From IMG/VR virus record IMGVR_UViG_3300033182_000595, positions 1-64,000 of that record: a DNA stretch of 64,000 nt; one strand, written 5' to 3'. The stretch is from a virus. Positions within the stretch are counted from its first letter, which is position 1. Each line of letters starts with the position of its first letter. Position numbers and translations under genes: made by a program. Below the pieces are notes generated by a model. It was given only the letters and a program-made list of their open reading frames with translations. It was not told where the DNA came from and made no database searches. Shown here in pieces: positions 1 to 64,000 of the stretch.

Positions 1-1482
1 TGGATAGCCAAGAAGTTATCAATGAGTTATGCAGACTCTAGTGGTACTCCGATACAAGGTATAAAATCAGTAATTAATGATTATAATAATGGGTCAAGAA
101 GGTCATTACAATCAGTAGGTGATGGATATACATCGCTAGTGAATATAGTTCCTAACTTTGCAAATGATTTAACATACTCTTCTACATCTGATGCAAATGG
201 AGATAGTGCAGAATTGGAGGTCACAACCGCAGTTTGGACGGGTTCAAAAACCGATTTGGATATTTATGGGCAATGGGACTATAGGTCTAAAAATAATGGT
301 AACGATGACATATTTGATATTGCTCACGCTCATTACGATTATCTGATTTCAGTTTCAACGGTAGCACTTAAAGGTTTAGGCACTCTGAATGTACCTGTTG
401 TATTATTTAACGACTCATCACTTACGGAGTCCGACAAAACTATAGTTGATGCCTATGAGGAGATTGATACACCTCAGAGGTTCTACGACAGGGCAAAAGC
501 CTATCTGGTAGACAACTACGCAGGAGAGACAGCAACGATTGTTTCTCGTTCGGGCAACTCCATTGATGCGGGCTCTTACGATGTGGTGGTTGATGGGAAT
601 GTTACAGACGCTGCTTCTGCATTTTCGATTAGTGGTAACACATTAACCATTAAGGCAACTAGATTTACAGGGAATATACTCACATCAGGAACCGCTACTC
701 TTTCTAATGATGCTGTAGTGATTGGTACATTTAAAGATACCACCGTCCTTCAATGGGGTGTTAAAAACATAGAGGCTACCTCTAGGTTGCAGTTATACAA
801 TGTAACCCAAGATGCCGAGGTTCTTACCACAAAACTTACAGGCACCGCTGGAGCATTAGTAGACACAGACGGAACATACACATCCTCCGAGATCGCAGTA
901 GGTGATGTAGTAAGACTTCGTGTGACATGTGTAGTAGGGGATGAAGCTATGCTTCCCCTGGAGGTAACAGGTGTTGCCACAACTGCAGGACTCAATTTCT
1001 CCATAGATCAGCAAGCAGATACTATTTATAACTCCAATGCTATAGATGGTAGTGCCATAAGCTCATGGACTGCAGATTTCACAAACACCCCAATGGGAGT
1101 GGATCTAAGTGAATCTGATGGTGTAGCAACTGTTCAAGAAATCTATGCCTTCATGGTATACTCACAGACCACAGCAGACGGAGTGGATAAATGGTTCAAT
1201 GTGGTGCGTGCAATCGATAGTAGTAATTACCAAATAGACCAGGCCATTGCAGATATTAAGATACAGAATATTGGTAATGTGGCGGTAAACATTACAGGAG
1301 GTAGAATATTCAGAAAAGATGGAGCATCCGTACTTTATGCAGAAGATGGAGATAAGCCTCTTACCTTAGATACAGGCGCATTGGTAGCAAATATCAAACC
1401 GCAGATAGATGACGCACTTAATACTAATTCAAAAATTTCTTCAATTAACAATAACTCTAAATTAATACCGAGTTTATTATAA
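1..1482 (+). CDS. Phage structural protein, 5' end probably outside window
   Basis: The reading frame is open from the first base of the window. The first ATG is at 22 with no good ribosome site before it, so the protein probably starts upstream. About 490 residues are visible. They are rich in Ser, Thr, Asn and Asp, with short beta-prone segments and Gly/Thr-rich repeats around residues 190-230, as in tail or adhesin-like virion proteins. No Cys-rich or enzymatic motif is seen. It is followed at a 39-base gap by two repeat-rich fibre genes on the same strand, which supports a tail role. The exact function is not recognised. Confidence 0.6.
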   Translation, partial: WIAKKLSMSYADSSGTPIQGIKSVINDYNNGSRRSLQSVGDGYTSLVNIVPNFANDLTYSSTSDANGDSAELEVTTAVWTGSKTDLDIYGQWDYRSKNNGNDDIFDIAHAHYDYLISVSTVALKGLGTLNVPVVLFNDSSLTESDKTIVDAYEEIDTPQRFYDRAKAYLVDNYAGETATIVSRSGNSIDAGSYDVVVDGNVTDAASAFSISGNTLTIKATRFTGNILTSGTATLSNDAVVIGTFKDTTVLQWGVKNIEATSRLQLYNVTQDAEVLTTKLTGTAGALVDTDGTYTSSEIAVGDVVRLRVTCVVGDEAMLPLEVTGVATTAGLNFSIDQQADTIYNSNAIDGSAISSWTADFTNTPMGVDLSESDGVATVQEIYAFMVYSQTTADGVDKWFNVVRAIDSSNYQIDQAIADIKIQNIGNVAVNITGGRIFRKDGASVLYAEDGDKPLTLDTGALVANIKPQIDDALNTNSKISSINNNSKLIPSLL

Positions 1483-1521
1483 CAATGAGCGCTATGCTTA
1501 AACCAATAAATAACTAATACA

Positions 1522-2316
1522 ATGCCAGTCGACACTACATCAGTATTCTATAAGATCGGGCAAGGCGTAGCCTCCCAGATCTCCAACAATAACGCCGGAT
1601 TCCTGAGTACAGCTAATACCTTTACGGGTGCCCAAACTTTCTCGGGTGGAGTAGCAATCAACACATCTAACCTTACAGTAGATGCAACAGCTACCTCTAC
1701 ATTCTCGGGTGGGGTAACCATCCAGACGAATGCATTAGCAGTAACGAGTGCATCCACATTCTCAGGTGGAGTAACAATCAATACTTCCGCACTTGATGTT
1801 AATGCAGGAGCAACCATCAACACCTTGCAAGTTGAAGACTTGACTGCAGGTCGTGTAGTAATTGCCGGATCATCTGGAGAGATTCAAGATGATGCAAATC
1901 TTACTTTTGATTCTACCTCTCAGACATTAACCACAGTAAATGGTGCATTTGGTGGTAACATTGTAGTTACAGGAAATCTTACCGTACAAGGTACAACCAC
2001 CACATTGGACTCAGATAATCTGTCTGTTAAGGATAACCTTATCATTCTTAATGACGGTGCCGCTGAAGTGTCAACAGAAGCTAATACTGCAGGTTTCTTA
2101 TTTGAGCGGGCTGACGGAACAAAGAATGCCGCATTTGTATTCGATGAAACAGGCGATCGCTTTGAGCTTGGTCTCGATAGTGGCACAGGTCAGGCATCCA
2201 CCCTTGGTACGGTATCCCTTGGTGGACTTGCCGTGAATGAATTATTCATCGGAACCAGGGCATCCACCCAGCCTTTGGGAGATCTCGCTGACTTCACTGC
2301 TGGATTAAGCGCTTAA
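1522..2316 (+). CDS. Repeat-rich tail fibre-like protein
   Basis: This 264-residue protein has tandem copies of a short unit containing STFSGGV followed by beta-strand-like I/T/N stretches (residues about 30-95). It then has an SSGEIQDDANLTFDS-type segment and a TVQGTTTTLDSDNL-type segment, both typical of phage fibre and receptor-binding shafts. There are no catalytic motifs. It ends just before a strong hairpin terminator (2328-2357), so it closes the transcript that begins upstream. Assignment rests on repeat style and position beside an S74 fibre gene, not on a named family. Confidence 0.6.
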   Translation: MPVDTTSVFYKIGQGVASQISNNNAGFLSTANTFTGAQTFSGGVAINTSNLTVDATATSTFSGGVTIQTNALAVTSASTFSGGVTINTSALDVNAGATINTLQVEDLTAGRVVIAGSSGEIQDDANLTFDSTSQTLTTVNGAFGGNIVVTGNLTVQGTTTTLDSDNLSVKDNLIILNDGAAEVSTEANTAGFLFERADGTKNAAFVFDETGDRFELGLDSGTGQASTLGTVSLGGLAVNELFIGTRASTQPLGDLADFTAGLSA

Positions 2317-2327
2317 AATTATTAGTT

Positions 2328-2357
2328 GGGGGCTTGACTGCTTCTGGTCAAGCCCCT
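2328..2357 (+). terminator. Rho-independent-like terminator after fibre gene
   Basis: There is a perfect 10-bp stem (GGGGCTTGAC at 2329-2338 pairing with GTCAAGCCCC at 2347-2356) with an 8-base loop. It is followed by a T/A-rich but not uniform T tract (TAATTTATAT). It lies between the end of the 1522-2316 gene and the next promoter-like palindrome. Confidence 0.75.
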
Positions 2358-2366
2358 AATTTATAT

Positions 2367-2391
2367 GTAACACTAAATTTATTGTAACACT
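2367..2391 (+). promoter_or_regulatory. GTAACAC repeat element before S74 fibre gene
   Basis: GTAACAC (2367-2373) is followed by TAAATTT and then by a second, direct GTAACAC (2384-2390) that abuts the ATG at 2392. This copy of the dispersed 22-bp element is a direct rather than inverted pair. No Shine-Dalgarno sequence is visible between it and the start codon. Confidence 0.55.
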
Positions 2392-4500
2392 ATGGCATCA
2401 AACATTACCGCTAATACAACCCATCCTGCAAACTCGCAAATTATCTTGCGTAAAGGTACTGGGGGGACACCACTTTCACATGACGAGGTAGACGGAAATT
2501 TTATTACCTTGATGGATGGCCACAACGATGTGGTCACCGCACTTGGTACAAAAGCCGCATCTAGTCACACACACTCATCCGCTACTGCATCTAGTGCTGG
2601 ATTCATGTCCACGAGCGACAAAAGTAAGTTGGATGGCATTGCTAGTAGCGCAAACAACTACTCATTACCGAACGCAACATCGAGCGTACTTGGTGGGGTG
2701 AAAGTAGGGACTGGTATTAGTGTAAGTTCAGGTACGATATCTGTAAGTAACGCAACTACTTCGGCGAACGGATTGATGTCATCTAGCGACAAGTCAAAGC
2801 TTAATGGCATTGCGAGTAGTGCAAATAATTATAGTTTGCCAACCGCATCTTCTAGTGTGCTTGGTGGTATTAAAGTAGGTAGTAACCTTTCTATCTCAAA
2901 TGGGGTGCTAAGTGCCAACACTCAAAGTGGTACATATTCCTTACCTACAGCAACCTCCTCTACTCTTGGTGGTGTAAAGATTGGTAATGGTATCAATATT
3001 TCAAGTGGCGTTATTAGTGTAAAATCAAATGACGCAGCTCTTAATGTAGCATCTACTGGACTGACTTTAGATAAAGCATCAGCAAGCGGATATGGTGTAG
3101 TAAAAATTGGTAGTGGAATTTCTGTAAGTAATGGTGAAATAAGCGTAGCCAATACATCCTACACCTTACCAACTGCATCTGCTTCTACTCTTGGTGGAGT
3201 GAAAGTGGGTAGTGGATTATCCATTAGTAATGGAGTATTGTCCGCAACAGCAACTTCTCCAAGTAACTTATCGTCCACACACTTATCACTCCTTAATACG
3301 GCAAGTACTGGTGGAGCAGACATTGAAATAGGAGGAGCGGAATACGCTTTTATTGACCTCAAAAATCCTCAAAGCGATGATTATGACCTCCGGATAATTT
3401 CACAGAGCACTTCAGATCCTGTTGTCCATAACTCACTTGTTCGATTGGAATCATCGGGCAAGCTTGGTCTTGTCGCGGGCGCACGACCTAGCCTAAGTAC
3501 ACCAGGTAATGAAGTTGTGACAGTTATGGACCAACATAAGTCAACAGGTCTTAAGTCACAAGCTGATGGATCAGGCGGATTTACTGCAGAGTGGGTAGAT
3601 GGTGAGAATGGAATGAGTGTTAGAATCGGTGGAGATGATTCTAATTATGTAACTAATACTGTTGATGCCACTACTATTGGTTTCCCTACAGCTGAGATTG
3701 AATGGAATCCACACTTCATGGTTCGCGGTGATGCTAGGTTCTTAAGGAATGGTGCAGAAAATATGCCATTAGCAGTTTTCGAGGGAACTTCTGGAGACGC
3801 AGAGGCCTCAATAGTTTTAGCAAATAGTGAAGGTTTGTCATCCAAGGGTACAGTGATGATTCACACTTGCTCAAATTACGATCACCTAGGTTCTTCTTGG
3901 TTTAACTTTGGAAATCAATCACACTTGGGTAAAGCTATTTGGGGATATGTGTTAGCCAATGCTGCAGGAGATACTCATGGGGTGGAAATTAATCAGACAG
4001 ATGGTGCGTTTACACCAATGCCAGACAATAAAACCAACCTTGGTTCTTCTGGCACAAGGTGGAAGCAACTGTTTGCAGGAACAACCAGTATTTCAACTTC
4101 AGATATTAACCTGAAAACCGAGATTACTGATCTTGATGAGGCAGAAAAACGAGTAGCTGTAGCATGTAAGGGACTTGTTAAAAAATTCAAATTCAAAGAT
4201 GCAGTAGCTGAAAAGGGAGATAAAGCCAGGTTTCATGTTGGTGTAATTGCCCAGCAAGTTGAGCAAGCATTTATTGATGAAGGTCTCAATGGATGGGACT
4301 ATGGTATACTTTGTAAGGACGACAGTTGGAGCGGTAAGGCTAAACCAACAGGATCGAACCCAGCAGGTGCGGAGTTAAACTTAGATCATGAGCCAACAGC
4401 TAATGACCTAGAAGCAGTAGACGCTGATGGTTTTACTAAGAGCACAAAGTATTCAGTTAGATACGAGGAGCTTTTCGCGTTTATAATCTCGGCATTGTAA
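2392..4500 (+). CDS. Tail fibre with C-terminal S74 self-cleaving chaperone domain
   Basis: This is a 702-residue fibre. Residues about 60-290 contain repeated S-S-V-L-G-G-[VI]-K-V-G and I-S-[VN]-x-x-G-x-[IL]-S units, plus two copies of M-S-x-[SG]-D-K-S-K-L-x-G-I-A-S, the shaft repeats seen in many phage fibres. Residues about 550-702 form a Peptidase_S74 intramolecular chaperone: the SDINLK motif gives the Ser570/Lys575 dyad used for autocleavage in endosialidase-type fibres, followed by GVIAQQVEQ. By family knowledge the chaperone trimerises the fibre and is then cleaved off. It likely contacts the host surface. The start abuts a repeat element and has no obvious ribosome site. Confidence 0.88.
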   Translation: MASNITANTTHPANSQIILRKGTGGTPLSHDEVDGNFITLMDGHNDVVTALGTKAASSHTHSSATASSAGFMSTSDKSKLDGIASSANNYSLPNATSSVLGGVKVGTGISVSSGTISVSNATTSANGLMSSSDKSKLNGIASSANNYSLPTASSSVLGGIKVGSNLSISNGVLSANTQSGTYSLPTATSSTLGGVKIGNGINISSGVISVKSNDAALNVASTGLTLDKASASGYGVVKIGSGISVSNGEISVANTSYTLPTASASTLGGVKVGSGLSISNGVLSATATSPSNLSSTHLSLLNTASTGGADIEIGGAEYAFIDLKNPQSDDYDLRIISQSTSDPVVHNSLVRLESSGKLGLVAGARPSLSTPGNEVVTVMDQHKSTGLKSQADGSGGFTAEWVDGENGMSVRIGGDDSNYVTNTVDATTIGFPTAEIEWNPHFMVRGDARFLRNGAENMPLAVFEGTSGDAEASIVLANSEGLSSKGTVMIHTCSNYDHLGSSWFNFGNQSHLGKAIWGYVLANAAGDTHGVEINQTDGAFTPMPDNKTNLGSSGTRWKQLFAGTTSISTSDINLKTEITDLDEAEKRVAVACKGLVKKFKFKDAVAEKGDKARFHVGVIAQQVEQAFIDEGLNGWDYGILCKDDSWSGKAKPTGSNPAGAELNLDHEPTANDLEAVDADGFTKSTKYSVRYEELFAFIISAL

Positions 4501-4520
4501 TATGGCGGGAATGCCCCGTC

Positions 4521-7079
4521 ATGGATAAGTACCAAAAAGCCGCTAAGTTACTCAATTCTAAAGCTCCCGTTGACGGACAGTTCGGGAAGGAAAGAATTGC
4601 GTACCTTAATCCCCTAGAGGAAGAGATACTCAAATCCATTGGTGGATCGGGTGAGGTAATCATCCCGTCCGCTGAGGAGCAGTCAGATCCCAATGTGCCT
4701 TCTTATGGACTGATAAAATGGTTCAAGAAGAAGATCGTAGATGACATCCTAGGGATAGATGACGATAGGTTCCTCGGAATGAAATCAAAAACATTCCTTG
4801 GGAAAATCGGCAATACCATCATGGATGATTGGTTGGGGTACGACTCAAATAAATCCTTCGGTATTAGTGATGCTACATGGGATGACCTAGGGAGTTGGGG
4901 TGCTTATTTGGTCGGTGGTCCGTTAGCTTCTCTTGCATGGTCTGTTGGCGATAAAGTTGTTGAGAACAACTCAGGGGACACAAGTGGAAGGCAAAGACAA
5001 AGAGAAGAGTTTGCTGAATTGAAGAATGCTTTCGAAGCAGACAGGGCGGCGGCACTTGCTAGAGGGGACAGGACATTCTTTTTTCAAGGAAGAGAGTATT
5101 ACACTGATGATAATGATGATGGTTCTGCTCGATATGGTAGTGCGGGAAATGCTCAAGGTTCAACTGCCGCAGGTACTGCGACGCCTAAAGGATACGATGA
5201 GGAAGGGCTTGCCAACCTTCGATCTGTAGCTGGAGCATTACAGGGTAGGGGTAAAGCCGGAATCATTGACCCATCAGATACGGGTAGACTATCTGCATTA
5301 CTTGCATCACCAGGTGATGAAAACTATGTCGAAGGATTTTCTATTGGTGGGCAGGACATGGATCCATTTCCTCGTTGGCTCAGGGGGGCGGGAGATAGAA
5401 TCAATAGTACTATAGATGATACGGGGTACTATGCTGGAGAATATTTAGGGGACGCAGACCAAAGGATGTATGACTTTATGCCGATCTTGGATCGGATGAA
5501 GGGCATGAACATTGATGCGATATCCACGCTTGGTTCTATATTTGATAAGGGAGAGGGGGGACTGGAGTCTCAGTATCGTGGATTCCAGGATGATTTTAAT
5601 ACACTAGCGGAGGGGCAGAAGCTACTTAATACAATTACTGCCGAGTCCAATCAAGGCTTAGTGGATGATGTACTAGGTGCTGGAGATCAATACTCTGCAT
5701 CTTTAGCTGATGCCAAGAACTTACAGACCGCACTAACTGATAAATCATTTGATGCACTCTCATCGCTTGAAGATATCAAGCGCATGCAGAACATGGAGCA
5801 AACAGGTAGGTTTGCTGATACAAGAAATGCCAGACAGGACGCCGCTTTTGATCTTAGTGATGCGGAATATGGAGCCGCTACTGGACTCAGTGGTGCAGAG
5901 TATGGTGCTTCAGATAAACTTTTTGGTGCCCGCGGTAAAGATGCAAGGGGCATACTTGGCGCGCAAACCAACGAAGCAAATAATATATTTGGCTCAGAAG
6001 CTAATTCCGCTCGTGGTATATTAGGGGCGCAAGACAATGAAGCACTTGGTATATTCGGGGCGCAACAAGGAGCCGCTGATCGCATACAGAATGCAGAAAG
6101 AGCAAAGGCTTATGCCGCGGGAGCAAATGCAGAAAACCTAGCCAATGCAGGTCAGCGTGGACTCAAAACATCCATGCTTGGGCAAGGAGAGGGTACGATG
6201 CAGAACATGGGTAACGCCATGATCCGCGCACAACTTGGTCAGCAACGCTCCGACTTACTAGCAGACGCATTGATCCGTGATGCGGACAGAAGAGGAACCG
6301 CAGATATAGAATTAGCACAAAGACTGGGTGGTTCTGGTGTTGGATTCGCAGAAAGGATGGGAGATGCTGGTATAAGTAGATCTGAGAGACTCGGAGAGGC
6401 GGGGGTAGACTTTGCTGATAGAATGGGTAGTGCGCTAATTGATAGAGCAAGCCAAAGAGGAGAGTCAGATATCGGTCTCGCAGGAAGACTAGGGCAATCC
6501 AATATCAATTTAGCAGACCGAGTAGGTGGAGCAGAGACACAATTCAGGAATCAGCTAGAAAATATATTATTCTCAGATGCTGATAAATTAGGGGCAGAGA
6601 TCGAGGCAGATAGATTTGCCACACTAGCAGAGATGAACCCCGGTGAGGGTAACATACTTGCAAATGAAGCAAACCTCCAAAATAAGCTACGGGCTCTCGG
6701 GTACGGGGATCAGATACTCAACGCAATGGGTGCAAATATCGGTATCGACCAAGCAACTCTTGATGATGAGCGTAGATTACTTAGTGACCTTACTAATATG
6801 CGTCTCGGTAATACTTCTCTTATACCTGCACTTGGTATGCAGAACGCACAACTTCCAGCTACATTGCTTGAGGCGGCACTTGCACCAATTGGTCCACTTA
6901 TAAGGAACGCATCACCATATACTACAACTGGTCAGCTACCCGCTCCAGTTACTACATTCTCACCAATCGCACCACCTCAGCAGAAGAATGAGTGGTATGA
7001 CTATGCAATGATGGCGCCACAAATACTTAGTGGTATCAAAGGAATAACAGATATCTGGGGAGGAGGAAATAACTCATGA
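4521..7079 (+). CDS. Large helical virion protein with DxxVPSY motif
   Basis: This 852-residue protein is probably an internal virion or tail-tube-associated component. The N-terminus carries IAYLNPLEEEILKSIGGSG and then D-P-N-V-P-S-Y at residues 56-62, a motif shared with two other proteins here (40703 and 45496). Residues about 440-700 are Ala/Gly-rich helix with near-repeats of the types A-x-x-I-F/L-G-A-Q and L-A-x-R-x-G/M-G-x-x-x-x-x-A-x-R. It overlaps the next gene by four bases and is co-transcribed with the giant protein. It resembles unnamed aquatic phage virion proteins with a GGSG...PSY/PSF leader. Function is inferred from order only. Confidence 0.6.
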   Translation: MDKYQKAAKLLNSKAPVDGQFGKERIAYLNPLEEEILKSIGGSGEVIIPSAEEQSDPNVPSYGLIKWFKKKIVDDILGIDDDRFLGMKSKTFLGKIGNTIMDDWLGYDSNKSFGISDATWDDLGSWGAYLVGGPLASLAWSVGDKVVENNSGDTSGRQRQREEFAELKNAFEADRAAALARGDRTFFFQGREYYTDDNDDGSARYGSAGNAQGSTAAGTATPKGYDEEGLANLRSVAGALQGRGKAGIIDPSDTGRLSALLASPGDENYVEGFSIGGQDMDPFPRWLRGAGDRINSTIDDTGYYAGEYLGDADQRMYDFMPILDRMKGMNIDAISTLGSIFDKGEGGLESQYRGFQDDFNTLAEGQKLLNTITAESNQGLVDDVLGAGDQYSASLADAKNLQTALTDKSFDALSSLEDIKRMQNMEQTGRFADTRNARQDAAFDLSDAEYGAATGLSGAEYGASDKLFGARGKDARGILGAQTNEANNIFGSEANSARGILGAQDNEALGIFGAQQGAADRIQNAERAKAYAAGANAENLANAGQRGLKTSMLGQGEGTMQNMGNAMIRAQLGQQRSDLLADALIRDADRRGTADIELAQRLGGSGVGFAERMGDAGISRSERLGEAGVDFADRMGSALIDRASQRGESDIGLAGRLGQSNINLADRVGGAETQFRNQLENILFSDADKLGAEIEADRFATLAEMNPGEGNILANEANLQNKLRALGYGDQILNAMGANIGIDQATLDDERRLLSDLTNMRLGNTSLIPALGMQNAQLPATLLEAALAPIGPLIRNASPYTTTGQLPAPVTTFSPIAPPQQKNEWYDYAMMAPQILSGIKGITDIWGGGNNS

Positions 7080-8167
7080 TGAATCCTCTGCAAGCTATGA
7101 TCGCCGCTCGTCAGGCGAACCAAATGCCTGGTCTTGGTGTGCAAGCACAGGGTGCCGCGCCCGCCATCAATCCATTGCAGTACGCACAGATGAATACTCC
7201 TCTGCAACCACAGATGATGAACGCACCAGCGGCTCGTCTGCAGGAGATGGATAAGCAGAAGTATATAGATAGTGCCCTGAATAGAGATCTACAGGATAAG
7301 CAACTTATATTTCAGGCCATGACTGCGGCTGATAATCGCAATGCACAAATGGCATTGGAGGCTGAACGCGCAAAGAATAACATGGCGCTAGAGGGTCAGA
7401 GGCAGACTAATGTATTGGACGCACAGGAACGGGCTCAAAAAATTGCACTTGAGACAGAAAGGCAAAAACTAGAAATACAGAGAGACCAGCAAGCAATCCT
7501 ACAGCAAGCAACTGATGAGCGATATGCTCCATTTGCGGAGGTAGCATCTAAGGCATTCGGTGCAATGAATGCGTGGTTTGGCGGTAAGCAAGAGGAGGCA
7601 AGAACCAATCTTGTTAAATCCCGCACACAGCAACTTGCACTATCTACGATCTCGTATGAGCAGATGGCAGAAGCGTGGAAGAATAATCCACAATTTGCTG
7701 GAGCCGCAGTCCCCGAGTACGGGTCTGAGCAACATATAAATTATATAGTTGGTGAGTTACAAAAGACCGAAGAGGGTCAGAAGCAGATCGCACAGATCAT
7801 GCAGATGGTGGATGCAGAGATCGCACAGAAATCAAAAGAGATAGTATCTGCATATAACACATCCTTAACTACCGCACAGAAATTAGGCTTTACCGTTCCT
7901 TCCTTATCCGAACCGGACATAGATCCAAGTGGAGGGTTGGGAACTATTAGTACGCTACCAGACGCAAGCATGCTTCCTCCTCTGTTACCTAAAAGCAAGG
8001 ACGGCTCAAAACCTGAGCCAAAGAAGAAGAACAACACTAGAGCAAACAGCTCAAGAGGTGCGACTCGTAGACCGTCCGCATTGGAAGGAGACAAGAGACA
8101 GAAGAGCAAAAGAGTTTATCCTGATAAAGAAGAGGAAGTAAAGCGTCCGACCAGGAGAACAGGTTAA
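7076..8167 (+). CDS. Internal virion-like coiled-coil protein
   Basis: This is a 363-residue hydrophilic protein. Residues about 55-165 are Gln/Ala/Arg/Glu-rich and predicted coiled coil, with repeats of A-x-E-x-Q-R-Q/K type. The C-terminal 60 residues are Lys/Arg/Ser-rich and basic, suggesting nucleic-acid contact or flexible packing. It sits between two large virion genes, starting within the preceding stop region and ending 4 bases before the giant gene, so all three probably form one module. No known domain was recognised. Confidence 0.55.
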   Translation: MMNPLQAMIAARQANQMPGLGVQAQGAAPAINPLQYAQMNTPLQPQMMNAPAARLQEMDKQKYIDSALNRDLQDKQLIFQAMTAADNRNAQMALEAERAKNNMALEGQRQTNVLDAQERAQKIALETERQKLEIQRDQQAILQQATDERYAPFAEVASKAFGAMNAWFGGKQEEARTNLVKSRTQQLALSTISYEQMAEAWKNNPQFAGAAVPEYGSEQHINYIVGELQKTEEGQKQIAQIMQMVDAEIAQKSKEIVSAYNTSLTTAQKLGFTVPSLSEPDIDPSGGLGTISTLPDASMLPPLLPKSKDGSKPEPKKKNNTRANSSRGATRRPSALEGDKRQKSKRVYPDKEEEVKRPTRRTG

Positions 8168-8171
8168 TGCA

Positions 8172-11100
8172 ATGTCTCAATTCCTTAACGACCCTCAAAA
8201 CGAAGTAGTAGACCAACTGCGGAAGAGATATCTGGAGGAGTATGGTATTGATACCTCCAACTTCTCTAATGAAGAACTAATATTTAAGCATGGTCAGGAC
8301 TTGGAAGGTTCTGGCATGGATATGGATGGTATCGAGTCCGAGTATGGTGAGTTATTCAAGGATCAATACTATGACATTAAGAATCGTGCCCGCCCCGATC
8401 AAAGCTATGGGGATGACTTTGGGGATGCAATATCCAGTGCTACAAGCGGATTACAATCTACTGCACTAGGTGGACTTGGACTAGGCCTTGGTCAGTTAGG
8501 ATTTGAGGGGGCAGAGGATTACTTGCTAGGTAAAGCGGCGGAATATCAAGAGGAAGCCTCACAGTCTCGCCCTACTGTTGATCGATTTAGTGATGTTCGT
8601 TGGGATCGCCCTGAGGAGGTAGCTAGATTCCTTATAGGGGCAATGGGTGAAGTAATACCCAGTACCGTGGAGTCTGGGGGTGCGGCTCTATTGGGTGGTG
8701 GTATTGCTGGGCTTGGAGCTAAGACATTAGCCAAGACTGCTATAAGAAAGTCAATTAACGAGAGGTTAAAGAAAACCGTAGGTCAATCAGTTATAGACCT
8801 TGGCAAGGAGATCGCTAAGAAGAAGGCACTTACTCCATTCAATGTAGGTGCGGGTGCAGGACTTGCCGCTTCATCCTTCGGTCTTAGCTCGGGCGAGATA
8901 TACACAGAGCTATATCCATATACTCAACTAGATCCAAGCAATCCTGACTATGTAGACCCACAGGAAGCTCGTAATATATCTACTGGTTTTGGTTTTGTTG
9001 CGGGTGGTCTTGATGCGTTTGGTGCTGGCAAGCTATTGAGTAAGCTCACAGGTGCATCTGATAAGGTAGCATCGGGATATTTTAAGACCCTCCTGAAGTC
9101 ACTACCCGAAGGTATATTTGTAGAGGGTGGCACAGAAGTTCTGCAAGAGCTTATAAACATGACTGCGGAGAAGTATGCCCGTGGCATGGAGATGGAATTT
9201 AATGACCAGGAGATATCCAGACTATTTGATGCGGGTGTCCTTGGTGCAATAGGTGGTACTCAGTTCTCTGCTATCAGTGCGATCAAGGGAATACAGAAAA
9301 AAGAAATAGATCAAGATACATCCATGGAGCCTCAGAATGATATCCTTCTGTCTCTGGAGAGCTTGCTCGAGCGATTGTCCGATCAGCGGGCAGAGGATGA
9401 TTCTAGGTATGGAGTAGGGGATGAGGTAGAAATCGCACTTAGTGGTAACACAGGAACGATCACCAAGATATCAGGCAACAATGTGGAGGTGAAACTTAGC
9501 AACGGAGACTTAGCTGAGACCACCATGGATAGACTCACTCAGGCAGTGGATCCACAGGAGGAACTATCCCAACCACAAACCAAGTACCAAGAATTAAATT
9601 TTGACGAAACCGAGTCGAAGGTAGAGGAACCATCTGCTGAGAAGATAGTAGGTGGCGATGTAAAGATCCAAGACGAACCCGTAATCAAGCCAAAGAAGAA
9701 ACTACTTGGTACTGAGGTGCTGTCCATACAGGTAAAGGATGGGGACACAAGAACCAAAAAAGACTTAACCGTCACTCAAGCAAAGGATGCCAGGGAATTA
9801 TATGATGCTCTAGTGGAACTGTCCAAAAAGGATATGTCCAAGAATATAGGGTATGCTAATAAAACTGGTGGGTTTGCGGGCAATGTAAGATCGGCTCTGA
9901 TCTCACGGCTGGGTCAAGATAAGGTAAAGCGTCTATGGACACCTGAGAATATACAAGTCCTTAGAGATATGGGTATCCTTAACTACTCCAATGAGTGGCA
10001 GTTGGGTACTAAATTAGATGACGCACTTGACCAAAAGAATGAAGAGGAGCGGGCACAGAAGAGGAAGAACTTTATCAAGCGGGAAGGCTTTGCTCAGGAT
10101 AATGAAGTAGTCATCAGGGAAACAGGGGAGCAGACCAAGATCACGGAGATCATGGATAATGGCATGGTCAAGGTGGATGGGTCTGATAATCCATTCTTCC
10201 CTAGAGATCTCAAGAAGGTGGTTGCACCCAAGAAGCCTCGCAAGAGTAAGCCTAAGTCCAATAAGTCAAAACCCGCACAAGGACCAATCGAGGAAGTACA
10301 ACAGGAGATCGAGGAGGAAGTACCCGATCCTATATTCTTTGATGACGAGGGTGAGATCGTAACTGATGTAGACTTAGAGAATGCCAATATCGGATTCTCC
10401 TATACATCCGGCAAGGAGATCAAGCAGAACAGCCTGACCTTTGAGGGAGTCACCGACATTGATGGATTCATTGAAGGGGTAAAGGCATGGGTAAGTAATA
10501 CACAAAAAAACAAAAAGAGGTTTGATAGAAGACAGTTAGAGAACCTTCGTGGTCTTGAGATTGATGGAGTACTTTACCCGGTCGAGATAACAGATGACTA
10601 CATAAGTGTAGCGGGTCTTGATATATATACCACCGAGCGGGCTGACCTAGAAGCAAGGAGAGGGCCTGTACCTTTTCCCATCAATAACATGGTGACTGAC
10701 TCTGTTAGACTGGAGGACTCAATCAATAGTGACTCCACCCCAAATGGTAAGTTATTAAACACACAAGTATTTGCTACAACCAGGACAAAGAGTGCAGTAC
10801 TTCTTCGTAAACCCGCAAGTAAGAATAATGAAGAGTTCTTCAGGTTGGTAACTTTATCCAAGGGGAAGACAAGCCGTAAAACCATTCTCAAAGGATACGA
10901 CTCCGTAACAGGTAAGCATATCTATTTAAAGGAGGGAGTATCCAATAACTTCAGTGAGTACGAGATCGTAGGTAAAATAGAATCCACCGATGTAGTACCC
11001 AAGGATTTAGATGTATTCTTTGGTGACCTAGATGAGTTCATGGCAGACGAGCGTGTCGTTGAGTTCATGAATCGTCAGAAGGTGGAGAGTAAGTCTGAGC

Positions 11101-14100
11101 AGAAAGCAACTGCGGTTGCTCAAGCTACTGACTTAGATGCTATTGAAGCTGAGATTGACGAGATCACAGTGGATATGAACTCCTTAGATCCAAATGATCC
11201 AGACAGAGACAAGAAGATACTCGAACTCAATAATAGAGCAAAGAAATTACGGGAAACCTACAATAAGGCAGAGAGGGCAAACACGAAGGCTCAGGGAGAC
11301 ATAGACCCTGAGCTTGTAAATAGATATCAAGAAGCTGTTAATTACTTATCTGAGCTAGAGAAAGCTAGGAATAAGAGACAGAAATACGAGTTTGATAATG
11401 GCAAGAAAAGAGTGCCTACCCGAAAGGATATTGAGCAGGCAGAGGATGCAGTCCAAAGTTTATCTGCACAAGCAACAAAGTATAACGAAACTGTCAAAAC
11501 TAGGAAGGGTGCCTTTATAGAAGATGCCGTTACAGAAAATGTAACTGGTAATATTAGCGAGAGTGCCAATGTCATGGAAGAGCAAGGGTCAGCTTCCAAT
11601 GCGGCTCAGGCATCCGAGTTAGAGAATAATCCAAAGGGCATGCGTGGTGCTGGCAAGTCTGAGGTGGTAGATATCGAAACCGCATCTGCCGGGAAAGGCA
11701 TTGTTGAGTTCATGGCTCTAGCCATAAAGGGCGAGCAAGATGAAACTTTTGGTGTCGTGCCAGGACTATTTGATATCATTGTGGGGGATCGCACCACCCT
11801 CAAGGCACTAGCAGGTTTACAAAAGAAGTATGAAGAGGAGAAAACAAACCCTGAGTTCTCAGATGAGTTCTTAGACTCCCTTAATAAATTTATCACTCTT
11901 TTCTATGACCGACATGCGGGTCAAGCATTCTTGAAATTTAAGAGAGGCGAAAAAACAAACATAGATTCGTTTCAAGAAATTATAGATAAAGCTAAGCGGA
12001 TTAAGACTTGGGCACAGAATCTTGCGGTCATACAAGGACGCTTCATTGATGTATTACAACTGGCTGACAAAAGAGATCTAACCAAAGCAATAGCGGGTAG
12101 CGAGACAGATCCAAAGACGGTCGTACAGAAACCAAACTTTAGATCAATCAATCAAGCCAAGGAGAGACTCAAGAATCCAGAGTACTTCCCTTATGAAATA
12201 GTACACCTTGCCCTCAAGGATATAGGGTATCACCCCGATTCTCCCGTATGGAAGGCTATGCTGTTCCCTGAGCAGAGGGATGATGCGGGTAACCTATCCA
12301 TACAAGAGATACTCGATCACTTAAATAAGGATAATATATTTGATGCGGAAGAATTACTTTCCGTACTACAAGAGATATACGGGGACGACCACTACATACA
12401 AGAGGATCTTAGATTCCTCGTAAACTATGGGTACACCCGTAATCTCAAGAAACTTATTAAGAAGGGCGAGGAAGCACCTATGGGAAGTATTTATACCGAC
12501 CCATTGGCAGAGTCACGACTAAATCCGAACGCCCAACATATACCAAACAAGGTAGATCCAATCACAGGCAAGGTGGACATGGGTCATGTCCTAGTACTTG
12601 ATGAAGCAAGTGCCAAGGCTTCCATCGACAATGCCCGTGCATCTTCTCAGAGCTACATGGCTCCCGAACAGAATCCGCTGGAGCAAACACACCCTGAATT
12701 AGTGGAGGAAGGCAAGGCGGCAATGAACAAGTTTGCCCCCGGTGGTCTAGGTGTACCATTCCCATTACGCACAGCACTTAATCAGATCAAGGGAGTAAAG
12801 AGTCAGATAGCAAGTATAGCTAATGTATCAAGGCTACTAGATAGCAAGATACTAGATGGGTTTGAGGTTGTGTTCATGGATTGGGAGCAGTTCCGACCAT
12901 ACGCAAACCCAAGGATGGGGGTCGTGAATAAGGCAGTCATTCTTCCAAAGAAGAAGAGGATAATAATTTCCACGGCATTTAATAATAATACCAGGCATTC
13001 AGCGATGGATACTTTGATGTCTGATATCGTGCATGAGGCTATGCACATGGTAAGTAAGCCCGCCATCGACCTTGGTTATGCTTATGCCACAGGCAAGCAA
13101 GAGGTTATCGAATCTGCCATAGAGGAACATGGAATACCCGCAGACTTTAATAGTACTGGCGAGCAACTTGCTAAGATCTACAAGGACATCACCGAAAAGT
13201 TATTACCCTACCTTCGTGAGCGTGGAAGGCTGGATAACCACTACGGATTAACATCCATAGATGAGTTCTTCTCTGAGCTGAAGAGTAATCCGAAGTTCCA
13301 AAAGTTCTTACGGGAAACCAAGCTCCCTGCTTCCATGGTTAAGAACAAAGGACTGATTAGTACTGTCCTTGATTATATATTTAACATACTAGCTAAGCTC
13401 GGATTCAAGGGCGCAAGCACATCAGATTCCGCTATGACTTATGCCCGTGACGAGATGAATAAACTCGTTGAATTAAGTAATAGTGTGAGCGACTTGTATG
13501 ACTCAATTATTCATAGTAATATAAGAAGCATAGAAAATCTTCCATCTCGATTGGAGATGGGATTTGACAAAGATAAATCCATACCCAACCTAACAAACGA
13601 TGGCTACTTCGAGACAACAACTTTTATCAGCACGGAAAGGGCGAACCCTACAAATCCCGGAGGACCGTCAAAATATCCTGAAGTATCGGAGCGATTACAG
13701 GCACTCAGAGATCAAGCGATTAGAATCGCTAGAGAAGAAGCAAGGCTTGACCTTCTCGCAGAAGGGGACACTAGAGACCCTAAGAAGTCTAGTGAAGCCA
13801 ATCAAACAGCCTTAATCAAGCTACTAACTCGCCCCCTGTCTCTGATACCACATGAGGCACGGGAAGCGGTAATAAAATTTAGAGAATCGGTAGACCTTGT
13901 ATCAGAGGATAAGATATCATCCCTTACTGAAGGATCAGCTACCAACTCACAAGCAGAACTACTCGATGCACTAGAGTCTGCATTTGAGAATGGTTCGATA
14001 GATGAGAATACATTCATCACTCAGGTACAGGCTCAATGGGGCAACTCTTTATTAGGGTATGATATAAAGGCTGACTTTGAGTCCGCCCTTGCAGACCTAA

Positions 14101-17100
14101 GGGAGAAACTAGAGGACGGAACAGAGATTGGGCAGGACTCCGAGTGGACGTTTATAGCTAAAGGATCAGAGGCAAGAGCATACAAGTCGTCCGATGGATT
14201 GATTTATAAGACCTTCTTCCTCGCTCCACAGGAACAGGATGGTGCGGTAAACTTAAACCTACCTATCGTTGGATCCAAGAATGTAACCGATTGGGATTTG
14301 GTCGGGCAGAATACATTAGATACAGATGAGCATCCATTGGTGGATAAGTTGATCTTTGATAATGTTGCGGGCTTCGTTCAGACAGAGATGGTGGCGATCA
14401 CCGATCAAGGTCGTGTAATTTACAAGCAACCAGATGTGGGGGATGTTGAGGCTACACCACAGGAGATACAAGATGCAATCCTACGCCACGGACATACCTT
14501 GCTCGAGGAACTCTATCCAAATACCGATCTTGATGCGGGTATAACTGCCGCACTTGTGGAGAAGGATGGAGAGAAGTACATTGTTGCAGACCTCAATCCA
14601 CGGAACGCAAGGAAGCTACCGAATGGTGAGGTTGTATTTATTGACTTCATTGCCCGCAAGCTCAACCCAGCAGACAAGATCAAGGTAAAGAAGAAGCCTC
14701 AGCCTACCTTGGATATGGATGTCAGTGATGACGATCTACTGGGTAATATTTATACACCACCAAACGATCTACCAAGGGGGGCGAGCGCACGACCCGATGA
14801 CAATGCCCGTATTATGGCACAAGCAAATGCGGCGGGATTTAATGAGATGATTGATGCTATGGTGAAAGTCCATAGGAAGTTCGGAGAGAAGCTTGGCATT
14901 AAGATAGATAAGTTCATCGAGGACTATGCAAAACCTGGCAGTAAGTCTGTATCCAAGATCAAGGAGCTACTAGGCAAAGACCTCAAGCCATTTGATATAG
15001 ACCCCAATGACATCCGCATAGAGGATGCGGGACTTAATTCTGTATCAAGATCGTATGGTGTGCGCAGAGCGATATCCAATCTTGAACGCGTACGGGAAGA
15101 CGCACGCAAGAATAGATCAAGTTCTGACTTTTTGGTTAAAGAGATCGAGCAGAAAAAGATCGAGAGCCGTAGGGTATGGGAGGATCTGATTAAAGGCAGA
15201 ATGCCATCCCGTGACAAGTTAGCTAGAAGGATCAAGGAGCGACTGAATGCTACATCTTTTGATAGGCTACAAGAATTTGTTGAGTCCATGCCTAACTCAG
15301 GTATGTCTCAAGCCGACCTCAATGCAGTATATGAAATATCCGAGTCCGACCTTATGGACATGATGGATGCTGTGGTTGAGGCAAGGGGAGAGATTGACGG
15401 ACTAAATAAGACCGAGCTTGAGGAGAGGTTAAATTCCATGAGCGATCGTAGGCTTAGTGGGATACAGGGGGATCAAGTCAGGCAGAAGGTGAAACGCATG
15501 GCAGTAGTTCGCGCGATCAAGAATAGCCGTGATGTTCTTTCATTGCTTCGCCTAAGCAAGGGATTGATTGGTGGCCCAGAGCAGAACTATAAGGATGCCG
15601 CTACCATGATTGCCTTGGCTGAGGACATGGACGCACTCAATGCAGTCAAGTTCTCTTTCCCTGGTATTCAGCAAACTCCGATCAAACACTTCCTAGAGAT
15701 GCGCAAAGAGGAGATGAGTGAGGTTGCCAACCTTGAAAAGATCAAGGCATCCATGGAGGTATACGACTATATAGATAGATCACTAGGGGATAGGTCTGCC
15801 CGCTTGCGTATGGCATTGGGTGAGCTTGAGCCTGTTAATATCCATGACGGGGTTACCCTTGTTACCTTGGAGCGTGACGAAAACGAGCCTACCGGATGGA
15901 AGCGTGGATCATACACCGTGCAGATCAAGAATGGTAAGCTTGAGGATAGGGACGGATTTATTAAAGCAAACAAAGATACGCTCATGGGACTTCGTGACGA
16001 AAAGGTCATGTCGCAGTTCGGGAATGAGCCATGGTGGGAAGTAATGAATGAGCAAGCCAACCTTGCCCTTACTGAACCTATCTTGGACGAACACTTCCAT
16101 GCACAACGAGCCGCTTGGTTTGCTGGTCTACAAGGTCTAACAGAAAGATTTAGTAAGCTTGGGTACGAGGGTAAGAAGTTGGCACAGATGTCCACGCGTA
16201 CTGTTGCTTTGTTTAGGGACTACTCATCCAGATCCCAAGCTTACTCTAAAATGTTTAACGCTTCATACCACAAGGTAATGAAGAAGCTCAAGCTCGGCGG
16301 CAATGAGCTATATAGCGGGCTGTATCAAGATATCTTCTGGTGGCTAGATAATCACCCTGAGTTTGCAGGTCGTGAGGATGAAGCATTTCGTTCACTATGG
16401 AGTCACCTCCGTGAGAATGCCAACATTCCAGACAAGTCAAAACTAGATGAGGAAGCTAGAAGACTAATCAAGGACATGATCGGTAAGGCAATCCAGGCAC
16501 GAGACTGGGAGGCTGAGGTAAACAAGAGACTTGGTAATCGTATCCGTGATGATGAGATAAAAGTAGAGTCCTTTGTGAATGGTGAGATGGTAGACTTCTA
16601 CCGCTTACCACTTGAGATGGGATATGCAACCATGCCACGCACATTGAATGATGCTTACATCCGTGTGACGGCTGACATCATGAAGCAATGGGATGACGAT
16701 AGTGGTGCGGGACTACTGGCAGAAGCGGCATCCGCAAATGATGCGGAGACAATGAGTAAGATCTACTCTGTATTATTTTCTAAGGAAGTGGTGGATCGTT
16801 TCGTCAAGCCATACACCAATACAGATGTAAGACAGAGTGTGTTCCGCGGACCAAAGGATGAGGATGGATACTCCCCAGAGCTAGGCAATAGTTTTATTAG
16901 TGAAGCATTCAAGGCATCCGATGGGGATATCTTTGAGATGTCCAATTATATTTATGACCAAGTAGCGGAAGATCCTACTGATCGTGGTAAGTTGGAGTGG
17001 CAACACGCTTTCCTTAAGCAATTCTTTAAGAGACACGCACAGATAAAGAAGGTATCGAATCGTATCTCAAGGGAAAAGAACGGGATGCACAGCGGTGAGA

Positions 17101-19487
17101 GTATGCGTAACACACCTCAAAGCCTGGACGCTCGTATGGTTGAGAGTCGGTTACCGAAGGAGTTCTTCTTCTACAATATGTATGACGAGGTATCCTCTAA
17201 CATTAGGCTGGCTTTAATGACTGCAACCTCTGCCTTTGGTCGTGATGGAGAGTATGCTAATCGTGCGAGAAAAGAAGGTGGTGACAACTTAGATGGTGCC
17301 GCATCCACATTCAATGAGTTGATGTCCCGTGTCACCAAGAGTCCTCACAAAAAACCAAGAGCTACATATAGCAGACAGCAGAAAAAGGAAGCGTACGAAG
17401 AACTCCGTAAGGACGGATATCAGAATGTAGAGAAAGTATGGAATGATCTGTACACTAAAGCGATTGCTCACGGTGAACTAATGGTAGCCTTCGATCACCT
17501 CGGTAAGTACTACGGGCGGGACAACATAGCCGGACCTTATCAGGATGCGAATCTGTTGCTCGAGCTACTCGGTGCGCAGTCAATGCAAGTGCTGAATAAT
17601 CCGAAGTCATCGTTCTGGCAGGCACTCTCCTTGTTTGAGTTCCCGAATGCTTTCCGTGGATTAAACAAGATTGCAGGAAAGGCGACCGCATCAGCGTTAG
17701 GCAATTTCGTAAACCAAACCTTTGGTGGGATCGCTGAAGCTATGGGTGTAGAGTTAGGTAAGACTGGGCGGTACGCTCAGTATTTAAATAATACGCACTT
17801 CCGCATGGACGAGATGGATCTCTCGTTTAAGGAGTACAATGCGATGGTGGGGTCGGGTGGTGATTTAGCCGAGACCATACGAAGCCGACCCGCACTTGGA
17901 TTAAAGAAGTATATCCGCATGACCAAGAACCTTGCGACCCACCACCGCAGAAAGAAAAAGGATGGTACACGGGCTCCAATAGATCCACTTACACCATTCA
18001 CGGGCATATTCCCATACATCAATAATGTAGTGAACCACTCGATTGGTGTTGGTGCTATCCATACATATAGCGACCTAGTCCTACAAATAGCTGAAGTAAT
18101 TGAGAGCCAAGGATACACAGAGTATCGTGAGTTCACCGCCAAAGACTTAGGCATGGGTGGCAAGATGGGGGAGTGGGTACTAGGAGAAGAGGATGGGTAT
18201 AACCGAGCCAATGAAATGCTTGTGTCTGCCGGGGGACCAACTATATCCCGCTTGGCATTCGACTTTGTAGATCGCAAGAAGGGAGACAAGAACGCGCTAC
18301 CGATCGAGAAAAACATGGCACTCCTGATCAATCAGGTAGCTATGAATAATGTATCGGGTGAAGGGTTTAACTCTAAGCCGTCCTGGCTATATACATCTCC
18401 AGCCATGCGTTACTTTAGTACCTTCCTTGGCTGGCCTCTTGGTAAGATGTCCCGTGACTTGCAGTTTATCTTCAGAGACCCAAATGATAGGGTACGCACC
18501 TACAAAGCATTACTTAAATACATTGCCTTAATGTCTGCGGTGTATGCACCCGTGGGTCTATCCTTTGCTATGCTTATAGATTGGTATGATGAGGAGATGT
18601 TGGAGAAACCAAACAACTTACCTCCAATGAGTCCATGGGCGGCACTTCCAATCGTTGGCATACCTCTCGCCATGAGAGATGAGAACTTTACTTTATACTC
18701 TGTTACCTCCCGTTTAGCTAAAGCGGGTGTACCATTTGGTATGGGCATGGATGTGCTAAATGGAATGTTTGCCAAGGGTGATCCATACGGCTCTGCCCGT
18801 GAGCTTAGCTTGGATAGTAGAATCTTTGCATGGAGTATGTTTAAGAACATCTACGATGCCATGGGTACGTGGATACACTCGGGAGAGTTTGACTGGCAAA
18901 TGGTTGGTCGTCCGATCGCTTATGGTATTGGTGGAAATTCTGTAATACAAATGATGGATCTCACTACTGCTCTCATGGATATAGACTCCGAAGAGCGTAG
19001 GGTAGCCGACTACATTGGTATGCGGAACTACATCAAGAAGACTGCATTCATGATGGGACTGCCACTTCGTCCACCATCCAAGGGCGGGCAGATGCCCACA
19101 GGAGTATCAATGAATACCAGGCAGATGGCAAGAGCCGCATTTGCAAATGACACAGAAGACTTCCTTGCTCAGTACCAAGAAGCACTAGAGGAAGCAAAAG
19201 ATTATATTGATGAGCGTGGTATGGACATCACTCCTGAGAAATATGTGGCTGACGCATTTAAGGATAGGGATATCCGAAGCAATATAACTGCCCGCAAGAT
19301 CGGTGACGAGGACTGGGCAGAGCTTATGAGCCTCTTACCAGAAGATGCCAGGGATAAGATACAATCAGCGATCAATTCCCATGAGCATTACCTTAGACTT
19401 ATCGGAGGATCTTACAGGGCTCCGTCCATAAGGACATCCTTCGATAGGGAACGCGCAAGACAGAGAGCCGCACTAATGCTATTATAA
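8172..19487 (+). CDS. Giant polyvalent internal virion protein (metallopeptidase and kinase-like domains)
   Basis: This is a single 3771-residue reading frame. Visible parts in order: Gly-rich hydrophobic segments near residues 97-118 and 168-190; an SH3/KOW-like segment near 415-460 and another near 640-680; Lys/Pro-rich linkers; coiled coil about 950-1130; a zincin motif HEAMH at 1621-1625; a kinase-like fold of the type found in polyvalent proteins at about 1985-2165, with GSEARAY as glycine loop, DLNPRN as catalytic loop and an IDF metal site; long helical C-terminal regions; and one strong membrane helix at about 3449-3472. Giant ejected proteins of this kind are known from podoviruses, where they enter the cell with the DNA. 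The domain calls are by motif, and the roles are inferred. It is far larger than T7 gp16. Confidence 0.75.
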   Translation: MSQFLNDPQNEVVDQLRKRYLEEYGIDTSNFSNEELIFKHGQDLEGSGMDMDGIESEYGELFKDQYYDIKNRARPDQSYGDDFGDAISSATSGLQSTALGGLGLGLGQLGFEGAEDYLLGKAAEYQEEASQSRPTVDRFSDVRWDRPEEVARFLIGAMGEVIPSTVESGGAALLGGGIAGLGAKTLAKTAIRKSINERLKKTVGQSVIDLGKEIAKKKALTPFNVGAGAGLAASSFGLSSGEIYTELYPYTQLDPSNPDYVDPQEARNISTGFGFVAGGLDAFGAGKLLSKLTGASDKVASGYFKTLLKSLPEGIFVEGGTEVLQELINMTAEKYARGMEMEFNDQEISRLFDAGVLGAIGGTQFSAISAIKGIQKKEIDQDTSMEPQNDILLSLESLLERLSDQRAEDDSRYGVGDEVEIALSGNTGTITKISGNNVEVKLSNGDLAETTMDRLTQAVDPQEELSQPQTKYQELNFDETESKVEEPSAEKIVGGDVKIQDEPVIKPKKKLLGTEVLSIQVKDGDTRTKKDLTVTQAKDARELYDALVELSKKDMSKNIGYANKTGGFAGNVRSALISRLGQDKVKRLWTPENIQVLRDMGILNYSNEWQLGTKLDDALDQKNEEERAQKRKNFIKREGFAQDNEVVIRETGEQTKITEIMDNGMVKVDGSDNPFFPRDLKKVVAPKKPRKSKPKSNKSKPAQGPIEEVQQEIEEEVPDPIFFDDEGEIVTDVDLENANIGFSYTSGKEIKQNSLTFEGVTDIDGFIEGVKAWVSNTQKNKKRFDRRQLENLRGLEIDGVLYPVEITDDYISVAGLDIYTTERADLEARRGPVPFPINNMVTDSVRLEDSINSDSTPNGKLLNTQVFATTRTKSAVLLRKPASKNNEEFFRLVTLSKGKTSRKTILKGYDSVTGKHIYLKEGVSNNFSEYEIVGKIESTDVVPKDLDVFFGDLDEFMADERVVEFMNRQKVESKSEQKATAVAQATDLDAIEAEIDEITVDMNSLDPNDPDRDKKILELNNRAKKLRETYNKAERANTKAQGDIDPELVNRYQEAVNYLSELEKARNKRQKYEFDNGKKRVPTRKDIEQAEDAVQSLSAQATKYNETVKTRKGAFIEDAVTENVTGNISESANVMEEQGSASNAAQASELENNPKGMRGAGKSEVVDIETASAGKGIVEFMALAIKGEQDETFGVVPGLFDIIVGDRTTLKALAGLQKKYEEEKTNPEFSDEFLDSLNKFITLFYDRHAGQAFLKFKRGEKTNIDSFQEIIDKAKRIKTWAQNLAVIQGRFIDVLQLADKRDLTKAIAGSETDPKTVVQKPNFRSINQAKERLKNPEYFPYEIVHLALKDIGYHPDSPVWKAMLFPEQRDDAGNLSIQEILDHLNKDNIFDAEELLSVLQEIYGDDHYIQEDLRFLVNYGYTRNLKKLIKKGEEAPMGSIYTDPLAESRLNPNAQHIPNKVDPITGKVDMGHVLVLDEASAKASIDNARASSQSYMAPEQNPLEQTHPELVEEGKAAMNKFAPGGLGVPFPLRTALNQIKGVKSQIASIANVSRLLDSKILDGFEVVFMDWEQFRPYANPRMGVVNKAVILPKKKRIIISTAFNNNTRHSAMDTLMSDIVHEAMHMVSKPAIDLGYAYATGKQEVIESAIEEHGIPADFNSTGEQLAKIYKDITEKLLPYLRERGRLDNHYGLTSIDEFFSELKSNPKFQKFLRETKLPASMVKNKGLISTVLDYIFNILAKLGFKGASTSDSAMTYARDEMNKLVELSNSVSDLYDSIIHSNIRSIENLPSRLEMGFDKDKSIPNLTNDGYFETTTFISTERANPTNPGGPSKYPEVSERLQALRDQAIRIAREEARLDLLAEGDTRDPKKSSEANQTALIKLLTRPLSLIPHEAREAVIKFRESVDLVSEDKISSLTEGSATNSQAELLDALESAFENGSIDENTFITQVQAQWGNSLLGYDIKADFESALADLREKLEDGTEIGQDSEWTFIAKGSEARAYKSSDGLIYKTFFLAPQEQDGAVNLNLPIVGSKNVTDWDLVGQNTLDTDEHPLVDKLIFDNVAGFVQTEMVAITDQGRVIYKQPDVGDVEATPQEIQDAILRHGHTLLEELYPNTDLDAGITAALVEKDGEKYIVADLNPRNARKLPNGEVVFIDFIARKLNPADKIKVKKKPQPTLDMDVSDDDLLGNIYTPPNDLPRGASARPDDNARIMAQANAAGFNEMIDAMVKVHRKFGEKLGIKIDKFIEDYAKPGSKSVSKIKELLGKDLKPFDIDPNDIRIEDAGLNSVSRSYGVRRAISNLERVREDARKNRSSSDFLVKEIEQKKIESRRVWEDLIKGRMPSRDKLARRIKERLNATSFDRLQEFVESMPNSGMSQADLNAVYEISESDLMDMMDAVVEARGEIDGLNKTELEERLNSMSDRRLSGIQGDQVRQKVKRMAVVRAIKNSRDVLSLLRLSKGLIGGPEQNYKDAATMIALAEDMDALNAVKFSFPGIQQTPIKHFLEMRKEEMSEVANLEKIKASMEVYDYIDRSLGDRSARLRMALGELEPVNIHDGVTLVTLERDENEPTGWKRGSYTVQIKNGKLEDRDGFIKANKDTLMGLRDEKVMSQFGNEPWWEVMNEQANLALTEPILDEHFHAQRAAWFAGLQGLTERFSKLGYEGKKLAQMSTRTVALFRDYSSRSQAYSKMFNASYHKVMKKLKLGGNELYSGLYQDIFWWLDNHPEFAGREDEAFRSLWSHLRENANIPDKSKLDEEARRLIKDMIGKAIQARDWEAEVNKRLGNRIRDDEIKVESFVNGEMVDFYRLPLEMGYATMPRTLNDAYIRVTADIMKQWDDDSGAGLLAEAASANDAETMSKIYSVLFSKEVVDRFVKPYTNTDVRQSVFRGPKDEDGYSPELGNSFISEAFKASDGDIFEMSNYIYDQVAEDPTDRGKLEWQHAFLKQFFKRHAQIKKVSNRISREKNGMHSGESMRNTPQSLDARMVESRLPKEFFFYNMYDEVSSNIRLALMTATSAFGRDGEYANRARKEGGDNLDGAASTFNELMSRVTKSPHKKPRATYSRQQKKEAYEELRKDGYQNVEKVWNDLYTKAIAHGELMVAFDHLGKYYGRDNIAGPYQDANLLLELLGAQSMQVLNNPKSSFWQALSLFEFPNAFRGLNKIAGKATASALGNFVNQTFGGIAEAMGVELGKTGRYAQYLNNTHFRMDEMDLSFKEYNAMVGSGGDLAETIRSRPALGLKKYIRMTKNLATHHRRKKKDGTRAPIDPLTPFTGIFPYINNVVNHSIGVGAIHTYSDLVLQIAEVIESQGYTEYREFTAKDLGMGGKMGEWVLGEEDGYNRANEMLVSAGGPTISRLAFDFVDRKKGDKNALPIEKNMALLINQVAMNNVSGEGFNSKPSWLYTSPAMRYFSTFLGWPLGKMSRDLQFIFRDPNDRVRTYKALLKYIALMSAVYAPVGLSFAMLIDWYDEEMLEKPNNLPPMSPWAALPIVGIPLAMRDENFTLYSVTSRLAKAGVPFGMGMDVLNGMFAKGDPYGSARELSLDSRIFAWSMFKNIYDAMGTWIHSGEFDWQMVGRPIAYGIGGNSVIQMMDLTTALMDIDSEERRVADYIGMRNYIKKTAFMMGLPLRPPSKGGQMPTGVSMNTRQMARAAFANDTEDFLAQYQEALEEAKDYIDERGMDITPEKYVADAFKDRDIRSNITARKIGDEDWAELMSLLPEDARDKIQSAINSHEHYLRLIGGSYRAPSIRTSFDRERARQRAALMLL

Positions 19488-19488
19488 T

Positions 19489-20397
19489 ATGCCAATAAAA
19501 AAACTACCTCCCGGTACGACAGAAATCATAGAGAAGAGTCGTAATGTACATTTCATAAAACATCAGCTTAAGTCATCGCAGGAAAAGGATTCTTTCTGGG
19601 TACTACTTAGTTTCGATAGACATCACGATAATCCCAAGTCGGATAATGTCATGGAGCTTAGACACCTCCGACAGGCAAGGGAGAGGAACGCGGTAATCAT
19701 AGACGGAGGAGACTTGTTCTGTGCGATGCAAGGGAAGTATGACCCGAGATCAGACAAGCGAGATGTAAAGCCAGAGCATCAGAAGGGGGACTACCTTGAT
19801 TCATTGGTAAAGACCGCCGCTGATTTCTATGGTCCTTATGCTGATCTGTTTGCAGTTATGGCACCAGGTAATCACGAGACTGCTATATCCAAAAGGCATG
19901 AGACCAACTTGACTGAGCGATTAGTTACTATGCTTAACGACAGGCATGGATCAAAGATTCATGTGGGTGGGTTTAGCGGATGGATAAAATTCCAACTACT
20001 ACTATTTGGGGAGGCAAGAACTGTAAACTTATGGTACCACCATGGATACGGAGGAGATGCTCCAGTTACGAAGGGAACTATACAAACAAGTAGGCAAGCG
20101 GTATATCTTCCTGATGCTCACATTGTAGCTACAGGACATACCCACAACGAATGGCAGTTCCCTATCCCTCGTATTAGATTAACTAATAAGGGGAAGGTGT
20201 ACCATGATGAGCAACTACACTTAAAGGTTCCATCTTACAAGGAGGAGTATGTGGATGGGTATGGTGGATGGCACATCGAAAGGGGTGGTCCACCCAAACC
20301 AACTGGTGCTGTGTGGCTTAGGATGAACCTCCGCAAGTCATCCAAGGACGGAGTGGATATATGTGATCCAGTTATCGAAGCAATAAGAGCTAAATAG
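19489..20397 (+). CDS. Calcineurin-like metallophosphoesterase
   Basis: The 302-residue protein has the full set of metallophosphoesterase motifs in order: D-R-H (Asp43, His45), G-G-D (Asp75), G-N-H-E (128-131), H-H-G (184-186) and G-H-T-H (216-219). These bind two metal ions and hydrolyse phosphodiesters or phosphomonoesters. The gene starts one base after the giant virion gene stop and ends just before a regulatory repeat, so it closes the virion transcript. The substrate cannot be told from sequence. Related phage enzymes are often annotated as DNA-repair or RNA phosphoesterases. Confidence 0.88.
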   Translation: MPIKKLPPGTTEIIEKSRNVHFIKHQLKSSQEKDSFWVLLSFDRHHDNPKSDNVMELRHLRQARERNAVIIDGGDLFCAMQGKYDPRSDKRDVKPEHQKGDYLDSLVKTAADFYGPYADLFAVMAPGNHETAISKRHETNLTERLVTMLNDRHGSKIHVGGFSGWIKFQLLLFGEARTVNLWYHHGYGGDAPVTKGTIQTSRQAVYLPDAHIVATGHTHNEWQFPIPRIRLTNKGKVYHDEQLHLKVPSYKEEYVDGYGGWHIERGGPPKPTGAVWLRMNLRKSSKDGVDICDPVIEAIRAK

Positions 20398-20398
20398 T

Positions 20399-20430
20399 TT
20401 GCCAAAGTGTAACACGAAAAGGTAAGTTAC
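20399..20430 (+). promoter_or_regulatory. Sigma70-like promoter overlapped by 22-bp palindrome element
   Basis: TTGCCA (20399-20404) and TAAGTT (20423-20428) are 18 bases apart. The spacer and -10 region contain GTAACAC...GTTAC (20409-20430), a copy of the dispersed element. The distance TTGCCA-N4-GTAACAC is the same as at 22190 and 59363. It drives the small-gene cluster starting at 20435. Confidence 0.5.
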
Positions 20431-20434
20431 TTGT

Positions 20435-20560
20435 ATGCACCAACACATTATCGTGAATCATGACATCGGACTACATTTGGTTATTTACTCTGACGAGGCC
20501 GAGGTAGACCTGGTTAGTATTCTCGATAAAGTAATCATAGAGCAACTGTGTCATGCCTAA
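20435..20560 (+). CDS. Hypothetical 41-residue protein
   Basis: This small open frame lies directly downstream of the promoter/repeat element and ends in an overlap with the next start (ATGCCTAA), the packing style of this genome. It encodes MHQHIIV at the start, then an acidic amphipathic stretch. No family was recognised. Support is positional. Confidence 0.45.
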   Translation: MHQHIIVNHDIGLHLVIYSDEAEVDLVSILDKVIIEQLCHA

Positions 20561-20783
20561 ACCCGGATACAGAGATCCTAATGCCAATCCTAGGAGTAAA
20601 AGGCAAAGGAAGTACCAGGGAAAACCTGAGCAACGAAAGAATAGATCGTCCCGAAATAAGGCACGAAGGAAGTTAAAAGGGTGCAAAGGTAAGGATGTGC
20701 ATCATAGGGATGGAAACCCAAGGAATAATAAGCGCTCCAACTTGGTGTGTATGTCTAAGAGAAAGAACCGAAGTATAAAATGA
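20553..20783 (+). CDS. Small basic HNH-like protein
   Basis: A 76-residue, very basic protein whose C-terminal half carries VHHRDGNPRNNKRSNL, the HNH-type H-H-x-D-G-N-x-x-N-N-x-x-x-N-L signature of short phage HNH proteins. There are no zinc-knuckle cysteine pairs and it lacks the DNA-recognition region of a full homing endonuclease. It could be a minimal nuclease or a DNA-binding derivative. It overlaps its neighbours at both ends. Confidence 0.7.
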   Translation: MPKPGYRDPNANPRSKRQRKYQGKPEQRKNRSSRNKARRKLKGCKGKDVHHRDGNPRNNKRSNLVCMSKRKNRSIK

Positions 20784-20989
20784 GCGTGTTCGACAAACAA
20801 GACGATGAGGCAAAGAAGAAATGCACCAATGAGTTTGTGTCTTTTTTGAAGAGGTGGGAGGCTGAGTCCGACCTAGAGAGTAACGAAATCTTAAATTGCG
20901 TATCTGATGCGATTGATGAGCTTTATGAAGAAGTGGATGAAGAGGTTGAATTTATTTCAGAGATTGATCTCGATGGGGAAGAAGACTGA
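20780..20989 (+). CDS. Small acidic hypothetical protein
   Basis: A 69-residue protein, strongly acidic in the C-terminal half (E/D runs). It starts with an ATGA overlap to the HNH-like gene and its 3' end overlaps the next small gene by 17 bases. The family is not recognised. The charge would suit a protein-binding or DNA-mimic role, but nothing shows this. Confidence 0.6.
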   Translation: MSVFDKQDDEAKKKCTNEFVSFLKRWEAESDLESNEILNCVSDAIDELYEEVDEEVEFISEIDLDGEED

Positions 20990-21215
20990 AGAGTATTCAA
21001 TCTACTCGGAGAGATTTAAGCGTGAAGTCGATAAAGCGCATCGTGACTTTTTTGAAAGGCGTGGTATTCCACTCCATAGTCTTGATGGCGATTTTATCTT
21101 CGGAACCAAGGAGTTTAGGAGGCATCGTGCAAATAGCCTTTCGTCGTTTCCGTTCGAGAATGACCTACCCATTTCGCAATCTTTTCAAGTGAAGAATTAT
21201 AGTCCTCCTTATTAA
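20973..21215 (+). CDS. Hypothetical 80-residue protein overlapping integrase 3' end
   Basis: The start at 20973 (MGKKTEEYS) is chosen because it gives the usual short overlap with the preceding gene; an upstream in-frame start at 20907 would overlap by 83 bases. The N-terminal 50 residues are charged and helical. The last 33 residues are encoded antisense to the integrase C-terminus, which contains its catalytic Tyr region, so the tail may be a chance extension. Family not recognised. Confidence 0.45.
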   Translation: MGKKTEEYSIYSERFKREVDKAHRDFFERRGIPLHSLDGDFIFGTKEFRRHRANSLSSFPFENDLPISQSFQVKNYSPPY

Positions 21216-22155
21216 CACGGGAGACAAACGAGTGCCTGAATGAGTGGAAGCTTTTCCCTTCGATCTCCATTCGGTTAAGAAATCTAGTAAAGTAAACACT
21301 GAACCTTGATCTTTTGTTTGGATCGCTGATTACCTCAGCCCACTCAGGAAAGCAATACCTTGAATCATTCTGTTCGATCTCGGTGATCGTCTTGCGAAGC
21401 AAGCCACCACCAATCAATGGATTGTCATAGGGTAGGGCGACCCTTGTGTCCGTCTTCTCTGTCCAGACATTCAAGTGATCCTCTCCCCATGAGTCCCACT
21501 CTAGCTTGCATACATCTACTGCACGCAGTCCTGTCCACCACCCAAGCGTTACGGCTTGCTTAAAGAAGTATGGAGCGTGTGCGACCATCTTCTTGTAATC
21601 TTCCTTGGTGAATGGAACTCTCTGCCTAGTCTCTTTTTGCTTGTGTGATAGTCGGCTCGCATCCACCCGCACGCCAGCAGATGGATCGGTAAGAATGTAG
21701 CATTTTGCTACAGCAAAGTTTAGCATACTACGAATAGCGGCAAGCCTCTGATTCCTAGAGTTTAAGTTTACATCACACTTCTCATTGATGTAGTTAAAAA
21801 TATGCTCTGATGTGATATCAGATAGCTTTCTGATGTTATTAAAGTTTGCGAACTTCTCCAGTACAGTGACCTGAGTGTAGAGAGTATTGGCAGATTTGCA
21901 TCTAACCATGGAATGCTCCTTCCACTCAGATATACACTCAGCTATGGTGAGATCGTCGTCGGCTAACATAAGAGTAAGGACATCACGATTTGCTTTCTTC
22001 TGCTTTATTAAAGACTCAGTAAGCTCGTACTTCTTAGCCATACTCTTGGCTTCCTTTTGGTTCTTTGTCTCTAGTGATACCGTGCGGGTCTTGCCCGACA
22101 TTGTTTTAAATCTTACAGAATAAGTACCTGTCCGATCGCTCTTAATTAACTTCAT
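21115..22155 (-). CDS. int: Tyrosine recombinase (integrase 1)
   Basis: A 346-residue phage integrase. There is an N-terminal arm-binding-like region (residues 1-60) and a SAM-like core-binding domain (about 70-165). The catalytic residues are Arg211 (TGLRAVD), His304-x-x-Arg307 (HSFRHSF), His332 (WVGHS) and the nucleophile Tyr341 (GYLHD). It cuts and rejoins DNA at att sites. The gene stands alone behind its own promoter with a 22-bp palindrome, downstream of the dpdA-like gene. No tRNA-like att core is seen next to it. It is one of two integrases in the window. Confidence 0.93.
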   Translation of the reverse strand: MKLIKSDRTGTYSVRFKTMSGKTRTVSLETKNQKEAKSMAKKYELTESLIKQKKANRDVLTLMLADDDLTIAECISEWKEHSMVRCKSANTLYTQVTVLEKFANFNNIRKLSDITSEHIFNYINEKCDVNLNSRNQRLAAIRSMLNFAVAKCYILTDPSAGVRVDASRLSHKQKETRQRVPFTKEDYKKMVAHAPYFFKQAVTLGWWTGLRAVDVCKLEWDSWGEDHLNVWTEKTDTRVALPYDNPLIGGGLLRKTITEIEQNDSRYCFPEWAEVISDPNKRSRFSVYFTRFLNRMEIEGKSFHSFRHSFVSRVNKEDYNSSLEKIAKWVGHSRTETTKGYLHDAS

Positions 22156-22163
22156 AGTGTATC

Positions 22164-22195
22164 GTTACATATCTTTATGTGTTACTATTTGTCAA
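22164..22195 (-). promoter_or_regulatory. Integrase 1 promoter with 22-bp palindrome
   Basis: Read on the minus strand: TTGACA (22195-22190), four bases, then GTAACAC...GTAAC (22185-22164), with TATGTA 18 bases after the -35. The -35 overlaps the stop codon region of the dpdA-like gene. An operator placed inside the promoter would let a repressor silence int. Confidence 0.6.
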
Positions 22196-23052
22196 ACTAA
22201 TTGTAATTGTACATCATTATGTACAACCCTGTCATGGAATCTAATTGCTGACTCTATTCTGTTTTTACTTTTCCTTGGCAGACCATCCATGCGATCCGAG
22301 AAGTCGTAAGCGAATGAGTCCGCTGAGTAGATCCTGTCCTTGATCCGTGAGTTCTTGAGTCCTGTCTGCTTGAATCCAAAGAGGTGTATCTTTGGTCTGT
22401 TCCCGCGGAAGCTCCACTCAAGTGTATCAAGTATCTCAGCTACAACCTCTGGGTTTTTATTACGCTTACAAGTTGAGCCAATGCCCACCCATCTAGTGTC
22501 GAGTACTGTGCCCTTAGTTGAGTGCCTGTTTAAATTGCCGAACTTCATGTCGTAATCTGTATCAAACCTTTTACTTAGTGCATTCTCATACATCTCAAGG
22601 TGTTGCTTGTAATCCTCAACCTCCCAACCCTGGAGTACTGGCATGACCGGAACACGCAGATCGTACTTGTCAGCCGCCTCAAGTATCTGCATGTATCTCT
22701 CAACTGTTTTGCGTTGGTGAATACGGACGGAAGCACGGATACCCTTGTCCTGTAGTTGCCTAATGACATCGGGCTCGCACATATAGTCCTGTGTTACTAT
22801 GCACTGCAAGTCACCACATAACTCAAAGTACTTGGCTACCAGTACATATTCCTCGGGAGACATAATAAAGTCCCCATAGGTTGTAATCTGCGAGAACGCA
22901 CCCGAGTCCATCATCCACCTACTAACAGACAAAGGATACTTCCTCTGCCTAAGCCTACCACCCTCATTCCTAACCAATGAGTTGGCAGATATCATAACAT
23001 TACGCTTCCACGCATTGTTGTGTCGGTCTGTACCTACAAAGTACTCACGCAT
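22192..23052 (-). CDS. dpdA: DpdA-like 7-deazaguanine DNA transglycosylase
   Basis: A 286-residue TGT-fold protein. The key segments are WMMDSGAF (47-53, with the Asp of the TGT/DpdA family), VTQDYMCEP (86-94), PVMPVLQG, VGIGSTCKRN, IHLFGFK and YSADSFAYD. DpdA enzymes swap guanine in DNA for a 7-deazaguanine such as preQ0, protecting phage DNA from restriction. No queC, queD, queE or folE homologue lies in the window, so the base would come from the host or from genes outside. It is the last gene of the leftward operon and starts behind a GGAGGT ribosome site. Confidence 0.82.
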   Translation of the reverse strand: MREYFVGTDRHNNAWKRNVMISANSLVRNEGGRLRQRKYPLSVSRWMMDSGAFSQITTYGDFIMSPEEYVLVAKYFELCGDLQCIVTQDYMCEPDVIRQLQDKGIRASVRIHQRKTVERYMQILEAADKYDLRVPVMPVLQGWEVEDYKQHLEMYENALSKRFDTDYDMKFGNLNRHSTKGTVLDTRWVGIGSTCKRNKNPEVVAEILDTLEWSFRGNRPKIHLFGFKQTGLKNSRIKDRIYSADSFAYDFSDRMDGLPRKSKNRIESAIRFHDRVVHNDVQLQLV

Positions 23053-23054
23053 AT

Positions 23055-23468
23055 TTACCTCCTTACTACTATTTCATATCCATCAGGAAGACGCATTGGC
23101 TTCCACCCACCGGGATGAAAGTATGTGTAATCCTGACTACATATATATTTATCTTCCCACTTCATGTACCCCGCTTCAGGGAACTTCATACCTTGTTTAA
23201 CTAGCTTATCCAATGTGGAGATCATCCAATCGGTGGGTAGTGGCTCCTTTAGTCCAGCCTCCCTAATGTCATAAACAGTCTCATAGCTACCAATCCATTG
23301 GTACTCTGCTATTCTTCTAGCATCGTTCCTATCGGTAGCTTCTGTAACTTTATTAGTGTCAAATGTGCCGACAAGTTTATTGCGATTATCTCTTACTTCC
23401 CAAGTGGAAGCGGATAATTTTTCTCTTCTTGATGGTACGATATTAACAGGGTTTTTATATGTTTTCAT
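23055..23468 (-). CDS. Hypothetical protein
   Basis: 137 residues from the start at 23468, chosen because its ATG overlaps the upstream stop (ATGA). It contains alternating charged and aromatic segments (WEVRDNRNKLVGTF, then a C-terminal YFHPGGWKPMRLPDGY). No family recognised. It lies between the dpdA-like gene and a zinc-ribbon gene in the same operon. Confidence 0.6.
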   Translation of the reverse strand: MKTYKNPVNIVPSRREKLSASTWEVRDNRNKLVGTFDTNKVTEATDRNDARRIAEYQWIGSYETVYDIREAGLKEPLPTDWMISTLDKLVKQGMKFPEAGYMKWEDKYICSQDYTYFHPGGWKPMRLPDGYEIVVRR

Positions 23469-23902
23469 GATGCTTGATTCCATCCGCAGTGCGGACATTC
23501 GATGTATTTGTTTTTCAATAGCTCACCAGGTGCTGGCTTGTAACCTGTTGATTTGATCTGAATACCCGTAGCGAGTACACCTTGCCCTGTGATTGAGTGA
23601 TTGCATTCAGGACAATCCATATCGTATTCCCCGATATAGCTTTCCTCCTTTTGCTCAATCCATGTACCTCTACCAGTGAACATTGTGTGCAGAGTATCCG
23701 GAGTAAGCTCGACCATTTCTTCGGTGATCTTCCACTCGCCTACGGAGTTGCCATTGATATCTTTAAGTTTACCCGCTACCCATCCATCAAGTGGTGAGAT
23801 CTTCGGGAGTAGTTGTTCTGTTAGTATGCGAGATAACTCGCCTGAGTTATGTTCGAATGCACTATTGTCCATGCGAACCTCTAGGTTGAATGTTCGTTTC
23901 AT
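23465..23902 (-). CDS. Hypothetical zinc-ribbon protein
   Basis: 145 residues. The C-terminal half has two CPxC knuckles (CPECNH and CPHCGW) about 40 residues apart, a typical zinc ribbon. The N-terminal half is mixed alpha/beta and not recognised. It overlaps both neighbours by a few bases. The ribbon could bind nucleic acid or bridge proteins. Confidence 0.62.
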   Translation of the reverse strand: MKRTFNLEVRMDNSAFEHNSGELSRILTEQLLPKISPLDGWVAGKLKDINGNSVGEWKITEEMVELTPDTLHTMFTGRGTWIEQKEESYIGEYDMDCPECNHSITGQGVLATGIQIKSTGYKPAPGELLKNKYIECPHCGWNQAS

Positions 23903-24348
23903 TTTATTTGTAATAATTCTCTATCGCTGAATGAGTAATGCTTGCCGTGACCAATGATTACATGATCTCGGACTGGTATCTTCAGTACATTGCCCGCTTG
24001 TACTAATTGTTTTGTTATTTGCAGATCCGCACTAGATGGCGTGGGATCTCCGCTTGGGTGGTTATGGCTCAGTATTACACCTGACGCACCTGACATAATA
24101 GCTGGTCTGAATACAATCGTGGGATTCAGTAAGCATGAGGACGCTAGTCCCGTAGACACTTTCTCCCGTGCGATTGGATAGAGCTTGGCGTTGAGCATAA
24201 TTACCCACACTTGCTCTTGCATAGGGGCGTCATCGAATGCCCCCTCCATGTATTCAGCTACTCTGTTTGGCTCATCTAGCGGCCTATGTTCCATAATGCC
24301 AACCCGTTTGTATGTCTGTGTAGACTCGTATATAACCATCATCTCCAA
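23899..24348 (-). CDS. JAB/RadC-family metallopeptidase-like protein
   Basis: A 149-residue protein with the JAMM motif: a Glu near 45, His95-Asn-His97-Pro, Ser105 and Asp108 (HNHPSGDPTPSSAD). This is the zinc site of RadC and JAB deubiquitinase-fold proteins. RadC-like proteins occur widely in phages and plasmids with unclear function. Here the gene lies in the same operon as ThiF (E1-like), PRTRC B (E2-like) and PRTRC C (ubiquitin-like), where a JAB partner is expected. Linking it to that cassette is inference. Confidence 0.82.
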   Translation of the reverse strand: MEMMVIYESTQTYKRVGIMEHRPLDEPNRVAEYMEGAFDDAPMQEQVWVIMLNAKLYPIAREKVSTGLASSCLLNPTIVFRPAIMSGASGVILSHNHPSGDPTPSSADLQITKQLVQAGNVLKIPVRDHVIIGHGKHYSFSDRELLQIK

Positions 24349-24611
24349 ATTACTGGTAGTATATTGTGTTTATTAGTTGTTTTGTTATCTATGAATAATG
24401 CACCTCCATCGTTACCTTCGTCATCACTTTGCGGGATGACTACGATCTCTTCAGGAGTTTTGCCCATTCGTGGTTTCTTTAGGATCAGAGCAACAGGATT
24501 AGCGTGCCAGTCCTCGTCATCCATGTATTGGACATCGGTTATGGTGAAACCCACAAGTAACTTGCGAGCCTCACCATTCCAATAGTCCCTTATTTCTTTC
24601 TTTGTCTTCAT
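24339..24611 (-). CDS. Hypothetical 90-residue protein
   Basis: The start at 24611 (MKTKKEIRDYW) overlaps the helicase stop as ATGA and is preferred over an upstream in-frame start at 24668. It is mixed alpha/beta and acidic, with an N-terminal amphipathic helix and a VALILKKPRMGKTPEEIVV segment. Family not recognised. It lies between helicase and JAB genes. Confidence 0.6.
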   Translation of the reverse strand: MKTKKEIRDYWNGEARKLLVGFTITDVQYMDDEDWHANPVALILKKPRMGKTPEEIVVIPQSDDEGNDGGALFIDNKTTNKHNILPVIWR

Positions 24612-27175
24612 AAAGTTACCTCCTCTTTGTTCGTGATAGTCAGGAAGTTCTTCTTGAGATCCTCCCACTTGCGTAACAAGTAGTCCTCGCCATCCTCTGC
24701 ACCTGTGGCACTTGGATCATAGCCAGTGACATGCTGAGCAAGTAACTCATCCTCGCTCATCGTCTTGACATCACGGGGTACTCGCTTGCCGTACAGGCAG
24801 ATCGTGGCGGCATCCTCCTTGTTGCCCAGCTTGTCGAACATCAACTCCTCGATGGAATTGCGATGCAACATGACATACACATTGACATCCTCCTTGGAGG
24901 TTAGTCGATAGATACGACCAAGTGCCTGGTTGAACACACCATACGACCACTCAAGGCAACCGATGATAAGATTCTTGCACTGCTCAAAGCTGAACGCTTG
25001 GGCACACTTGATACCCATGAGAAGCACAGGAACTTCTCCATCCTTGAACTTGGCGGCTTCCCGTGCCTTGTCCTCACGCTCACCATCAATCCTAGCGTAC
25101 TTGATACCCACCTCACTCAATCGCTCAGCGATCTCGTTGGTCATACCATGACGGGCAGACACATGAATGATTTGTTCACCCTTGGATACATGATGGTATA
25201 TCTTCTCCATACACATAAGTACCTTGGGGGTGAAGTTGGACTTGCTGTACATATTGTACTTTGAGCCGGAAGGATCACCGCAAATACCACGCAAGTATTG
25301 CATCTGCACACCATACCTGAACCTAGCATCATCCACAGGGATGTTGGCTGGATCCATGAAGTGCATGTAATTCATCCGTTGTTGCTGAGTCATTGGTACA
25401 CGAATCTCGTACACATTGGACTTGGGCATATTCGGATTGCACTGAATCTTGCTGATGAATGATACCGTTGGACGCAGTAGCTTGAGCAACTTGGCGGGCT
25501 GACTGATCGTGGGTGAAGACTTGAGATAGCTAGGACCACGACCCGTCTCCTTGTGTATCTGTTGCAAGGTATGGTCACGCTCCACGGTCATGAACTCAGT
25601 CTTGAAGTCACCGATCTCTCCAAGCTTGTAAGGCCAACGAGGGTTCAGTCTGTTGCCATGATACCAGTCAGGTACACACAACCAACCCATGAGAGAGAAG
25701 ATGTTGAATACCATGTTAGGTATAGGAGTGGCAGACAGGGCGAACTTGTACTTGGGTTGCAAGCGTATGAAGTTACGAGTGATCTGCGAGTCAAGATTAC
25801 AGATGAGATGTGCCTCATCGAGGATGACCATATCCCAGAACTTGTGACCGATCTCGGTAGCCAAACATGGTGTGTCGATACACTTGATCGCATGCTTGTC
25901 ACCAGTTGGCTCACCCAGGTTGTGAGTATGAACCTCACCATCAACTATGCTGTAAGTAGCATTGGTGGTGTCATACAGATCATAGGTGCGGGTAGTACCA
26001 AGACCGAAGTGGTAGTTGATAACATCCCGATTGCCCCACTCGTCATGTAAGGGAGGTACGCGAAACTTACGCTTCTTGAGATCCTTGCGATACAACTCCT
26101 CGGTGTCCTTCTTGGCTGAGTACCATGTGCTAGGCAACTGCTCTGTCCCACTACGGAACATCACATGGTCATAGGTAAGGAATACACCATGAGGTAACTC
26201 ACCACCATGTAGCTTGATTAAGGCATCATAGTCCTTGCGTGAGAATAGCTTGTACACAGGAACATCTGGTGCAAACTTAGCGAACTCCGATGTCCATTGT
26301 GATGGCTTAGTGACCTCACCACCTTTGCCTTGCGAGTCCTTGACCGTACCCTTTGGGGCAACAATCAGTACACGACCCGACATCTTGAGGATGACAAGAC
26401 AGATAGCAATGAGTGTCTTACCGCATCCCGTCTCGGCTGAGATGAGAGCAGACTCGGCACATGCTGACTGAGCGACATACTTCATCTGACCAGGGAAGAA
26501 CTTGAACTCACCCGCTACCTCCATGTGTTGGAGGATCTCCATAGCCATGTTGTACTCGTCCTTGCGTTCCTCCGCTAGGGTAGGGATCACAGGCTTCTCG
26601 AAGTACTCCCATATCTTGGACTCATCAATGTCCTGGTCGATAGTAGGATGGTCACGGAAGTTTACCTTCCAACCTCTGTCGTCCGTGGTGGTAAGAGCAA
26701 AGTCCTTACCCTCAAGCGACATGTCATGTATCTTGGATGATACTTCCTTGGACTCCTCATTGAAGTGCATCTTCATCTTGGTGAAGGGCTCAATGTAACC
26801 AATGGCACGGGAAGTGAACTTGTACACCTTACCCTTGGTAAGCTGTAGGTTCTCCTCGTCCACATCTTGGACACATGTGAGTTCACGCTTCTCATCAACA
26901 TAAGCGATCTTCTCATAGTCGGTTGGCTCACGAAGGGGGCGAGCTATCCGTACTGAGGATTTAAGAGCTGCATCAATCAGCTCAGTTGCTTCTGGACTAA
27001 CGAGACATGTCTTGTGGCTCATTAGCTTTTGGAGGCGTTGCCGTTCGCTTAGTGCTACCACTAGCGACATCGGTGTCCTCCCACCAACCAACTGCAAGTC
27101 TACCTTGATGTCGGATGGTGCATAGTCTGGATATGCGACGAGCTTGCCGTCACGCTCCTCTATGTCATACTGCAT
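24608..27175 (-). CDS. SNF2-type superfamily 2 helicase/ATPase
   Basis: An 855-residue SF2 helicase. Motif I is SAETGCGKT (about 246-254), Ia follows (VLIVAPKGTV), motif II is DEAH (453-456), and motif III is SATP (481-484). The C-terminal RecA domain has VSARHGMTNEIAERL, ARIDGE and a motif VI-like QALGRIYRL. A roughly 200-residue N-terminal region is not recognised. Such enzymes translocate on double-stranded DNA and remodel bound proteins. Its position between a JAB peptidase and a ThiF/E2 cassette is notable. It may act in phage replication or in countering host proteins. Confidence 0.85.
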   Translation of the reverse strand: MQYDIEERDGKLVAYPDYAPSDIKVDLQLVGGRTPMSLVVALSERQRLQKLMSHKTCLVSPEATELIDAALKSSVRIARPLREPTDYEKIAYVDEKRELTCVQDVDEENLQLTKGKVYKFTSRAIGYIEPFTKMKMHFNEESKEVSSKIHDMSLEGKDFALTTTDDRGWKVNFRDHPTIDQDIDESKIWEYFEKPVIPTLAEERKDEYNMAMEILQHMEVAGEFKFFPGQMKYVAQSACAESALISAETGCGKTLIAICLVILKMSGRVLIVAPKGTVKDSQGKGGEVTKPSQWTSEFAKFAPDVPVYKLFSRKDYDALIKLHGGELPHGVFLTYDHVMFRSGTEQLPSTWYSAKKDTEELYRKDLKKRKFRVPPLHDEWGNRDVINYHFGLGTTRTYDLYDTTNATYSIVDGEVHTHNLGEPTGDKHAIKCIDTPCLATEIGHKFWDMVILDEAHLICNLDSQITRNFIRLQPKYKFALSATPIPNMVFNIFSLMGWLCVPDWYHGNRLNPRWPYKLGEIGDFKTEFMTVERDHTLQQIHKETGRGPSYLKSSPTISQPAKLLKLLRPTVSFISKIQCNPNMPKSNVYEIRVPMTQQQRMNYMHFMDPANIPVDDARFRYGVQMQYLRGICGDPSGSKYNMYSKSNFTPKVLMCMEKIYHHVSKGEQIIHVSARHGMTNEIAERLSEVGIKYARIDGEREDKAREAAKFKDGEVPVLLMGIKCAQAFSFEQCKNLIIGCLEWSYGVFNQALGRIYRLTSKEDVNVYVMLHRNSIEELMFDKLGNKEDAATICLYGKRVPRDVKTMSEDELLAQHVTGYDPSATGAEDGEDYLLRKWEDLKKNFLTITNKEEVTL

Positions 27176-27332
27176 TTATCTGTATTTCAATAATTTGTGC
27201 ATCTTTTAGACCTTGAGACTTAAGGTGCCGAAGTGCCCCCTCTGCCTCTGTCTTGGTGAATGTAATTGTTTCCTGTGTGTCGGAGTTGCACAAGCAGTGC
27301 CCCATGCAGGAAACCAGGTATCTAGTTATCAT
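27165..27332 (-). CDS. Hypothetical 55-residue protein
   Basis: The frame runs from ATG at 27332 to TGA at 27165. It overlaps the ThiF stop as ATGA and the helicase start by 11 bases, so it fills the only gap between them. It begins MITRYLVSCMGHCLC (three Cys in the first 15 residues) and ends with an A-E-G-A-L-R-H-L-K helix. Family not recognised. Confidence 0.6.
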   Translation of the reverse strand: MITRYLVSCMGHCLCNSDTQETITFTKTEAEGALRHLKSQGLKDAQIIEIQINAV

Positions 27333-28015
27333 TTTATTTTTATTGGGTTAGTGACCCCCTTAGTGAGGTCAAAGAATACGCCCTGCACTTCTAGTTTACC
27401 CCACCTCAGCAGGGACCATACGAAGTGCAAGGCATGGTTAGCTACAACACTATTAACAAAAAGGTCTTGTCTGAAAAATTGGTCTACGCAACCGGGCGAC
27501 TCCTCCTCTGTTGGTTCGTCTCCATAGATTAAATCTGAATGTTCTTCATATATGTTTGGTAGATCTCCCTTGTATTGTCCGATCAGTACTTGACCAGATG
27601 TCTGAGCATTACCGCAGTCGATCATGTATGTGCCTTCATTCTGCCACGACTTAGCTATTGCCTCACGGGACTTGACGGTATCGACACATGATATGCATAG
27701 ATCCACATTGTCTCGTGATGGTGCTTTGCGTGGTACTGCCATCCAGTTGGTGCGGTAGTACAGATTGATACGCTGACACAATGTCTTAGCCTTGTTGTGA
27801 CCGACATCTGATTCATAGAATGCCTGTCTGCCTACATTGCTATATGATACGATATCGGGATCGAATGCAGTAACATGGATGGGTGTCCTGTTTAGTACAT
27901 GGAGTGCATGATTGATACGGGCAAGTCCGTTGAGTACATGACTACCCGTGCCTCCGCATCCGTACACTGATATCTTGTTAATCGTCTTGGTCGTGGTGTG
28001 CCCTGATCCACTCAT
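27329..28015 (-). CDS. PRTRC-type ThiF (E1-like) protein
   Basis: A 228-residue E1/ThiF fold. GCGGTGSH (19-26) is the nucleotide-binding loop, FDPDIVSYSNVGRQ holds the Asp and Arg of the adenylation site, and ISCVDT and the later segments complete the Rossmann core. E1-like ThiF proteins adenylate the C-terminal glycine of ubiquitin-like proteins. The gene begins with a strong AGGAGGT site and directly follows the E2-like PRTRC B gene. With PRTRC C and E just upstream, this matches the ParB-related, ThiF-related cassette known from plasmids and integrative elements. Confidence 0.85.
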   Translation of the reverse strand: MSGSGHTTTKTINKISVYGCGGTGSHVLNGLARINHALHVLNRTPIHVTAFDPDIVSYSNVGRQAFYESDVGHNKAKTLCQRINLYYRTNWMAVPRKAPSRDNVDLCISCVDTVKSREAIAKSWQNEGTYMIDCGNAQTSGQVLIGQYKGDLPNIYEEHSDLIYGDEPTEEESPGCVDQFFRQDLFVNSVVANHALHFVWSLLRWGKLEVQGVFFDLTKGVTNPIKIK

Positions 28016-28625
28016 GTAGTGTTACCTCCTGTTGTTTGATCTTGTTGCGTGGGGTGGGCATGTAGTTGAACTTGCTGTTGTAGAAGCAAGCCTCCCACTC
28101 CCAATGAGCCATGACATCCAATGAGAATGCAAACTCTGGGTTGGGACGATTGACTGAGCAATGCCCCATGACCCCGCCCCGTGGATGTACATCAATCCCA
28201 CGATATGGAATCTCGTATATCTTGTGGTGCAAGTTTGGTCGCTCGTCTTTACTTGTTGAGTAGATAGCAATGTTGAGCGTGTCCTGGTTATTCTTACGCT
28301 TAACCATGAAGACGATGCCCGGATGTCGATACCATCTCTGTTGCTTGCTCTTCTGTGGATCTCGCTCACTGATTGTTATCTTCCGCTTACTTGGCGGGCT
28401 GTACCAGATCATGATTCGATCTTGATCGAACCAAAGCATTCGATTGTCATAGAATGCATAGACCTCAGCCGTACACTCAGCGGGTAGTATCTTGTTGAAT
28501 GAATCCCTGTCTACTGCCCGTGGGTTACCCCATTGGTCATCCTGTTTGTCGTACAATACTGCAACGGATTTACCGTCATCATCGTACACCATTAAGCTAT
28601 GCTTAGCTTCAATTAAGTTGGTCAT
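27978..28625 (-). CDS. PRTRC system protein B (prokaryotic E2-like fold)
   Basis: 215 residues matching the layout of PRTRC protein B (Prok-E2_D type). It has an N-terminal barrel-like part ending FYDNRMLWF, a HPGIVFMVKR strand, L-N-I-A-I-Y, a D-E-R-P segment, an EIPYRGID strand and a GVMGHCSVN turn where Cys156 is in the position of the conserved E2-type cysteine, and a C-terminal FYNSKFNY. It is predicted to receive a ubiquitin-like protein from ThiF. It overlaps ThiF by 38 bases and the upstream gene by 17. Confidence 0.72.
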   Translation of the reverse strand: MTNLIEAKHSLMVYDDDGKSVAVLYDKQDDQWGNPRAVDRDSFNKILPAECTAEVYAFYDNRMLWFDQDRIMIWYSPPSKRKITISERDPQKSKQQRWYRHPGIVFMVKRKNNQDTLNIAIYSTSKDERPNLHHKIYEIPYRGIDVHPRGGVMGHCSVNRPNPEFAFSLDVMAHWEWEACFYNSKFNYMPTPRNKIKQQEVTLHEWIRAHHDQDD

Positions 28626-29562
28626 GACTTAGATATTTTAATAGTTCGTGGAATGGTTTGAAGCTCCCGATCATTGCTTCTGCTGTATCCAACTCGTGGC
28701 ATTCGGGCATACATGTGCAGTCGCTAAACTCCTGCACCTCTGCGATCATATGATCTAGTATGAACCACGATGGATCCGTTGATTGTCCCATGTCGCCTGG
28801 TCTCCTCCTGACCTCTTGCATCCTCCTGTCTGGGCCGATGGCGAAGTTAGTATTCTCACCAGTTATGCGTGCCATGCGTCTTGTAATCATGGGGGAGAAC
28901 CCATACCAAGAGCATACCGCAAATGGCCAAGTGGCGATGTCATCATCCCATCGGTCAGGTCTTTCCATCTCGCATACATTCTCCTTACAAGCACGGAGTA
29001 ACCATTGTATGCGTGAAGGCATATTTTTAGGCACATCCATATTCTCAGGAGTTATCCAATCAGGGTAGAGCTTCTCGTTCTTCTCAGGGTATTTATCGCC
29101 ATAATCCTCACTGTTACCCCACCAGTAGTGCAGGTAGTGAGTGAAGTCCCTCTCGATATCTGCGGGAGTAAGTATCCAGAACGGAGCATTGTCCAACAGA
29201 TACATGATAAGAGGACCGACCCCGTATTGATTGTGCAACATCTCGCACCTCGGACCGATGGCGAACTTACGCTCGCATTGGTATGTGTTGAGGATAGGGT
29301 AGTTCCCTCTCTGACCAGTTACATATTCGATCTGTAAACCGAATGCATTATTGCCCAATACTTGATGTAGTACATCAGTAAGGTATGGATCAACCGCTGG
29401 GTCTCTCTGTACCTTTCTTTGTATTGTGCCATCTATGCGAATGAACTGAGGCAGAGCGTCAGGTGTTTCTAAAAGAGGGGAGGCACGGAGCGAGGGGACA
29501 AGCTTCCGCTCCCTTTCAAACGCGAGACATTCTTCATCACTTGGAATGATAACCGAAACCAT
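28609..29562 (-). CDS. Probable PRTRC system protein F
   Basis: 317 residues. Its place between the ubiquitin-like C gene and the E2-like B gene corresponds to that of protein F (and A) in classical PRTRC cassettes. Features seen: a proline-containing N-terminus, WILTPADIERDFTHYLHYWWG in the middle, a Trp/Cys-containing CSWYGFSP region and a C-terminal Cys-rich DCTCMPEC. No catalytic motif is recognised. The assignment rests mainly on context and weak residue resemblance; it may be a distinct phage protein. Confidence 0.45.
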   Translation of the reverse strand: MVSVIIPSDEECLAFERERKLVPSLRASPLLETPDALPQFIRIDGTIQRKVQRDPAVDPYLTDVLHQVLGNNAFGLQIEYVTGQRGNYPILNTYQCERKFAIGPRCEMLHNQYGVGPLIMYLLDNAPFWILTPADIERDFTHYLHYWWGNSEDYGDKYPEKNEKLYPDWITPENMDVPKNMPSRIQWLLRACKENVCEMERPDRWDDDIATWPFAVCSWYGFSPMITRRMARITGENTNFAIGPDRRMQEVRRRPGDMGQSTDPSWFILDHMIAEVQEFSDCTCMPECHELDTAEAMIGSFKPFHELLKYLSHDQLN

Positions 29563-29568
29563 TGCTCG

Positions 29569-29823
29569 CTACCCTTTAGTTCCGTAGTTCCCTTTGAGTT
29601 CGTAGGTTGCGGATGGTCCTTTGCCTTCGAGCTTCCACTCTTCTTTTTCGTTTTGATAATATGGTCCTCCTATCTCTCCCTTGGTAAGGGATGGGTATTG
29701 TCTACTATACAGATCCATTACTTCTTCTGGTGACATGTGTCTGCCGGGATCGGGCAGGATGCGTCCACCAAACTTGAACACTCGTTCAACTTCCTTTAAT
29801 CCCTTTTGCTGTGCTTCTGACAT
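29569..29823 (-). CDS. PRTRC system protein C (ubiquitin-like)
   Basis: 84 residues from the ATG at 29823, which has AGGAG ten bases upstream; a longer in-frame start at 29874 is less likely. The core VERVFKFGGRILPDPG, then MSPEEVMDLYSRQYPSL, and the final GNYGTKG closely follow the PRTRC C / Prok_Ub family, a beta-grasp ubiquitin-like protein. The exposed C-terminal glycine is what an E1/ThiF would activate. This is the clearest marker that the cassette is PRTRC. Confidence 0.85.
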   Translation of the reverse strand: MSEAQQKGLKEVERVFKFGGRILPDPGRHMSPEEVMDLYSRQYPSLTKGEIGGPYYQNEKEEWKLEGKGPSATYELKGNYGTKG

Positions 29824-29950
29824 ACTTTCTTTTCTCCTGTTTTGGTCCTTGTACTCTAACTTGTAAGCCATCATAGAAGTGGTCTAAGTGACCACCCCGC
29901 TTGACTTGTAGCATTTCGTCTTTGGTTAATTGAATCAGTATTCTCTTCAT
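29786..29950 (-). CDS. Hypothetical 54-residue basic protein
   Basis: Starts at 29950 with an ATGA overlap to the PRTRC E-like stop and runs 38 bases into the PRTRC C gene in another frame. It has a basic C-terminal half (Q-E-K-R-K-Y-V-R). No family recognised. The overlap at the 5' end supports translation. Confidence 0.5.
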   Translation of the reverse strand: MKRILIQLTKDEMLQVKRGGHLDHFYDGLQVRVQGPKQEKRKYVRSTAKGIKGS

Positions 29951-30579
29951 AAAACCTCTAGGTCATCTAAACCGAATGGATCTTCCTCCTTTGTTTCTAC
30001 TGCTGTAGCGATAGCCTCAGCCTCCTCCTCTGCGGTAGGCTTCTGAGTCACACGCTCAACTGCTTTCTCTGCGGCGGTCTTAAGCTCAGCCTTGTTCTTG
30101 ACTGGTGTCTTCTCCACCTTTGGTTCTTCCTTCTTCTCGCCCAAGCGATCCTCATTCTCATCGAATAGACTGGCTTGACCCTCACGCTCCTTGGCTTGCT
30201 TTGCTCGAGCTTCATCCATCTCTTGCTTCTTAGTCTTACGAGGTGCAGGCTTAGCCTTGCCATTGGTTGAACGCTTGGTAGCTGGCTTCTTCTTTTCCTC
30301 CACACGCTTCTTGATCTCGTTCTCGATATCCTCGATTGCAGTTGTGCCTTCGATGAGGACATTGGAGTAGTGATGTATGTCAGCAATCAGTGCCTCGTCT
30401 GAGTACTCAGATAGTGGGTAGCTCTTGAACAAGGGACGCTCCAGTACCTGTTGGTCTTTCTCATCCAGCTTGTCATTAAGTACCTTGGGGATCACATATA
30501 TGTGTAGGTTGCTGTCCTTAATCTCCGTGCGGAAATCAAGCCTGTGTGTCTTGAGTAGTGGTATAAGTGAGTTAATCAT
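29947..30579 (-). CDS. PRTRC system protein E-like
   Basis: 210 residues. Residues 1-75 (LLKTHRLDFRTEIKDSNLHIYVIPK, then LERPLFKSYPLSEY) resemble the N-terminal domain of PRTRC protein E, which has a strand-rich L-x-V-x-V-x-P-K motif followed by a PL...GT/SxEEL helix. The rest is a long Lys/Glu/Ala-rich low-complexity region ending DPFGLDDLEVL, a short acidic/hydrophobic tail of the kind that binds partner proteins. Role unknown in the family. Confidence 0.65.
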   Translation of the reverse strand: MINSLIPLLKTHRLDFRTEIKDSNLHIYVIPKVLNDKLDEKDQQVLERPLFKSYPLSEYSDEALIADIHHYSNVLIEGTTAIEDIENEIKKRVEEKKKPATKRSTNGKAKPAPRKTKKQEMDEARAKQAKEREGQASLFDENEDRLGEKKEEPKVEKTPVKNKAELKTAAEKAVERVTQKPTAEEEAEAIATAVETKEEDPFGLDDLEVL

Positions 30580-30856
30580 CGTCTGATATCCTTTCTATGT
30601 CTTTTTCTTCTATACTATATTCGTGCGCTAGGTACTCCTTGGCTTCCTTCATGTCCTTGAGTGCTTTCCTCATGTCCTTGAAGTAGTCCTCTATCTGTTC
30701 GGGTGAGTCTGAGCATTCGATTGCTTCGCATGTGTCCTTAAACATCTCCTTGGCATCAAGGTATTGCTTGGCATGATCGTCTACATCTCGTCTGATATCA
30801 GCCCGTGAGGGCTCGGGTGGACTGTCCCACCCTGGTGGTTGTATTGCTAGGTTCAT
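30572..30856 (-). CDS. Hypothetical helical protein
   Basis: 94 residues, proline-rich for the first 18 then almost entirely charged helix (D-Y-F-K-D-M-R-K-A-L-K-D-M-K type), probably a coiled coil. It overlaps both neighbours by 4-8 bases. Family not recognised. Confidence 0.6.
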   Translation of the reverse strand: MNLAIQPPGWDSPPEPSRADIRRDVDDHAKQYLDAKEMFKDTCEAIECSDSPEQIEDYFKDMRKALKDMKEAKEYLAHEYSIEEKDIERISDDD

Positions 30857-31863
30857 GAAAATCTCTTCAATATCTCTGCCTTAATCATCTCAGGTACCTT
30901 ACCCAGTGCATTCTTCATGAAGTCGGTGAGCTTCTTGATCGCATCACCATGCTTACTGAGCTTAGCCTCGATCTCTGTCAGTCTCTCCTCAAGTGACTCA
31001 TCGGTAGCGGGACCGACTACACCACGAGCGAGATCCTCGATTGCCTCACGCAAACGAATGACAGGATGTGGCTCTTCCGGGTCAGATTGCCTATCCTTGG
31101 ATTGATTCTGCTTCAACTCATTGATGGTATCCTTGTACTCAGAGAGCTTGTCCCTGAACTCCTCGAAGTTCTTCTGAGCTAGCTTGATTGCATTCATCAA
31201 TGGAACAACAGGAGGAGTACCAACCTTCTCATTGTAGTGAACAAGTGCATCCAGTTGCCAATGCAGGGGATTGTCACCAATGCCAACTATGCTACGCTTG
31301 ATCGCTTCGATCTCTTCCTCCTCGCCAGTCTTAGTGAATGTCTGAGGACTTGCATCCAACGCAGGGGCAGTCTCTTTCTCCGTGTCAATGACCACACCTT
31401 CAACTGGTTGCTCAGCTTCTGGCTCGTCGTCCGTGATAGTCATATCCAAGTCGCCCACATCTTGATGCTCATCAATACCAGAATCAGAGCTTGGGGTAGG
31501 GGAGGATGACTTGGGCACACTGCTGACTTGATCGAACTCACCACTCTCTAGCCTGTCGATCCATCCTTGCATGGTCTTACACTTGATGTCCTGAAAGAAC
31601 TCCTGTCTCTCGGATGGCTCACGGGGTACATCAGCGGGCTTGTCCCCGTCCATTGGCCAGTGAGGATTTGGTGTACCATCATGTAGTCGTGGCTTGTTGA
31701 ACTTCTCACCCCCGAGGTCAGCCACATAGTATGTGAAGGTGAGACATGAGGGATCGAGAGCCTTGATACATTGGGTATTGAATGCGGTGATTGCCGCATC
31801 TCCCCCTCGTTCCTGTGTTCTCTTCTCCTGAATTAGTTTTTGTAGTTTATTAGACAATGACAT
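30853..31863 (-). CDS. Hypothetical protein with C-terminal coiled coil
   Basis: 336 residues from ATG 31863 (MSLSNKLQKL), which overlaps the AAA+ stop by 14 bases; upstream in-frame codons to 32004 would lie inside the AAA+ gene. It has a globular first 110 residues with FTYYVADLGG, an acidic linker (about 140-185), then coiled coil with E-x-x-L-x-x-x-E repeats and D-A-I-K-K-L. Family not recognised. It is placed between the clamp-loader-like ATPase and PRTRC genes. Confidence 0.6.
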   Translation of the reverse strand: MSLSNKLQKLIQEKRTQERGGDAAITAFNTQCIKALDPSCLTFTYYVADLGGEKFNKPRLHDGTPNPHWPMDGDKPADVPREPSERQEFFQDIKCKTMQGWIDRLESGEFDQVSSVPKSSSPTPSSDSGIDEHQDVGDLDMTITDDEPEAEQPVEGVVIDTEKETAPALDASPQTFTKTGEEEEIEAIKRSIVGIGDNPLHWQLDALVHYNEKVGTPPVVPLMNAIKLAQKNFEEFRDKLSEYKDTINELKQNQSKDRQSDPEEPHPVIRLREAIEDLARGVVGPATDESLEERLTEIEAKLSKHGDAIKKLTDFMKNALGKVPEMIKAEILKRFS

Positions 31864-32548
31864 TTTGCTGTCTCCTTTGTTTGATTTTGTGAATAGTGAT
31901 TGCTTTTTGTACTTCCTTGAGTGTGTGCCGGATATCTCCGTTGCCATTCTTGGCACAAACAAGAGCCGCCTTGTGAGGGATCTTGCATAGTCGAACAAGC
32001 TCATTGGCTACTTCCTCCGTGGATAGAGTTTTGATCTCAAACCACATGAATCTGCTTGAGAACTTAGGTGTTAGGTGTTCGTCTTTCTCTGACTTGGACA
32101 TGGCATCCCACTCCTCCCGACGGCATGGCTTCTTGTTAGTGGTAACAATAACCAGGTAATCGGATGGTAGCTCGTCCTGTAGCCAATCATGTAGGCAGTC
32201 CTGTACATCACGATGGATGTTATCCACTTCATTGATGACAATCGCACGGCGAGTACCATGCATGGGTAACATGTGACTACTGTAGATCATCTCATCCACA
32301 ACAGACTGAGTGACCTTAGTACCCTTATGTACGAATACATTAGACTCATGGTCAGCGTACTTGTTAGCCGCGAATGTAGCTATAGTAGTCTTGCCTCTGC
32401 CCTCAGCACCATGAATTAGAAAACATCGCTCCCCCATTGGGTTACATGCTTCTTCGAGAATGCAGTCGTAGTGCTGTGCGGTTGTGTCACCGATGATTTC
32501 TTCTGGTGTGGACGGGCGCCATCTTGCCCAATTAGTATTGTTTTGCAT
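31850..32548 (-). CDS. AAA+ ATPase, clamp-loader-like
   Basis: 232 residues. WARWRPSTPEEIIG at the N-terminus resembles the RFC/DnaX-family box. Walker A is GAEGRGKTT (47-55), Walker B VINEVDN (104-110), and a PKFSSRF segment near 160-167 holds the sensor/arginine finger typical of small clamp-loader subunits. Such ATPases load sliding clamps or act as replication accessory proteins. No sliding clamp or DNA polymerase is seen in the window. The N-terminal 44 residues overlap the upstream gene. Confidence 0.78.
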   Translation of the reverse strand: MQNNTNWARWRPSTPEEIIGDTTAQHYDCILEEACNPMGERCFLIHGAEGRGKTTIATFAANKYADHESNVFVHKGTKVTQSVVDEMIYSSHMLPMHGTRRAIVINEVDNIHRDVQDCLHDWLQDELPSDYLVIVTTNKKPCRREEWDAMSKSEKDEHLTPKFSSRFMWFEIKTLSTEEVANELVRLCKIPHKAALVCAKNGNGDIRHTLKEVQKAITIHKIKQRRQQNVIV

Positions 32549-32718
32549 CTGTTATTTTCTTCCTCCCATTGTTCAATGAATACTTCTTTGTTTAACTCCT
32601 CATCTGATTTGTCAGGTGGGGGTAAGTCCTCGTCTGCTCGTCTCATAGCATCCTTAACCATGTGCTGAACGAATACATTAGGATCCCCAATCACCTGACT
32701 TATGTGCTTTAGCGCCAT
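32416..32718 (-). CDS. Hypothetical protein, long overlap with AAA+ gene
   Basis: 100 residues starting at 32718. The first 57 residues (MALKHISQVIG, then an acidic EELNKEVFIEQWEEE helix) fill the space before the AAA+ start. The remaining 43 lie in another frame over the AAA+ N-terminus, a 133-base same-strand overlap that is unusual for this genome. The frame may really end earlier, or the overlap is real. No family recognised. Confidence 0.45.
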   Translation of the reverse strand: MALKHISQVIGDPNVFVQHMVKDAMRRADEDLPPPDKSDEELNKEVFIEQWEEENNRCKTILIGQDGARPHQKKSSVTQPHSTTTAFSKKHVTQWGSDVF

Positions 32719-33052
32719 TGAGTTCCTCCTTTAGTCGTTCGTTCTCTGCCATAAGCTGGGCAATCTTCTCGTTGTACCTCTTTATCGTACCCTTATACAT
32801 TACCTTCTGGTCAGGTCTTACCTGCTGATTATCTACCCAGTAGACAATTTCTATAAGGTTGATGGTGAACAGGATCACATCGTTGTACCATATCTCCATA
32901 ATAGCCACATCGGGGAACCACTTCCTGATTAGAGCGAGTGCCGTGTGACCATGCTTACCCGAGAATGCCTGTGACTTCTGATGGAGAACCATCTCTGTCC
33001 TGTCTATGTCGTAGAACTTAGCGTGTAGCTTATTCCGTATGCCTTGTGTCAT
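32678..33052 (-). CDS. Hypothetical protein with coiled-coil tail
   Basis: 124 residues. The first 80 are mixed with aromatic residues (KWFPDVAIMEIWYNDVILF) and the last 40 are a leucine-zipper-like coiled coil (N-E-K-I-A-Q-L-M-A-E-N-E-R-L-K-E-E-L). It overlaps the ligase stop by 4 bases. Family not recognised. Confidence 0.6.
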   Translation of the reverse strand: MTQGIRNKLHAKFYDIDRTEMVLHQKSQAFSGKHGHTALALIRKWFPDVAIMEIWYNDVILFTINLIEIVYWVDNQQVRPDQKVMYKGTIKRYNEKIAQLMAENERLKEELNGAKAHKSGDWGS

Positions 33053-33723
33053 TTGAATCTATATTTAACCTCCATATCCATGTTTAGTGATTGCTTGCGT
33101 TGTAGCTTGTACTGAGCTGACGCATCCTTAACGACTACGCCCTCCCATATTCCTTTGCGGTCGCTATCCATGACATCGTTCATGAGCATGATCGCACTCT
33201 CGCTTGCATACATTTCCTTGTACATGGACACGACTGCCTCAGTCGTCCTGGCAACAGGGAATACAAACGCAGTAAGCGGATCCTTTATCGTATGACTACG
33301 CTCGATATCGTACCACTCATGTGTTGCACATAGAGCAAAGGACTCTCGGATCGAGCAATGCGGGTAGAATTGTTCATAGAGCTGTCTGCGTTCGTGATAG
33401 TTGCGATATCGGATACCCGACTCAGTAACATCAATGATTACAAACTTACCCTTGTTCTTACCGCAGTGCATATACTCCATATCCACCCAGTCCACATACT
33501 TAATGGGAGAGAGTAGGGTGCGTATCCTAGCCTTGTCCCCATCATCCATGTAGGTGTACTTCTGGCAGTGGCGATTGTAGAACTCCTTGGTATGACAGCA
33601 GTACAATACCCTGTGACCATCGAGCTTGGGTGTAGCAATCTCGGTAGATAGTAGCTTGAAATCCCGTGGCAACTCCCCCCCGCCCGTTGGACGAGAGGGA
33701 TAACCTACTGTTGAGACCATCAT
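33049..33723 (-). CDS. ATP-dependent DNA/RNA ligase-like nucleotidyltransferase
   Basis: 224 residues. Motif I is K-L-D-G-H-R with Lys33 as the AMP-accepting lysine, motif III is VDMEYMH, motif IV EGVVVK (194-199) and motif V MEVKYRFK at the C-terminus. Only the adenylation domain is present, with no C-terminal OB fold, as in some small phage ligases. It would seal nicks in DNA or RNA. It sits in the replication part of the leftward operon and overlaps both neighbours. Confidence 0.78.
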   Translation of the reverse strand: MMVSTVGYPSRPTGGGELPRDFKLLSTEIATPKLDGHRVLYCCHTKEFYNRHCQKYTYMDDGDKARIRTLLSPIKYVDWVDMEYMHCGKNKGKFVIIDVTESGIRYRNYHERRQLYEQFYPHCSIRESFALCATHEWYDIERSHTIKDPLTAFVFPVARTTEAVVSMYKEMYASESAIMLMNDVMDSDRKGIWEGVVVKDASAQYKLQRKQSLNMDMEVKYRFK

Positions 33724-34442
33724 CTACCGAAAGCCATGGTCATAGGGACCAGGTCATTGAGTTTTTGATCTTGTTCTACGGTCAGCTTGGTGCCACGAGC
33801 CTCATGGAACGCTGAGTTTGGTTGATTGTATATCTTCCATGTGATGACATCGAACTTACGATTCCCATCCGCATCGGGCGGGCATACATAGTCGTTGATC
33901 TCATCAAGGAGACTACACACAGGATCTTCCTTCTCCGTGGGAACAAGAGAGAAATCCACCGATGCCTCGATATGTGTAGTAATATAAGCATCAACGAACT
34001 CCTGTCCGACAATCTCAACCACTTCCTCAAGGGTATTGTCATCGAACTTCCCGTATCCATCCTCCTTTACATTAACTGTAACAGTATGCTCAATGGGCAC
34101 ACTAATTACATCACCGATATCCAGAGCCTTACCAGTATCCACATCCTCCTGTGTAGCTTTACGCTTAACAGTTAGATTAGCAGTGTACTTGAATTGCTTG
34201 GGTCTGTTCGCACTACGATCTTGTAGTAGGGTAGTGGAGATCTTCTTGTACAACCTCCGAGCCCGTCCAAATAGACCCTCGCCTTTCTTCTTCAGCTCTC
34301 TGCCTTGGTAGTGGCACTTAACCAGATCGTGTATATCTGTATCGCCCTGTACCGTGACACATTGTATGCGACTTCCCGAGGATGTTTCTTCCTTGGGTTT
34401 AGTCTCTTTCTGTTGTTGTCTTCTTTGTGCTAGCTTAGACAT
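33720..34442 (-). CDS. Hypothetical protein
   Basis: 240 residues. The N-terminal 25 are polar and basic (Q/K/R-rich, disordered). The remainder is mixed beta/alpha with I-E-H-T-V-T-V-N-V-K and D-A-Y-I-T-T-H-I-E-A-S-V-D-F strands. No catalytic motif. It lies next to the ligase gene with a 4-base overlap. Family not recognised. Confidence 0.6.
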   Translation of the reverse strand: MSKLAQRRQQQKETKPKEETSSGSRIQCVTVQGDTDIHDLVKCHYQGRELKKKGEGLFGRARRLYKKISTTLLQDRSANRPKQFKYTANLTVKRKATQEDVDTGKALDIGDVISVPIEHTVTVNVKEDGYGKFDDNTLEEVVEIVGQEFVDAYITTHIEASVDFSLVPTEKEDPVCSLLDEINDYVCPPDADGNRKFDVITWKIYNQPNSAFHEARGTKLTVEQDQKLNDLVPMTMAFGR

Positions 34443-34445
34443 AAA

Positions 34446-34862
34446 TTATTCCTCGATCTCACATACCCACTCATCACCAGACATGTTGAGTGCTTGGAGT
34501 AGATCATCCACGGTATCGAATGTGTAGTTACCATCCGTCCATCCGTTTATCTCTCCAGTCACAGGCTCCCATACCTTCCTGACCATAACTGAATCCTCTG
34601 GGTTCTGTATGACCTTGGTCATGTGCTTGTTCTCTATGAATGAGAATGTGAAGGATGGGCGGATGTCCTTTCCTTGAATTATGGCGTGCAGTTCCGTGAT
34701 AGTCGGCTTTACACACACCTTGGCGTAACCGGGATTACTGAAATATATACACGATCTATAATCACCAGGTACGTCATTTATATCCACATGGGATATGTGT
34801 GCGGTATTGATTAACTTCTTACCATAGTTGGTATCTACAATTATGAATCTATCTTTCTTCAT
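34446..34862 (-). CDS. Hypothetical beta-rich protein
   Basis: 138 residues. The N-terminal half has a V-D-T-N-Y-G-K-K-L-I-N-T-A-H-I-S-H-V pattern, similar in layout to the small beta proteins at 34849 and 48036 (hydrophobic strands around an I-N-x-x-x-I-x-x-V core). No named family. Within the leftward operon, 3 bases before the 33720-34442 gene. Confidence 0.55.
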   Translation of the reverse strand: MKKDRFIIVDTNYGKKLINTAHISHVDINDVPGDYRSCIYFSNPGYAKVCVKPTITELHAIIQGKDIRPSFTFSFIENKHMTKVIQNPEDSVMVRKVWEPVTGEINGWTDGNYTFDTVDDLLQALNMSGDEWVCEIEE

Positions 34863-35115
34863 AGGGTGCTGTTGTCCTTTCTAGGTTTTTGATCTTTTGC
34901 TTGAGTCGCTCCATCTCAGCCAAGCAATCATAGCCTACATTGAGTTCTTGGTTACCGATGCGAGCTATCGTGGTCTTGAGGGATTCATCGACGGTTACCC
35001 ATGACTCATCTACGAGTGCTATGCATGTCCCTTTCTCGGTCCCATGGACATGGAGTATATTATCTGGGTTGATGAACCACTCATCTCCACCCACATGGAA
35101 TTGTACTAGCCTCAT
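34849..35115 (-). CDS. Small beta-strand protein with FlbD/LytTR-like layout
   Basis: 88 residues. FINPDNILHVHG...CIALVDESWVTVDESL resembles the I-N-x-x-x-I-x-x-V ... g-x-x-x-x-V-x-E-S layout of FlbD-type and LytTR-like small beta domains, followed by a short coiled-coil tail. The resemblance is of pattern only. It overlaps both neighbours. Confidence 0.5.
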   Translation of the reverse strand: MRLVQFHVGGDEWFINPDNILHVHGTEKGTCIALVDESWVTVDESLKTTIARIGNQELNVGYDCLAEMERLKQKIKNLERTTAPYEER

Positions 35116-35519
35116 TGTGCTACCTCCCCTGTTCTGAATCTTTTTCTCATCTCGTCATTGAATACCTGGTCGATATCCTCCTTGTTGTATCCATCGCCAT
35201 AACCCTTGAGCTTTTCGACGGTGTCCTCTGTGTTGTTAGTGTAGAAAGCCTCGTGGTTCTCCAGCTCACGCATGATAATATCTATACGCCCGTGGTCTTT
35301 CTTATCCTCCTCGATGCCTTGCTCCATGATCTTTGCCCATTCGTCCACGAAGTGCTTAGCTTTGTCAGACTCAACAAATAGTCCGGCTCCGAGACCGACA
35401 TACTTCTTGCCGTCCACTAGCTTCTCTTTCATCTGATGGGTATTGAATGCAAAGAATGCACCGCACTCCTCCATCAGCTTCTCCTGTTTAGCCTCACAAT
35501 AATCCATTAAGTACTTCAT
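35112..35519 (-). CDS. Hypothetical phage protein (CGAFFAF type)
   Basis: 135 residues with E-E-C-G-A-F-F-A-F-N near the N-terminus and YVGLGAGLFV in the middle, a pattern found in small unnamed phage proteins, then a charged helical C-terminus. No enzymatic motif. It has 4-base overlaps on both sides. Confidence 0.58.
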   Translation of the reverse strand: MKYLMDYCEAKQEKLMEECGAFFAFNTHQMKEKLVDGKKYVGLGAGLFVESDKAKHFVDEWAKIMEQGIEEDKKDHGRIDIIMRELENHEAFYTNNTEDTVEKLKGYGDGYNKEDIDQVFNDEMRKRFRTGEVAQ

Positions 35520-35776
35520 AGTATTGTTGTCTCCCTTGCTTTCTTTAGCTTGATTAAGTGGGCACGACAGAGTGCGAGTATGAACTCGTTGATCTCATCG
35601 TCGTACCGATTGCGTATGAATGTCGGGATATCCGTCATCTCGATATTGCCCGTGAGCGACTTCACCTTGCCCAGTAGATCCATCAGATCCAGTACGAGCG
35701 TAGCGTTGTCCAATGAGAGGTTCTGTTCCTTGACCTCCCGTTTCACATCCTCATTTAGATACCACATTCCAGTCAT
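35516..35776 (-). CDS. Hypothetical helical protein
   Basis: 86 residues. The start at 35776 (MTGMWYLNED) is chosen because its ATG overlaps the upstream stop as ATGA; an in-frame ATG at 35803 is nine codons earlier. Mostly alpha-helical and Leu-rich. Family not recognised. Confidence 0.57.
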   Translation of the reverse strand: MTGMWYLNEDVKREVKEQNLSLDNATLVLDLMDLLGKVKSLTGNIEMTDIPTFIRNRYDDEINEFILALCRAHLIKLKKARETTIL

Positions 35777-35985
35777 AGTGCCTCCTTGTTTGTTATTATC
35801 CATGTACCCACGGTCTGATCATCCACGATGATTGAACCATGTGCGTGTCCATCCCGTATGTGTACTGCGGCTTGCTCGATAGCGTCTGCCATCTTCTTGC
35901 GTACACCAGTATGGAAGTGGATAGGTCGCCCGCTAGTAGTCACGGGTTTGGGTTCCATTCTTACATTTAGTTCTAGCTTAATCAT
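35773..35985 (-). CDS. Hypothetical protein behind palindrome element
   Basis: 70 residues from ATG 35985 (MIKLELNVRMEP); a longer frame to 36120 would cross the 22-bp element and the end of the next gene. An RPIHFHTG segment and an IIVDDQTVGTWII strand pair are visible. It is the first gene after an internal copy of the GTAACAC palindrome, so it may begin its own transcript. Confidence 0.6.
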   Translation of the reverse strand: MIKLELNVRMEPKPVTTSGRPIHFHTGVRKKMADAIEQAAVHIRDGHAHGSIIVDDQTVGTWIITNKEAL

Positions 35986-35986
35986 A

Positions 35987-36008
35987 GTCACACGAAAATT
36001 AGTGTTAC
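35987..36008 (-). promoter_or_regulatory. 22-bp palindrome element
   Basis: On the minus strand GTAACAC (36008-36002), eight A/T-rich bases, then GTGTGAC ending at 35987, one base before the start codon of the 35773-35985 gene. It divides the leftward operon into two parts. Confidence 0.55.
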
Positions 36009-36451
36009 GATACACGCAAACGATAGCCAGCATTGGCAAGCGCAATCTCAAGCTCCTCATCCACGGACACGAGTCCGAGAGGTGCTTTGGGTGATGCGTG
36101 ATAGTAGCCACCCTGGACATGATCCTGCATCCGCTTGACTGGTTTACCCTTACGGCTCACCGCATCGACCAGTCCACGATTGCGTCCCTTGATCCGGGTC
36201 ATGTGCTTATGCTTGATCCGTCTGACCATAGTCTCCTTGAACCATGCGACAGCCCGTAGTGCGAATGATGTACCAGTCATTGACCTAGCCTCGGGCACGA
36301 ACTGATTCACCTGACTAGCGAGCCATTGACTGACCTTGACTGACCCATCTGGGTACACCTGAAACTCACGATCTATCCTGAGTCGGCGCGGTGCTTTAGC
36401 TGGGAACGCTACGTACATGTCATTACTATATTGTGGTATGGATTGTTTCAT
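36005..36451 (-). CDS. Hypothetical basic protein
   Basis: 148 residues from ATG 36451, which has AAGGAGG about nine bases upstream; the longer frame to 36484 lacks such a site. Basic, with a KHKHMTRIKGRNRG patch and an N-terminal Y-V-A-F-P-A-K segment. Family not recognised. Confidence 0.57.
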   Translation of the reverse strand: MKQSIPQYSNDMYVAFPAKAPRRLRIDREFQVYPDGSVKVSQWLASQVNQFVPEARSMTGTSFALRAVAWFKETMVRRIKHKHMTRIKGRNRGLVDAVSRKGKPVKRMQDHVQGGYYHASPKAPLGLVSVDEELEIALANAGYRLRVS

Positions 36452-36476
36452 TACATTATCCTCCTTGTTGTTGTTA

Positions 36477-36494
36477 GTGTCCATACACGGACAT
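36477..36494. repeat. GTGTCC-N6-GGACAT inverted repeat copy
   Basis: GTGTCC (36477-36482), ATACAC, GGACAT (36489-36494). It is a variant of the inverted repeat that is clustered at 40551-40662. It lies upstream of the 36005-36451 gene. Confidence 0.45.
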
Positions 36495-36530
36495 CAGTTA
36501 GTGAGCTTGTGAAGACATTTTGTGATAAAT

Positions 36531-37124
36531 TCATGTGCATGTCCTCCATCCTTTGTCATCATGCAAGAGACCACCATTGTGAGAGAATACATAACCCATG
36601 CGTTCTTCTTCGGGTAGTTCCATGTTCTTAGTGTAGTCATAAGGCATCATGAACTTCTTAGTGATCTCCCAATTTATACCAGGATATGGATACCATGCAG
36701 TCGCAGACTCATGATAACGATTGTGAGACCATTTAGTAACAGCCTCCTTCGTATCTAAATGACGGCGAAGTACATACCGTTGGAACGCAAAATCATAACG
36801 ATCATCACGCGTAAGGTAGTACACAATATCTCTCTCCCGTTGTGAGTGCCACACTTGGAATGTATTAAGCAAGCTATGAGTATGATCCCATGGCAAGCCA
36901 CGACCTCTTCCATTAGGTGGGTCATCCTCTCCCCAGCCCGCGCCATTAAGTACAGCTTCAGAGATACCGGTCATTATTAGTTTAGCACCCTCGTCCAAGA
37001 ATATATTGGTGTATGGACTAAGTGTTGAGTCATACGCATACAAGCCACGAGCATGATTCTCGAACCATTTCCTTCTGCTCGTCTCGTCAGCTAGTGCGAC
37101 CTTTTCCATTACTGCTTCACTCAT
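36531..37124 (-). CDS. Hypothetical protein
   Basis: 197 residues from ATG 37124, four bases after the upstream stop; earlier in-frame codons would overlap that gene. It is rich in Trp, Tyr and His (WYPYPGINWE, HNRYHE, GWGEDDPP). No motif recognised. The high aromatic content suggests a compact globular fold. Confidence 0.57.
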   Translation of the reverse strand: MSEAVMEKVALADETSRRKWFENHARGLYAYDSTLSPYTNIFLDEGAKLIMTGISEAVLNGAGWGEDDPPNGRGRGLPWDHTHSLLNTFQVWHSQRERDIVYYLTRDDRYDFAFQRYVLRRHLDTKEAVTKWSHNRYHESATAWYPYPGINWEITKKFMMPYDYTKNMELPEEERMGYVFSHNGGLLHDDKGWRTCT

Positions 37125-37128
37125 TGGT

Positions 37129-37305
37129 TCAGATGCTCCTAGCTTCTGCGATTGCCATACCAATAGAGGTACCAAACGCTTTAGTGCGTCTGTTACCTCT
37201 GACCTCCACCTCAATGCAAGGCTGAGCCTTGCGTGGTTTGCGTTGTTTGTTCACACGACGCTCAACAGCGAGCTTCATGCGGTTTTTAGCTTTTGATTTA
37301 CTCAT
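37129..37305 (-). CDS. Hypothetical 58-residue basic protein
   Basis: ATG at 37305, TGA at 37129-37131, read in the reverse strand. Very basic N-terminus (MSKSKAKNRMKLAVERRVNKQ), then a strand-like IEVEVRGNRRTKAFGTS. It could bind nucleic acid. Support: open frame filling the gap, four bases from the next start. Confidence 0.5.
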   Translation of the reverse strand: MSKSKAKNRMKLAVERRVNKQRKPRKAQPCIEVEVRGNRRTKAFGTSIGMAIAEARSI

Positions 37306-37380
37306 AGCTTGGGGTCTCCAGCCCCTATGTTGTTATTTGTTAGCACCCTATTACCACTCGCCTGTGTGGAGGTAGTGGTA

Positions 37381-37518
37381 TCATTTAGTGTTCAATTCTG
37401 AATCGGGAGTGTCCGCGGGGGCATATATAGTACTCACCCATAAAGCAATACACATAAGCACACCCGGTCCCCAAAGGATAGCCAGAGCCTCCAACATTAT
37501 CCTATCTGCATCAGTCAT
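37381..37518 (-). CDS. Small membrane protein (45 residues)
   Basis: ATG at 37518 in a TGATG overlap with the upstream stop. One membrane helix from about residue 9 to 32 (L-E-A-L-A-I-L-W-G-P-G-V-L-M-C-I-A-L-W-V), then an acidic tail. Function unknown; phages often carry such small envelope proteins. Confidence 0.55.
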   Translation of the reverse strand: MTDADRIMLEALAILWGPGVLMCIALWVSTIYAPADTPDSELNTK

Positions 37519-37823
37519 CACTCATGCCCTCCACTCAATGAAGGAGATACAGGCTCCATATCGCTACGCCTTGCCATCTCATCTCGATACTCCCACTCCT
37601 TGATGATCTCCACACCTTTGAGTGTCCACCCACGAACAATAGGTCTCTCGCCCTGGTTCACGAACCTCTTCGAGCCTATGTTATTCTGCCAGCTCCAATA
37701 GTTCTCACCATCATAGTAGAATGCACATAGATCATTCCAGTGCCCAAACAGCTCGCCCTTCTTGCCATTAGGTAAGTCTACCTCCTTACGATATCTTTCA
37801 TTCCATGCTTTATTAAACATCAT
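37518..37823 (-). CDS. Hypothetical protein
   Basis: 101 residues, rich in Trp and Tyr (FGHWNDLCAFYYDGENYWSW) with a charged helical C-terminal third. Overlaps the membrane-protein start by one base and the next gene by 11. Family not recognised. Confidence 0.57.
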   Translation of the reverse strand: MMFNKAWNERYRKEVDLPNGKKGELFGHWNDLCAFYYDGENYWSWQNNIGSKRFVNQGERPIVRGWTLKGVEIIKEWEYRDEMARRSDMEPVSPSLSGGHE

Positions 37824-38055
37824 TCACCTCCGTTAGTTTTAGTAGTTGATTATTAAGGTCATCCAGACTGACGATAGCCTGACGAATCCTCCCCCCCCAA
37901 ATAAAGGAACGAGTATTCTGTGAAGCCCGTCCGATTGCCTTACTAATGTTTTCCTTGAGAGTGTTCACCTCATCAAGGTGGATTCTTTTCTGCATCCTAA
38001 GCTCATTCTCATACCATTTTATGGTTTCCTCTTTAGTCATGTTTGCATCACTCAT
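37813..38055 (-). CDS. Hypothetical coiled-coil protein
   Basis: 80 residues, helical throughout with heptad-like Leu/Ile spacing (E-V-N-T-L-K-E-N-I-S-K-A-I). The start at 38055 has a GAGGA site upstream. Family not recognised. Confidence 0.57.
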   Translation of the reverse strand: MSDANMTKEETIKWYENELRMQKRIHLDEVNTLKENISKAIGRASQNTRSFIWGGRIRQAIVSLDDLNNQLLKLTEVNDV

Positions 38056-38066
38056 TGTTTATCCTC

Positions 38067-38345
38067 CTATACGTTGTAATGATCACATGTTGATTGCTTC
38101 ACCCAGATCTGCTTACCTTGCTCTAGGTGTGTCTTAATAAAATTGTATGCTTCTGCATTGCCTTTCCGGTACAGATCAAAACCTCCTTTGGGGCACCAAG
38201 AGTGCATCATCCATTCATCCACCTTTTCCCCCAAGTACCTGATGGTATTGAATGCAGTACTAGCGTGCCAGTCCTTGAACCCTAGTACGATAGTTTCCTT
38301 CTCGCCTTGCTTGAGAAGTATTTTGAGTGCTTTGAATAGTGTCAT
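38067..38345 (-). CDS. Hypothetical protein
   Basis: 92 residues, with an N-terminal Lys/Leu helix (LFKALKILLKQG), an IVLGFKDW strand and a C-terminal WVKQSTCDHYNV. No named domain. A 63-base gap on its 5' side shows no clear promoter. Confidence 0.55.
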   Translation of the reverse strand: MTLFKALKILLKQGEKETIVLGFKDWHASTAFNTIRYLGEKVDEWMMHSWCPKGGFDLYRKGNAEAYNFIKTHLEQGKQIWVKQSTCDHYNV

Positions 38346-38408
38346 TATTTATCCTTTTATTTATTTAGTGAAATGCGCGCGTGATAGTCATCTGTGATAG
38401 TCGCTTCC

Positions 38409-38813
38409 TTAACCCGTAGGGAACGTCTGATTGTTTGATGCACGCTTTACTTTACGCTTAACCAACCCGAAGGTAACCCTCGCCCTAACCCCAGGCGTAT
38501 GCTTTCCTTCAGTCTCATGCTCAGCTGATCGTGTGTTTGTATCCTCGCCCGTGATTGATGCTATGCTTGCCTCGCCTAAGTGTTTGATCCGTGGTGGTGT
38601 GGCTAATTGCTTGCGACGCAACTCAATACACATACTAGCAAACTCCATTGGCTTGAGATTGCTGAAGGGTAGCGAATTATCTGCACCATTGGCTGATATG
38701 TTGGCACGAGCTAAGCCATACTTAGCACGATTGCCACGGCAATGCGGATACATACCATACACATCCTTGCGGTCATATGGTAGATAGAATCGACTATTAC
38801 ATTTGTAACTCAT
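38409..38813 (-). CDS. Hypothetical basic protein
   Basis: 134 residues from ATG 38813 in a TAATG overlap with the upstream stop; the longer frame to 38885 would run into the upstream gene. Basic, with an N-terminal YKCNSRFYLPYDRKDVYG segment and a Lys/Arg-rich end. No family recognised. Confidence 0.55.
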   Translation of the reverse strand: MSYKCNSRFYLPYDRKDVYGMYPHCRGNRAKYGLARANISANGADNSLPFSNLKPMEFASMCIELRRKQLATPPRIKHLGEASIASITGEDTNTRSAEHETEGKHTPGVRARVTFGLVKRKVKRASNNQTFPTG

Positions 38814-39109
38814 TATCGTAGTCGTTTGTAGGCTTGCATCACAGCGGGGTGCATATGTGCCTCGTACAAGAATAGATCCGTGCAAAGTGGATCATGGTCA
38901 TTACCGATCACAACTTTATCAACCAAGTCATAGGCTATGATGAACATACGATGTATGATGTTTGATGAGTCGAACCACATAGGACGGCTCAACTTGTCAG
39001 CGTGCTTAGTACGCTTAGGTTTGGTAGTGGTTTTACGATATGATTTAGAACGCTTAGTCTCAACACTACCATTGAAACTACGCATCCTGTTAGTAGGACG
39101 ATGTTGCAT
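38813..39109 (-). CDS. Hypothetical basic protein
   Basis: 98 residues. The first 40 are very basic (K-R-S-K-S-Y-R-K-T-T-T-K-P-K-R-T-K-H) and probably disordered or nucleic-acid binding. The rest is a compact alpha/beta segment (WFDSSNIIHRMFIIAYDLVDKVV). Function unknown. Confidence 0.55.
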   Translation of the reverse strand: MQHRPTNRMRSFNGSVETKRSKSYRKTTTKPKRTKHADKLSRPMWFDSSNIIHRMFIIAYDLVDKVVIGNDHDPLCTDLFLYEAHMHPAVMQAYKRLR

Positions 39110-39135
39110 AGTATTAGTGGGTTAGTATGAAACAA

Positions 39136-39162
39136 CGCACCACCCAACGAGTGGGTGATGCG
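39136..39162 (-). terminator. Intercistronic hairpin, weak terminator or attenuator
   Basis: The 11-bp arms (39136-39146 and 39152-39162) pair with one mismatch around a 5-base loop. Read leftward the stem is followed by TTGTTTC. It lies between the first and second genes of the leftward operon and could reduce read-through. Confidence 0.45.
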
Positions 39163-39181
39163 AACGCTCTAAGCCTAATTC

Positions 39182-39769
39182 CTATTTAGAGTCGCTCAGA
39201 CGACTACGCTTTTCAGCGATTTGTTTTTGAAGATCAGCAAAGGTAAGAGCTTCGCCCTCTTCACCCTCGTTGCAACGAGCGTGGATCTTAACCGAGTGAC
39301 CACCGGACTTTAAGGCACGGACATCGCAAGTTGTGACCACCGCTTTCTTATTCTTGACGGCATCAGTAAGGATCGTCACCGCATCCCCGACATTCTCGAG
39401 ATTGCGTTGCTCCTTTTGCTTGCGTGCTTTACGCTTCAGTTCAAGCCAACCTTCATCAGTGGGGAATGAAAACAAGGATAAATCCCAAGGGTTACCCATT
39501 TTGAGAACCTCGTCGTGGTAGCGTTGCAAGCTCAATCCGTAGGACATCGCGTTAAGGTAAGCCATTTTAAGCTCCTTAGGTGCTGGTTCTTTGACGGACT
39601 CGTTAAGAACCTTGCGTTCGATGTTAAGAGTTGCGATTGATTGCTCAATCTCGGCTACCCTTGAACCTGTGGCAACTAGCTTTTCAGCTATCGCAAGATC
39701 CTGTTCGTTCACGCTTGAGTTGATTTGATCTTGTACAAGATCTTGATACTTCTTTGATGTAATAATCAT
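39182..39769 (-). CDS. Hypothetical coiled-coil protein, first gene of leftward operon
   Basis: 195 residues from ATG 39769, which has AGGAG eight bases upstream; the frame to 39913 has no site and covers leader sequence. Residues about 10-60 are coiled coil, then LNAMSYGLSLQRYHDEVLKMG, a basic helix and a C-terminal helix with F-A-D-L-Q-K-Q-I-A-E-K. As first gene behind the long leader it is probably an abundant early protein. Family not recognised. Confidence 0.6.
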   Translation of the reverse strand: MIITSKKYQDLVQDQINSSVNEQDLAIAEKLVATGSRVAEIEQSIATLNIERKVLNESVKEPAPKELKMAYLNAMSYGLSLQRYHDEVLKMGNPWDLSLFSFPTDEGWLELKRKARKQKEQRNLENVGDAVTILTDAVKNKKAVVTTCDVRALKSGGHSVKIHARCNEGEEGEALTFADLQKQIAEKRSRLSDSK

Positions 39770-40404
39770 AATAATACTCCTTTGTTGAGTTGTTAATAAT
39801 GTTGAAACATCGCTTTGGCTGATCGTACTAGGGAGTGACCCTATGCACCTTCTTGGATATTCGCTGACCACCTCAGTATGAACCTCTCGTTCAGCTCGGC
39901 TTGAAAGTATCAAATTGTCACGCTTGCCTAATGATACAGACTATAAGTTCCGTTCGATTTTATAATGTAGAGACATCTTTCTCCCACCACTCACTTTTCA
40001 TCAACTACTCCCCGAAGGGTAACGCTGAAAGTGTGATCTGTACTCAATCTCTTAACCTTATCGCTAACTAGCTTTTGCTTAGCACTAGGGGTCACGCCCA
40101 CTAGCTAACGCTTCGATTGCAAGATTGGATCAGCGGTGTTTGAGTGTGGCATAGAGTCATTGGCTTGCCATCCTTTGCGGTTATTTAATCATTGGTATTA
40201 CTTTCTCTTTACGCTTAGCCTATTGTTTCCGTGGTGTTGTTTCCCTAGGTTAGCCTTTGTTAAGACGGGCAAACTCTCTCTGTGAGGATTGAGCAAAGCC
40301 TATCGGTTCTTCCTCTCCTGTGAGGGAGAGGGATGGGTGAAAATATTTAGACAGAAGTGTCATACCAAAGCAAACTACTCAAAATCAGCGACTTACGGCA
40401 TACC

Positions 40405-40430
40405 TGTAACACTACAAGCATAGTGTTACA
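40405..40430. promoter_or_regulatory. Palindrome element, perfect 10-bp arms
   Basis: TGTAACACTA (40405-40414), six bases, TAGTGTTACA (40421-40430). It is the copy with the longest exact arms of the dispersed GTAACAC...GTGTTAC element, set in the middle of the divergent non-coding region and followed by the C8/G7 hairpin. Confidence 0.6.
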
Positions 40431-40550
40431 CCCCCCCCAAGGGGGGGACGAGGATTGCGACGCGTGCATATATATACCCGTTTTCTCTAGTTTCCAGAGT
40501 CCCGGACAAATTGACATTATGACGAATTGACGTTTTTCAATTCCGCTTCT

Positions 40551-40662
40551 TGGACACCTTGGACACCTTTTTTACATTTAGGTATAGAAACTAAGTTAAT
40601 AATAAGTTGTTTTAAGGTGTCCCAGGTGTCCACTTGCGAGGTGTCCATGCGTGGACACTTGG
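40551..40662. repeat. Iteron-like GGACAC/GTGTCC cluster
   Basis: Two tandem TGGACACCT (40551-40559 and 40560-40568), then AGGTGTCC at 40615, 40624 and 40639, then TGGACACTTGG at 40652-40662. The last two form GTGTCC-ATGCGT-GGACAC. Six copies in about 110 bases around an A/T-rich centre (40569-40613) look like initiator or partition-protein binding sites. Similar inverted repeats occur at 36477 and 51297. Confidence 0.55.
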
Positions 40663-40666
40663 TATA

Positions 40667-40704
40667 TTGACATTTTGTTTTTGTAACACTAAATTTAGTG
40701 TTAT
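40667..40704 (+). promoter_or_regulatory. Sigma70-like promoter overlapped by perfect palindrome
   Basis: TTGACA (40667-40672), 17 bases, TAAATT (40690-40695). The 20-bp perfect palindrome TAACACTAAA/TTTAGTGTTA (40684-40703) covers the -10 and ends on the A of the start codon at 40703. There is no room for a ribosome site, so the transcript would be leaderless or nearly so, or the real transcript starts further upstream. Confidence 0.6.
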
Positions 40705-41752
40705 GAGTAACAGTTTACGCCCGCGTCCGGATACAGAGGTACCCAGTTATGGTTTGGGAGAACTTATAGATTTAGGTAGTAAGGCTATAGGCAGTCTGGG
40801 CAACTTAGTTAGTAGTGGTGCTGGTCAATTAGGTAACCTTGTAAGCAATATACCTGTAGTGGGTAATGTGGTTGGGGATGTAGTATCCCATGCGGGAGCT
40901 GGAATAGGAAATTTGGTATCCGGTAATATAAGTGGGGGACTTGGTAGCCTATATACTGCGGCTGACACGGCACTCGGAGGTGCATTACCCGGTATTAGTG
41001 GGGCATATAATGTGCCTTTAACTGCGGCAGTTGGGCAACCCACAGGGTATTTAAGTAGTTTGTACACGGGTGCGGATAAAATGCTTGGTGGATATCTTCC
41101 TAATTTTGGAACATTTTCTCAATATACAAGTCCCGCACAGGCGGCGGCTCAAGCGGCGGCTCAAGGACTTAATGCAAACAATGCTGTTGGCACGACCTTA
41201 ACTCGTGGCGGGGTAACTGGTCCGACTACATACACAAGCGTGCCTAATGCTATGGCTGAAGTTGGTGGTGCAAGTAGTGGTGGATTTTGGGATACCGCAA
41301 GTAAGATCGCCAACACTGCACAGATAGGTGGTGCATTATATAGTATGATCAAAGGACCGAAGGGTGCGGGTCAGGGTGGTGGTGCAAGCAATCAAGCACA
41401 GTATCGTCAGATGACAGGAGGCACACCCGGCACTGCAATTCAACCAGGCATACAGGGATCAAACACTGGATCCAATGCGGGAGTGGGAGTAGGGAAAGGT
41501 GGTGCTAATTCCCGAGGGCAGGGCACGAATGAGACAGGTGGACTTACGCAAATCAGATCGGGGATATCTGAATCAGAAGCGATCATGCAAGAAACCAAAG
41601 ACCTGATTGATGACTTTAAAAAATTTATGGACGAGAATAAGGGAGATCTTAGTGATATAGCCAAGAGCCCTATGGAGGAGGCAAGAGACAAGACCCCATT
41701 GACCCCAGACCCGTATTCATCACTTGGATCTGCGTATTCTATGTTAAGGTGA
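40703..41752 (+). CDS. Gly/Ala-rich virion-type protein with DTEVPSY motif
   Basis: 349 residues from ATG 40703, chosen because it follows the promoter/palindrome; upstream in-frame codons to 40634 lie in the repeat cluster. D-T-E-V-P-S-Y is at residues 10-16, then a long Gly/Ser/Ala-rich region with repeats such as L-G-N-L-V-S and an AQAAAQAAAQ run, and a charged C-terminal helix (MQETKDLIDDFKKFMDENK). The motif is shared with the large virion protein at 4521 and with 45496. Probably a structural or ejected protein; not named. Confidence 0.6.
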   Translation: MSNSLRPRPDTEVPSYGLGELIDLGSKAIGSLGNLVSSGAGQLGNLVSNIPVVGNVVGDVVSHAGAGIGNLVSGNISGGLGSLYTAADTALGGALPGISGAYNVPLTAAVGQPTGYLSSLYTGADKMLGGYLPNFGTFSQYTSPAQAAAQAAAQGLNANNAVGTTLTRGGVTGPTTYTSVPNAMAEVGGASSGGFWDTASKIANTAQIGGALYSMIKGPKGAGQGGGASNQAQYRQMTGGTPGTAIQPGIQGSNTGSNAGVGVGKGGANSRGQGTNETGGLTQIRSGISESEAIMQETKDLIDDFKKFMDENKGDLSDIAKSPMEEARDKTPLTPDPYSSLGSAYSMLR

Positions 41753-42051
41753 TCTCTTTAAAACGCTTCAGGGAATTTCTTCGGGTGGCATTTGGCCCGA
41801 AGGTTTCTTGGCGTGACTACCTTGAAATTTTAAAGTCTGCCTTTCAGATTGCAAGGAGTCCATATTCACAGGAGATGTGGCGGGCTCGTATGCTTGTGTG
41901 CTATAAATGCCCTATATTCGACAAGGAGCGTAAGACCTGTCGACCCTTCCCGAGTAGCAAAATGGGATGTGGATGCTATACGCCCTACAAAGCATTGGTT
42001 AAGTTCCACTGCTGGGGGAGGGAAAGATTTGGAGACAATTTCGGATGGTAA
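41749..42051 (+). CDS. Cys-rich zinc-binding-like protein
   Basis: 100 residues, GTG start in a GTGA overlap with the preceding stop. C-terminal half C-Y-K-C-P-I-F-D-x(5)-K-T-C-R ... G-C-G-C-Y-x-P-Y-K-A ... C-W-G gives six or more cysteines spaced for metal binding. The same layout occurs in small unnamed aquatic-phage proteins. Role unknown. Confidence 0.65.
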   Translation: MISLKRFREFLRVAFGPKVSWRDYLEILKSAFQIARSPYSQEMWRARMLVCYKCPIFDKERKTCRPFPSSKMGCGCYTPYKALVKFHCWGRERFGDNFGW

Positions 42052-42164
42052 TAAAGTGGGATAAATTTGAAGGAGCCATTCAGGGTGATGGATGCAGTGC
42101 TACTATGGAACTTATGTTTACTGGCGCAATCGTGATTGGATTGGAGATATTAGCGAGGGGATGA
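42045..42164 (+). CDS. Small hypothetical protein (39 residues)
   Basis: ATG at 42045 overlaps the preceding stop (ATGGTAA) and its TGA overlaps the next ATG, so it bridges the two genes exactly. The C-terminal half is hydrophobic (MFTGAIVIGLEILA), a possible membrane helix. No family known. Confidence 0.5.
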   Translation: MVIKWDKFEGAIQGDGCSATMELMFTGAIVIGLEILARG

Positions 42165-43006
42165 TTAATGTACTATCATTAGGAGCGGGTGTGCAGTCAT
42201 CCACAATGGCGTTAATGGCGGCAAAGGGTGAGATTACACCGATGCCTGATTGTGCGATTTTTGCGGACACGCAAGCAGAACCTGACTCTGTTTATGAGTG
42301 GTTAGATTGGCTTGAGAAAGAATTACCATTTCCTGTGTATCGGGTAACGAAGGGTGATCTTACAAAAGACTGCTTAGAACCAAAGGTTAGGCAAAATGAC
42401 TCAAAGAATGGTAAAAAGGGAAGCACTTATATTAAGTCGATCATCCCAAAGTTTGGTATATCAGAGGATGGAGAAGTAAGTGCCGCAATAGGTAGAGCTT
42501 GCACACAGGACTACAAAATTCGCCCAATCCATAATAAGATCAAAGAATTGTTTGGGATTAAGCGTGGCGAGAAAGATGTCAAAGTAATCCAATGGATTGG
42601 TATTTCATACGATGAGATTCAGCGGATGAAGGAGTCTCGTGACAAATGGTGCGAGAATCGTTGGCCGCTTATTGAGATGGAAATGCAAAGACATCATTGC
42701 AAACAATGGATGAAAAAGCATGGTTATCCTGAGCCTCCGAGATCTGCTTGTTATTATTGTCCGTTTCATAGTGATGAAGAGTGGAGGAATCTTCGTAATG
42801 AAGAACCTGGGTATTTCCAAAAAGCAGTCGAATTTGATAAGCAGTTAAGGTCACAGCATAAGAAATATGCACCTGAGTTGCGGATGTCTGTATACCTCCA
42901 TCGCTCATGCAAACCACTTGATGAGATCGACTTTGATTCTGACGAGGACAAGGGCCAACTCACATGGGATTTTATGGCCGAGTGCGAAGGAATGTGTGGT
43001 GTATGA
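42161..43006 (+). CDS. PP-loop (PAPS-reductase-like) family protein
   Basis: 281 residues from ATG 42161, which has a GCGAGGGG site and an ATGA overlap. SLGAGVQSSTMAL near the N-terminus is the PP-loop that binds ATP in PAPS-reductase-like proteins, followed by IFADTQAEP. A Cys-rich C-terminal region (RSACYYCPFHSDEEW and later C/H residues) suggests metal or Fe-S binding. Members activate or reduce sulfate or modify nucleic acids. The neighbouring nuclease makes a DNA-modification or defence-related role possible, but the substrate is unknown. Confidence 0.75.
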   Translation: MINVLSLGAGVQSSTMALMAAKGEITPMPDCAIFADTQAEPDSVYEWLDWLEKELPFPVYRVTKGDLTKDCLEPKVRQNDSKNGKKGSTYIKSIIPKFGISEDGEVSAAIGRACTQDYKIRPIHNKIKELFGIKRGEKDVKVIQWIGISYDEIQRMKESRDKWCENRWPLIEMEMQRHHCKQWMKKHGYPEPPRSACYYCPFHSDEEWRNLRNEEPGYFQKAVEFDKQLRSQHKKYAPELRMSVYLHRSCKPLDEIDFDSDEDKGQLTWDFMAECEGMCGV

Positions 43007-43533
43007 AACTAACGCTCCAGCCCGATGAGGTACAAGTCTGCCAAATGGTTGGGCGGATGCGTAGTCTGATTGCCCGTGGAAACGGGGTGCGTGATGCGAA
43101 GATGGGCAACCACGATGGCGCGGAAGCGGATGTGATGGGAATGATGGCGGAGTATGGGTTTGCGAAGAAGATGAATGTATTCCCTGATTTGGGACTTACC
43201 CCAAGGAGCGGTTCCGCAGATGGTGTGCTGTCGAGCGGAAAGCGTTATGACATCAAAGCGTCCAAGCATCCCAATGCCCGACTGCTCAGTACGCTAAAGG
43301 TAAACCCCGATGTGGATGTATATGTACTATGCGTGGTGGATGGGAATCACTTGGATTACAAGGGATGGGCCCCGATATCTGACCCATCTCCATATTGGAG
43401 TGTAAATTTTTTGTCCGATGGGCACTTGGAGTATAAACCCTTTGAAGCGGGTAAGCTGGAACAGGCTTATAGGTGGTGTGTGGAAACAATACTAAATCAT
43501 GAGCGACAACACAAAGAACGAGGAAATTCTTGA
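43003..43533 (+). CDS. PD-(D/E)XK nuclease-like protein
   Basis: 176 residues from ATG 43003 (ATGA overlap with the PP-loop gene). GAEADVMGMMAEYGFAKKM supplies the upstream helix and Glu, and RYDIKAS the D-x-K core of the restriction-endonuclease fold, with strands VDVYVLCVVDG after it. No zinc-finger or DNA-recognition module is seen. Probably a small phage nuclease. Confidence 0.6.
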   Translation: MKLTLQPDEVQVCQMVGRMRSLIARGNGVRDAKMGNHDGAEADVMGMMAEYGFAKKMNVFPDLGLTPRSGSADGVLSSGKRYDIKASKHPNARLLSTLKVNPDVDVYVLCVVDGNHLDYKGWAPISDPSPYWSVNFLSDGHLEYKPFEAGKLEQAYRWCVETILNHERQHKERGNS

Positions 43534-43675
43534 AGCTAGAATGCGTAATATCGAGATGGACTTAAAAATGGTTGAGAACAATCAGGAGAGATTGGAAAAC
43601 AACCGTGCCCAGTTGGTATTAAAGCTTATAGAAACAAGGGAAACCCTCCTGTCTTTACAAGAACAGGATGAATGA
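43499..43675 (+). CDS. Small coiled-coil protein (58 residues)
   Basis: ATG at 43499, TGA at 43673-43675, overlapping both the nuclease end and the next start. Almost entirely charged helix with heptad Leu/Ile/Met (I-E-M-D-L-K-M-V-E-N-N-Q-E-R-L-E). A structural or binding role is likely; family unknown. Confidence 0.55.
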   Translation: MSDNTKNEEILEARMRNIEMDLKMVENNQERLENNRAQLVLKLIETRETLLSLQEQDE

Positions 43676-43913
43676 TCTGACCTTTGTTGTTCGGGGGAAC
43701 CTGCGCAATATGGGGTGGATTGTACGATCCCAAGGTCCATTGGGGGAAGGTCCTGTCGGCCCTAGACTTGCGAAAGGTACGAGATTCCCGTTTGAGATTG
43801 GAGTTGATTTTGACTCTAAAGCAGATGCGGAAAGAGCCGCCGAAGAGTGGGAGAAGTGGTATTATTCTCAGCCATATCTAAAGAAGAAAAGACCGAATAA
43901 GTATATTGCATGA
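43668..43913 (+). CDS. Hypothetical protein
   Basis: 81 residues, Gly/Pro-rich N-terminal half and a helical Glu/Ala/Trp segment (A-E-R-A-A-E-E-W-E-K-W) near the end, then a basic tail. Overlaps the coiled-coil gene by 8 bases. It ends just before the palindrome at 43918. Confidence 0.57.
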   Translation: MNDLTFVVRGNLRNMGWIVRSQGPLGEGPVGPRLAKGTRFPFEIGVDFDSKADAERAAEEWEKWYYSQPYLKKKRPNKYIA

Positions 43914-43917
43914 ATCC

Positions 43918-43939
43918 GTAACACGAATTAAAATGTAAC
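43918..43939 (+). promoter_or_regulatory. 22-bp palindrome element
   Basis: GTAACAC (43918-43924), eight A/T-rich bases, ATGTAAC (43933-43939). TTGCAT lies six bases upstream. It heads the run of tiny genes beginning at 43942. Confidence 0.5.
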
Positions 43940-43941
43940 AT

Positions 43942-44061
43942 GTGAGCCATGTGCAGAACGAGCTAAGATGGATAATCGCACTAACATTATTCTTCTTAGA
44001 GCGAGACCTGATCTTGGACACAATGTTCGCACTAATTGAAATCGTACTCACATTCCTATGA
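43942..44061 (+). CDS. Small membrane protein (39 residues)
   Basis: GTG start at 43942 (a second GTG at 43951 is possible). The stop TGA at 44059-44061 overlaps the next ATG. Two hydrophobic stretches (R-W-I-I-A-L-T-L-F-F-L and M-F-A-L-I-E-I-V-L-T-F-L) flank a short charged loop. It could be a holin-like or envelope peptide; not identified. Confidence 0.45.
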   Translation: MSHVQNELRWIIALTLFFLERDLILDTMFALIEIVLTFL

Positions 44062-44192
44062 AGAAAAAAGCAAAGTCTAAGAAGGACGCGTGTTACCATA
44101 AGGTAAAGCGTAGCTATAAGGTATTTCCGAGTGCGTATGCTAGTGGTGCGATCGCTAAGTGCCGGAAGAAGAGAGCGGGGAAGAAGAAGTGA
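44058..44192 (+). CDS. Small basic protein, DUF5872-like
   Basis: 44 residues, very Lys-rich with two Cys: K-D-A-C-Y-H-K-V-K-R-S-Y-K-V-F-P-S-A-Y-A-S-G-A followed by KCRKK. This C-Y-x-K-V-K ... P-S-A-Y-A-S-G-A pattern recurs in aquatic and giant-virus small proteins (DUF5872 type; family name from memory). Function unknown; the charge suggests DNA packing or binding. Confidence 0.6.
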   Translation: MKKKAKSKKDACYHKVKRSYKVFPSAYASGAIAKCRKKRAGKKK

Positions 44193-44193
44193 T

Positions 44194-44433
44194 ATGGCAG
44201 TTCGTAAAGGCAAAGCTGGGGCAAATCTTAAACGCTGGTTTAAGGAGAAGTGGACTGATCAAAATGGACGTCCTTGCGGTAATAAAAAAACTAAGGGAGT
44301 CAAGAAGTGTCGCCCCAGTAAGAAGATTTCAAAATCAACCCCCAAAACATGGAAACAGGTTGGCAAAAAGAAAAAGGCGCTCGTTGCTGAAAAAAGGAAA
44401 GTAGGCATGGGTCGCAGAACAAAGAAAGCGTAA
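44194..44433 (+). CDS. Small basic protein, DUF5872-like
   Basis: 79 residues from ATG 44194, one base after the previous stop. LKRWFKEKWTDQNGRPCG and KKCRPSKKISKSTPKTWKQ match the second form of the same small-protein group, with Lys-rich ends. Two Cys in P-C-G and K-C-R context may bind metal. Function unknown. Confidence 0.62.
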   Translation: MAVRKGKAGANLKRWFKEKWTDQNGRPCGNKKTKGVKKCRPSKKISKSTPKTWKQVGKKKKALVAEKRKVGMGRRTKKA

Positions 44434-44435
44434 TT

Positions 44436-44576
44436 ATGCACTGTAAAGGAAAGAAAAAAGGAAAGACTCAGGTAAAGAGCTACTCAATGACTAAGAAGGC
44501 ATTTAAACCATGCAGTAAGTGCAAGATGCCAGCTAAGTGTAAGAAGGCAGGTAAATGCCTACTTCATAAACATTAA
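44436..44576 (+). CDS. Small Cys/Lys-rich protein (46 residues)
   Basis: ATG 44436, TAA 44574-44576. C-terminal P-C-S-K-C-K-M-P-A-K-C-K-K-A-G-K-C gives five closely spaced Cys, plausible for a zinc cluster, in a very basic chain. Spaced 2-3 bases from both neighbours. Family not recognised. Confidence 0.5.
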   Translation: MHCKGKKKGKTQVKSYSMTKKAFKPCSKCKMPAKCKKAGKCLLHKH

Positions 44577-44578
44577 AG

Positions 44579-44935
44579 ATGGCTACTGAGATCGGAGAGA
44601 ACGTCCAGGTAAAATCAAACCTTCAATTTGTTTTGAAGGTAATCGCTGTGTGCGGTGGTTTGGTCTGGGGGTACTCCGTGATATTTCACAAACTTAATGA
44701 GTTGGATAACGGACTGAGTAGAGTGCAACACGAGGGTACGATGCTTGGAGATCTCGGTGCCAGGATGATGCATCTCGAGAAATTTGCCGAGCAATCAAAG
44801 GGAGACCTGGATCATTTAATGAGCCTACAGGACACACCAATCACTTCCGATCACCAACAATTTGAGCGACTTAAGTATCTTGAAAAGGAACTAGACAGAT
44901 TGCGTGACAAAGTAGAAAACCATTTAACAAAATAA
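44579..44935 (+). CDS. Membrane protein with coiled coil, holin/spanin-like
   Basis: 118 residues. One membrane helix at about 17-35 (F-V-L-K-V-I-A-V-C-G-G-L-V-W-G-Y) with a short N-terminal tail, followed by a long coiled coil with a C-terminal LKYLEKELDRLRDKVE. This topology fits phage holin-like or i-spanin-like proteins. No endolysin is found next to it, so the lysis role is unproven. Confidence 0.5.
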   Translation: MATEIGENVQVKSNLQFVLKVIAVCGGLVWGYSVIFHKLNELDNGLSRVQHEGTMLGDLGARMMHLEKFAEQSKGDLDHLMSLQDTPITSDHQQFERLKYLEKELDRLRDKVENHLTK

Positions 44936-44939
44936 CATC

Positions 44940-45191
44940 ATGGCCAAACCAGCAAAAGGTAAGCGATTCGCAAAAGTAGTTACTAATCCCAAAACTGGGC
45001 GTAAGCGCAAAGTATCTTACGGACAAGCAGGGAAAGCAAAAGGTGGCGGGGACAGAATACGTCCGGGCACAAAGAAAGGTGATGCCTACTGCGCTCGATC
45101 TGCTGGTATTAAGAAGTGTAAGAACCCACCATGTGCTAATGACTTATCCCGTAAGAAGTGGAAGTGTCGTGGAAAGAAGTCCATGCGATGA
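44940..45191 (+). CDS. Small basic Cys-containing protein
   Basis: 83 residues. K-V-S-Y-G-Q-A-G-K-A-K-x-G-G-D-R-I-R-P-G-T and A-Y-C-A-R-S-A ... K-K-C-K-N-P-P-C-A-N-D-L-S-R-K-K-W-K-C are patterns I associate with small proteins of aquatic phages. Four Cys may bind metal. Function unknown. Part of the tiny-gene run. Confidence 0.62.
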   Translation: MAKPAKGKRFAKVVTNPKTGRKRKVSYGQAGKAKGGGDRIRPGTKKGDAYCARSAGIKKCKNPPCANDLSRKKWKCRGKKSMR

Positions 45192-45322
45192 GTGATTGTT
45201 GTTCATGCTGTAAAAAGAAGGCTAAGAAAGCCAAGAAGGCTATGACTCCTAAGTCATGGAAGGGTAAGTCTGTAGATATCGAACTGGCTAAAACTGCATA
45301 TAAAAATGGCAAGCGAGCATAA
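45188..45322 (+). CDS. Small Cys-rich basic protein (44 residues)
   Basis: ATG 45188 in an ATGA overlap with the previous stop. N-terminal D-C-C-S-C-C followed by K-K-K-A-K-K-A-K-K-A. The C-C-x-C-C knot and Lys run suggest metal binding plus nucleic-acid contact. Not in any family known to me. Overlaps the next start by 17 bases. Confidence 0.5.
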   Translation: MSDCCSCCKKKAKKAKKAMTPKSWKGKSVDIELAKTAYKNGKRA

Positions 45323-45512
45323 AGATGATCTACCCGTTATTAAAATCACTTCTGAAGAGGAGGAAGTCTTTGTTAAACTTGGGCTTGAAATGGAGGATTC
45401 CACACATGACATGCTTGTTAAGTGGGGAAAAGAGGAAGCCACTGATGAGGACTATATAAATATAGCATTCAGGAAAGCATTGGAAAACACATTAGATGAA
45501 AGCTCTAAGTAA
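45306..45512 (+). CDS. Small acidic hypothetical protein
   Basis: 68 residues, acidic, alpha/beta (P-V-I-K-I-T-S-E-E-E-E-V-F-V-K-L). It is the only acidic member in a run of basic small genes and could pair with them. Overlaps neighbours at both ends. Confidence 0.58.
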   Translation: MASEHKDDLPVIKITSEEEEVFVKLGLEMEDSTHDMLVKWGKEEATDEDYINIAFRKALENTLDESSK

Positions 45513-46755
45513 TTTATACGAAAATAAGTCCGACACTGAGGTGCCAAGCTACTTCCTGTCTAATATTGGCGCTCTTACCAGTATGATGGTAAACTCAATG
45601 AGGAATATCAATAACGCCGCATTGAATGCTAAAATCGACGCAGATAATCCAAATAATGATGCAGAGTTAGAAAAAGCGGCGCTTGCTAAAGCCGCCGCAG
45701 AAATGGATGCCTACTCAAATAGGCAAAGTATTGCTAATAATCCAAATCTACCAAACGCTAAGCCTCACTATTATATAGACAGCCTTGACGATCAGCGTGG
45801 TTTGTATGCCATGATGAACCCCGGCAAGGAGATTTACCATATAGATAGTATGGATAAAGCTAGGAGTCTCTTCGGGCTACTTAATCCAGGTGCAGAGTAC
45901 ATAACCTCAACAGAGCATATGTGGGATGACTATGTAAGAAGGAATCCTGACCTCATGAGGGTTGCGCAAGACCCTGGTAATAAAAGTATTGGTGGGGGTA
46001 ACTGGTTGCGTGGGATAACTTCTTTAGCAGACCTAGGGCAAAGACATTATACTAGACATGGTGCAAGAGAGGGCAGGGGATTAAGGAGTCCAAACACAAT
46101 GTATTTAAATGGTCAGAAAGTAGACCCTAGTCAATTACCCGAGGTGGGTGGTTATTACTTTAAGGATGGATCTCGTTTTACCAATGACATGCTTCCTAGC
46201 TATGGATACTATGATGAGAACTACAATCAGGTAGCTCCCGAGAAAAATAGTGCGTTGTTATCAATAATGGCAAATGCACAGAATCCTGACGCACCACGGC
46301 AAGAGTTCTATGATCCAGTGAAGTATCCAGAGATGGAGAACATGAATCCAATAGCCAAAAGGAATATGTCTCTTAGGAATAATGTAAGTAGGCGTGCCCC
46401 CGAAGCAGTATATGCAAATAATTACCTGGAGTGGCTAAAGGGACAACCTGAGCTAATGGATGACTTTGAGTTAAACTTCAATATGTCCAACCACTACGGG
46501 GAAACAGATGCAGAGAAGATGCGTGGACTGATGTCCATGTTCGCTAAGGCAAAATACGACGAGGGGGTAGGGAATAGGGAAATGCCCCAGTACCGAATGG
46601 AGCAGAAACTGAATATTAAGGACAGGTATGATGGAAACTACAAAGATATCATGAGTAGATTATACCAGCCTGTTTCTGGTACTAGATCTGAGAGAAATTT
46701 AGGTGGAACAAATAAAGCAAGAGGACTTGCCGCACTGCTTAGTGCAATGGGATGA
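45496..46755 (+). CDS. Virion-type protein with DTEVPSY and HYTRHG motifs
   Basis: 419 residues. D-T-E-V-P-S-Y at 13-19, as in the proteins at 40703 and 4521. Residues about 140-195 hold W-D-D-Y-V-R-R-N-P-D-L ... L-G-Q-R-H-Y-T-R-H-G-A-R-E-G-R, a module seen in several aquatic-phage virion or host-interaction proteins. The rest is Asn/Tyr/Met-rich. Probably a structural or injected protein. Starts inside the previous gene's last codons. Confidence 0.6.
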   Translation: MKALSNLYENKSDTEVPSYFLSNIGALTSMMVNSMRNINNAALNAKIDADNPNNDAELEKAALAKAAAEMDAYSNRQSIANNPNLPNAKPHYYIDSLDDQRGLYAMMNPGKEIYHIDSMDKARSLFGLLNPGAEYITSTEHMWDDYVRRNPDLMRVAQDPGNKSIGGGNWLRGITSLADLGQRHYTRHGAREGRGLRSPNTMYLNGQKVDPSQLPEVGGYYFKDGSRFTNDMLPSYGYYDENYNQVAPEKNSALLSIMANAQNPDAPRQEFYDPVKYPEMENMNPIAKRNMSLRNNVSRRAPEAVYANNYLEWLKGQPELMDDFELNFNMSNHYGETDAEKMRGLMSMFAKAKYDEGVGNREMPQYRMEQKLNIKDRYDGNYKDIMSRLYQPVSGTRSERNLGGTNKARGLAALLSAMG

Positions 46756-47000
46756 AGGCAGAACACCTTGAGGCAAAACGATATCTTTTCACCAGTTCAC
46801 TAAATCCTGATAATGTCCACCTTGTAGATATGGACGAGTTTGATGGATACGGCGAGTGCTCTTGCGAGCACTTCGCCTTTAAATTGTATCCTCGACTTAG
46901 GCTTCGGAAGCGACCTCTTGCTCCTGCTTGTCGCCATCTTCGGCGGGCTCGCCGGATTCTGAAGCTTGCTGAGCAGCTTGAGCTTTCGCGCCAGCTGTAA
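46752..47000 (+). CDS. SWIM-like zinc-binding protein
   Basis: 82 residues, ATGA overlap with the previous stop. C-S-C-E-H-F (about 37-42) and A-C-R-H-L (59-63) give the C-x-C ... C-x-H set of SWIM-type zinc fingers, usually DNA- or protein-binding. The last 35 residues are encoded antisense to the end of the 46897-47163 gene. Confidence 0.6.
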   Translation: MKAEHLEAKRYLFTSSLNPDNVHLVDMDEFDGYGECSCEHFAFKLYPRLRLRKRPLAPACRHLRRARRILKLAEQLELSRQL

Positions 47001-47163
47001 CTCTTCCATACACTTCAAACTTCGCGATCTCGAAGTGACCAACTAGCTCACCAAGGGTAAGCTCTTGCTCTTGTGCCATTTTAAGACCTGTTGCAATGAG
47101 AACCTCTGCAATAGGTGCGGTTTTTTGTTCGTCGTCCGACGGTTTATTAGTTTCCTCGCTCAT
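46897..47163 (-). CDS. Hypothetical protein, convergent with SWIM-like gene
   Basis: 88 residues. N-terminal polar tail (MSEETNKPSDDEQK), a helical core (EVLIATGLKMAQEQELTLGELVGHFEIAKFEVYG), and an Ala/Gln/Glu low-complexity end that overlaps the opposite gene. The start overlaps the upstream small-gene stop as ATGA. Last gene of the leftward replication operon. Confidence 0.58.
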   Translation of the reverse strand: MSEETNKPSDDEQKTAPIAEVLIATGLKMAQEQELTLGELVGHFEIAKFEVYGRVTAGAKAQAAQQASESGEPAEDGDKQEQEVASEA

Positions 47164-47267
47164 TTTTTATTTAGTACGTTGTCTAGTATTATTACCCCAG
47201 CGATAATGAATATCGCCCACATAAATATTTGTAGCATGTTGTATTGCTGAAGAAATGCCTCAATCAT
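47160..47267 (-). CDS. Small membrane protein (35 residues)
   Basis: ATG at 47267, TGA at 47160-47162, overlapping both neighbours. One membrane helix (M-W-A-I-F-I-I-A-G-V-I-I-L) with a short polar tail. Role unknown. Confidence 0.5.
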   Translation of the reverse strand: MIEAFLQQYNMLQIFMWAIFIIAGVIILDNVLNKK

Positions 47268-48039
47268 TCAACTCCCTTACCTCTGGATATCCTTGTTCTA
47301 ACTTTTCCTTATCTTTCTGCGGAGGCACAAACTTAAGCCAGAACACGAACAGATACCTGTCTCCCGATTTTAAAGGCAAACCCCTATGTAAATTACTAAA
47401 GGTAGGGAATATCAATCCGTGACCATTAGGTAGTGGATCTACCTCACCTTTTCTCCAAAACTCAGTACCACCACCTTCATATTCACCCGTATTTAACGGT
47501 ACAACCATGGTGATATCTGCACTACCATCGTGATGCCATGCAGTTTGGGTTATTTCCTTCGGATTGTAGTTAGCTAATTGAATAATCCCTGTGTTTACTC
47601 TTCTATTGAAAATAGTTTCAAATATAGGGTTAATCTTTGCGTAAATTAGCTGAAACATTGAGCGATACCAACCAGGAGCATTGTTAGCTAATACAAACTC
47701 CTCGATCTGTACCTCCTTCTCCTCTTCCTCGTTTACTTTAAACCCATTAGTGGCCTTGATGTTATTGATTTCATCGACCATTACCTGGCAAAACATGTCA
47801 CTAAATAATGGCACAGAGAATACATCCGGTAGATGTTCCTTAACATGTGACAATACAGGAAAGTCTTCAGGTTTTGCTATATTTCTAAATTCTGTATCGT
47901 CTACAAATTTCTTAAGTATAGGCTTAGTCGCTTCAATATCCTTACTTAATTCAGGATTCAACATCCACTCGGCGGGAACGAGGAGAAGGTGGTTCTTCAT
48001 CACATAGTTACCCGATTCCTCTAGGTAGGATAAGTTCAT
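47260..48039 (-). CDS. 2-oxoglutarate/Fe(II)-dependent dioxygenase
   Basis: 259 residues. W-H-H-D-G-S supplies the His-x-Asp pair, N-L-H-R-G-L the distal iron His, and G-D-R-Y the Arg that holds 2-oxoglutarate, in a double-stranded beta-helix (V-V-P-L-N, G-G-G-T-E-F-W, G-L-I-F-P). This is the prolyl-4-hydroxylase-like layout common in phage genomes. Substrate (protein or nucleic acid) unknown. Confidence 0.82.
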   Translation of the reverse strand: MNLSYLEESGNYVMKNHLLLVPAEWMLNPELSKDIEATKPILKKFVDDTEFRNIAKPEDFPVLSHVKEHLPDVFSVPLFSDMFCQVMVDEINNIKATNGFKVNEEEEKEVQIEEFVLANNAPGWYRSMFQLIYAKINPIFETIFNRRVNTGIIQLANYNPKEITQTAWHHDGSADITMVVPLNTGEYEGGGTEFWRKGEVDPLPNGHGLIFPTFSNLHRGLPLKSGDRYLFVFWLKFVPPQKDKEKLEQGYPEVRELND

Positions 48040-48206
48040 TTGATTGCCCTAATTATTGCCTGAGCACCCTCTGTGTTTTTAGTGATTATTACCTCACCGC
48101 CAACTAAAAGGATCTTCCAGAATTGATCCCTTTGCTTCACATAAACCACATTGCGTGGATTTATGTAATACCTTTCAGCGTTCTGATCTTCTATGCTAAT
48201 ACCCAT
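48036..48206 (-). CDS. Small beta protein, FlbD/LytTR-like layout
   Basis: 56 residues from ATG 48206 in a TAATG overlap with the HNH stop; the longer frame to 48236 lies inside that gene. YYINPRNVVYVKQRDQFWKILLVGGEVII resembles the pattern of the protein at 34849. Pattern-level resemblance only. Confidence 0.5.
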   Translation of the reverse strand: MGISIEDQNAERYYINPRNVVYVKQRDQFWKILLVGGEVIITKNTEGAQAIIRAIK

Positions 48207-48487
48207 TATACCAAATATCCTTTCTCTCTCGCCCAAATGGGCTCTCTGTGAATCTTATCATGACAACCTCTGCATGTTGATAACCAGGTATCTATTTCAA
48301 GATAGTGCTTCCCCCGTCCCGCCTTGTGGTGGATGTCTGTCGACTTTGCCTTCATACACACTTCGCAAATAGGTAACTTTTCCAAAAATTCCTCTCTCAG
48401 GATCCCATACTCCTTCATTTCTTTGGATCGACGCTTCGATACACGCTTTAATGGAGTTTTTCTCTTTAGCGGACCGGAACGCTTCAT
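48206..48487 (-). CDS. HNH-type zinc nuclease-like protein
   Basis: 93 residues. Basic N-terminus (MKRSGPLKRKTPLKR), C-E-V-C zinc knuckle, D-I-H-H-K-A-G-R, then C-R-G-C-H-D-K-I-H. This is the C-x-x-C/H-H/C-x-x-C-H arrangement of small phage HNH proteins (NinG-like in appearance). Likely a nicking or structure-specific nuclease in replication or recombination. Confidence 0.72.
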   Translation of the reverse strand: MKRSGPLKRKTPLKRVSKRRSKEMKEYGILREEFLEKLPICEVCMKAKSTDIHHKAGRGKHYLEIDTWLSTCRGCHDKIHREPIWAREKGYLV

Positions 48488-48573
48488 TGTTCATCCGAAT
48501 TATTGTCTCTAGGTCCCACATATAACCACGCCATAAATAAGGTAAGAATTAAGAAGAAAAGAATTGCCCACAT
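48484..48573 (-). CDS. Small membrane protein (29 residues)
   Basis: ATG 48573 directly beside the palindrome at 48576; TGA overlaps the HNH start as ATGA. One membrane helix (W-A-I-L-F-F-L-I-L-T-L-F-M-A-W-L) and an acidic tail. The overlap with the next start supports translation. Confidence 0.5.
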   Translation of the reverse strand: MWAILFFLILTLFMAWLYVGPRDNNSDEQ

Positions 48574-48575
48574 CC

Positions 48576-48597
48576 GTCACACGATTTTATGTGTTAC
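48576..48597. promoter_or_regulatory. 22-bp palindrome element between divergent genes
   Basis: GTCACAC (48576-48582), eight A/T-rich bases, GTGTTAC (48591-48597). It fills nearly all the space between the leftward start at 48573 and the rightward start at 48601, so it can control both. Confidence 0.6.
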
Positions 48598-48600
48598 ATT

Positions 48601-48801
48601 ATGATTGATGTCAACCCCGATATGGTGGAAAAGGAGACCGAGATTTGCCTGGCTTTAGCTCGTTTTTACGACTCACCGCTTCCATCCCGCCACGAAAGAA
48701 TACCCGAGATAAGCGACCCCACACCAAAAGAGTGCGCCACAGAGGACGCACCCGTTTGGGTAGAGAAAAGACAAATCGAAATCCATATCGAAGAATCCTA
48801 A
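48601..48801 (+). CDS. Small acidic hypothetical protein
   Basis: 66 residues from ATG 48601, right after the palindrome; no ribosome site. Acidic with an N-terminal helix (V-E-K-E-T-E-I-C-L-A-L-A-R-F-Y). Convergent with SSB, overlapping its stop by four bases. It is the only rightward gene inside a leftward replication operon, so it is presumably separately regulated. Confidence 0.55.
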   Translation: MIDVNPDMVEKETEICLALARFYDSPLPSRHERIPEISDPTPKECATEDAPVWVEKRQIEIHIEES

Positions 48802-49157
48802 AAGCCTGGGCCTTCATCCATTTTCTCCTGTGGTTTTTCGTTCCGGTTATCGAGAAGGTCAAAGTCCTCTAGTATGTTCCGGTAGTTCTGAACCTTGTTT
48901 CCGTTCTTATCTTCGTAGTCATCCTGTATAAAGGTTCCACGAACATGAACATTTTTTCCTTTCTTGAAGTACTTTAAGATATGCTCGTTTCTATATTCCG
49001 ACCATGATTCCCATTTTGTAAAGGTTGCAATGTTTTCTCCTTTTCTTTTCTTATTAAATGCGACTCGGAATTTAACCAAGCTACCGCCACCCGTTTTCAC
49101 CTCTTCGGCGTCTGCTACGACCGTTCCGAATACAGAGACTAATCCATTACCATTCAT
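48798..49157 (-). CDS. ssb: Single-stranded DNA-binding protein
   Basis: 119 residues with an OB-fold layout: G-L-V-S-V-F-G-T-V-V, S-L-V-K-F-R-V-A-F-N, I-A-T-F-T-K-W-E-S-W, then F-K-K-G-K-N-V-H-V-R-G-T-F, matching bacterial/phage SSB strands. The C-terminus is short (E-K-M-D-E-G-P-G-F), acidic and Phe-ended like the SSB partner-binding tip. It would coat single-stranded DNA in replication and recombination, with DnaB just upstream. Confidence 0.82.
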   Translation of the reverse strand: MNGNGLVSVFGTVVADAEEVKTGGGSLVKFRVAFNKKRKGENIATFTKWESWSEYRNEHILKYFKKGKNVHVRGTFIQDDYEDKNGNKVQNYRNILEDFDLLDNRNEKPQEKMDEGPGF

Positions 49158-49184
49158 ATTGTATTACGTATTTTATTGTTATTG

Positions 49185-49469
49185 TTAGAAGAGACTCATC
49201 TGAGCCTCATTGAAAACCATTACTTGCCTGACTGTTTTTCCAGTTAGTGGGCACTTTACATTTCCCACTTCTTCCACATGTCCCGACTTAATAAGTTCGG
49301 TTATCCGAGGTCTTACTGAGTTCATATCAGTCAGTCCCATCTCGTCCTTAACTTCTCTGTCGGTCATCTTTCTGGATGACTTGTAAAGTGTCAGATAGAT
49401 CTCTTTTCTTCTCCCGCTTAGTTCAGGCTTAATCTCATCGTAGGATGCCTTACTGTTTGCGTGGATCAT
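49185..49469 (-). CDS. Winged helix-turn-helix protein
   Basis: 94 residues. Y-L-T-L-Y-K-S-S-R-K-M-T-D-R-E-V, then L-T-D-M-N-S-V-R-P-R-I-T-E-L-I-K-S-G-H-V-E-E-V is a typical winged-helix core with recognition helix and wing. Possible replication-origin or regulatory protein; a candidate binder of the repeats described here, without direct evidence. Confidence 0.65.
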   Translation of the reverse strand: MIHANSKASYDEIKPELSGRRKEIYLTLYKSSRKMTDREVKDEMGLTDMNSVRPRITELIKSGHVEEVGNVKCPLTGKTVRQVMVFNEAQMSLF

Positions 49470-49593
49470 TCTTAGCCTCCATTTGTCTAGTTGCTAGATA
49501 TCTTACCTGGGCACGGTTGCGCTTACCCCGTAACCCACCGAATGCACCTTTTGTCTGATGCCCGCCTTTTGATTGCTTACTCTTACTGCTCAT
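49450..49593 (-). CDS. Small basic protein (47 residues)
   Basis: ATG 49593 overlaps the DnaB stop; ends 20 bases inside the winged-helix gene. G-G-H-Q-T-K-G-A-F-G-G-L-R-G-K-R-N-R-A-Q is basic and Gly-rich. Family not recognised. Confidence 0.5.
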   Translation of the reverse strand: MSSKSKQSKGGHQTKGAFGGLRGKRNRAQVRYLATRQMEAKNDPRKQ

Positions 49594-50984
49594 AGTCTAT
49601 TATCATCTCTGTTATAAAGTGGGTTTGATTTCCTTTCTGAGATTCCGTCATTAAGTGAGTGTTCCCTTAGTTCGATAAACCTCTGTGATTTTGGCATGAA
49701 CTTTACTCGCTTTCCTGAGTGACCTGTTCCACCGAATCGATTCTTTGCCACGATGATTGATGTGGTCTGTTTATCGTCCGCTAGGAGATCTCGGTGAAGG
49801 AGAAGAACGACATCTGCATCCTGTTCGATCTGACCTGATTCACGAAGATCGTGAAGTTGTGGCTCTGCCCCCTTTTTTACGGAATCTCTGTTTAACTGAC
49901 AGATTAAGAAGACAGGGATATTCAATTCCTTGGCTAATTGCTTTGCCATCCTACTGATCTCTGCGACTTGTTGTTCTCGAGCGATCCTTGAGTCCTCTGG
50001 TTTAACCAATCCAAGGTAATCAATAACAATGCAGTCGAGCCCCTCCTTGCGGTGCATGATGCGAGCAGTTGTTCTGATATTGCTCATGCTTGATCCGGCA
50101 AAGTCATCAATGAAGATAGGGAGGTTTTGGCACGCCTCGATATGCATGATTAACTTCTCTGCATTGTGCTTATTCAGCGTGTCATCACTCGTTTTGTATG
50201 GGAGTCCATGCTCATCCTCTTGGGAACGAATTAGACCAAGTTTCTCCCAAAGCGACTCAGCCTTCATCTCCAATGAAAAGAATAATGTTTTCTTTCCCTG
50301 AAGTGCGGCGTGGTAGATGTTGTTGAGTACGATTGTGGTCTTACCTACGGCTGGACGAGCGGCAACCACAACAAGGTGGTTGTCCTTAAATCCTCCCGCT
50401 AGAACCATTTTTAACCATGGTAGGCATGGCTCAATTCGGGCGGGTCCTTGGCTGAGAGTTTTTCTGATTTCAGATATCGTATCCTTGGTAAGATCAGCTG
50501 ATCCTTTGAGTGTGCTACTCTTTGGTTTGATTAGTTCTTGCAGTTGCTTTTCTGAAGCTACCGCTAAGTCCATTGGGTCGTCCATGGGTGACGCATCCTT
50601 CACTTGCATGGAAAGATTTTCTCCGATTCTCACAAGGTCACGATATGCCTTGTTTTTAACAATTCCATCTACCGCCGACTTGCCTTTGTGAAAGGTTGGT
50701 AGTTCGTGTGCCCCAAGAACAAATTCGTGGAACTGCGGATACATTTCATTAAACTCCTTGGGGAGTCTCTTGAAAGCTCCGAACATTCCAAATTCGCCTT
50801 CCTTTTCTGATTGAACGAATGCATTCCAATACGCTTGGCATGAAGCGTCCTCGAAATGATCCATTGTTATTCCTTGCTCAAGTGCATAAGCGAAAAGCTT
50901 GTAGCACTCATCGTCCTCATATCTGAGGCATGAAATTAGTGACCTCTCTGAATCACATGAAGTCATAGTTACCACTTGGTTCAT
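49590..50984 (-). CDS. dnaB: DnaB-like replicative helicase
   Basis: 464 residues. N-terminal DnaB-type helical domain (1-150), linker, then RecA core: Walker A A-R-P-A-V-G-K-T (209-216), H1a F-F-S-L-E-M, Walker B I-V-I-D-Y-L-G-L near 307, then I-C-Q-L-N-R and D-L-R-E-S-G-Q-I-E-Q-D-A-D motifs with the arginine-finger region. Hexameric 5'-3' helicase for fork unwinding. No fused primase zinc or TOPRIM part is seen. Confidence 0.9.
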   Translation of the reverse strand: MNQVVTMTSCDSERSLISCLRYEDDECYKLFAYALEQGITMDHFEDASCQAYWNAFVQSEKEGEFGMFGAFKRLPKEFNEMYPQFHEFVLGAHELPTFHKGKSAVDGIVKNKAYRDLVRIGENLSMQVKDASPMDDPMDLAVASEKQLQELIKPKSSTLKGSADLTKDTISEIRKTLSQGPARIEPCLPWLKMVLAGGFKDNHLVVVAARPAVGKTTIVLNNIYHAALQGKKTLFFSLEMKAESLWEKLGLIRSQEDEHGLPYKTSDDTLNKHNAEKLIMHIEACQNLPIFIDDFAGSSMSNIRTTARIMHRKEGLDCIVIDYLGLVKPEDSRIAREQQVAEISRMAKQLAKELNIPVFLICQLNRDSVKKGAEPQLHDLRESGQIEQDADVVLLLHRDLLADDKQTTSIIVAKNRFGGTGHSGKRVKFMPKSQRFIELREHSLNDGISERKSNPLYNRDDNRL

Positions 50985-51453
50985 AAGTTTCCTCCGTTGT
51001 GTTTTTTCTTTCCCATCCGTGTCCTGCGATCCATCCCTGTGGATGCTTGTGCTTTGTGTCTGTCTTCTTGCAGTCGGCTAGGTAGTTGTTGTACGAGTCT
51101 GCCATTTCTTCGGCAGTCATTTTGGTTTCGAGAATTGCGTCCCAATGATCTCCGATCGACTTCACCAATGCCTGTGGCATTTCACAAAATTTTATGTGCT
51201 TGATGAAACCTTTAAAGAAAACATGCGAATCGCTTTTAGCGTCTTTAGATTTATCTAAAGATAAATTCTCCTCTACTTCGTGCGTACGCGAGGGAGTGTC
51301 CACGTGCGGACACTTGGCATATTTTTTCAATCCTTGAATTACGAACATTTTTACCGCTTGTGCGGGCTGTAAATCATTGACATCACAATACCATTCCAAA
51401 CGCCTTCTGAGGTCTCCCTTAAAGTTGACAGATGTCTTTAATGCTTCGCTCAT
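50953..51453 (-). CDS. Hypothetical protein next to DnaB
   Basis: 166 residues from ATG 51453 (ATGA overlap with the RusA-like stop). The N-terminal 45 (V-N-F-K-G-D-L-R-R-R-L-E-W-Y-C-D-V-N-D-L-Q-P-A-Q) look like a ribbon-helix-helix, then a polar linker and a C-terminal helical part ending Y-E-P-S-G-N-Y-D-F-M. In this position phages often carry a helicase loader or replication initiator; that is speculation here. It carries the 51297 repeat in its coding sequence. Confidence 0.5.
   Translation of the reverse strand: MSEALKTSVNFKGDLRRRLEWYCDVNDLQPAQAVKMFVIQGLKKYAKCPHVDTPSRTHEVEENLSLDKSKDAKSDSHVFFKGFIKHIKFCEMPQALVKSIGDHWDAILETKMTAEEMADSYNNYLADCKKTDTKHKHPQGWIAGHGWERKNTTEETYEPSGNYDFM
51295..51322. 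repeat. GTGTCC-N6-GGACAC inverted repeat in coding sequence
   Basis: GTGTCC, ACGTGC, GGACAC followed by TTGGCATAT. The 40641-40667 copy has the same arms and TTGGTATAT after them, so similarity extends beyond the arms. It lies inside the gene next to DnaB. Confidence 0.5.
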
Positions 51454-51788
51454 CTGCTCACTTCCACCCACGTTTCTTCTTTAGCGTACGAGGAGACCTT
51501 TTCTTGGCTGACCTCGAGCGTGATGGCTTTTGGATCGTCTTCTGGTATAATTCCCGCAATCCTGAGCGCATCGACGAGATGCTTGACTCCCCCAACCAAA
51601 TTATCCGGGTCGCAAAGTCTGACGCGTTTGCTAACAATGCGGACTCGATGGCGAGGAGAACTTCCATATTCATGGAGCGTTTCTCCTTTAACCTCTCCCA
51701 CTCGTTCATTCGTAGCAGAGTATTTAATGAAGGGGTTCTCTTCGCTATCCTGAGGGTTATTATTTCTCCCGATTCCATCCTTACCCAT
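51450..51788 (-). CDS. rusA: RusA-like Holliday junction resolvase, C-terminal domain frame
   Basis: The frame encodes R-H-R-V-R-I-V-S-K-R-V-R-L-C-D-P-D-N-L, then V-D-A-L and I-P-E-D-D-P-K-A-I-x-L, the catalytic Asp-rich region of RusA (D-x-D-N ... D ... DD). Its own N-terminus from ATG 51788 (8-base overlap with the upstream stop) does not look like RusA. The missing RusA N-terminal part is in the overlapping frame 51458-51778. The product therefore appears split by a one-base frame change near 51630-51640. Confidence 0.75.
   Translation of the reverse strand: MGKDGIGRNNNPQDSEENPFIKYSATNERVGEVKGETLHEYGSSPRHRVRIVSKRVRLCDPDNLVGGVKHLVDALRIAGIIPEDDPKAITLEVSQEKVSSYAKEETWVEVSR
51458..51778 (-). 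pseudogene. RusA-like N-terminal segment in alternative frame
   Basis: From ATG 51778 the frame gives I-T-L-R-I-A-K-R-T-P-S-L-N-T-L-L-R-M-N-E-W-E-R-L-K-E-K, which matches the start of RusA proteins (PSLN and LRMxxWxxR/KxxxK), but it loses similarity after A-I-E-S-A-L, where the other frame takes over. No classical X-XXY-YYZ slippery heptamer was seen, so a sequencing error, mutation, or unusual recoding are all possible. Confidence 0.55.
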
Positions 51789-52176
51789 GGTCTTTGATAA
51801 TCGCAGGAGATTTAGGCTTCTCCTTGGCTACATTTGCGAGTCTCTGCTTAATATCCTTGCGGGCGTCCGCTTTTGATATTCCACGCTTGTCTGCCCACAC
51901 CTGAACCATAGTTCCTTCGGTAAACCGACAGGCTTTAAGGAAATCATTCCATTGCAGTACATTTGTACTCATTAGAATTTCCGCAACCTCGCACGCCTCG
52001 TAAGATGTTATCTTCCCACTATTGCGTAGTTTAAACCCTGGTATTGAGTTGGGATCTTCTTCCAACATCCGTTTAACCACGGCTTTAACTTGCTTAATAA
52101 ATGCCTCCATAATAGGCACCAAATCCATAGCCTCCGATATCTGTTCGGGGCTATCCATCCACTTTAAATCTTCCAT
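51781..52176 (-). CDS. Hypothetical protein after Cas4-like nuclease
   Basis: 131 residues from ATG 52176, behind a palindrome element; the longer frame to 52251 runs into the nuclease gene. I-P-G-F-K-L-R-N-S-G resembles the C-terminal P-G-W-K-L module of DUF2800-type RecB-like phage proteins, so it may be the separated C-terminal half of such a protein. Lys/Asp-rich helical C-terminus. Confidence 0.5.
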   Translation of the reverse strand: MEDLKWMDSPEQISEAMDLVPIMEAFIKQVKAVVKRMLEEDPNSIPGFKLRNSGKITSYEACEVAEILMSTNVLQWNDFLKACRFTEGTMVQVWADKRGISKADARKDIKQRLANVAKEKPKSPAIIKDHG

Positions 52177-52178
52177 AA

Positions 52179-52859
52179 TTATTTTTGTAAACACGAAATT
52201 AAGTGTGACCTTGCAGTCGGGCAGACATAAAGTGCTGAACACCACTTGCATTGTTTTGATCCACTTACTCGCTTGGGGTTTTCTTTATATGCCTCCGCAA
52301 CGACATCCTCTAACCACTTAGCCTTTTCCGCCAAGAATTGGGCTGAGTATTTTACCGTGGTATAGGTAGGGTCATTAAAAGGCTCGATTAGTGCCGCATA
52401 AACATTTTCGGTCTTGGGGTAATTTTTCCAGTAAAGCACTGCTTGTGCTAGCAACTGAACATTATCGGGTGCAGGTGTATGAGACCCGTGGAGGGTTTTA
52501 TAGTCAGCGATCAGGACATCTACCCCTAATGCCTCTGAATAGTCTAACTGACCGCTCCACGAGTCGTCATACCAAAGCCTTAATTCCCGTTCTACGACTC
52601 CTTCTGAGTCACCGAAAACTTTTTTTCTACATTCTTGCAGTGCGATTCTTGATCTGTAAGCACAAAGCCTTCTTTCATCATCATCAATTTCATCCAAGGG
52701 TACTTGGTTTTCTTCGTTTTCGTGACGAATCGTGCCTTCGTTAGCAGAGTCCTTATCGCCCTCCCACATGTAGAGCTTGTTCGCTTGCCAATGTGCTGGG
52801 CACAGGCTTGTCGCCTCCAATTTGGAGGCAGACAATTTGCCCTGTACTTTCTCAGACCG
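52179..52859 (-). CDS. Cas4/RecB-like PD-(D/E)XK nuclease
   Basis: 226 residues from ATG 52859 (8-base overlap with upstream stop). S-L-C-P-A-H-W near the N-terminus and C-K-W-C-S-A-L-Y-V-C-P at the C-terminus are the four Cys of a Fe-S cluster. The core has S-G-Q-L-D-Y-S and L-I-A-D-Y-K-T (Asp ... Asp-x-Lys). This is the arrangement of Cas4/AddB-type exonucleases and the DUF2800 group. It probably resects DNA for the annealing protein encoded just upstream. Confidence 0.75.
   Translation of the reverse strand, partial: RSEKVQGKLSASKLEATSLCPAHWQANKLYMWEGDKDSANEGTIRHENEENQVPLDEIDDDERRLCAYRSRIALQECRKKVFGDSEGVVERELRLWYDDSWSGQLDYSEALGVDVLIADYKTLHGSHTPAPDNVQLLAQAVLYWKNYPKTENVYAALIEPFNDPTYTTVKYSAQFLAEKAKWLEDVVAEAYKENPKRVSGSKQCKWCSALYVCPTARSHLISCLQK
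52187..52209 (-). promoter_or_regulatory. Palindrome element inside nuclease 3' end
   Basis: On the minus strand GTCACAC, nine bases, TGTTTAC (52209-52187), one base longer than the usual 22. It lies 11 bases upstream of the start at 52176 and within the end of the nuclease coding sequence. Confidence 0.45.
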
Positions 52860-53457
52860 CATCAGCAAAATCCTGTTTTCCGTTTCCTGAAATGCTAGCA
52901 ACTGCCTGCTCAAGGAATCCGAGCAACTTGGTATCTTGATCTTTAATCAGCTCATACTTGGTTTTCAGTGTATCCTTTAAGAACTCAGGCTTGTTTTCAG
53001 CCAACCATGACAAGGTCTTGCCCTTGTTCTGTTGACCAGGCCATTTGACATCTGCCCATAAAGGAAGGTCTTCGTTCTGACGAATAACACCCTCGATGGT
53101 TGAGCTTTCTTGTCGCTCGATCGCTTGCTCTACTTCTTCGTATGTGGCAATGGAATCATCAACTCCAATACCCAAGAACCCAAGACAACGACCAACAGCA
53201 GAGGTTTCGCAGTTCTCAATGAATGATGTAGAGTTTACACCGCTCTTAGTCTGAATTTCTTCAGCGTGTCCTGTTGCTTTAACTAAGCCATCGGAATCGA
53301 GAACTTTGGCGACCATAACGACACGATTCTCAGACATGTCTACAATACTTGTTTCTAGCGACATATCCTTGAAGTTTGGATGAGTGCGAAATGCCTTCAC
53401 CCGTTCATTTACAAGGACATAATCCTTACCTTTAATTTTTTGAGTTTCTAATTTCAT
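52852..53457 (-). CDS. Candidate single-strand annealing protein
   Basis: 201 residues. Y-V-L-V-N-E-R-V-K-A-F-R, V-K-A-T-G-H-A-E-E, S-F-I-E-N-C-E-T-S-A-V-G-R-C-L-G-F-L-G-I-G match a widespread phage family with an I-E-N-C-E-T-S-A-V-G-R core that I associate with Erf/Sak/Rad52-like annealing proteins. The gene is followed by a Cas4-like nuclease and RusA, the expected partners of a recombination system. The family assignment is from memory of the motif. Confidence 0.6.
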   Translation of the reverse strand: MKLETQKIKGKDYVLVNERVKAFRTHPNFKDMSLETSIVDMSENRVVMVAKVLDSDGLVKATGHAEEIQTKSGVNSTSFIENCETSAVGRCLGFLGIGVDDSIATYEEVEQAIERQESSTIEGVIRQNEDLPLWADVKWPGQQNKGKTLSWLAENKPEFLKDTLKTKYELIKDQDTKLLGFLEQAVASISGNGKQDFADAV

Positions 53458-54287
53458 ACAGATTTAATTTGAGGAATTGGTCCCGGTCTCATTTGAAGTT
53501 TGGATACTTCTTTTCCGCTCACCCAATTATTCCAAGTGATAACAAAGGCTTTAATGAACCAGAAAGATGATATCATTATATCGCTCGCCTGTTTCTTTCT
53601 GATTGCCTCTCTTAACTTAAGAATTGGGCTTTTTGAATCTAAGTTATGACCTAAGTGAAATGCCTGAAGGAACTCCTCAGCCAAATCTTCATCAATGGCA
53701 GATAATTTGTAGTGAATGACCGCCATTGCCGCCGGACGAGTCTTGAAGTCCTTCTTTCTTAGTCCCGCATAAGCTACAGAACCTTCAATCTTAGGATATC
53801 TTTCAAGAAGCTCCTCAACCTCATGATTAAGAACTTTTGATGCTGACTGACCTCCGAGAGAACACTCATACAGTCCATCATCATCCATTTTACGAATAAG
53901 AGCCAAGGTTGCCGCTAGGGCAGGGCAATTTTTCTTACCTAATATACTTAATATATCAGCTGGTGATCTTTTCTTACCTGAGTCAATGGTCTTAAATACC
54001 TCAGGCGAATCAACGGTTACTATAATGCAATCAATCGACTTATTCGCCTTAACAACAGCAGTCAATCTATGCTGGCCATCAATTAGCTGATGGTCTTCTA
54101 GTGCCAATCCTTTTCGTCCGCTATTATTGTAGACTCTAATGGTATCCCCATTGTTCTGCCACTTATTTGCGCGAATATCTTCAACATACTGCTTAACAAT
54201 AGCATTAGATATAGTTCTATTCGTAGGGTTATTTGTGAGCAATTTAGTCGCTTGCTTGGGCGAGATCTTAGTTATTTTAACTTCCAT
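53454..54287 (-). CDS. ParB-like nuclease-domain protein (DGQHRL)
   Basis: 277 residues. N-R-T-I-S-N-A-I-V-K-Q-Y-V-E-D-I-R-A-N-K-W-x-N-N-G-D-T-I and L-I-D-G-Q-H-R-L-T-A-V form the ParB/sulfiredoxin-like fold of phage DGQHR proteins; the C-terminal 180 residues are helical. Some relatives are nucleases or modification-associated proteins. PRTRC cassettes include a ParB-like gene, so this could be the distant partner of the 27-30 kb genes. Confidence 0.65.
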   Translation of the reverse strand: MEVKITKISPKQATKLLTNNPTNRTISNAIVKQYVEDIRANKWQNNGDTIRVYNNSGRKGLALEDHQLIDGQHRLTAVVKANKSIDCIIVTVDSPEVFKTIDSGKKRSPADILSILGKKNCPALAATLALIRKMDDDGLYECSLGGQSASKVLNHEVEELLERYPKIEGSVAYAGLRKKDFKTRPAAMAVIHYKLSAIDEDLAEEFLQAFHLGHNLDSKSPILKLREAIRKKQASDIMISSFWFIKAFVITWNNWVSGKEVSKLQMRPGPIPQIKSV

Positions 54288-54309
54288 CCAGTTATCCTCC
54301 TATGGTTAG

Positions 54310-54561
54310 TTATTGCGTTGCTTGATGAACTTCGAAAGTTTCAGTTGTCCATCGTTTCGCATCTTTGTTCTTAGTGAGTTCAATCACCTCACCCTTATTC
54401 CACCTTGGTGTTTTCCACCCCGGTAATTGAACAGGTGTGAGGACTCCCTCTTTCTTTAAGAATGCGAGATAACGGTAGCCTGCAGTGGCTCCCAATCCCA
54501 GTAAACGACAGACCTCTGAACCCTTCAGAAGCAGTTTATTTTCCATACTATCTTTCGACAT
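54310..54561 (-). CDS. Excisionase/MerR-type DNA-binding protein
   Basis: 83 residues from ATG 54561 (an ATG at 54546 is also possible). L-L-K-G-S-E-V-C-R-L-L-G-L-G-A-T-A-G-Y-R-Y-L-A-F-L-K-K-E-G is a helix-turn-helix of the AlpA/excisionase type, followed by a wing with W-K-T-P-R-W-N-K-G-E-V. It is divergent from a ribbon-helix-helix gene across a repeat-rich operator and near integrase 2, fitting a lysogeny regulator or Xis. Confidence 0.68.
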   Translation of the reverse strand: MSKDSMENKLLLKGSEVCRLLGLGATAGYRYLAFLKKEGVLTPVQLPGWKTPRWNKGEVIELTKNKDAKRWTTETFEVHQATQ

Positions 54562-54742
54562 GGGTTGTTGTTTTAGCATCCGAAAAGCACTTGGCAAGAT
54601 AAAATAATGCATACGCAACAAAAACTTTAAAATAATGCGTAAGTGTGAAGTGAAATGAAGTAAAATGAAGTAAAGTGTTGACAGAAAATTATTTTACATA
54701 TTTTAATGCAAATTCTTTTATTTGCCCCATGGAAAGGAAAAT
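54562..54742. promoter_or_regulatory. Divergent control region with tandem 10-bp repeats
   Basis: Three tandem TGAAGTRAAR repeats (54646-54675) and a direct repeat AAAATAATGC (54601 and 54629) sit beside a sigma70-like promoter TTGACA (54678-54683), 18 bases, TTTAAT (54702-54707) pointing right. GGAAAGGAAA precedes the start at 54743. It separates the excisionase-like and ribbon-helix-helix genes, the usual place for a lysogeny switch. Confidence 0.6.
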
Positions 54743-54961
54743 ATGACAACAGAACCCCTACAAGCTGTGAACTGTAGAATACCTAAAGAAGTATATAATG
54801 ATATGCAGGACCTACTTAGATTCACGCAAAAATCAACAGCCGCATTCGTGAAGGACTCAATAGAGTTCTATATGGAATGTGTTAAAAAAAATAAAATCGC
54901 GGAAGATTTCAATCCATTGAAGATTGACCAGTTTGCATACAATTTGAACAAAAAAATCTAG
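54743..54961 (+). CDS. Ribbon-helix-helix-like small regulator
   Basis: 72 residues from ATG 54743, which has an AAAGGAAA site. N-C-R-I-P-K-E-V-Y-N-D-M-Q-D-L-L-R-F-T-Q-K-S-T-A-A-F-V-K-D-S-I is the strand-helix-helix layout of Arc/CopG repressors. First gene of the rightward lysogeny transcript. Candidate binder of the 10-bp repeats just upstream. Confidence 0.6.
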   Translation: MTTEPLQAVNCRIPKEVYNDMQDLLRFTQKSTAAFVKDSIEFYMECVKKNKIAEDFNPLKIDQFAYNLNKKI

Positions 54962-54978
54962 AAAGGAATAAAATATAA

Positions 54979-55353
54979 ATGAATACCCCCTCAACAAACC
55001 TGACAATTCTTCACGATACCCAAGAATGGAGTACAGATATTGAGGGTGAGATTGGCGAAATAAGAGTGGAGGTGGAAGGCATCGCTCAAAGTATTAAGAC
55101 ACTGGTTTTATGCTTGGGCGTGATCGTTACGGTCTGCCTAGTCTGTAATATCGGAATGGCTACATGGGTTGCGACTCATGACGATGAAATCATGGAAGCC
55201 GTGGACGGTACCATCAAAAGGAACTCAGTAGTGATGGATAGAATGGCTAGATTAAATAATATCTATGCCAAGAAACTACAGTCAATGGGACTTATATATC
55301 GTGATGGAAATTGGCAACAAATTGGCAACAACCCCGTGAATCCCAGTAAATAA
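54979..55353 (+). CDS. Membrane protein upstream of attP
   Basis: 124 residues. Acidic N-terminal helix (E-G-E-I-G-E-I-R-V-E-V-E-G-I-A-Q-S-I), one membrane helix at about 42-62 (L-V-L-C-L-G-V-I-V-T-V-C-L-V-C-N-I-G-M), then a polar C-terminal domain. The reading frame ends 11 bases before the tRNA-like sequence. Could be a lysogenic conversion or superinfection-exclusion membrane protein; unproven. Confidence 0.55.
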   Translation: MNTPSTNLTILHDTQEWSTDIEGEIGEIRVEVEGIAQSIKTLVLCLGVIVTVCLVCNIGMATWVATHDDEIMEAVDGTIKRNSVVMDRMARLNNIYAKKLQSMGLIYRDGNWQQIGNNPVNPSK

Positions 55354-55364
55354 GAGGATCATGT

Positions 55365-55414
55365 CCTGACTACGGATCAGGAGGTTGGGAGTTCGACTCT
55401 CTCCGGGTGTGCCA
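55365..55414 (+). other. attP: tRNA-Arg(ACG) 3' half, candidate attP core
   Basis: CCTGA (55365-55369), loop CTACGGA with anticodon ACG, TCAGG (55377-55381) form an anticodon arm. GGGAG/TTCGACT/CTCTC (55387-55403) is a proper T arm, followed by CGGGTGT, discriminator G and CCA (55412-55414). The matching 5' half (acceptor and D arm) is absent upstream. A tRNA 3' half next to an integrase gene is the usual phage attachment core, so integration would restore the host tRNA-Arg gene. Confidence 0.8.
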
Positions 55415-55445
55415 CTTTAAATAAGCCACAATCTCACTAAATAAG

Positions 55446-55474
55446 CACCTCTCAGCAATGGGGGGTGTTTTTTT
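55446..55474 (+). terminator. Terminator downstream of tRNA-like attP
   Basis: CACCTC (55446-55451) pairs with GGGGTG (55462-55467), one G-T pair, around a 10-base loop, followed by seven T. It probably travelled with the host tRNA gene as part of the att region, and could also terminate the 54743-55353 transcript. Confidence 0.7.
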
Positions 55475-55542
55475 ATTTACTTCACTAAGTTTCATAAATA
55501 ACCACGGATTTACATGTTTACTGCCAACAAAACTGCCAACAG

Positions 55543-56556
55543 ATGAAGGTGTCCATATCCAAAAGAAAGGTTAGGGATAACATAAAATGGGCTTTAACTG
55601 TTCATCATGACGGAAAGCGACGAAGAAAGTTCTTCAATTCAGCCATGGAAGCCAAAGCGTTTGATGTAGTCACTTGGCTTGGTGAGGTTGCCGAAAAAGA
55701 ACCTGTGGGAGAACAGACATTACTACATGTAGCAAGCAATGAGTATTTAGCTGAGTACTTCGAGAATAATTATAATCCAGCTAAGCCAAAACAGAAAGGA
55801 TATCGCACAACCGAAGAGCGGGTAAATAAGTTCCTAACATGGTTTGGTGGAGGTAGATCAGTATCGGATGTAACCGTGGAGTCCTACAAGAAGTATGTGA
55901 ACTCAGGGGACTGGTCAGAGAAGACCAAAAAGGAGTACGGACGGGCTGTCCGAATATTCATGGCATGGTGTGCGAAAAAAGGTTACGGGCAAAATGTATC
56001 GGATTGGTATATTCAGACTAACCCAGATCTGAAAATGACCAAAAAAAAGGTCTTTTTTAAATTACCAGGTATTTTGCAGGTAGCAGAAGTAAAATCTCTC
56101 TTAGAGGAAATAGACGAGAAGTATAAACCTGCCTTAGCTATTATGTTATTTACGGGGATACGCCCAGAGATGGAGATGGCTACTTTAAGATACTCAGACA
56201 TCCGATGGGGTAAGTCTATAGGACTAAAGGCAGAGCATACTAAGACAGGACGGGAGCGATGGATTAAGCCACCAGAGAACCTATGGTCATGGGTGCCAAA
56301 ATCTAAAGGCTTGGTTATGCCATCTTATAACGCACTCAACTTAGCAAGAAGGTGGGCATCCCGTAGGGTGGGTTTCAACTACCCAACTAATGGTGCCAGG
56401 CATTCGTTTGGTAGCTATGGATACTGGAAGTCTTTTGAGTGGGCATTAGATACCATGGGGCATATGTCATCCGAGACGTTTCTTAAGAACTATAAGAACA
56501 ACAGGGTAGATGCGGAATCTGCGTCCGAATATTTCGGAATATGTCAAGCGGGGTAG
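55543..56556 (+). CDS. int: Tyrosine recombinase (integrase 2) with variant active site
   Basis: 337 residues. Core-binding region about 62-165. Catalytic Arg207 (TGIRPEM), Lys near 234, Arg286 (GARHSFGSY), His307 (MGHMS) and nucleophile Tyr317 (KNYKN). At the usual H-x-x-R box the first His is replaced: N283-G-A-R286. Lies directly downstream of the tRNA-Arg fragment, so it is the likely enzyme for that att site. Its low similarity to integrase 1 shows it is not a duplication. Confidence 0.9.
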   Translation: MKVSISKRKVRDNIKWALTVHHDGKRRRKFFNSAMEAKAFDVVTWLGEVAEKEPVGEQTLLHVASNEYLAEYFENNYNPAKPKQKGYRTTEERVNKFLTWFGGGRSVSDVTVESYKKYVNSGDWSEKTKKEYGRAVRIFMAWCAKKGYGQNVSDWYIQTNPDLKMTKKKVFFKLPGILQVAEVKSLLEEIDEKYKPALAIMLFTGIRPEMEMATLRYSDIRWGKSIGLKAEHTKTGRERWIKPPENLWSWVPKSKGLVMPSYNALNLARRWASRRVGFNYPTNGARHSFGSYGYWKSFEWALDTMGHMSSETFLKNYKNNRVDAESASEYFGICQAG

Positions 56557-56577
56557 TAAACAATATGTTACACCCCC

Positions 56578-56599
56578 GATACACGAAATTTCGTGTTGC
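56578..56599 (+). promoter_or_regulatory. 22-bp palindrome element before packaging block
   Basis: The central 16 bases (56581-56596) are a perfect palindrome, ACACGAAA/TTTCGTGT, with weaker outer bases. It lies 31 bases upstream of the gene at 56631, at the head of the packaging/head transcript and just after integrase 2. Confidence 0.55.
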
Positions 56600-56630
56600 A
56601 ATTCATTAAAGTGTTTTTTAATTCTAAAAC

Positions 56631-56858
56631 ATGGAGGATAGGAAAGTAATGAAAGTAAAGGCTGAAGCGTTTGACGCATACCAAAGGGTGCGTCCACTAC
56701 TTGAGGAGTACTTTGATTCCTGGATGATTGTAGGTCACCGTGCGGGCTGTAAAACCAAAATAGTATTAGCGGATATCGAAAAGGATGCCGCTGACATGAA
56801 GGAGCAACTCGCAAATGCCAAAAAATGGAAAGAAAAGCCCGTGGGAGATTCTCGTTAA
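56631..56858 (+). CDS. Hypothetical protein
   Basis: 75 residues; the ATG at 56649 is also possible because GGAGG stands 11 bases before it. Helical, with E-A-F-D-A-Y-Q-R-V-R-P-L-L-E-E-Y-F and a Lys-rich end. Family not recognised. First gene of the packaging block. Confidence 0.55.
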   Translation: MEDRKVMKVKAEAFDAYQRVRPLLEEYFDSWMIVGHRAGCKTKIVLADIEKDAADMKEQLANAKKWKEKPVGDSR

Positions 56859-57192
56859 TTACCCACCAGTCTTCGTAAGATTATACGCAAAGGAGCGATC
56901 CGGCTCACGGATGCACCGAGCCTTGAGCGACCAAGAGGTCGCTATACGAGGTAATATACCTGTGGACATTGTTCGCAGGATATCCCGTATGACCACATGG
57001 GATAATGTAACAGTTGGTGATGCTCGTAGTTTCTGTAAGGGATGTAACTTCGATCCTTTTAGCTATTTAGATAGAAACAGGATATCTGCTTATTCTAGGC
57101 GGGGCACTTACGCATTCCTGAGAAGAAGCGACCACTGGGAGAATACATTTCTGCCGTTAATTAAAATATTTCAACATGCCCAGAACCCATAA
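56815..57192 (+). CDS. Helix-turn-helix-type phage protein
   Basis: 125 residues. L-S-D-Q-E-V-A-I-R-G-N-I-P-V-D-I-V-R-R-I-S-R-M-T-T-W-D-N-V is an HTH-like segment, followed by F-C-K-G-C-N-F-D. This small protein commonly precedes terminase genes in aquatic phages. Possible role in packaging initiation; unproven. Confidence 0.58.
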   Translation: MPKNGKKSPWEILVNYPPVFVRLYAKERSGSRMHRALSDQEVAIRGNIPVDIVRRISRMTTWDNVTVGDARSFCKGCNFDPFSYLDRNRISAYSRRGTYAFLRRSDHWENTFLPLIKIFQHAQNP

Positions 57193-57844
57193 GATTAAGA
57201 CCGATGTTCTAGCCGCCGCACTTAAAGAGTATGACGGGAACTACGAAAAGGTAGCTGAGCATTTTGAAACAACCGCAAAGAAAATACGCGAGCGGGTTTA
57301 CCACGACCCCCAGCTTTACTCGGTATGGGTGAAGAATGGCGTTAAGGAAATGAAGCCTGACAGCATAGAGCTTATGGAGCGTCAGCATGAGTATGATGAC
57401 GAGAAGGGAACACGCTTGCTCGAGGCTTTGGATAAAAACAGTAGGTATGTTTTTAATAACGACCTAGAGAGTATTCTTACAAATAAAGACAATGTAGAGA
57501 AGCTACAGATATTTAAGGACTTCGATGACTCCGTGGGACTACTGATGGCGGAGGCTCTGCGTGTTACACAGAAGGTAAATATTCGTCAGAATATGAGCCT
57601 GTTTGAAGTGACTGAGACACTCAAGGATGCACTTGATGGGGATGATATGGACCCCGAAGAAAGGATACTTCAGACCAGACTATTTCTCCAGGCAACCGAG
57701 CAACAGGGGAAATTCTATGACCGACTACTAAAAGGATTAGAGTTCCAGCTTAAATTAGCCAACGAGAAGGATAAGCGAGAAACCAAGAAGAAGCCAGGCT
57801 TCCGACCACTAAAGGAACTCAAGGATGCCGAAGAAGAAAACTAA
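57176..57844 (+). CDS. Probable small terminase subunit
   Basis: 222 residues. N-terminal D-V-L-A-A-A-L-K-E-Y-D-G-N-Y-E-K-V-A-E-H-F-E-T-T-A-K-K-I-R-E-R-V is an HTH like those of TerS DNA-binding domains; the middle is coiled coil and the basic C-terminus resembles the portal/TerL-binding tail. Directly followed by TerL with a 20-base overlap, which is the usual order. Confidence 0.62.
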   Translation: MPRTHKIKTDVLAAALKEYDGNYEKVAEHFETTAKKIRERVYHDPQLYSVWVKNGVKEMKPDSIELMERQHEYDDEKGTRLLEALDKNSRYVFNNDLESILTNKDNVEKLQIFKDFDDSVGLLMAEALRVTQKVNIRQNMSLFEVTETLKDALDGDDMDPEERILQTRLFLQATEQQGKFYDRLLKGLEFQLKLANEKDKRETKKKPGFRPLKELKDAEEEN

Positions 57845-59366
57845 GGTAGATCACAAGATACTACTGGAGAAGTTTGCTCCAGAAGTAGAGACCCTAGACC
57901 AAAAGGATACGGAGCCATGGCTGCCATCTTTGACTATCACGCAGAGAAAAATCTTTGATGACCCCGCCAAGTACATCCTTGCATATGGGGAGAGAGGTTC
58001 CGGAAAAACATACTCTTTGGGTGGGCACAAGCTCGTCCGTCATTGCTATGAAAACTTCAATGCCCTAGCACTTATTATCGTTGGTGTTAGATCTCAGGCA
58101 ACTATGGGTGGTGTGTGGCACAAGTTACAAGTAGAGATATTACCTGAGTGGGTGGAGGGTATAGGATTAGTTCACACAGACGAGAGGCAGGATACCCAAA
58201 AGAACTTATATATAGATATCGAAAATCGTTTTGGTGGGCACTCAAGAGTTTGCCTTATTTCCATACCCTATGGTGCTTTTATTAAAGACAGAATTAAAGG
58301 TTTTGAGCCTAGCTTAATTTTCGTGGACGAGCTTACCAACTTGGATACGGATGACTACTTCAATGCAGTCGTTCAGCAGTTGGGTAGACGCCAAGGTATT
58401 CACGGCCCACAACAATATCTAGCGGCATGCAATCCCGACGGGCCGAGCCACTGGGTATATAAAAGATTCTTCGAGGATCCCTACGATGCGGATGGAAACT
58501 GGAATAAGGACTATGCGGTTTATCATGTAAAGATTGAGGACAATATAGATAACCTACCTAAAGGTTACTACGATCGGATTCAGGAAGCAGTCAAGAGTGA
58601 CCCGATTGAGGAAGCACGAATGGTTCGCGGGGAGTGGATAGACCGACCAGCTGGAAATGCTATATTTGGTCCTTACTTTAATAAGGCGTTGCATATCCGT
58701 GGGGACAATAAGAGGGGCATACTCCCTAATAAGAATTATCCAATAGTAGTAGGATGGGACCCCGGCTCTGTAAACAATGCTGTAATCTTTATGCAGACCT
58801 TACCAGGTGCAGATAAGACGATATGGACAGTATTCGATGAGTTTGTAACTATAAACAAGAAGCTACCATACACTACATTGGTTCCATTAGTTATGCGTAA
58901 AATGGCATACTGGAATAGAAAATGTAATCACAAGTTTAATTACATACATGTAAGTGATAACTCAGCATTCAATCAGTTCCGTGCCAAAACTGGGTCTTAC
59001 GATGTAAAAGACATAGAGGAGATATCTAGGACTAAGGCGGAGACCTTTAATATGAGTCCGATTCGCATGCGGGCGGCTCCAAAGTTCAATGGATCAGTAG
59101 AAGCACGGGTAAGATTAACGATAGCTAAGTTACAGTCCGAGGAACTTTTAGTTTCATATCAATGCACCAATATAAGGAAGATGTTCCAGAACTTGATATC
59201 CGAGAAACCAGGTAAAACATACGACCCCAATATAGCATTTAAACCTAAGAGATCAGTTTATGTTCACGCCTTTGATGCAATGTCTTATGTAATTATCTAT
59301 TACGACTCCATGCACTTAGGAAATAGACCCGAACCAAAGACAGAAATCATGGATATTGGGTCTTGA
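57825..59366 (+). CDS. terL: Terminase large subunit
   Basis: 513 residues. ATPase: Walker A G-E-R-G-S-G-K-T (55-62), Walker B L-I-F-V-D-E (164-169), then C-N-P-D-G-P coupling motif. RNase H-like nuclease: V-V-G-W-D-P-G-S (Asp312), H-V-S-D-N-S (Asp378) and H-A-F-D-A-M-S near 484-490. It packages and cuts phage DNA into the prohead. Complete and intact. Confidence 0.95.
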   Translation: MPKKKTKVDHKILLEKFAPEVETLDQKDTEPWLPSLTITQRKIFDDPAKYILAYGERGSGKTYSLGGHKLVRHCYENFNALALIIVGVRSQATMGGVWHKLQVEILPEWVEGIGLVHTDERQDTQKNLYIDIENRFGGHSRVCLISIPYGAFIKDRIKGFEPSLIFVDELTNLDTDDYFNAVVQQLGRRQGIHGPQQYLAACNPDGPSHWVYKRFFEDPYDADGNWNKDYAVYHVKIEDNIDNLPKGYYDRIQEAVKSDPIEEARMVRGEWIDRPAGNAIFGPYFNKALHIRGDNKRGILPNKNYPIVVGWDPGSVNNAVIFMQTLPGADKTIWTVFDEFVTINKKLPYTTLVPLVMRKMAYWNRKCNHKFNYIHVSDNSAFNQFRAKTGSYDVKDIEEISRTKAETFNMSPIRMRAAPKFNGSVEARVRLTIAKLQSEELLVSYQCTNIRKMFQNLISEKPGKTYDPNIAFKPKRSVYVHAFDAMSYVIIYYDSMHLGNRPEPKTEIMDIGS

Positions 59367-59394
59367 CTTTTTGTAACACTAAAACAAATGTAAC
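59363..59394 (+). promoter_or_regulatory. -35-like TTGACT plus 22-bp element
   Basis: TTGACT (59363-59368), four bases, GTAACAC (59373-59379), then ATGTAAC ending 59394. The spacing to TTGACT is the same as in the copies at 20399 and 22195. It overlaps the terL stop and precedes the start at 59399. Confidence 0.55.
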
Positions 59395-59398
59395 AAGC

Positions 59399-59653
59399 AT
59401 GCATATGGAATCCATTACCAACTTCGACCTTCAGATGTATCCGGACATTTTAGAGATGCTAGACGGGGTTCAGGTAGGGGATGTAGTTCGCATTTCTGGC
59501 TCCTTTCAAGTCAAGGAGTTGTCCGACAAGCGATTTACAGCCTCCTTTGACGACAGCGACTCAGATATCAGCATCGTAAACAAGAGTGAAGACTCCGAGA
59601 GCGAAGACGATACAGACGAAGAAGAGCCCGAAACTGAAGAAGCTTCCGGGTGA
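59399..59653 (+). CDS. Small acidic head-region protein
   Basis: 84 residues from ATG 59399, five bases after the element (ATG 59405 also possible). M-L-D-G-V-Q-V-G-D-V-V-R-I-S-G-S-F-Q-V strand region, then a very acidic tail (E-D-S-E-S-E-D-D-T-D-E-E). The acidic tail would suit a packaging or head-assembly factor; not recognised. Confidence 0.55.
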   Translation: MHMESITNFDLQMYPDILEMLDGVQVGDVVRISGSFQVKELSDKRFTASFDDSDSDISIVNKSEDSESEDDTDEEEPETEEASG

Positions 59654-59684
59654 TTCACAGTATGCGACATCTGCTTCAGTCATT

Positions 59685-59948
59685 ATGGATGCGCATTATG
59701 CGCGTCTGGGCATTAAGAAAAGGTGGAACAAAGAAAGGGTAGATCGTCTATGTGGGTTCTTGAGAATGAACTACGGAGAGATTGCGAGCTTGCTTCATAT
59801 GCCACATGCGGAGTTTGTCAGGAAGATTGTATCCCCTCAGCCACTTGATGGGCCACTATGCTTACTACTTACAATCATCGAGAGAAGATATCTGCATAAC
59901 TACACAAAGGACACAATAGACAACCTATTTAATTTTACCGATGGTTAA
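59685..59948 (+). CDS. Hypothetical HTH-like protein before portal
   Basis: 87 residues from ATG 59685; a GTG start at 59586 would add 33 basic residues but overlaps the acidic gene. L-G-I-K-K-R-W-N-K-E-R-V-D-R-L-C-G-F-L-R-M-N-Y-G-E-I-A-S-L-L-H-M-P-H-A-E-F looks like a helix-turn-helix. Overlaps the portal start by 8 bases. Confidence 0.5.
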   Translation: MDAHYARLGIKKRWNKERVDRLCGFLRMNYGEIASLLHMPHAEFVRKIVSPQPLDGPLCLLLTIIERRYLHNYTKDTIDNLFNFTDG

Positions 59949-62205
59949 TAAGGACATACTCAGAAAATTCGGATGCACACAGGAAAGGCTCCGTGAAATA
60001 TTCACCGCAACCGAAGGAGAAGACCTTTCCACGCGTCAGCATTTTCAAGACATGATTCAATCAAGGATACTTGAGGGCATTCGTTCATGTGCGGAGCATG
60101 CTAAGCTGTATATGTCTGTTGATATGGCATGGGATTCACTGCCTATCAATAAGTCTACCATCCCTTTATTGCAGTACGCACAGGGTAAAATTAACCTAGA
60201 TCAGTGCCATGATAAGCTGAACGACTTAGGCGTGGCGGACAAGTTCTGTGAGTATGATGACGAGGGTGAACTGAAGAACATAAATGCACTTAGATTGTAT
60301 GAAGTTTCCGTTAATATTATTAGGTCTTATGTTACTCGGCGTGTTGCTGCTCAAGCTAGTCGATTCTGTAATCTCTTCCCATACTTCAAGTATGAGCCAA
60401 GAAGCACCGCACTCGCAGATAAATTAAGGGCAGATGTCCTATCTCAGCGGGTTGAGATGATGGCTGAGCAGTTTGGTTATCGCCACCAATTTGAGCAGAT
60501 TATTAGACATATGTTTATGTATGGTCACTGCGTAGCATTTCCTGAGACTTCATGGACAGAGGACATACAATGGAGATATGCAAAAGACGATCTTACTGGA
60601 GGGGATGACCTGGAATCTTTTGCAGAGAAAGCGGGAGTTAAGTTTATTACTCCTCACCCAACTAGGGTAATTAGGGATATTTCTCAACCACTGCACGATG
60701 TAAATAATAACCAAGGTCCCGAGTGGATCGGGTACTGGGATATCGTGAGATACGGGGATATCAACAAGAATCCAGCAACATGGAACTCTGATAAGATCAG
60801 TTTCACCAATAGTTTGTCTTCTATATATAATACATACGCAGACTTCTTTGGATACTATTTCAAGGATGACATGACCTTCCCCAAGGTGGGGGATATGTTC
60901 TCAATGCGTAACGAGCGTGTAGCACAAACAGGATTGTATGCCGCAGAGGACGAGGACAAAGGTATGTTTGTTACTCAAATGTATATGCGGGTGAATCCAA
61001 AGCGGGACAAGCTAGGTGATTACCCACATGATGTTTGGCTTAAACTAACCGTAGCTAGTGACGAGACAGTACTCTACGCGGAGTACCTCCCATCGTTGCC
61101 AGCCGTATATGGTGGCATAAATGAGAATGATGATCGCATGGCGAATATATCAGTCGCTCATGAAATCATGCCATACCAAGACCAGTTGACTAATATCTTA
61201 AACTCCATGCTCGAGCAGATGAAGATGAGTATGTTCAAGATATTTGCGATCGACCAAGACGCACTAGATGACGATGTAAAGGAGTATATCAAGAACGCAC
61301 TAGCGGACGATAGCTTCTATGCTAAACCAAAAGCGTTATTCTACTCTGGTCAGAAAGCGGCAGACCTCGGTATCAATAACAATGACTTTATTCGTGTAGT
61401 AGATGTACAGAAAGAACTATCCGCAGGGATCAATCAATCGATCCAGGCTATCCTCCAACTGCTAAATCTCGTTGAGCGTTTGCTGATCCTTTCTCCACAA
61501 GAGTTGGGACAGCCCGCTCCTCGGGAGATATCTGCAACAGAGGTAGCAGAGATTGCGAATACAACTAATAGTATTTACTCATTTATATCTGAGGGCGTGG
61601 ACGACATGCGTTCCGCTATGAAAAAGGTACTCTACGAACACTTAGTTAGTTGCTCTTCAGATTCATTTATAGTTCCAATCAAGGGTAGGTATTCCGAGCA
61701 GATTATTAGAGAAGCTGGATTTGAGGTCGAGACATCTGGTGATCCAACTGCAACCAAAAGAAATGTAATTGGTAGACCATCTAGCTTAATATACGAATAT
61801 TTATTCAGCTCAAGAGATGGAGCAGAGAGAGCAAGAGACACTCAGTCCGCCCAAGTCCTAGGTCAGATATTCATGCAAATATTACAAGTACCAGACATGG
61901 CAAAGTCATTAGGTAAAGAGCGTATATTTAATATGTTCAATGAGATCTTCCGCATGTCGGGGGCTCACGACCTCAAGTTGGAGATAGATGAAGCTGATGA
62001 ACAGCAAGATATGTCCAATGTAGGTAACGAGCAATTTATAACACAACTCAGAGAGCAATGGCCCCAAGTTCTCAAGATGCTGGAAGCTTTAGTCCAAAAG
62101 GAAGCACAGGCGCAACAAGGAATGGGACAACCTGGTTCCCGTCCCGCACCTTCGCAACCTGAGCAACAAGCAATGACATCACCTGAACAACAAGTCCAAC
62201 TATGA
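59941..62205 (+). CDS. Portal protein (head-tail connector)
   Basis: 754 residues. The central part (A-H-E-I-M-P-Y-Q-D-Q-L-T-N-I-L-N-S-M-L-E-Q-M-K and the following helices) and the length suit a podovirus/aquatic-phage portal. The C-terminal 60 residues are Gln/Pro-rich and disordered. Position between terminase and scaffold is the main support. It would form the dodecameric DNA channel. Confidence 0.75.
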   Translation: MVNKDILRKFGCTQERLREIFTATEGEDLSTRQHFQDMIQSRILEGIRSCAEHAKLYMSVDMAWDSLPINKSTIPLLQYAQGKINLDQCHDKLNDLGVADKFCEYDDEGELKNINALRLYEVSVNIIRSYVTRRVAAQASRFCNLFPYFKYEPRSTALADKLRADVLSQRVEMMAEQFGYRHQFEQIIRHMFMYGHCVAFPETSWTEDIQWRYAKDDLTGGDDLESFAEKAGVKFITPHPTRVIRDISQPLHDVNNNQGPEWIGYWDIVRYGDINKNPATWNSDKISFTNSLSSIYNTYADFFGYYFKDDMTFPKVGDMFSMRNERVAQTGLYAAEDEDKGMFVTQMYMRVNPKRDKLGDYPHDVWLKLTVASDETVLYAEYLPSLPAVYGGINENDDRMANISVAHEIMPYQDQLTNILNSMLEQMKMSMFKIFAIDQDALDDDVKEYIKNALADDSFYAKPKALFYSGQKAADLGINNNDFIRVVDVQKELSAGINQSIQAILQLLNLVERLLILSPQELGQPAPREISATEVAEIANTTNSIYSFISEGVDDMRSAMKKVLYEHLVSCSSDSFIVPIKGRYSEQIIREAGFEVETSGDPTATKRNVIGRPSSLIYEYLFSSRDGAERARDTQSAQVLGQIFMQILQVPDMAKSLGKERIFNMFNEIFRMSGAHDLKLEIDEADEQQDMSNVGNEQFITQLREQWPQVLKMLEALVQKEAQAQQGMGQPGSRPAPSQPEQQAMTSPEQQVQL

Positions 62206-63572
62206 GCGAAGAAGAAACCGCAACAGAACAAGTAGAAACAACTGAGGAAGCACCAAAGCAGGAGCAGTCCAATCCATTATACAAGACCCTCTTCGATATC
62301 GCAGAGGAAGTAACTGAAGAGGTTCAAGAGGAGGAGCAAAAGGCTCCTATAAGAAATTTATCAGAAGCAGTAGAGGCGGAAGAACCTGTACAGGAAGCTG
62401 TACAAGAAGAGACTGAGCCGGAAGCGGTAGAGCCTGAAAAAACAGAACCTAAGAAAAAGAAGCTACGCAAAGTAGTAGACCCGGATGTACCAGAAGCAGT
62501 AAAGAAGCAACCAGCCTTTCAAGAGCAAGAAGTAGAGGATCACTATATAGATACAGAGGATCAAGAGTTTATGGACTCATTGATTCCTGAAGAAAAGGTA
62601 GTGTACGAAAAAATTCTGTATGCCGACAAGAAACTGGGAGGGGAGTACAAAGGTAAGTCCAAGCAGTTCAGATCGTTCCTTCAAAAGAGCAAGGACTATA
62701 TAGAGAAAAAGATGTCAGAGGATGACTTCTATGATCCTTCTCAGGACGAAGACTATACCAATTTTATTAAAAAGAATCGCCCAAGCTTTAGTCGGGCTGA
62801 TGAAGATAAGGCATACCGTGAGATGATTCTGGAGGAGGCTGAAAAGCGAACAATCAGAAAGACATCAGATCGTATCGCAAACCTGGAGAGACAGTTACAG
62901 AGGTATGAAGTGCAACCAAAGGTGCAACAAGCAAAAGCTAATTTCCGTAAGGTAGCACAGAATACGATAATACCCGACGAATACAAAAAGATGCTAGGGG
63001 AGGGCAAGCAGGAGGATATCCAGAAGTTTGCACAGGAAAATCCATTTGAGTACAAAATACTTGAGAACTTCACTCAGCAGTTACTCACATATAGTGATGC
63101 ACTAACTGATATATTCCTAGATCCTAGCACGCAATTAGACCTGGAGAATAATCCTATTCATCAAGAATTAAATCAGTGGATAGAAAAGGAGCAGGAATCA
63201 TTTATACAATCTGGACAAACCGAAGAAGATGGTAAGTTGTTCATGAGAAGAGAGAGGTACTACTCCCTACCGGAAAACAAAAGGTCTGAGTACTATACTT
63301 GGTCAGATAATGATATCATGAAGATTCTAGCAATCAGATATCAGAATATAGTAAATAATGCTTTAGACCAACAAAAGAAACAGATGGAAGCGGCGGGTTA
63401 CACAAAGGCACAAGTTGCGCAACAACCTGCCCCACAACAACCTAGACCAGTTTCTCAGCCACAACCTAAGCCACCTTCTGTATCTGCAACTCCCAGGCAA
63501 GGCAACACAGTAGATGCTAAGCCAGCTAGTCCTAAACAACAAAATGCACTGCTTGGTGCGTTAGGTTTGTAG
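62202..63572 (+). CDS. Scaffolding-like protein
   Basis: 456 residues. The first 110 are extremely acidic (V-E-T-T-E-E-A-P, V-Q-E-E-E-Q), the middle is charged helix with coiled coil (about 190-260), and the end is a Gln/Pro-rich linker followed by a short basic-hydrophobic tip (K-Q-Q-N-A-L-L-G-A-L-G-L). This is the usual design of phage scaffolds, with a C-terminal coat-binding tip, and it lies just before the next head gene. Confidence 0.68.
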   Translation: MSEEETATEQVETTEEAPKQEQSNPLYKTLFDIAEEVTEEVQEEEQKAPIRNLSEAVEAEEPVQEAVQEETEPEAVEPEKTEPKKKKLRKVVDPDVPEAVKKQPAFQEQEVEDHYIDTEDQEFMDSLIPEEKVVYEKILYADKKLGGEYKGKSKQFRSFLQKSKDYIEKKMSEDDFYDPSQDEDYTNFIKKNRPSFSRADEDKAYREMILEEAEKRTIRKTSDRIANLERQLQRYEVQPKVQQAKANFRKVAQNTIIPDEYKKMLGEGKQEDIQKFAQENPFEYKILENFTQQLLTYSDALTDIFLDPSTQLDLENNPIHQELNQWIEKEQESFIQSGQTEEDGKLFMRRERYYSLPENKRSEYYTWSDNDIMKILAIRYQNIVNNALDQQKKQMEAAGYTKAQVAQQPAPQQPRPVSQPQPKPPSVSATPRQGNTVDAKPASPKQQNALLGALGL

Positions 63573-63616
63573 ATCCCAAAACATAGTTTTAGCTTTTTCG
63601 GTAAGAGTATAGCAAA

Positions 63617-63632
63617 ACCCCAATATTGGGGA
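63617..63632. terminator. Palindromic hairpin, possible terminator
   Basis: CCCCA/TGGGG around ATAT. A-rich sequence precedes it, but no T run follows on the plus strand. It lies between scaffold and the next head gene, so it may act as a partial terminator or RNA-stability element. Confidence 0.35.
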
Positions 63633-63691
63633 AATTTGCAAAAAAATCGTAGGTTCAATGATTTAGGAGTCTTTTCTGTTATTATTAAGGT

Positions 63692-63713
63692 GTAACACGA
63701 AATTTCGTATAAC
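63692..63713 (+). promoter_or_regulatory. 22-bp palindrome element before head gene
   Basis: GTAACAC (63692-63698), GAAATTTC, GTATAAC (63707-63713), 17 bases before the start codon at 63731. TATAAC within it is -10-like. High expression of a coat gene from its own promoter would be usual. Confidence 0.55.
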
Positions 63714-63730
63714 ACATAATCAATAATAAC

Positions 63731-64000
63731 ATGGCAACGACAGATCAAAATATAGCTGCGGTACCTACCGCAATCTCTGGACCAACCGGTGGATTATCCA
63801 ACTCAACTCTCATTAGAGATGCTGGCGTAGGTCGCATCATTAAAGTTGATGATTCTACTGGTTGTACACTTACTAACGCCTCCATTAAGGGTTTAACCCC
63901 TGCGGAATTTGAAGCTCTTTCCAATAAGGAAATTGACTTAGCTCGCGTCATCGCAAGCTCTGCCGAAGCAAAAATGCTCGGTGTCCGCGAAAGAGGATTA
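63731..64000 (+). CDS. Head protein N-terminus, cut by window end (coat candidate)
   Basis: ATG 63731, open to the last base, 90 residues visible. Begins M-A-T-T-D-Q-N-I-A-A-V-P-T-A and continues T-L-I-R-D-A-G-V-G-R-I-I-K-V-D-D. Follows scaffold and has its own palindrome/promoter, which is the expected place of the major coat protein, although a decoration protein is possible. No family recognised from the visible part. Confidence 0.5.
   Translation, partial: MATTDQNIAAVPTAISGPTGGLSNSTLIRDAGVGRIIKVDDSTGCTLTNASIKGLTPAEFEALSNKEIDLARVIASSAEAKMLGVRERGL

Follow-up and report, generated by a model that had tools for sequence, protein, structure and literature searches.

In bacteria, ubiquitin-like conjugation is best known as a weapon of the host against phages. 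The described systems closest to the locus analysed here are the PRTRC cassettes known from plasmids and genomes (TIGR03734-TIGR03742) and the operons of type 6d of Iyer et al. 2006. In the available text of that paper (PMC1779556), type 6d brings together a ubiquitin-like protein, a JAB protein, an E1, an E2 and an alpha-helical protein; the JAB is predicted both to process and to remove the ubiquitin-like protein, operons of these types have the JAB domain as a fusion or as a neighbour, and the type 6d hosts of Table 1 are bacteria only. Type II CBASS Cap2/Cap3 and BilABCD are likewise bacterial E1/E2/JAB ubiquitin-like conjugation systems. In the available parts of the two accounts, Cap2 conjugates cGAS through its C-terminal glycine and Cap3, a JAB protein, reverses this (PMC10097602), and the glycine of BilA is freed by BilC (PMC11354881). 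These are host defences of another architecture, and the locus described below matches them only distantly.

The window, a stretch of 64,000 nucleotides, comes from a phage record of 80.8 kb. Five cassette genes lie on its minus strand within 27329-30579, neighbouring reading frames adjacent or overlapping, and encode a ThiF-type E1, a B protein (Prok-E2_D), an F-position protein, a C protein (Prok_Ub) and a PRTRC E-like protein: that is, a small ubiquitin-like protein together with predicted activating and attaching enzymes. All five of the adjacent leftward PRTRC-type genes described in the first-pass annotation are thus found, F being named by its position. The span it gave, 27165-30579, starts inside an SNF2 gene. 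ThiF and C score over the PRTRC cut-offs and B over that of Prok-E2_D but under that of TIGR03737, and E and F are without a curated match. The order E-C-F-B-ThiF is common to the window and to the related loci L002/L003, L007, L008 and L009 (the locus of L006 is cut). In all 15 gene-pair comparisons pN is smaller than pS. Promoter-like sites were fewer than in shuffled sequence (22 versus 32.5) and were not used. The family phrog_9 was matched in 3 of 11 records and carries no weight here.

With the type 6d operons, as set out in the available text, the window has in common a ubiquitin-like protein with a conserved terminal glycine, an E1 and an E2-like protein with a cysteine; it differs in that no JAB was found and C is encoded tailless. 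The E, C, B and ThiF families are likewise common to the plasmid and genome PRTRC cassettes. Several plasmid cassettes also have the order E-C-F-B-ThiF, one of them with A before ThiF, and other orders occur. In contrast to the plasmid cassettes, neither ParB nor A/JAB was found in the window's record, F is not recognisable and the E2 motif is altered.

The predicted activating enzyme ThiF (228 aa, 27329..28015, minus strand) scores 200.7 bits against TIGR03736 PRTRC_ThiF (cut-off 144.75) and 56.4 bits against PF00899 (cut-off 28.1). The GCGGTG loop noticed in the first pass is present. Across 84 aligned rows the GxGGxG loop, D52, N60, R63, K75, D112, R117 and D133 are invariant and D54 is kept in 83, and Cys176, the candidate thioester cysteine, is conserved in 84/84. 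The two profile scores, the conserved adenylation residues and the invariant cysteine bear out the description of ThiF as E1-like.

C (29569..29874, minus strand) scores 56.1 bits against PF14454 Prok_Ub (cut-off 25) and 52.1 bits against TIGR03738 (cut-off 45.95), and its last residues are GNYGTKG-stop, so that it was correctly named as a PRTRC C of the Prok_Ub type ending in GTKG. The free C-terminal glycine closes the Prok_Ub domain, and this ending is conserved among relatives. Translation probably starts at the in-frame ATG at 29823 (giving 84 aa) rather than at 29874, since an AGGAG lies about 10 bases upstream of the former.

The ending of C is connected with the presence of A, the JAB protein of the PRTRC cassettes. 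Among 152 loci, 98 have both A and a tail of residues beyond the glycine end of C, 10 have A and a tailless C, 44 have neither, and none has a tail without A. Tailed C proteins thus always occur in cassettes with A (98/98; in seven the tail is of 1-5 residues only), and the A-less cassettes, including that of the window, are all tailless (44/44). The final residue of the A-less C proteins is glycine in 43 of 44 and alanine in one (L035); some end in a GxKG variant, such as KTKG, KTNG or GTHG, these variant ends being placed by alignment or by eye. The ten tailless loci with A imply that A does something else there or is dispensable for C.

The 152 loci include 8 from plasmids and 20 from a second round, whose tails, like those of 11 others, were set by eye. 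Left out were 38/162 loci of the first round and 4/12 plasmid loci, in which no C was detected, and, from the 73 loci of the second round, 33 that duplicated earlier contigs, 2 that lacked ThiF and 18 that lacked C. The count contains near-copies (for example L002/L003, L057/L058 and L209/L210/L220/L222/L223); thinned at 80% ThiF identity to 92 loci, it becomes 48, 9, 35 and 0 in the same order. A Pelobacter plasmid locus (L164) was scored as having A, the gene spanning the start of the record. Other A genes may likewise fall outside the sequence seen where the genome is a draft or the virus a fragment. A changes six times on the best tree, two of these changes being forced by starred branches; no pair is reversed, and a sign test cannot reach significance at this number. 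The tail rule therefore rests on few independent changes.

A second feature of C points the same way. In the phage contigs L209/L220/L223 the gene encodes two units of C that are identical over 66 residues and differ at 32 of 198 bases, and in L243 it encodes five units, each ending in GTKG, plus one final alanine. These tandem precursors share their layout with polyubiquitin genes. In L223 a terminase gene adjoins the cassette. Across the family, the tail/JAB implication and the tandem precursors say that the free glycine end of C matters, as conjugation would require.

The window's record of 80.8 kb contains no match to TIGR03735, the PRTRC A profile, which matches 6/6 controls carrying A (three of them over the cut-off); by another A profile, run with filters off, the best score there is 3.1 bits with an E-value of 9. 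TIGR03735 is unmatched in the whole records of 22 A-less loci, including L006, which stands outside the 152. The JAMM motif HxH...SxxD is present in all 107 A proteins examined, a set outside which the A of L164 lies. The sole Prok-JAB match in the window's record, at 17.1 bits (cut-off 25), is RadC (23899-24348; PF04002, 128 bits). The earlier proposal that a JAB-family peptidase in the operon supplies the removal step is not supported, since this protein is RadC and is not shared, and A was not found either. RadC was rejected as a shared deconjugase: it was not found in 5/5 relatives' records, some of which are fragments. Three other phages (L018, L053 and L056) do have RadC-like proteins in their loci.

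B, the E2-like protein (215 aa, 27978..28625, minus strand), scores 56.6 bits against PF14460 Prok-E2_D (cut-off 25), which upholds its naming; against TIGR03737 PRTRC_B it reaches 49.5 bits, below the cut-off of 131.45, though with E = 3.4e-13. The cysteine singled out in the first pass, Cys156, is indeed there, but it does not lie within the family Cys-x-Gly motif, the window having Gly-x-Cys instead. The cysteine of the family motif is present in 77/82 aligned B rows, with V152 at that place in the window, and a downstream histidine in 48/82, with Tyr188 in the window. Within the clade of the window the usual Cys-x-Gly is absent, and the pattern D145-x-H147...G154-x-C156 is kept in 6/6 phages; C156 is the sole invariant cysteine of B among them, and D145, H147 and G154 are likewise invariant. 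The register of the cysteine can be aligned as +2, as +4 or with an indel, and our claim is limited to the replacement of Cys-x-Gly by Gly-x-Cys. Lacking both Cys-x-Gly and the downstream histidine, B of the window is a less sure candidate for transfer than the B of its relatives.

An AlphaFold2 model of B has a pLDDT of 81.5 overall and below 50 in the active-site loop. It matches E2 structures weakly (Z 2.0-3.9, not above unrelated rows), among them a chain of the Ube2N/Ube2V2 complex (7bbd, Z 3.9), UBE2J2 (Z 3.0) and Cap2 (Z 2.5); the top match is an ssDNA-binding protein (Z 4.0). Foldseek with this model, its active-site loop at a pLDDT below 50, returned nothing under E 0.001. In weak profile searches of the PDB, C and ThiF gave no row (the ThiF profile reached no chain) and B gave two rows at chance level.

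The E-like protein (210 aa, 29947..30579, minus strand), which has a lysine-rich middle region and itself no curated family match, gives E 8e-8 against a profile iterated from a known PRTRC E, and its relative in L003 scores 49.3 bits against TIGR03741 (cut-off 37.95). The F-position protein (317 aa, 28609..29562, minus strand) is found in the same place in five phages, that of the window included. Profile scans gave no family match for it, its poor AlphaFold2 model (pLDDT 61.6) is without a fold match, and homology to PRTRC F is not supported (hhalign probability 5.6); the name denotes its position. Downstream of ThiF lies an SNF2-family ATPase (24608..27175, minus strand; PF00176, 63.9 bits), whose gene is near the cassette in 6/6 relative loci, representing five distinct phages. 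Its presence was rightly noted; nothing ties it to the remodelling step in tagging that had been ascribed to it. Among defence models it matches DpdE best (76 bits), and a DpdA gene of the deazapurine type is nearby, so the SNF2 protein may belong with that gene.

In the reading that we favour, with a probability of about 0.58, the phage carries a cassette of the PRTRC kind (Iyer type 6d) that activates a ubiquitin-like protein and transfers it. ThiF would bind ATP and adenylate the free carboxylate of the terminal glycine of C, which would then be held as a thioester on Cys176 and handed to Cys156 of B. B, probably assisted by E or F, would in turn link C to lysine residues of proteins, whether phage or host, that are engaged early in infection. 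Precedents in bacteria are Cap2/Cap3 and BilC. Since the gene for C stops at GTKG, the protein would need no peptidase (A) to mature it; nor, as A was not found in the record, would there be a dedicated enzyme to take the tag off again. The sequences show the genes, the conserved E1 residues, the conserved ending of C, the clade-specific E2 motif and the family-wide tail/A rule; each step of the chemistry, the targets and the part played in infection are inferred.

The altered site of B opens another reading, in which B has become a pseudo-E2 or scaffold in this clade and ThiF passes C to a single target or keeps it in a complex, giving a narrow self- or partner-modification. The loss of both the canonical cysteine and the downstream histidine fits this, as does the rapid divergence of B (25-41% identity to that of the window within the clade) and of the F-position protein (22-34%) where ThiF keeps 57-66%. 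Against it, Cys156 is invariant in 6/6 phages, together with D145, H147 and G154, and no other cysteine is, which is not what one expects of a site in decay; we judge this reading unlikely, if the strongest of the rivals. A ThiF fold and a nearby DpdA-type gene would also suit a sulfur carrier, C being made a thiocarboxylate by ThiF, as with ThiS and MoaD, for nucleotide or RNA modification by the phage with no tagging of protein. The E2-family partner, the tandem C precursors and the JAB genes of relatives fit protein tagging instead, and the window proteins scanned, which cover part of the record, include no match to a rhodanese or other sulfur-transfer family; we consider it improbable.

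Equally improbable, in our estimation, is that the phage carries the cassette as a passenger, a plasmid module for partition or maintenance that would be of use, if ever, while the prophage persists as an episome. The source phage encodes an integrase, and PRTRC ParB lies directly upstream of E in several plasmid cassettes. ParB is unmatched, however, in the window's record, in eight other viral records and in the Burkholderia phage BgVeeders33 (plasmid controls positive 2/2), and the cassette is placed inside a replication gene block conserved within the clade. A Parabacteroides plasmid cassette is also without an annotated ParB alongside, so loss of ParB is not special to phages. The least probable of all is counter-defence, in which C and its enzymes would compete with or modify ubiquitin-like defences of the host. 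Such defences exist in CBASS Cap2/Cap3 and Bil, as the available parts of PMC10097602 and PMC11354881 describe, and there is distant similarity of the SNF2 protein to the defence helicases DpdE and ZorD and of ThiF to E1-E2 models of defence systems (at best 2e-6 in the defence-model search). That of ThiF, however, is of the shared E1 fold only, and PADLOC models pick up none of B, C, E and F.

How general is the cassette among phages? PRTRC cassettes had been described as belonging mainly to plasmids and integrative elements. They are common on plasmids (a ThiF match in 376/72,556 plasmid records), but phages carry them too: one scan gave 121 ThiF relatives in viral contigs, and from such sequences phage-borne PRTRC is not rare and is carried by many lineages. 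The cultivated phage BgVeeders33 (OK665841) has E-C-F-B-A-ThiF, with E, C, F, B and A over the NCBIfam cut-offs in a scan of these five. Its cassette, like that of the window, is phage-borne, and differs in having A and 62 residues after GTKG in its C. In the available text of publications naming BgVeeders33, ThiF, PRTRC and ubiquitin go unmentioned by term count. Among the literature matches listed there was no title on PRTRC in phages; subscription papers lie mostly outside that search, which is not proof of novelty. What appears new concerns mechanism: the occurrence of the tail only with A, the di- and penta-C precursors and the clade-specific E2 motif.

A bolder form of the favoured reading is more tentative, and we hold it somewhat less probable than not. 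Phages would have a complete ubiquitin-like pathway, some with polyubiquitin-like precursors cut by JAB, and the lineage of the window would have made it one-way: C premade in mature form, the remover lost and the E2 site rebuilt as Asp-x-His...Gly-x-Cys, for irreversible tagging of replication or host proteins early in infection. Since no A was found with it, the window cassette offers a small candidate system for reconstitution in vitro from three proteins. The tail/JAB rule assigns the maturation step concretely and testably, in a family for which our weak searches found no solved structure. A dedicated ubiquitin-like set is carried here by phages themselves, in several lineages and in some with polyubiquitin-like genes, and cassettes related to it occur in many other phages, which suggests that these viruses use a protein-tagging system of their own.

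The first-pass annotation had named ThiF, B and C as the E1-like, E2-like and ubiquitin-like proteins of a PRTRC cassette, and profile searches bear this out, each of the three matching its family. The cassette lies on the minus strand at 27329-30579, and C probably starts at 29823, so that it would be 84 rather than 101 amino acids long. E is reached via an iterated profile and via its relative in viral contig L003, and via these routes only. The assignment of F is positional: the gene between C and B occupies its place, but homology to PRTRC F was not found. A JAB-family peptidase had also been proposed as the removal step. The window does encode a short RadC whose HxHPSG motif is intact (23899-24348), but the other records of the clade, as far as they extend, yielded no RadC, and it was rejected as a part common to the clade. 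PRTRC ParB gave no match in 10 tested phage or virus records, with both plasmid controls positive. Lacking ParB and JAB, the cassette is thus a variant and not a complete PRTRC cassette by the full definition.

The window covers 64,000 of the 80,762 bases of the full record, and its source is a tailed phage. It carries a terminase large subunit (57825-59366), an SU10-type portal (59941-62205; a weak match, below the Pfam cut-off), an integrase (21115-22155) and a DnaB-like helicase (49590-50984). There is also a tRNA-Arg (acg) gene (55339-55414), and one open frame of 3,771 amino acids spans 8172-19487. The cassette is held within a leftward gene block, with an RFC/clamp-loader-like ATPase upstream (31850-32548) that is also present in the related contigs L002/L003, L008 and L009.

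ThiF searches of viral contigs identified six relatives at 58-67% ThiF identity, L002/L003, L006, L007, L008 and L009, where L002 and L003 are counted as one type on their equal length and match values. The order E-C-F-B-ThiF is the same wherever the cassette is fully covered (all except L006), and at some loci additional genes separate E from C. In the three pairs compared, non-synonymous difference is below synonymous difference for each of the five genes, the synonymous sites being near saturation. An SNF2 gene lies downstream of the cassette at all six loci; the top PADLOC match of the window's SNF2 gene is DpdE, and it may belong with DpdA instead of the cassette. The window has a DpdA-type gene (deazapurine in DNA) at 22192-23052 (PF23859, 108 bits). 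Such a gene is present at the loci of four of the five distinct relative phages, and was not seen at that of L007.

The loop glycines, D52, N60, R63, K75, D112, R117, D133 and Cys176 of ThiF are the same in all 84 aligned rows, and D54 in 83 of them. The cysteine of the Cys-x-Gly motif of B is present in 77 of 82 rows, and the remaining five are exactly the window clade. There, all six members including L006 have Gly-x-Cys, with D145, H147, G154 and C156 invariant, C156 being the sole invariant cysteine. None of the 77 other rows has a cysteine four residues beyond that of its own Cys-x-Gly. The downstream histidine, found in 48 of 82 rows, is tyrosine or glutamine in the five. From the alignment we read the window-clade B as a putative rebuilt E2 site, its exact register aside; the active-site loop is where the predicted model is poorest.

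PRTRC is widespread in phages. Searching viral contigs with three aligned ThiF proteins gave 121 ThiF relatives among the matched stretches, some perhaps not PRTRC cassettes, and the top 80 were retained. Terminase was matched in 17 of 34 tested records (phrog_2 in 14, PF03237 in 3 more of 13), including three of five window-clade records; the negative records may come from fragments, encode a different terminase or not be of phage origin. The cultivated Burkholderia phage BgVeeders33 has E, C, F, B and A (the JAB peptidase) above NCBIfam cut-offs, plus ThiF, and its record annotates five of these six proteins as hypothetical. Among 50,697 phage records ThiF was matched in 10 (E up to 1e-5) and C in 2 (E up to 0.01); 376 of 72,556 plasmid records match the BgVeeders33 ThiF.

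At every locus with a detected C we scored whether C extends beyond GxKG and whether there is an A nearby (within 9 kb, or at any point of the retrieved stretch in the case of plasmids). The 152 loci comprise 98 with A and a tail (seven tails being merely 1-5 residues long), 10 with A and no tail, 44 with neither, and none with a tail but no A. Whole-record searches did not find A in 22 A-less records, and detected it in 6/6 positive controls; in a 23rd, L164, A spans the record start, and the locus was moved out of the A-less group. The JAMM motif is present in all 107 A proteins examined. This is the pattern that a maturation peptidase would predict, a role assigned to JAB in these operons, as a prediction, by Iyer et al. 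2006 (PMC1779556). On the ThiF tree A changes about six times, two of these forced by well-supported branches, and a paired sign test of the association did not reach significance. The C of L035 and of L164 ends GTKA rather than GTKG. In the BgVeeders33-like group many tails (L005, L012, L016 and others of L010-L051) have by eye a common C-terminal stretch, ..H.CPLLD.E..FI.AL..; these tails may therefore form a second domain and be more than a cap.

Five viral contigs (L209, L210, L220, L222 and L223) have two in-frame C units; these are related, and therefore count as one case. In the three checked (L209:3354-3776, L220:3514-3936 and L223:3405-3827) both units share an identical sequence of 66 residues and differ at 32 of 198 bases, which makes every difference silent. 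The C gene of L243 (3592-4698) has five units, each ending GTKG, with a single extra alanine at the very end. Eukaryotic polyubiquitin genes have the same head-to-tail layout. Every tandem-C locus has an A with a JAMM motif. A terminase gene is found at the L223 locus. In L243 terminase gave no match (phrog_2, PF03237), one phage family whose function is unknown matched strongly, and a virion match was weak. From the tandem layout, GTKG is probably both the site where C is cut and its mature end, an end that the C of the window has without cutting.

In the proposed mechanism ThiF would charge C, which would be transferred to Cys176 of ThiF and next to Cys156 of B, from where it would pass to lysines of target proteins. 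As A is absent, C would need no trimming and would have no dedicated remover in the record. Cap2/Cap3 (PMC10097602) and Bil (PMC11354881) provide precedents for this chemistry. The kind of system is already known. Among the literature matches listed we found no publication on PRTRC in phages, most subscription journals lying outside the coverage. What is new is the phage setting, the A-less form, the change in the E2 motif and the genes with tandem C units. The position of the cassette among replication genes, with the clamp loader upstream and SNF2 downstream, suggests that the targets of C would be located at the DNA.
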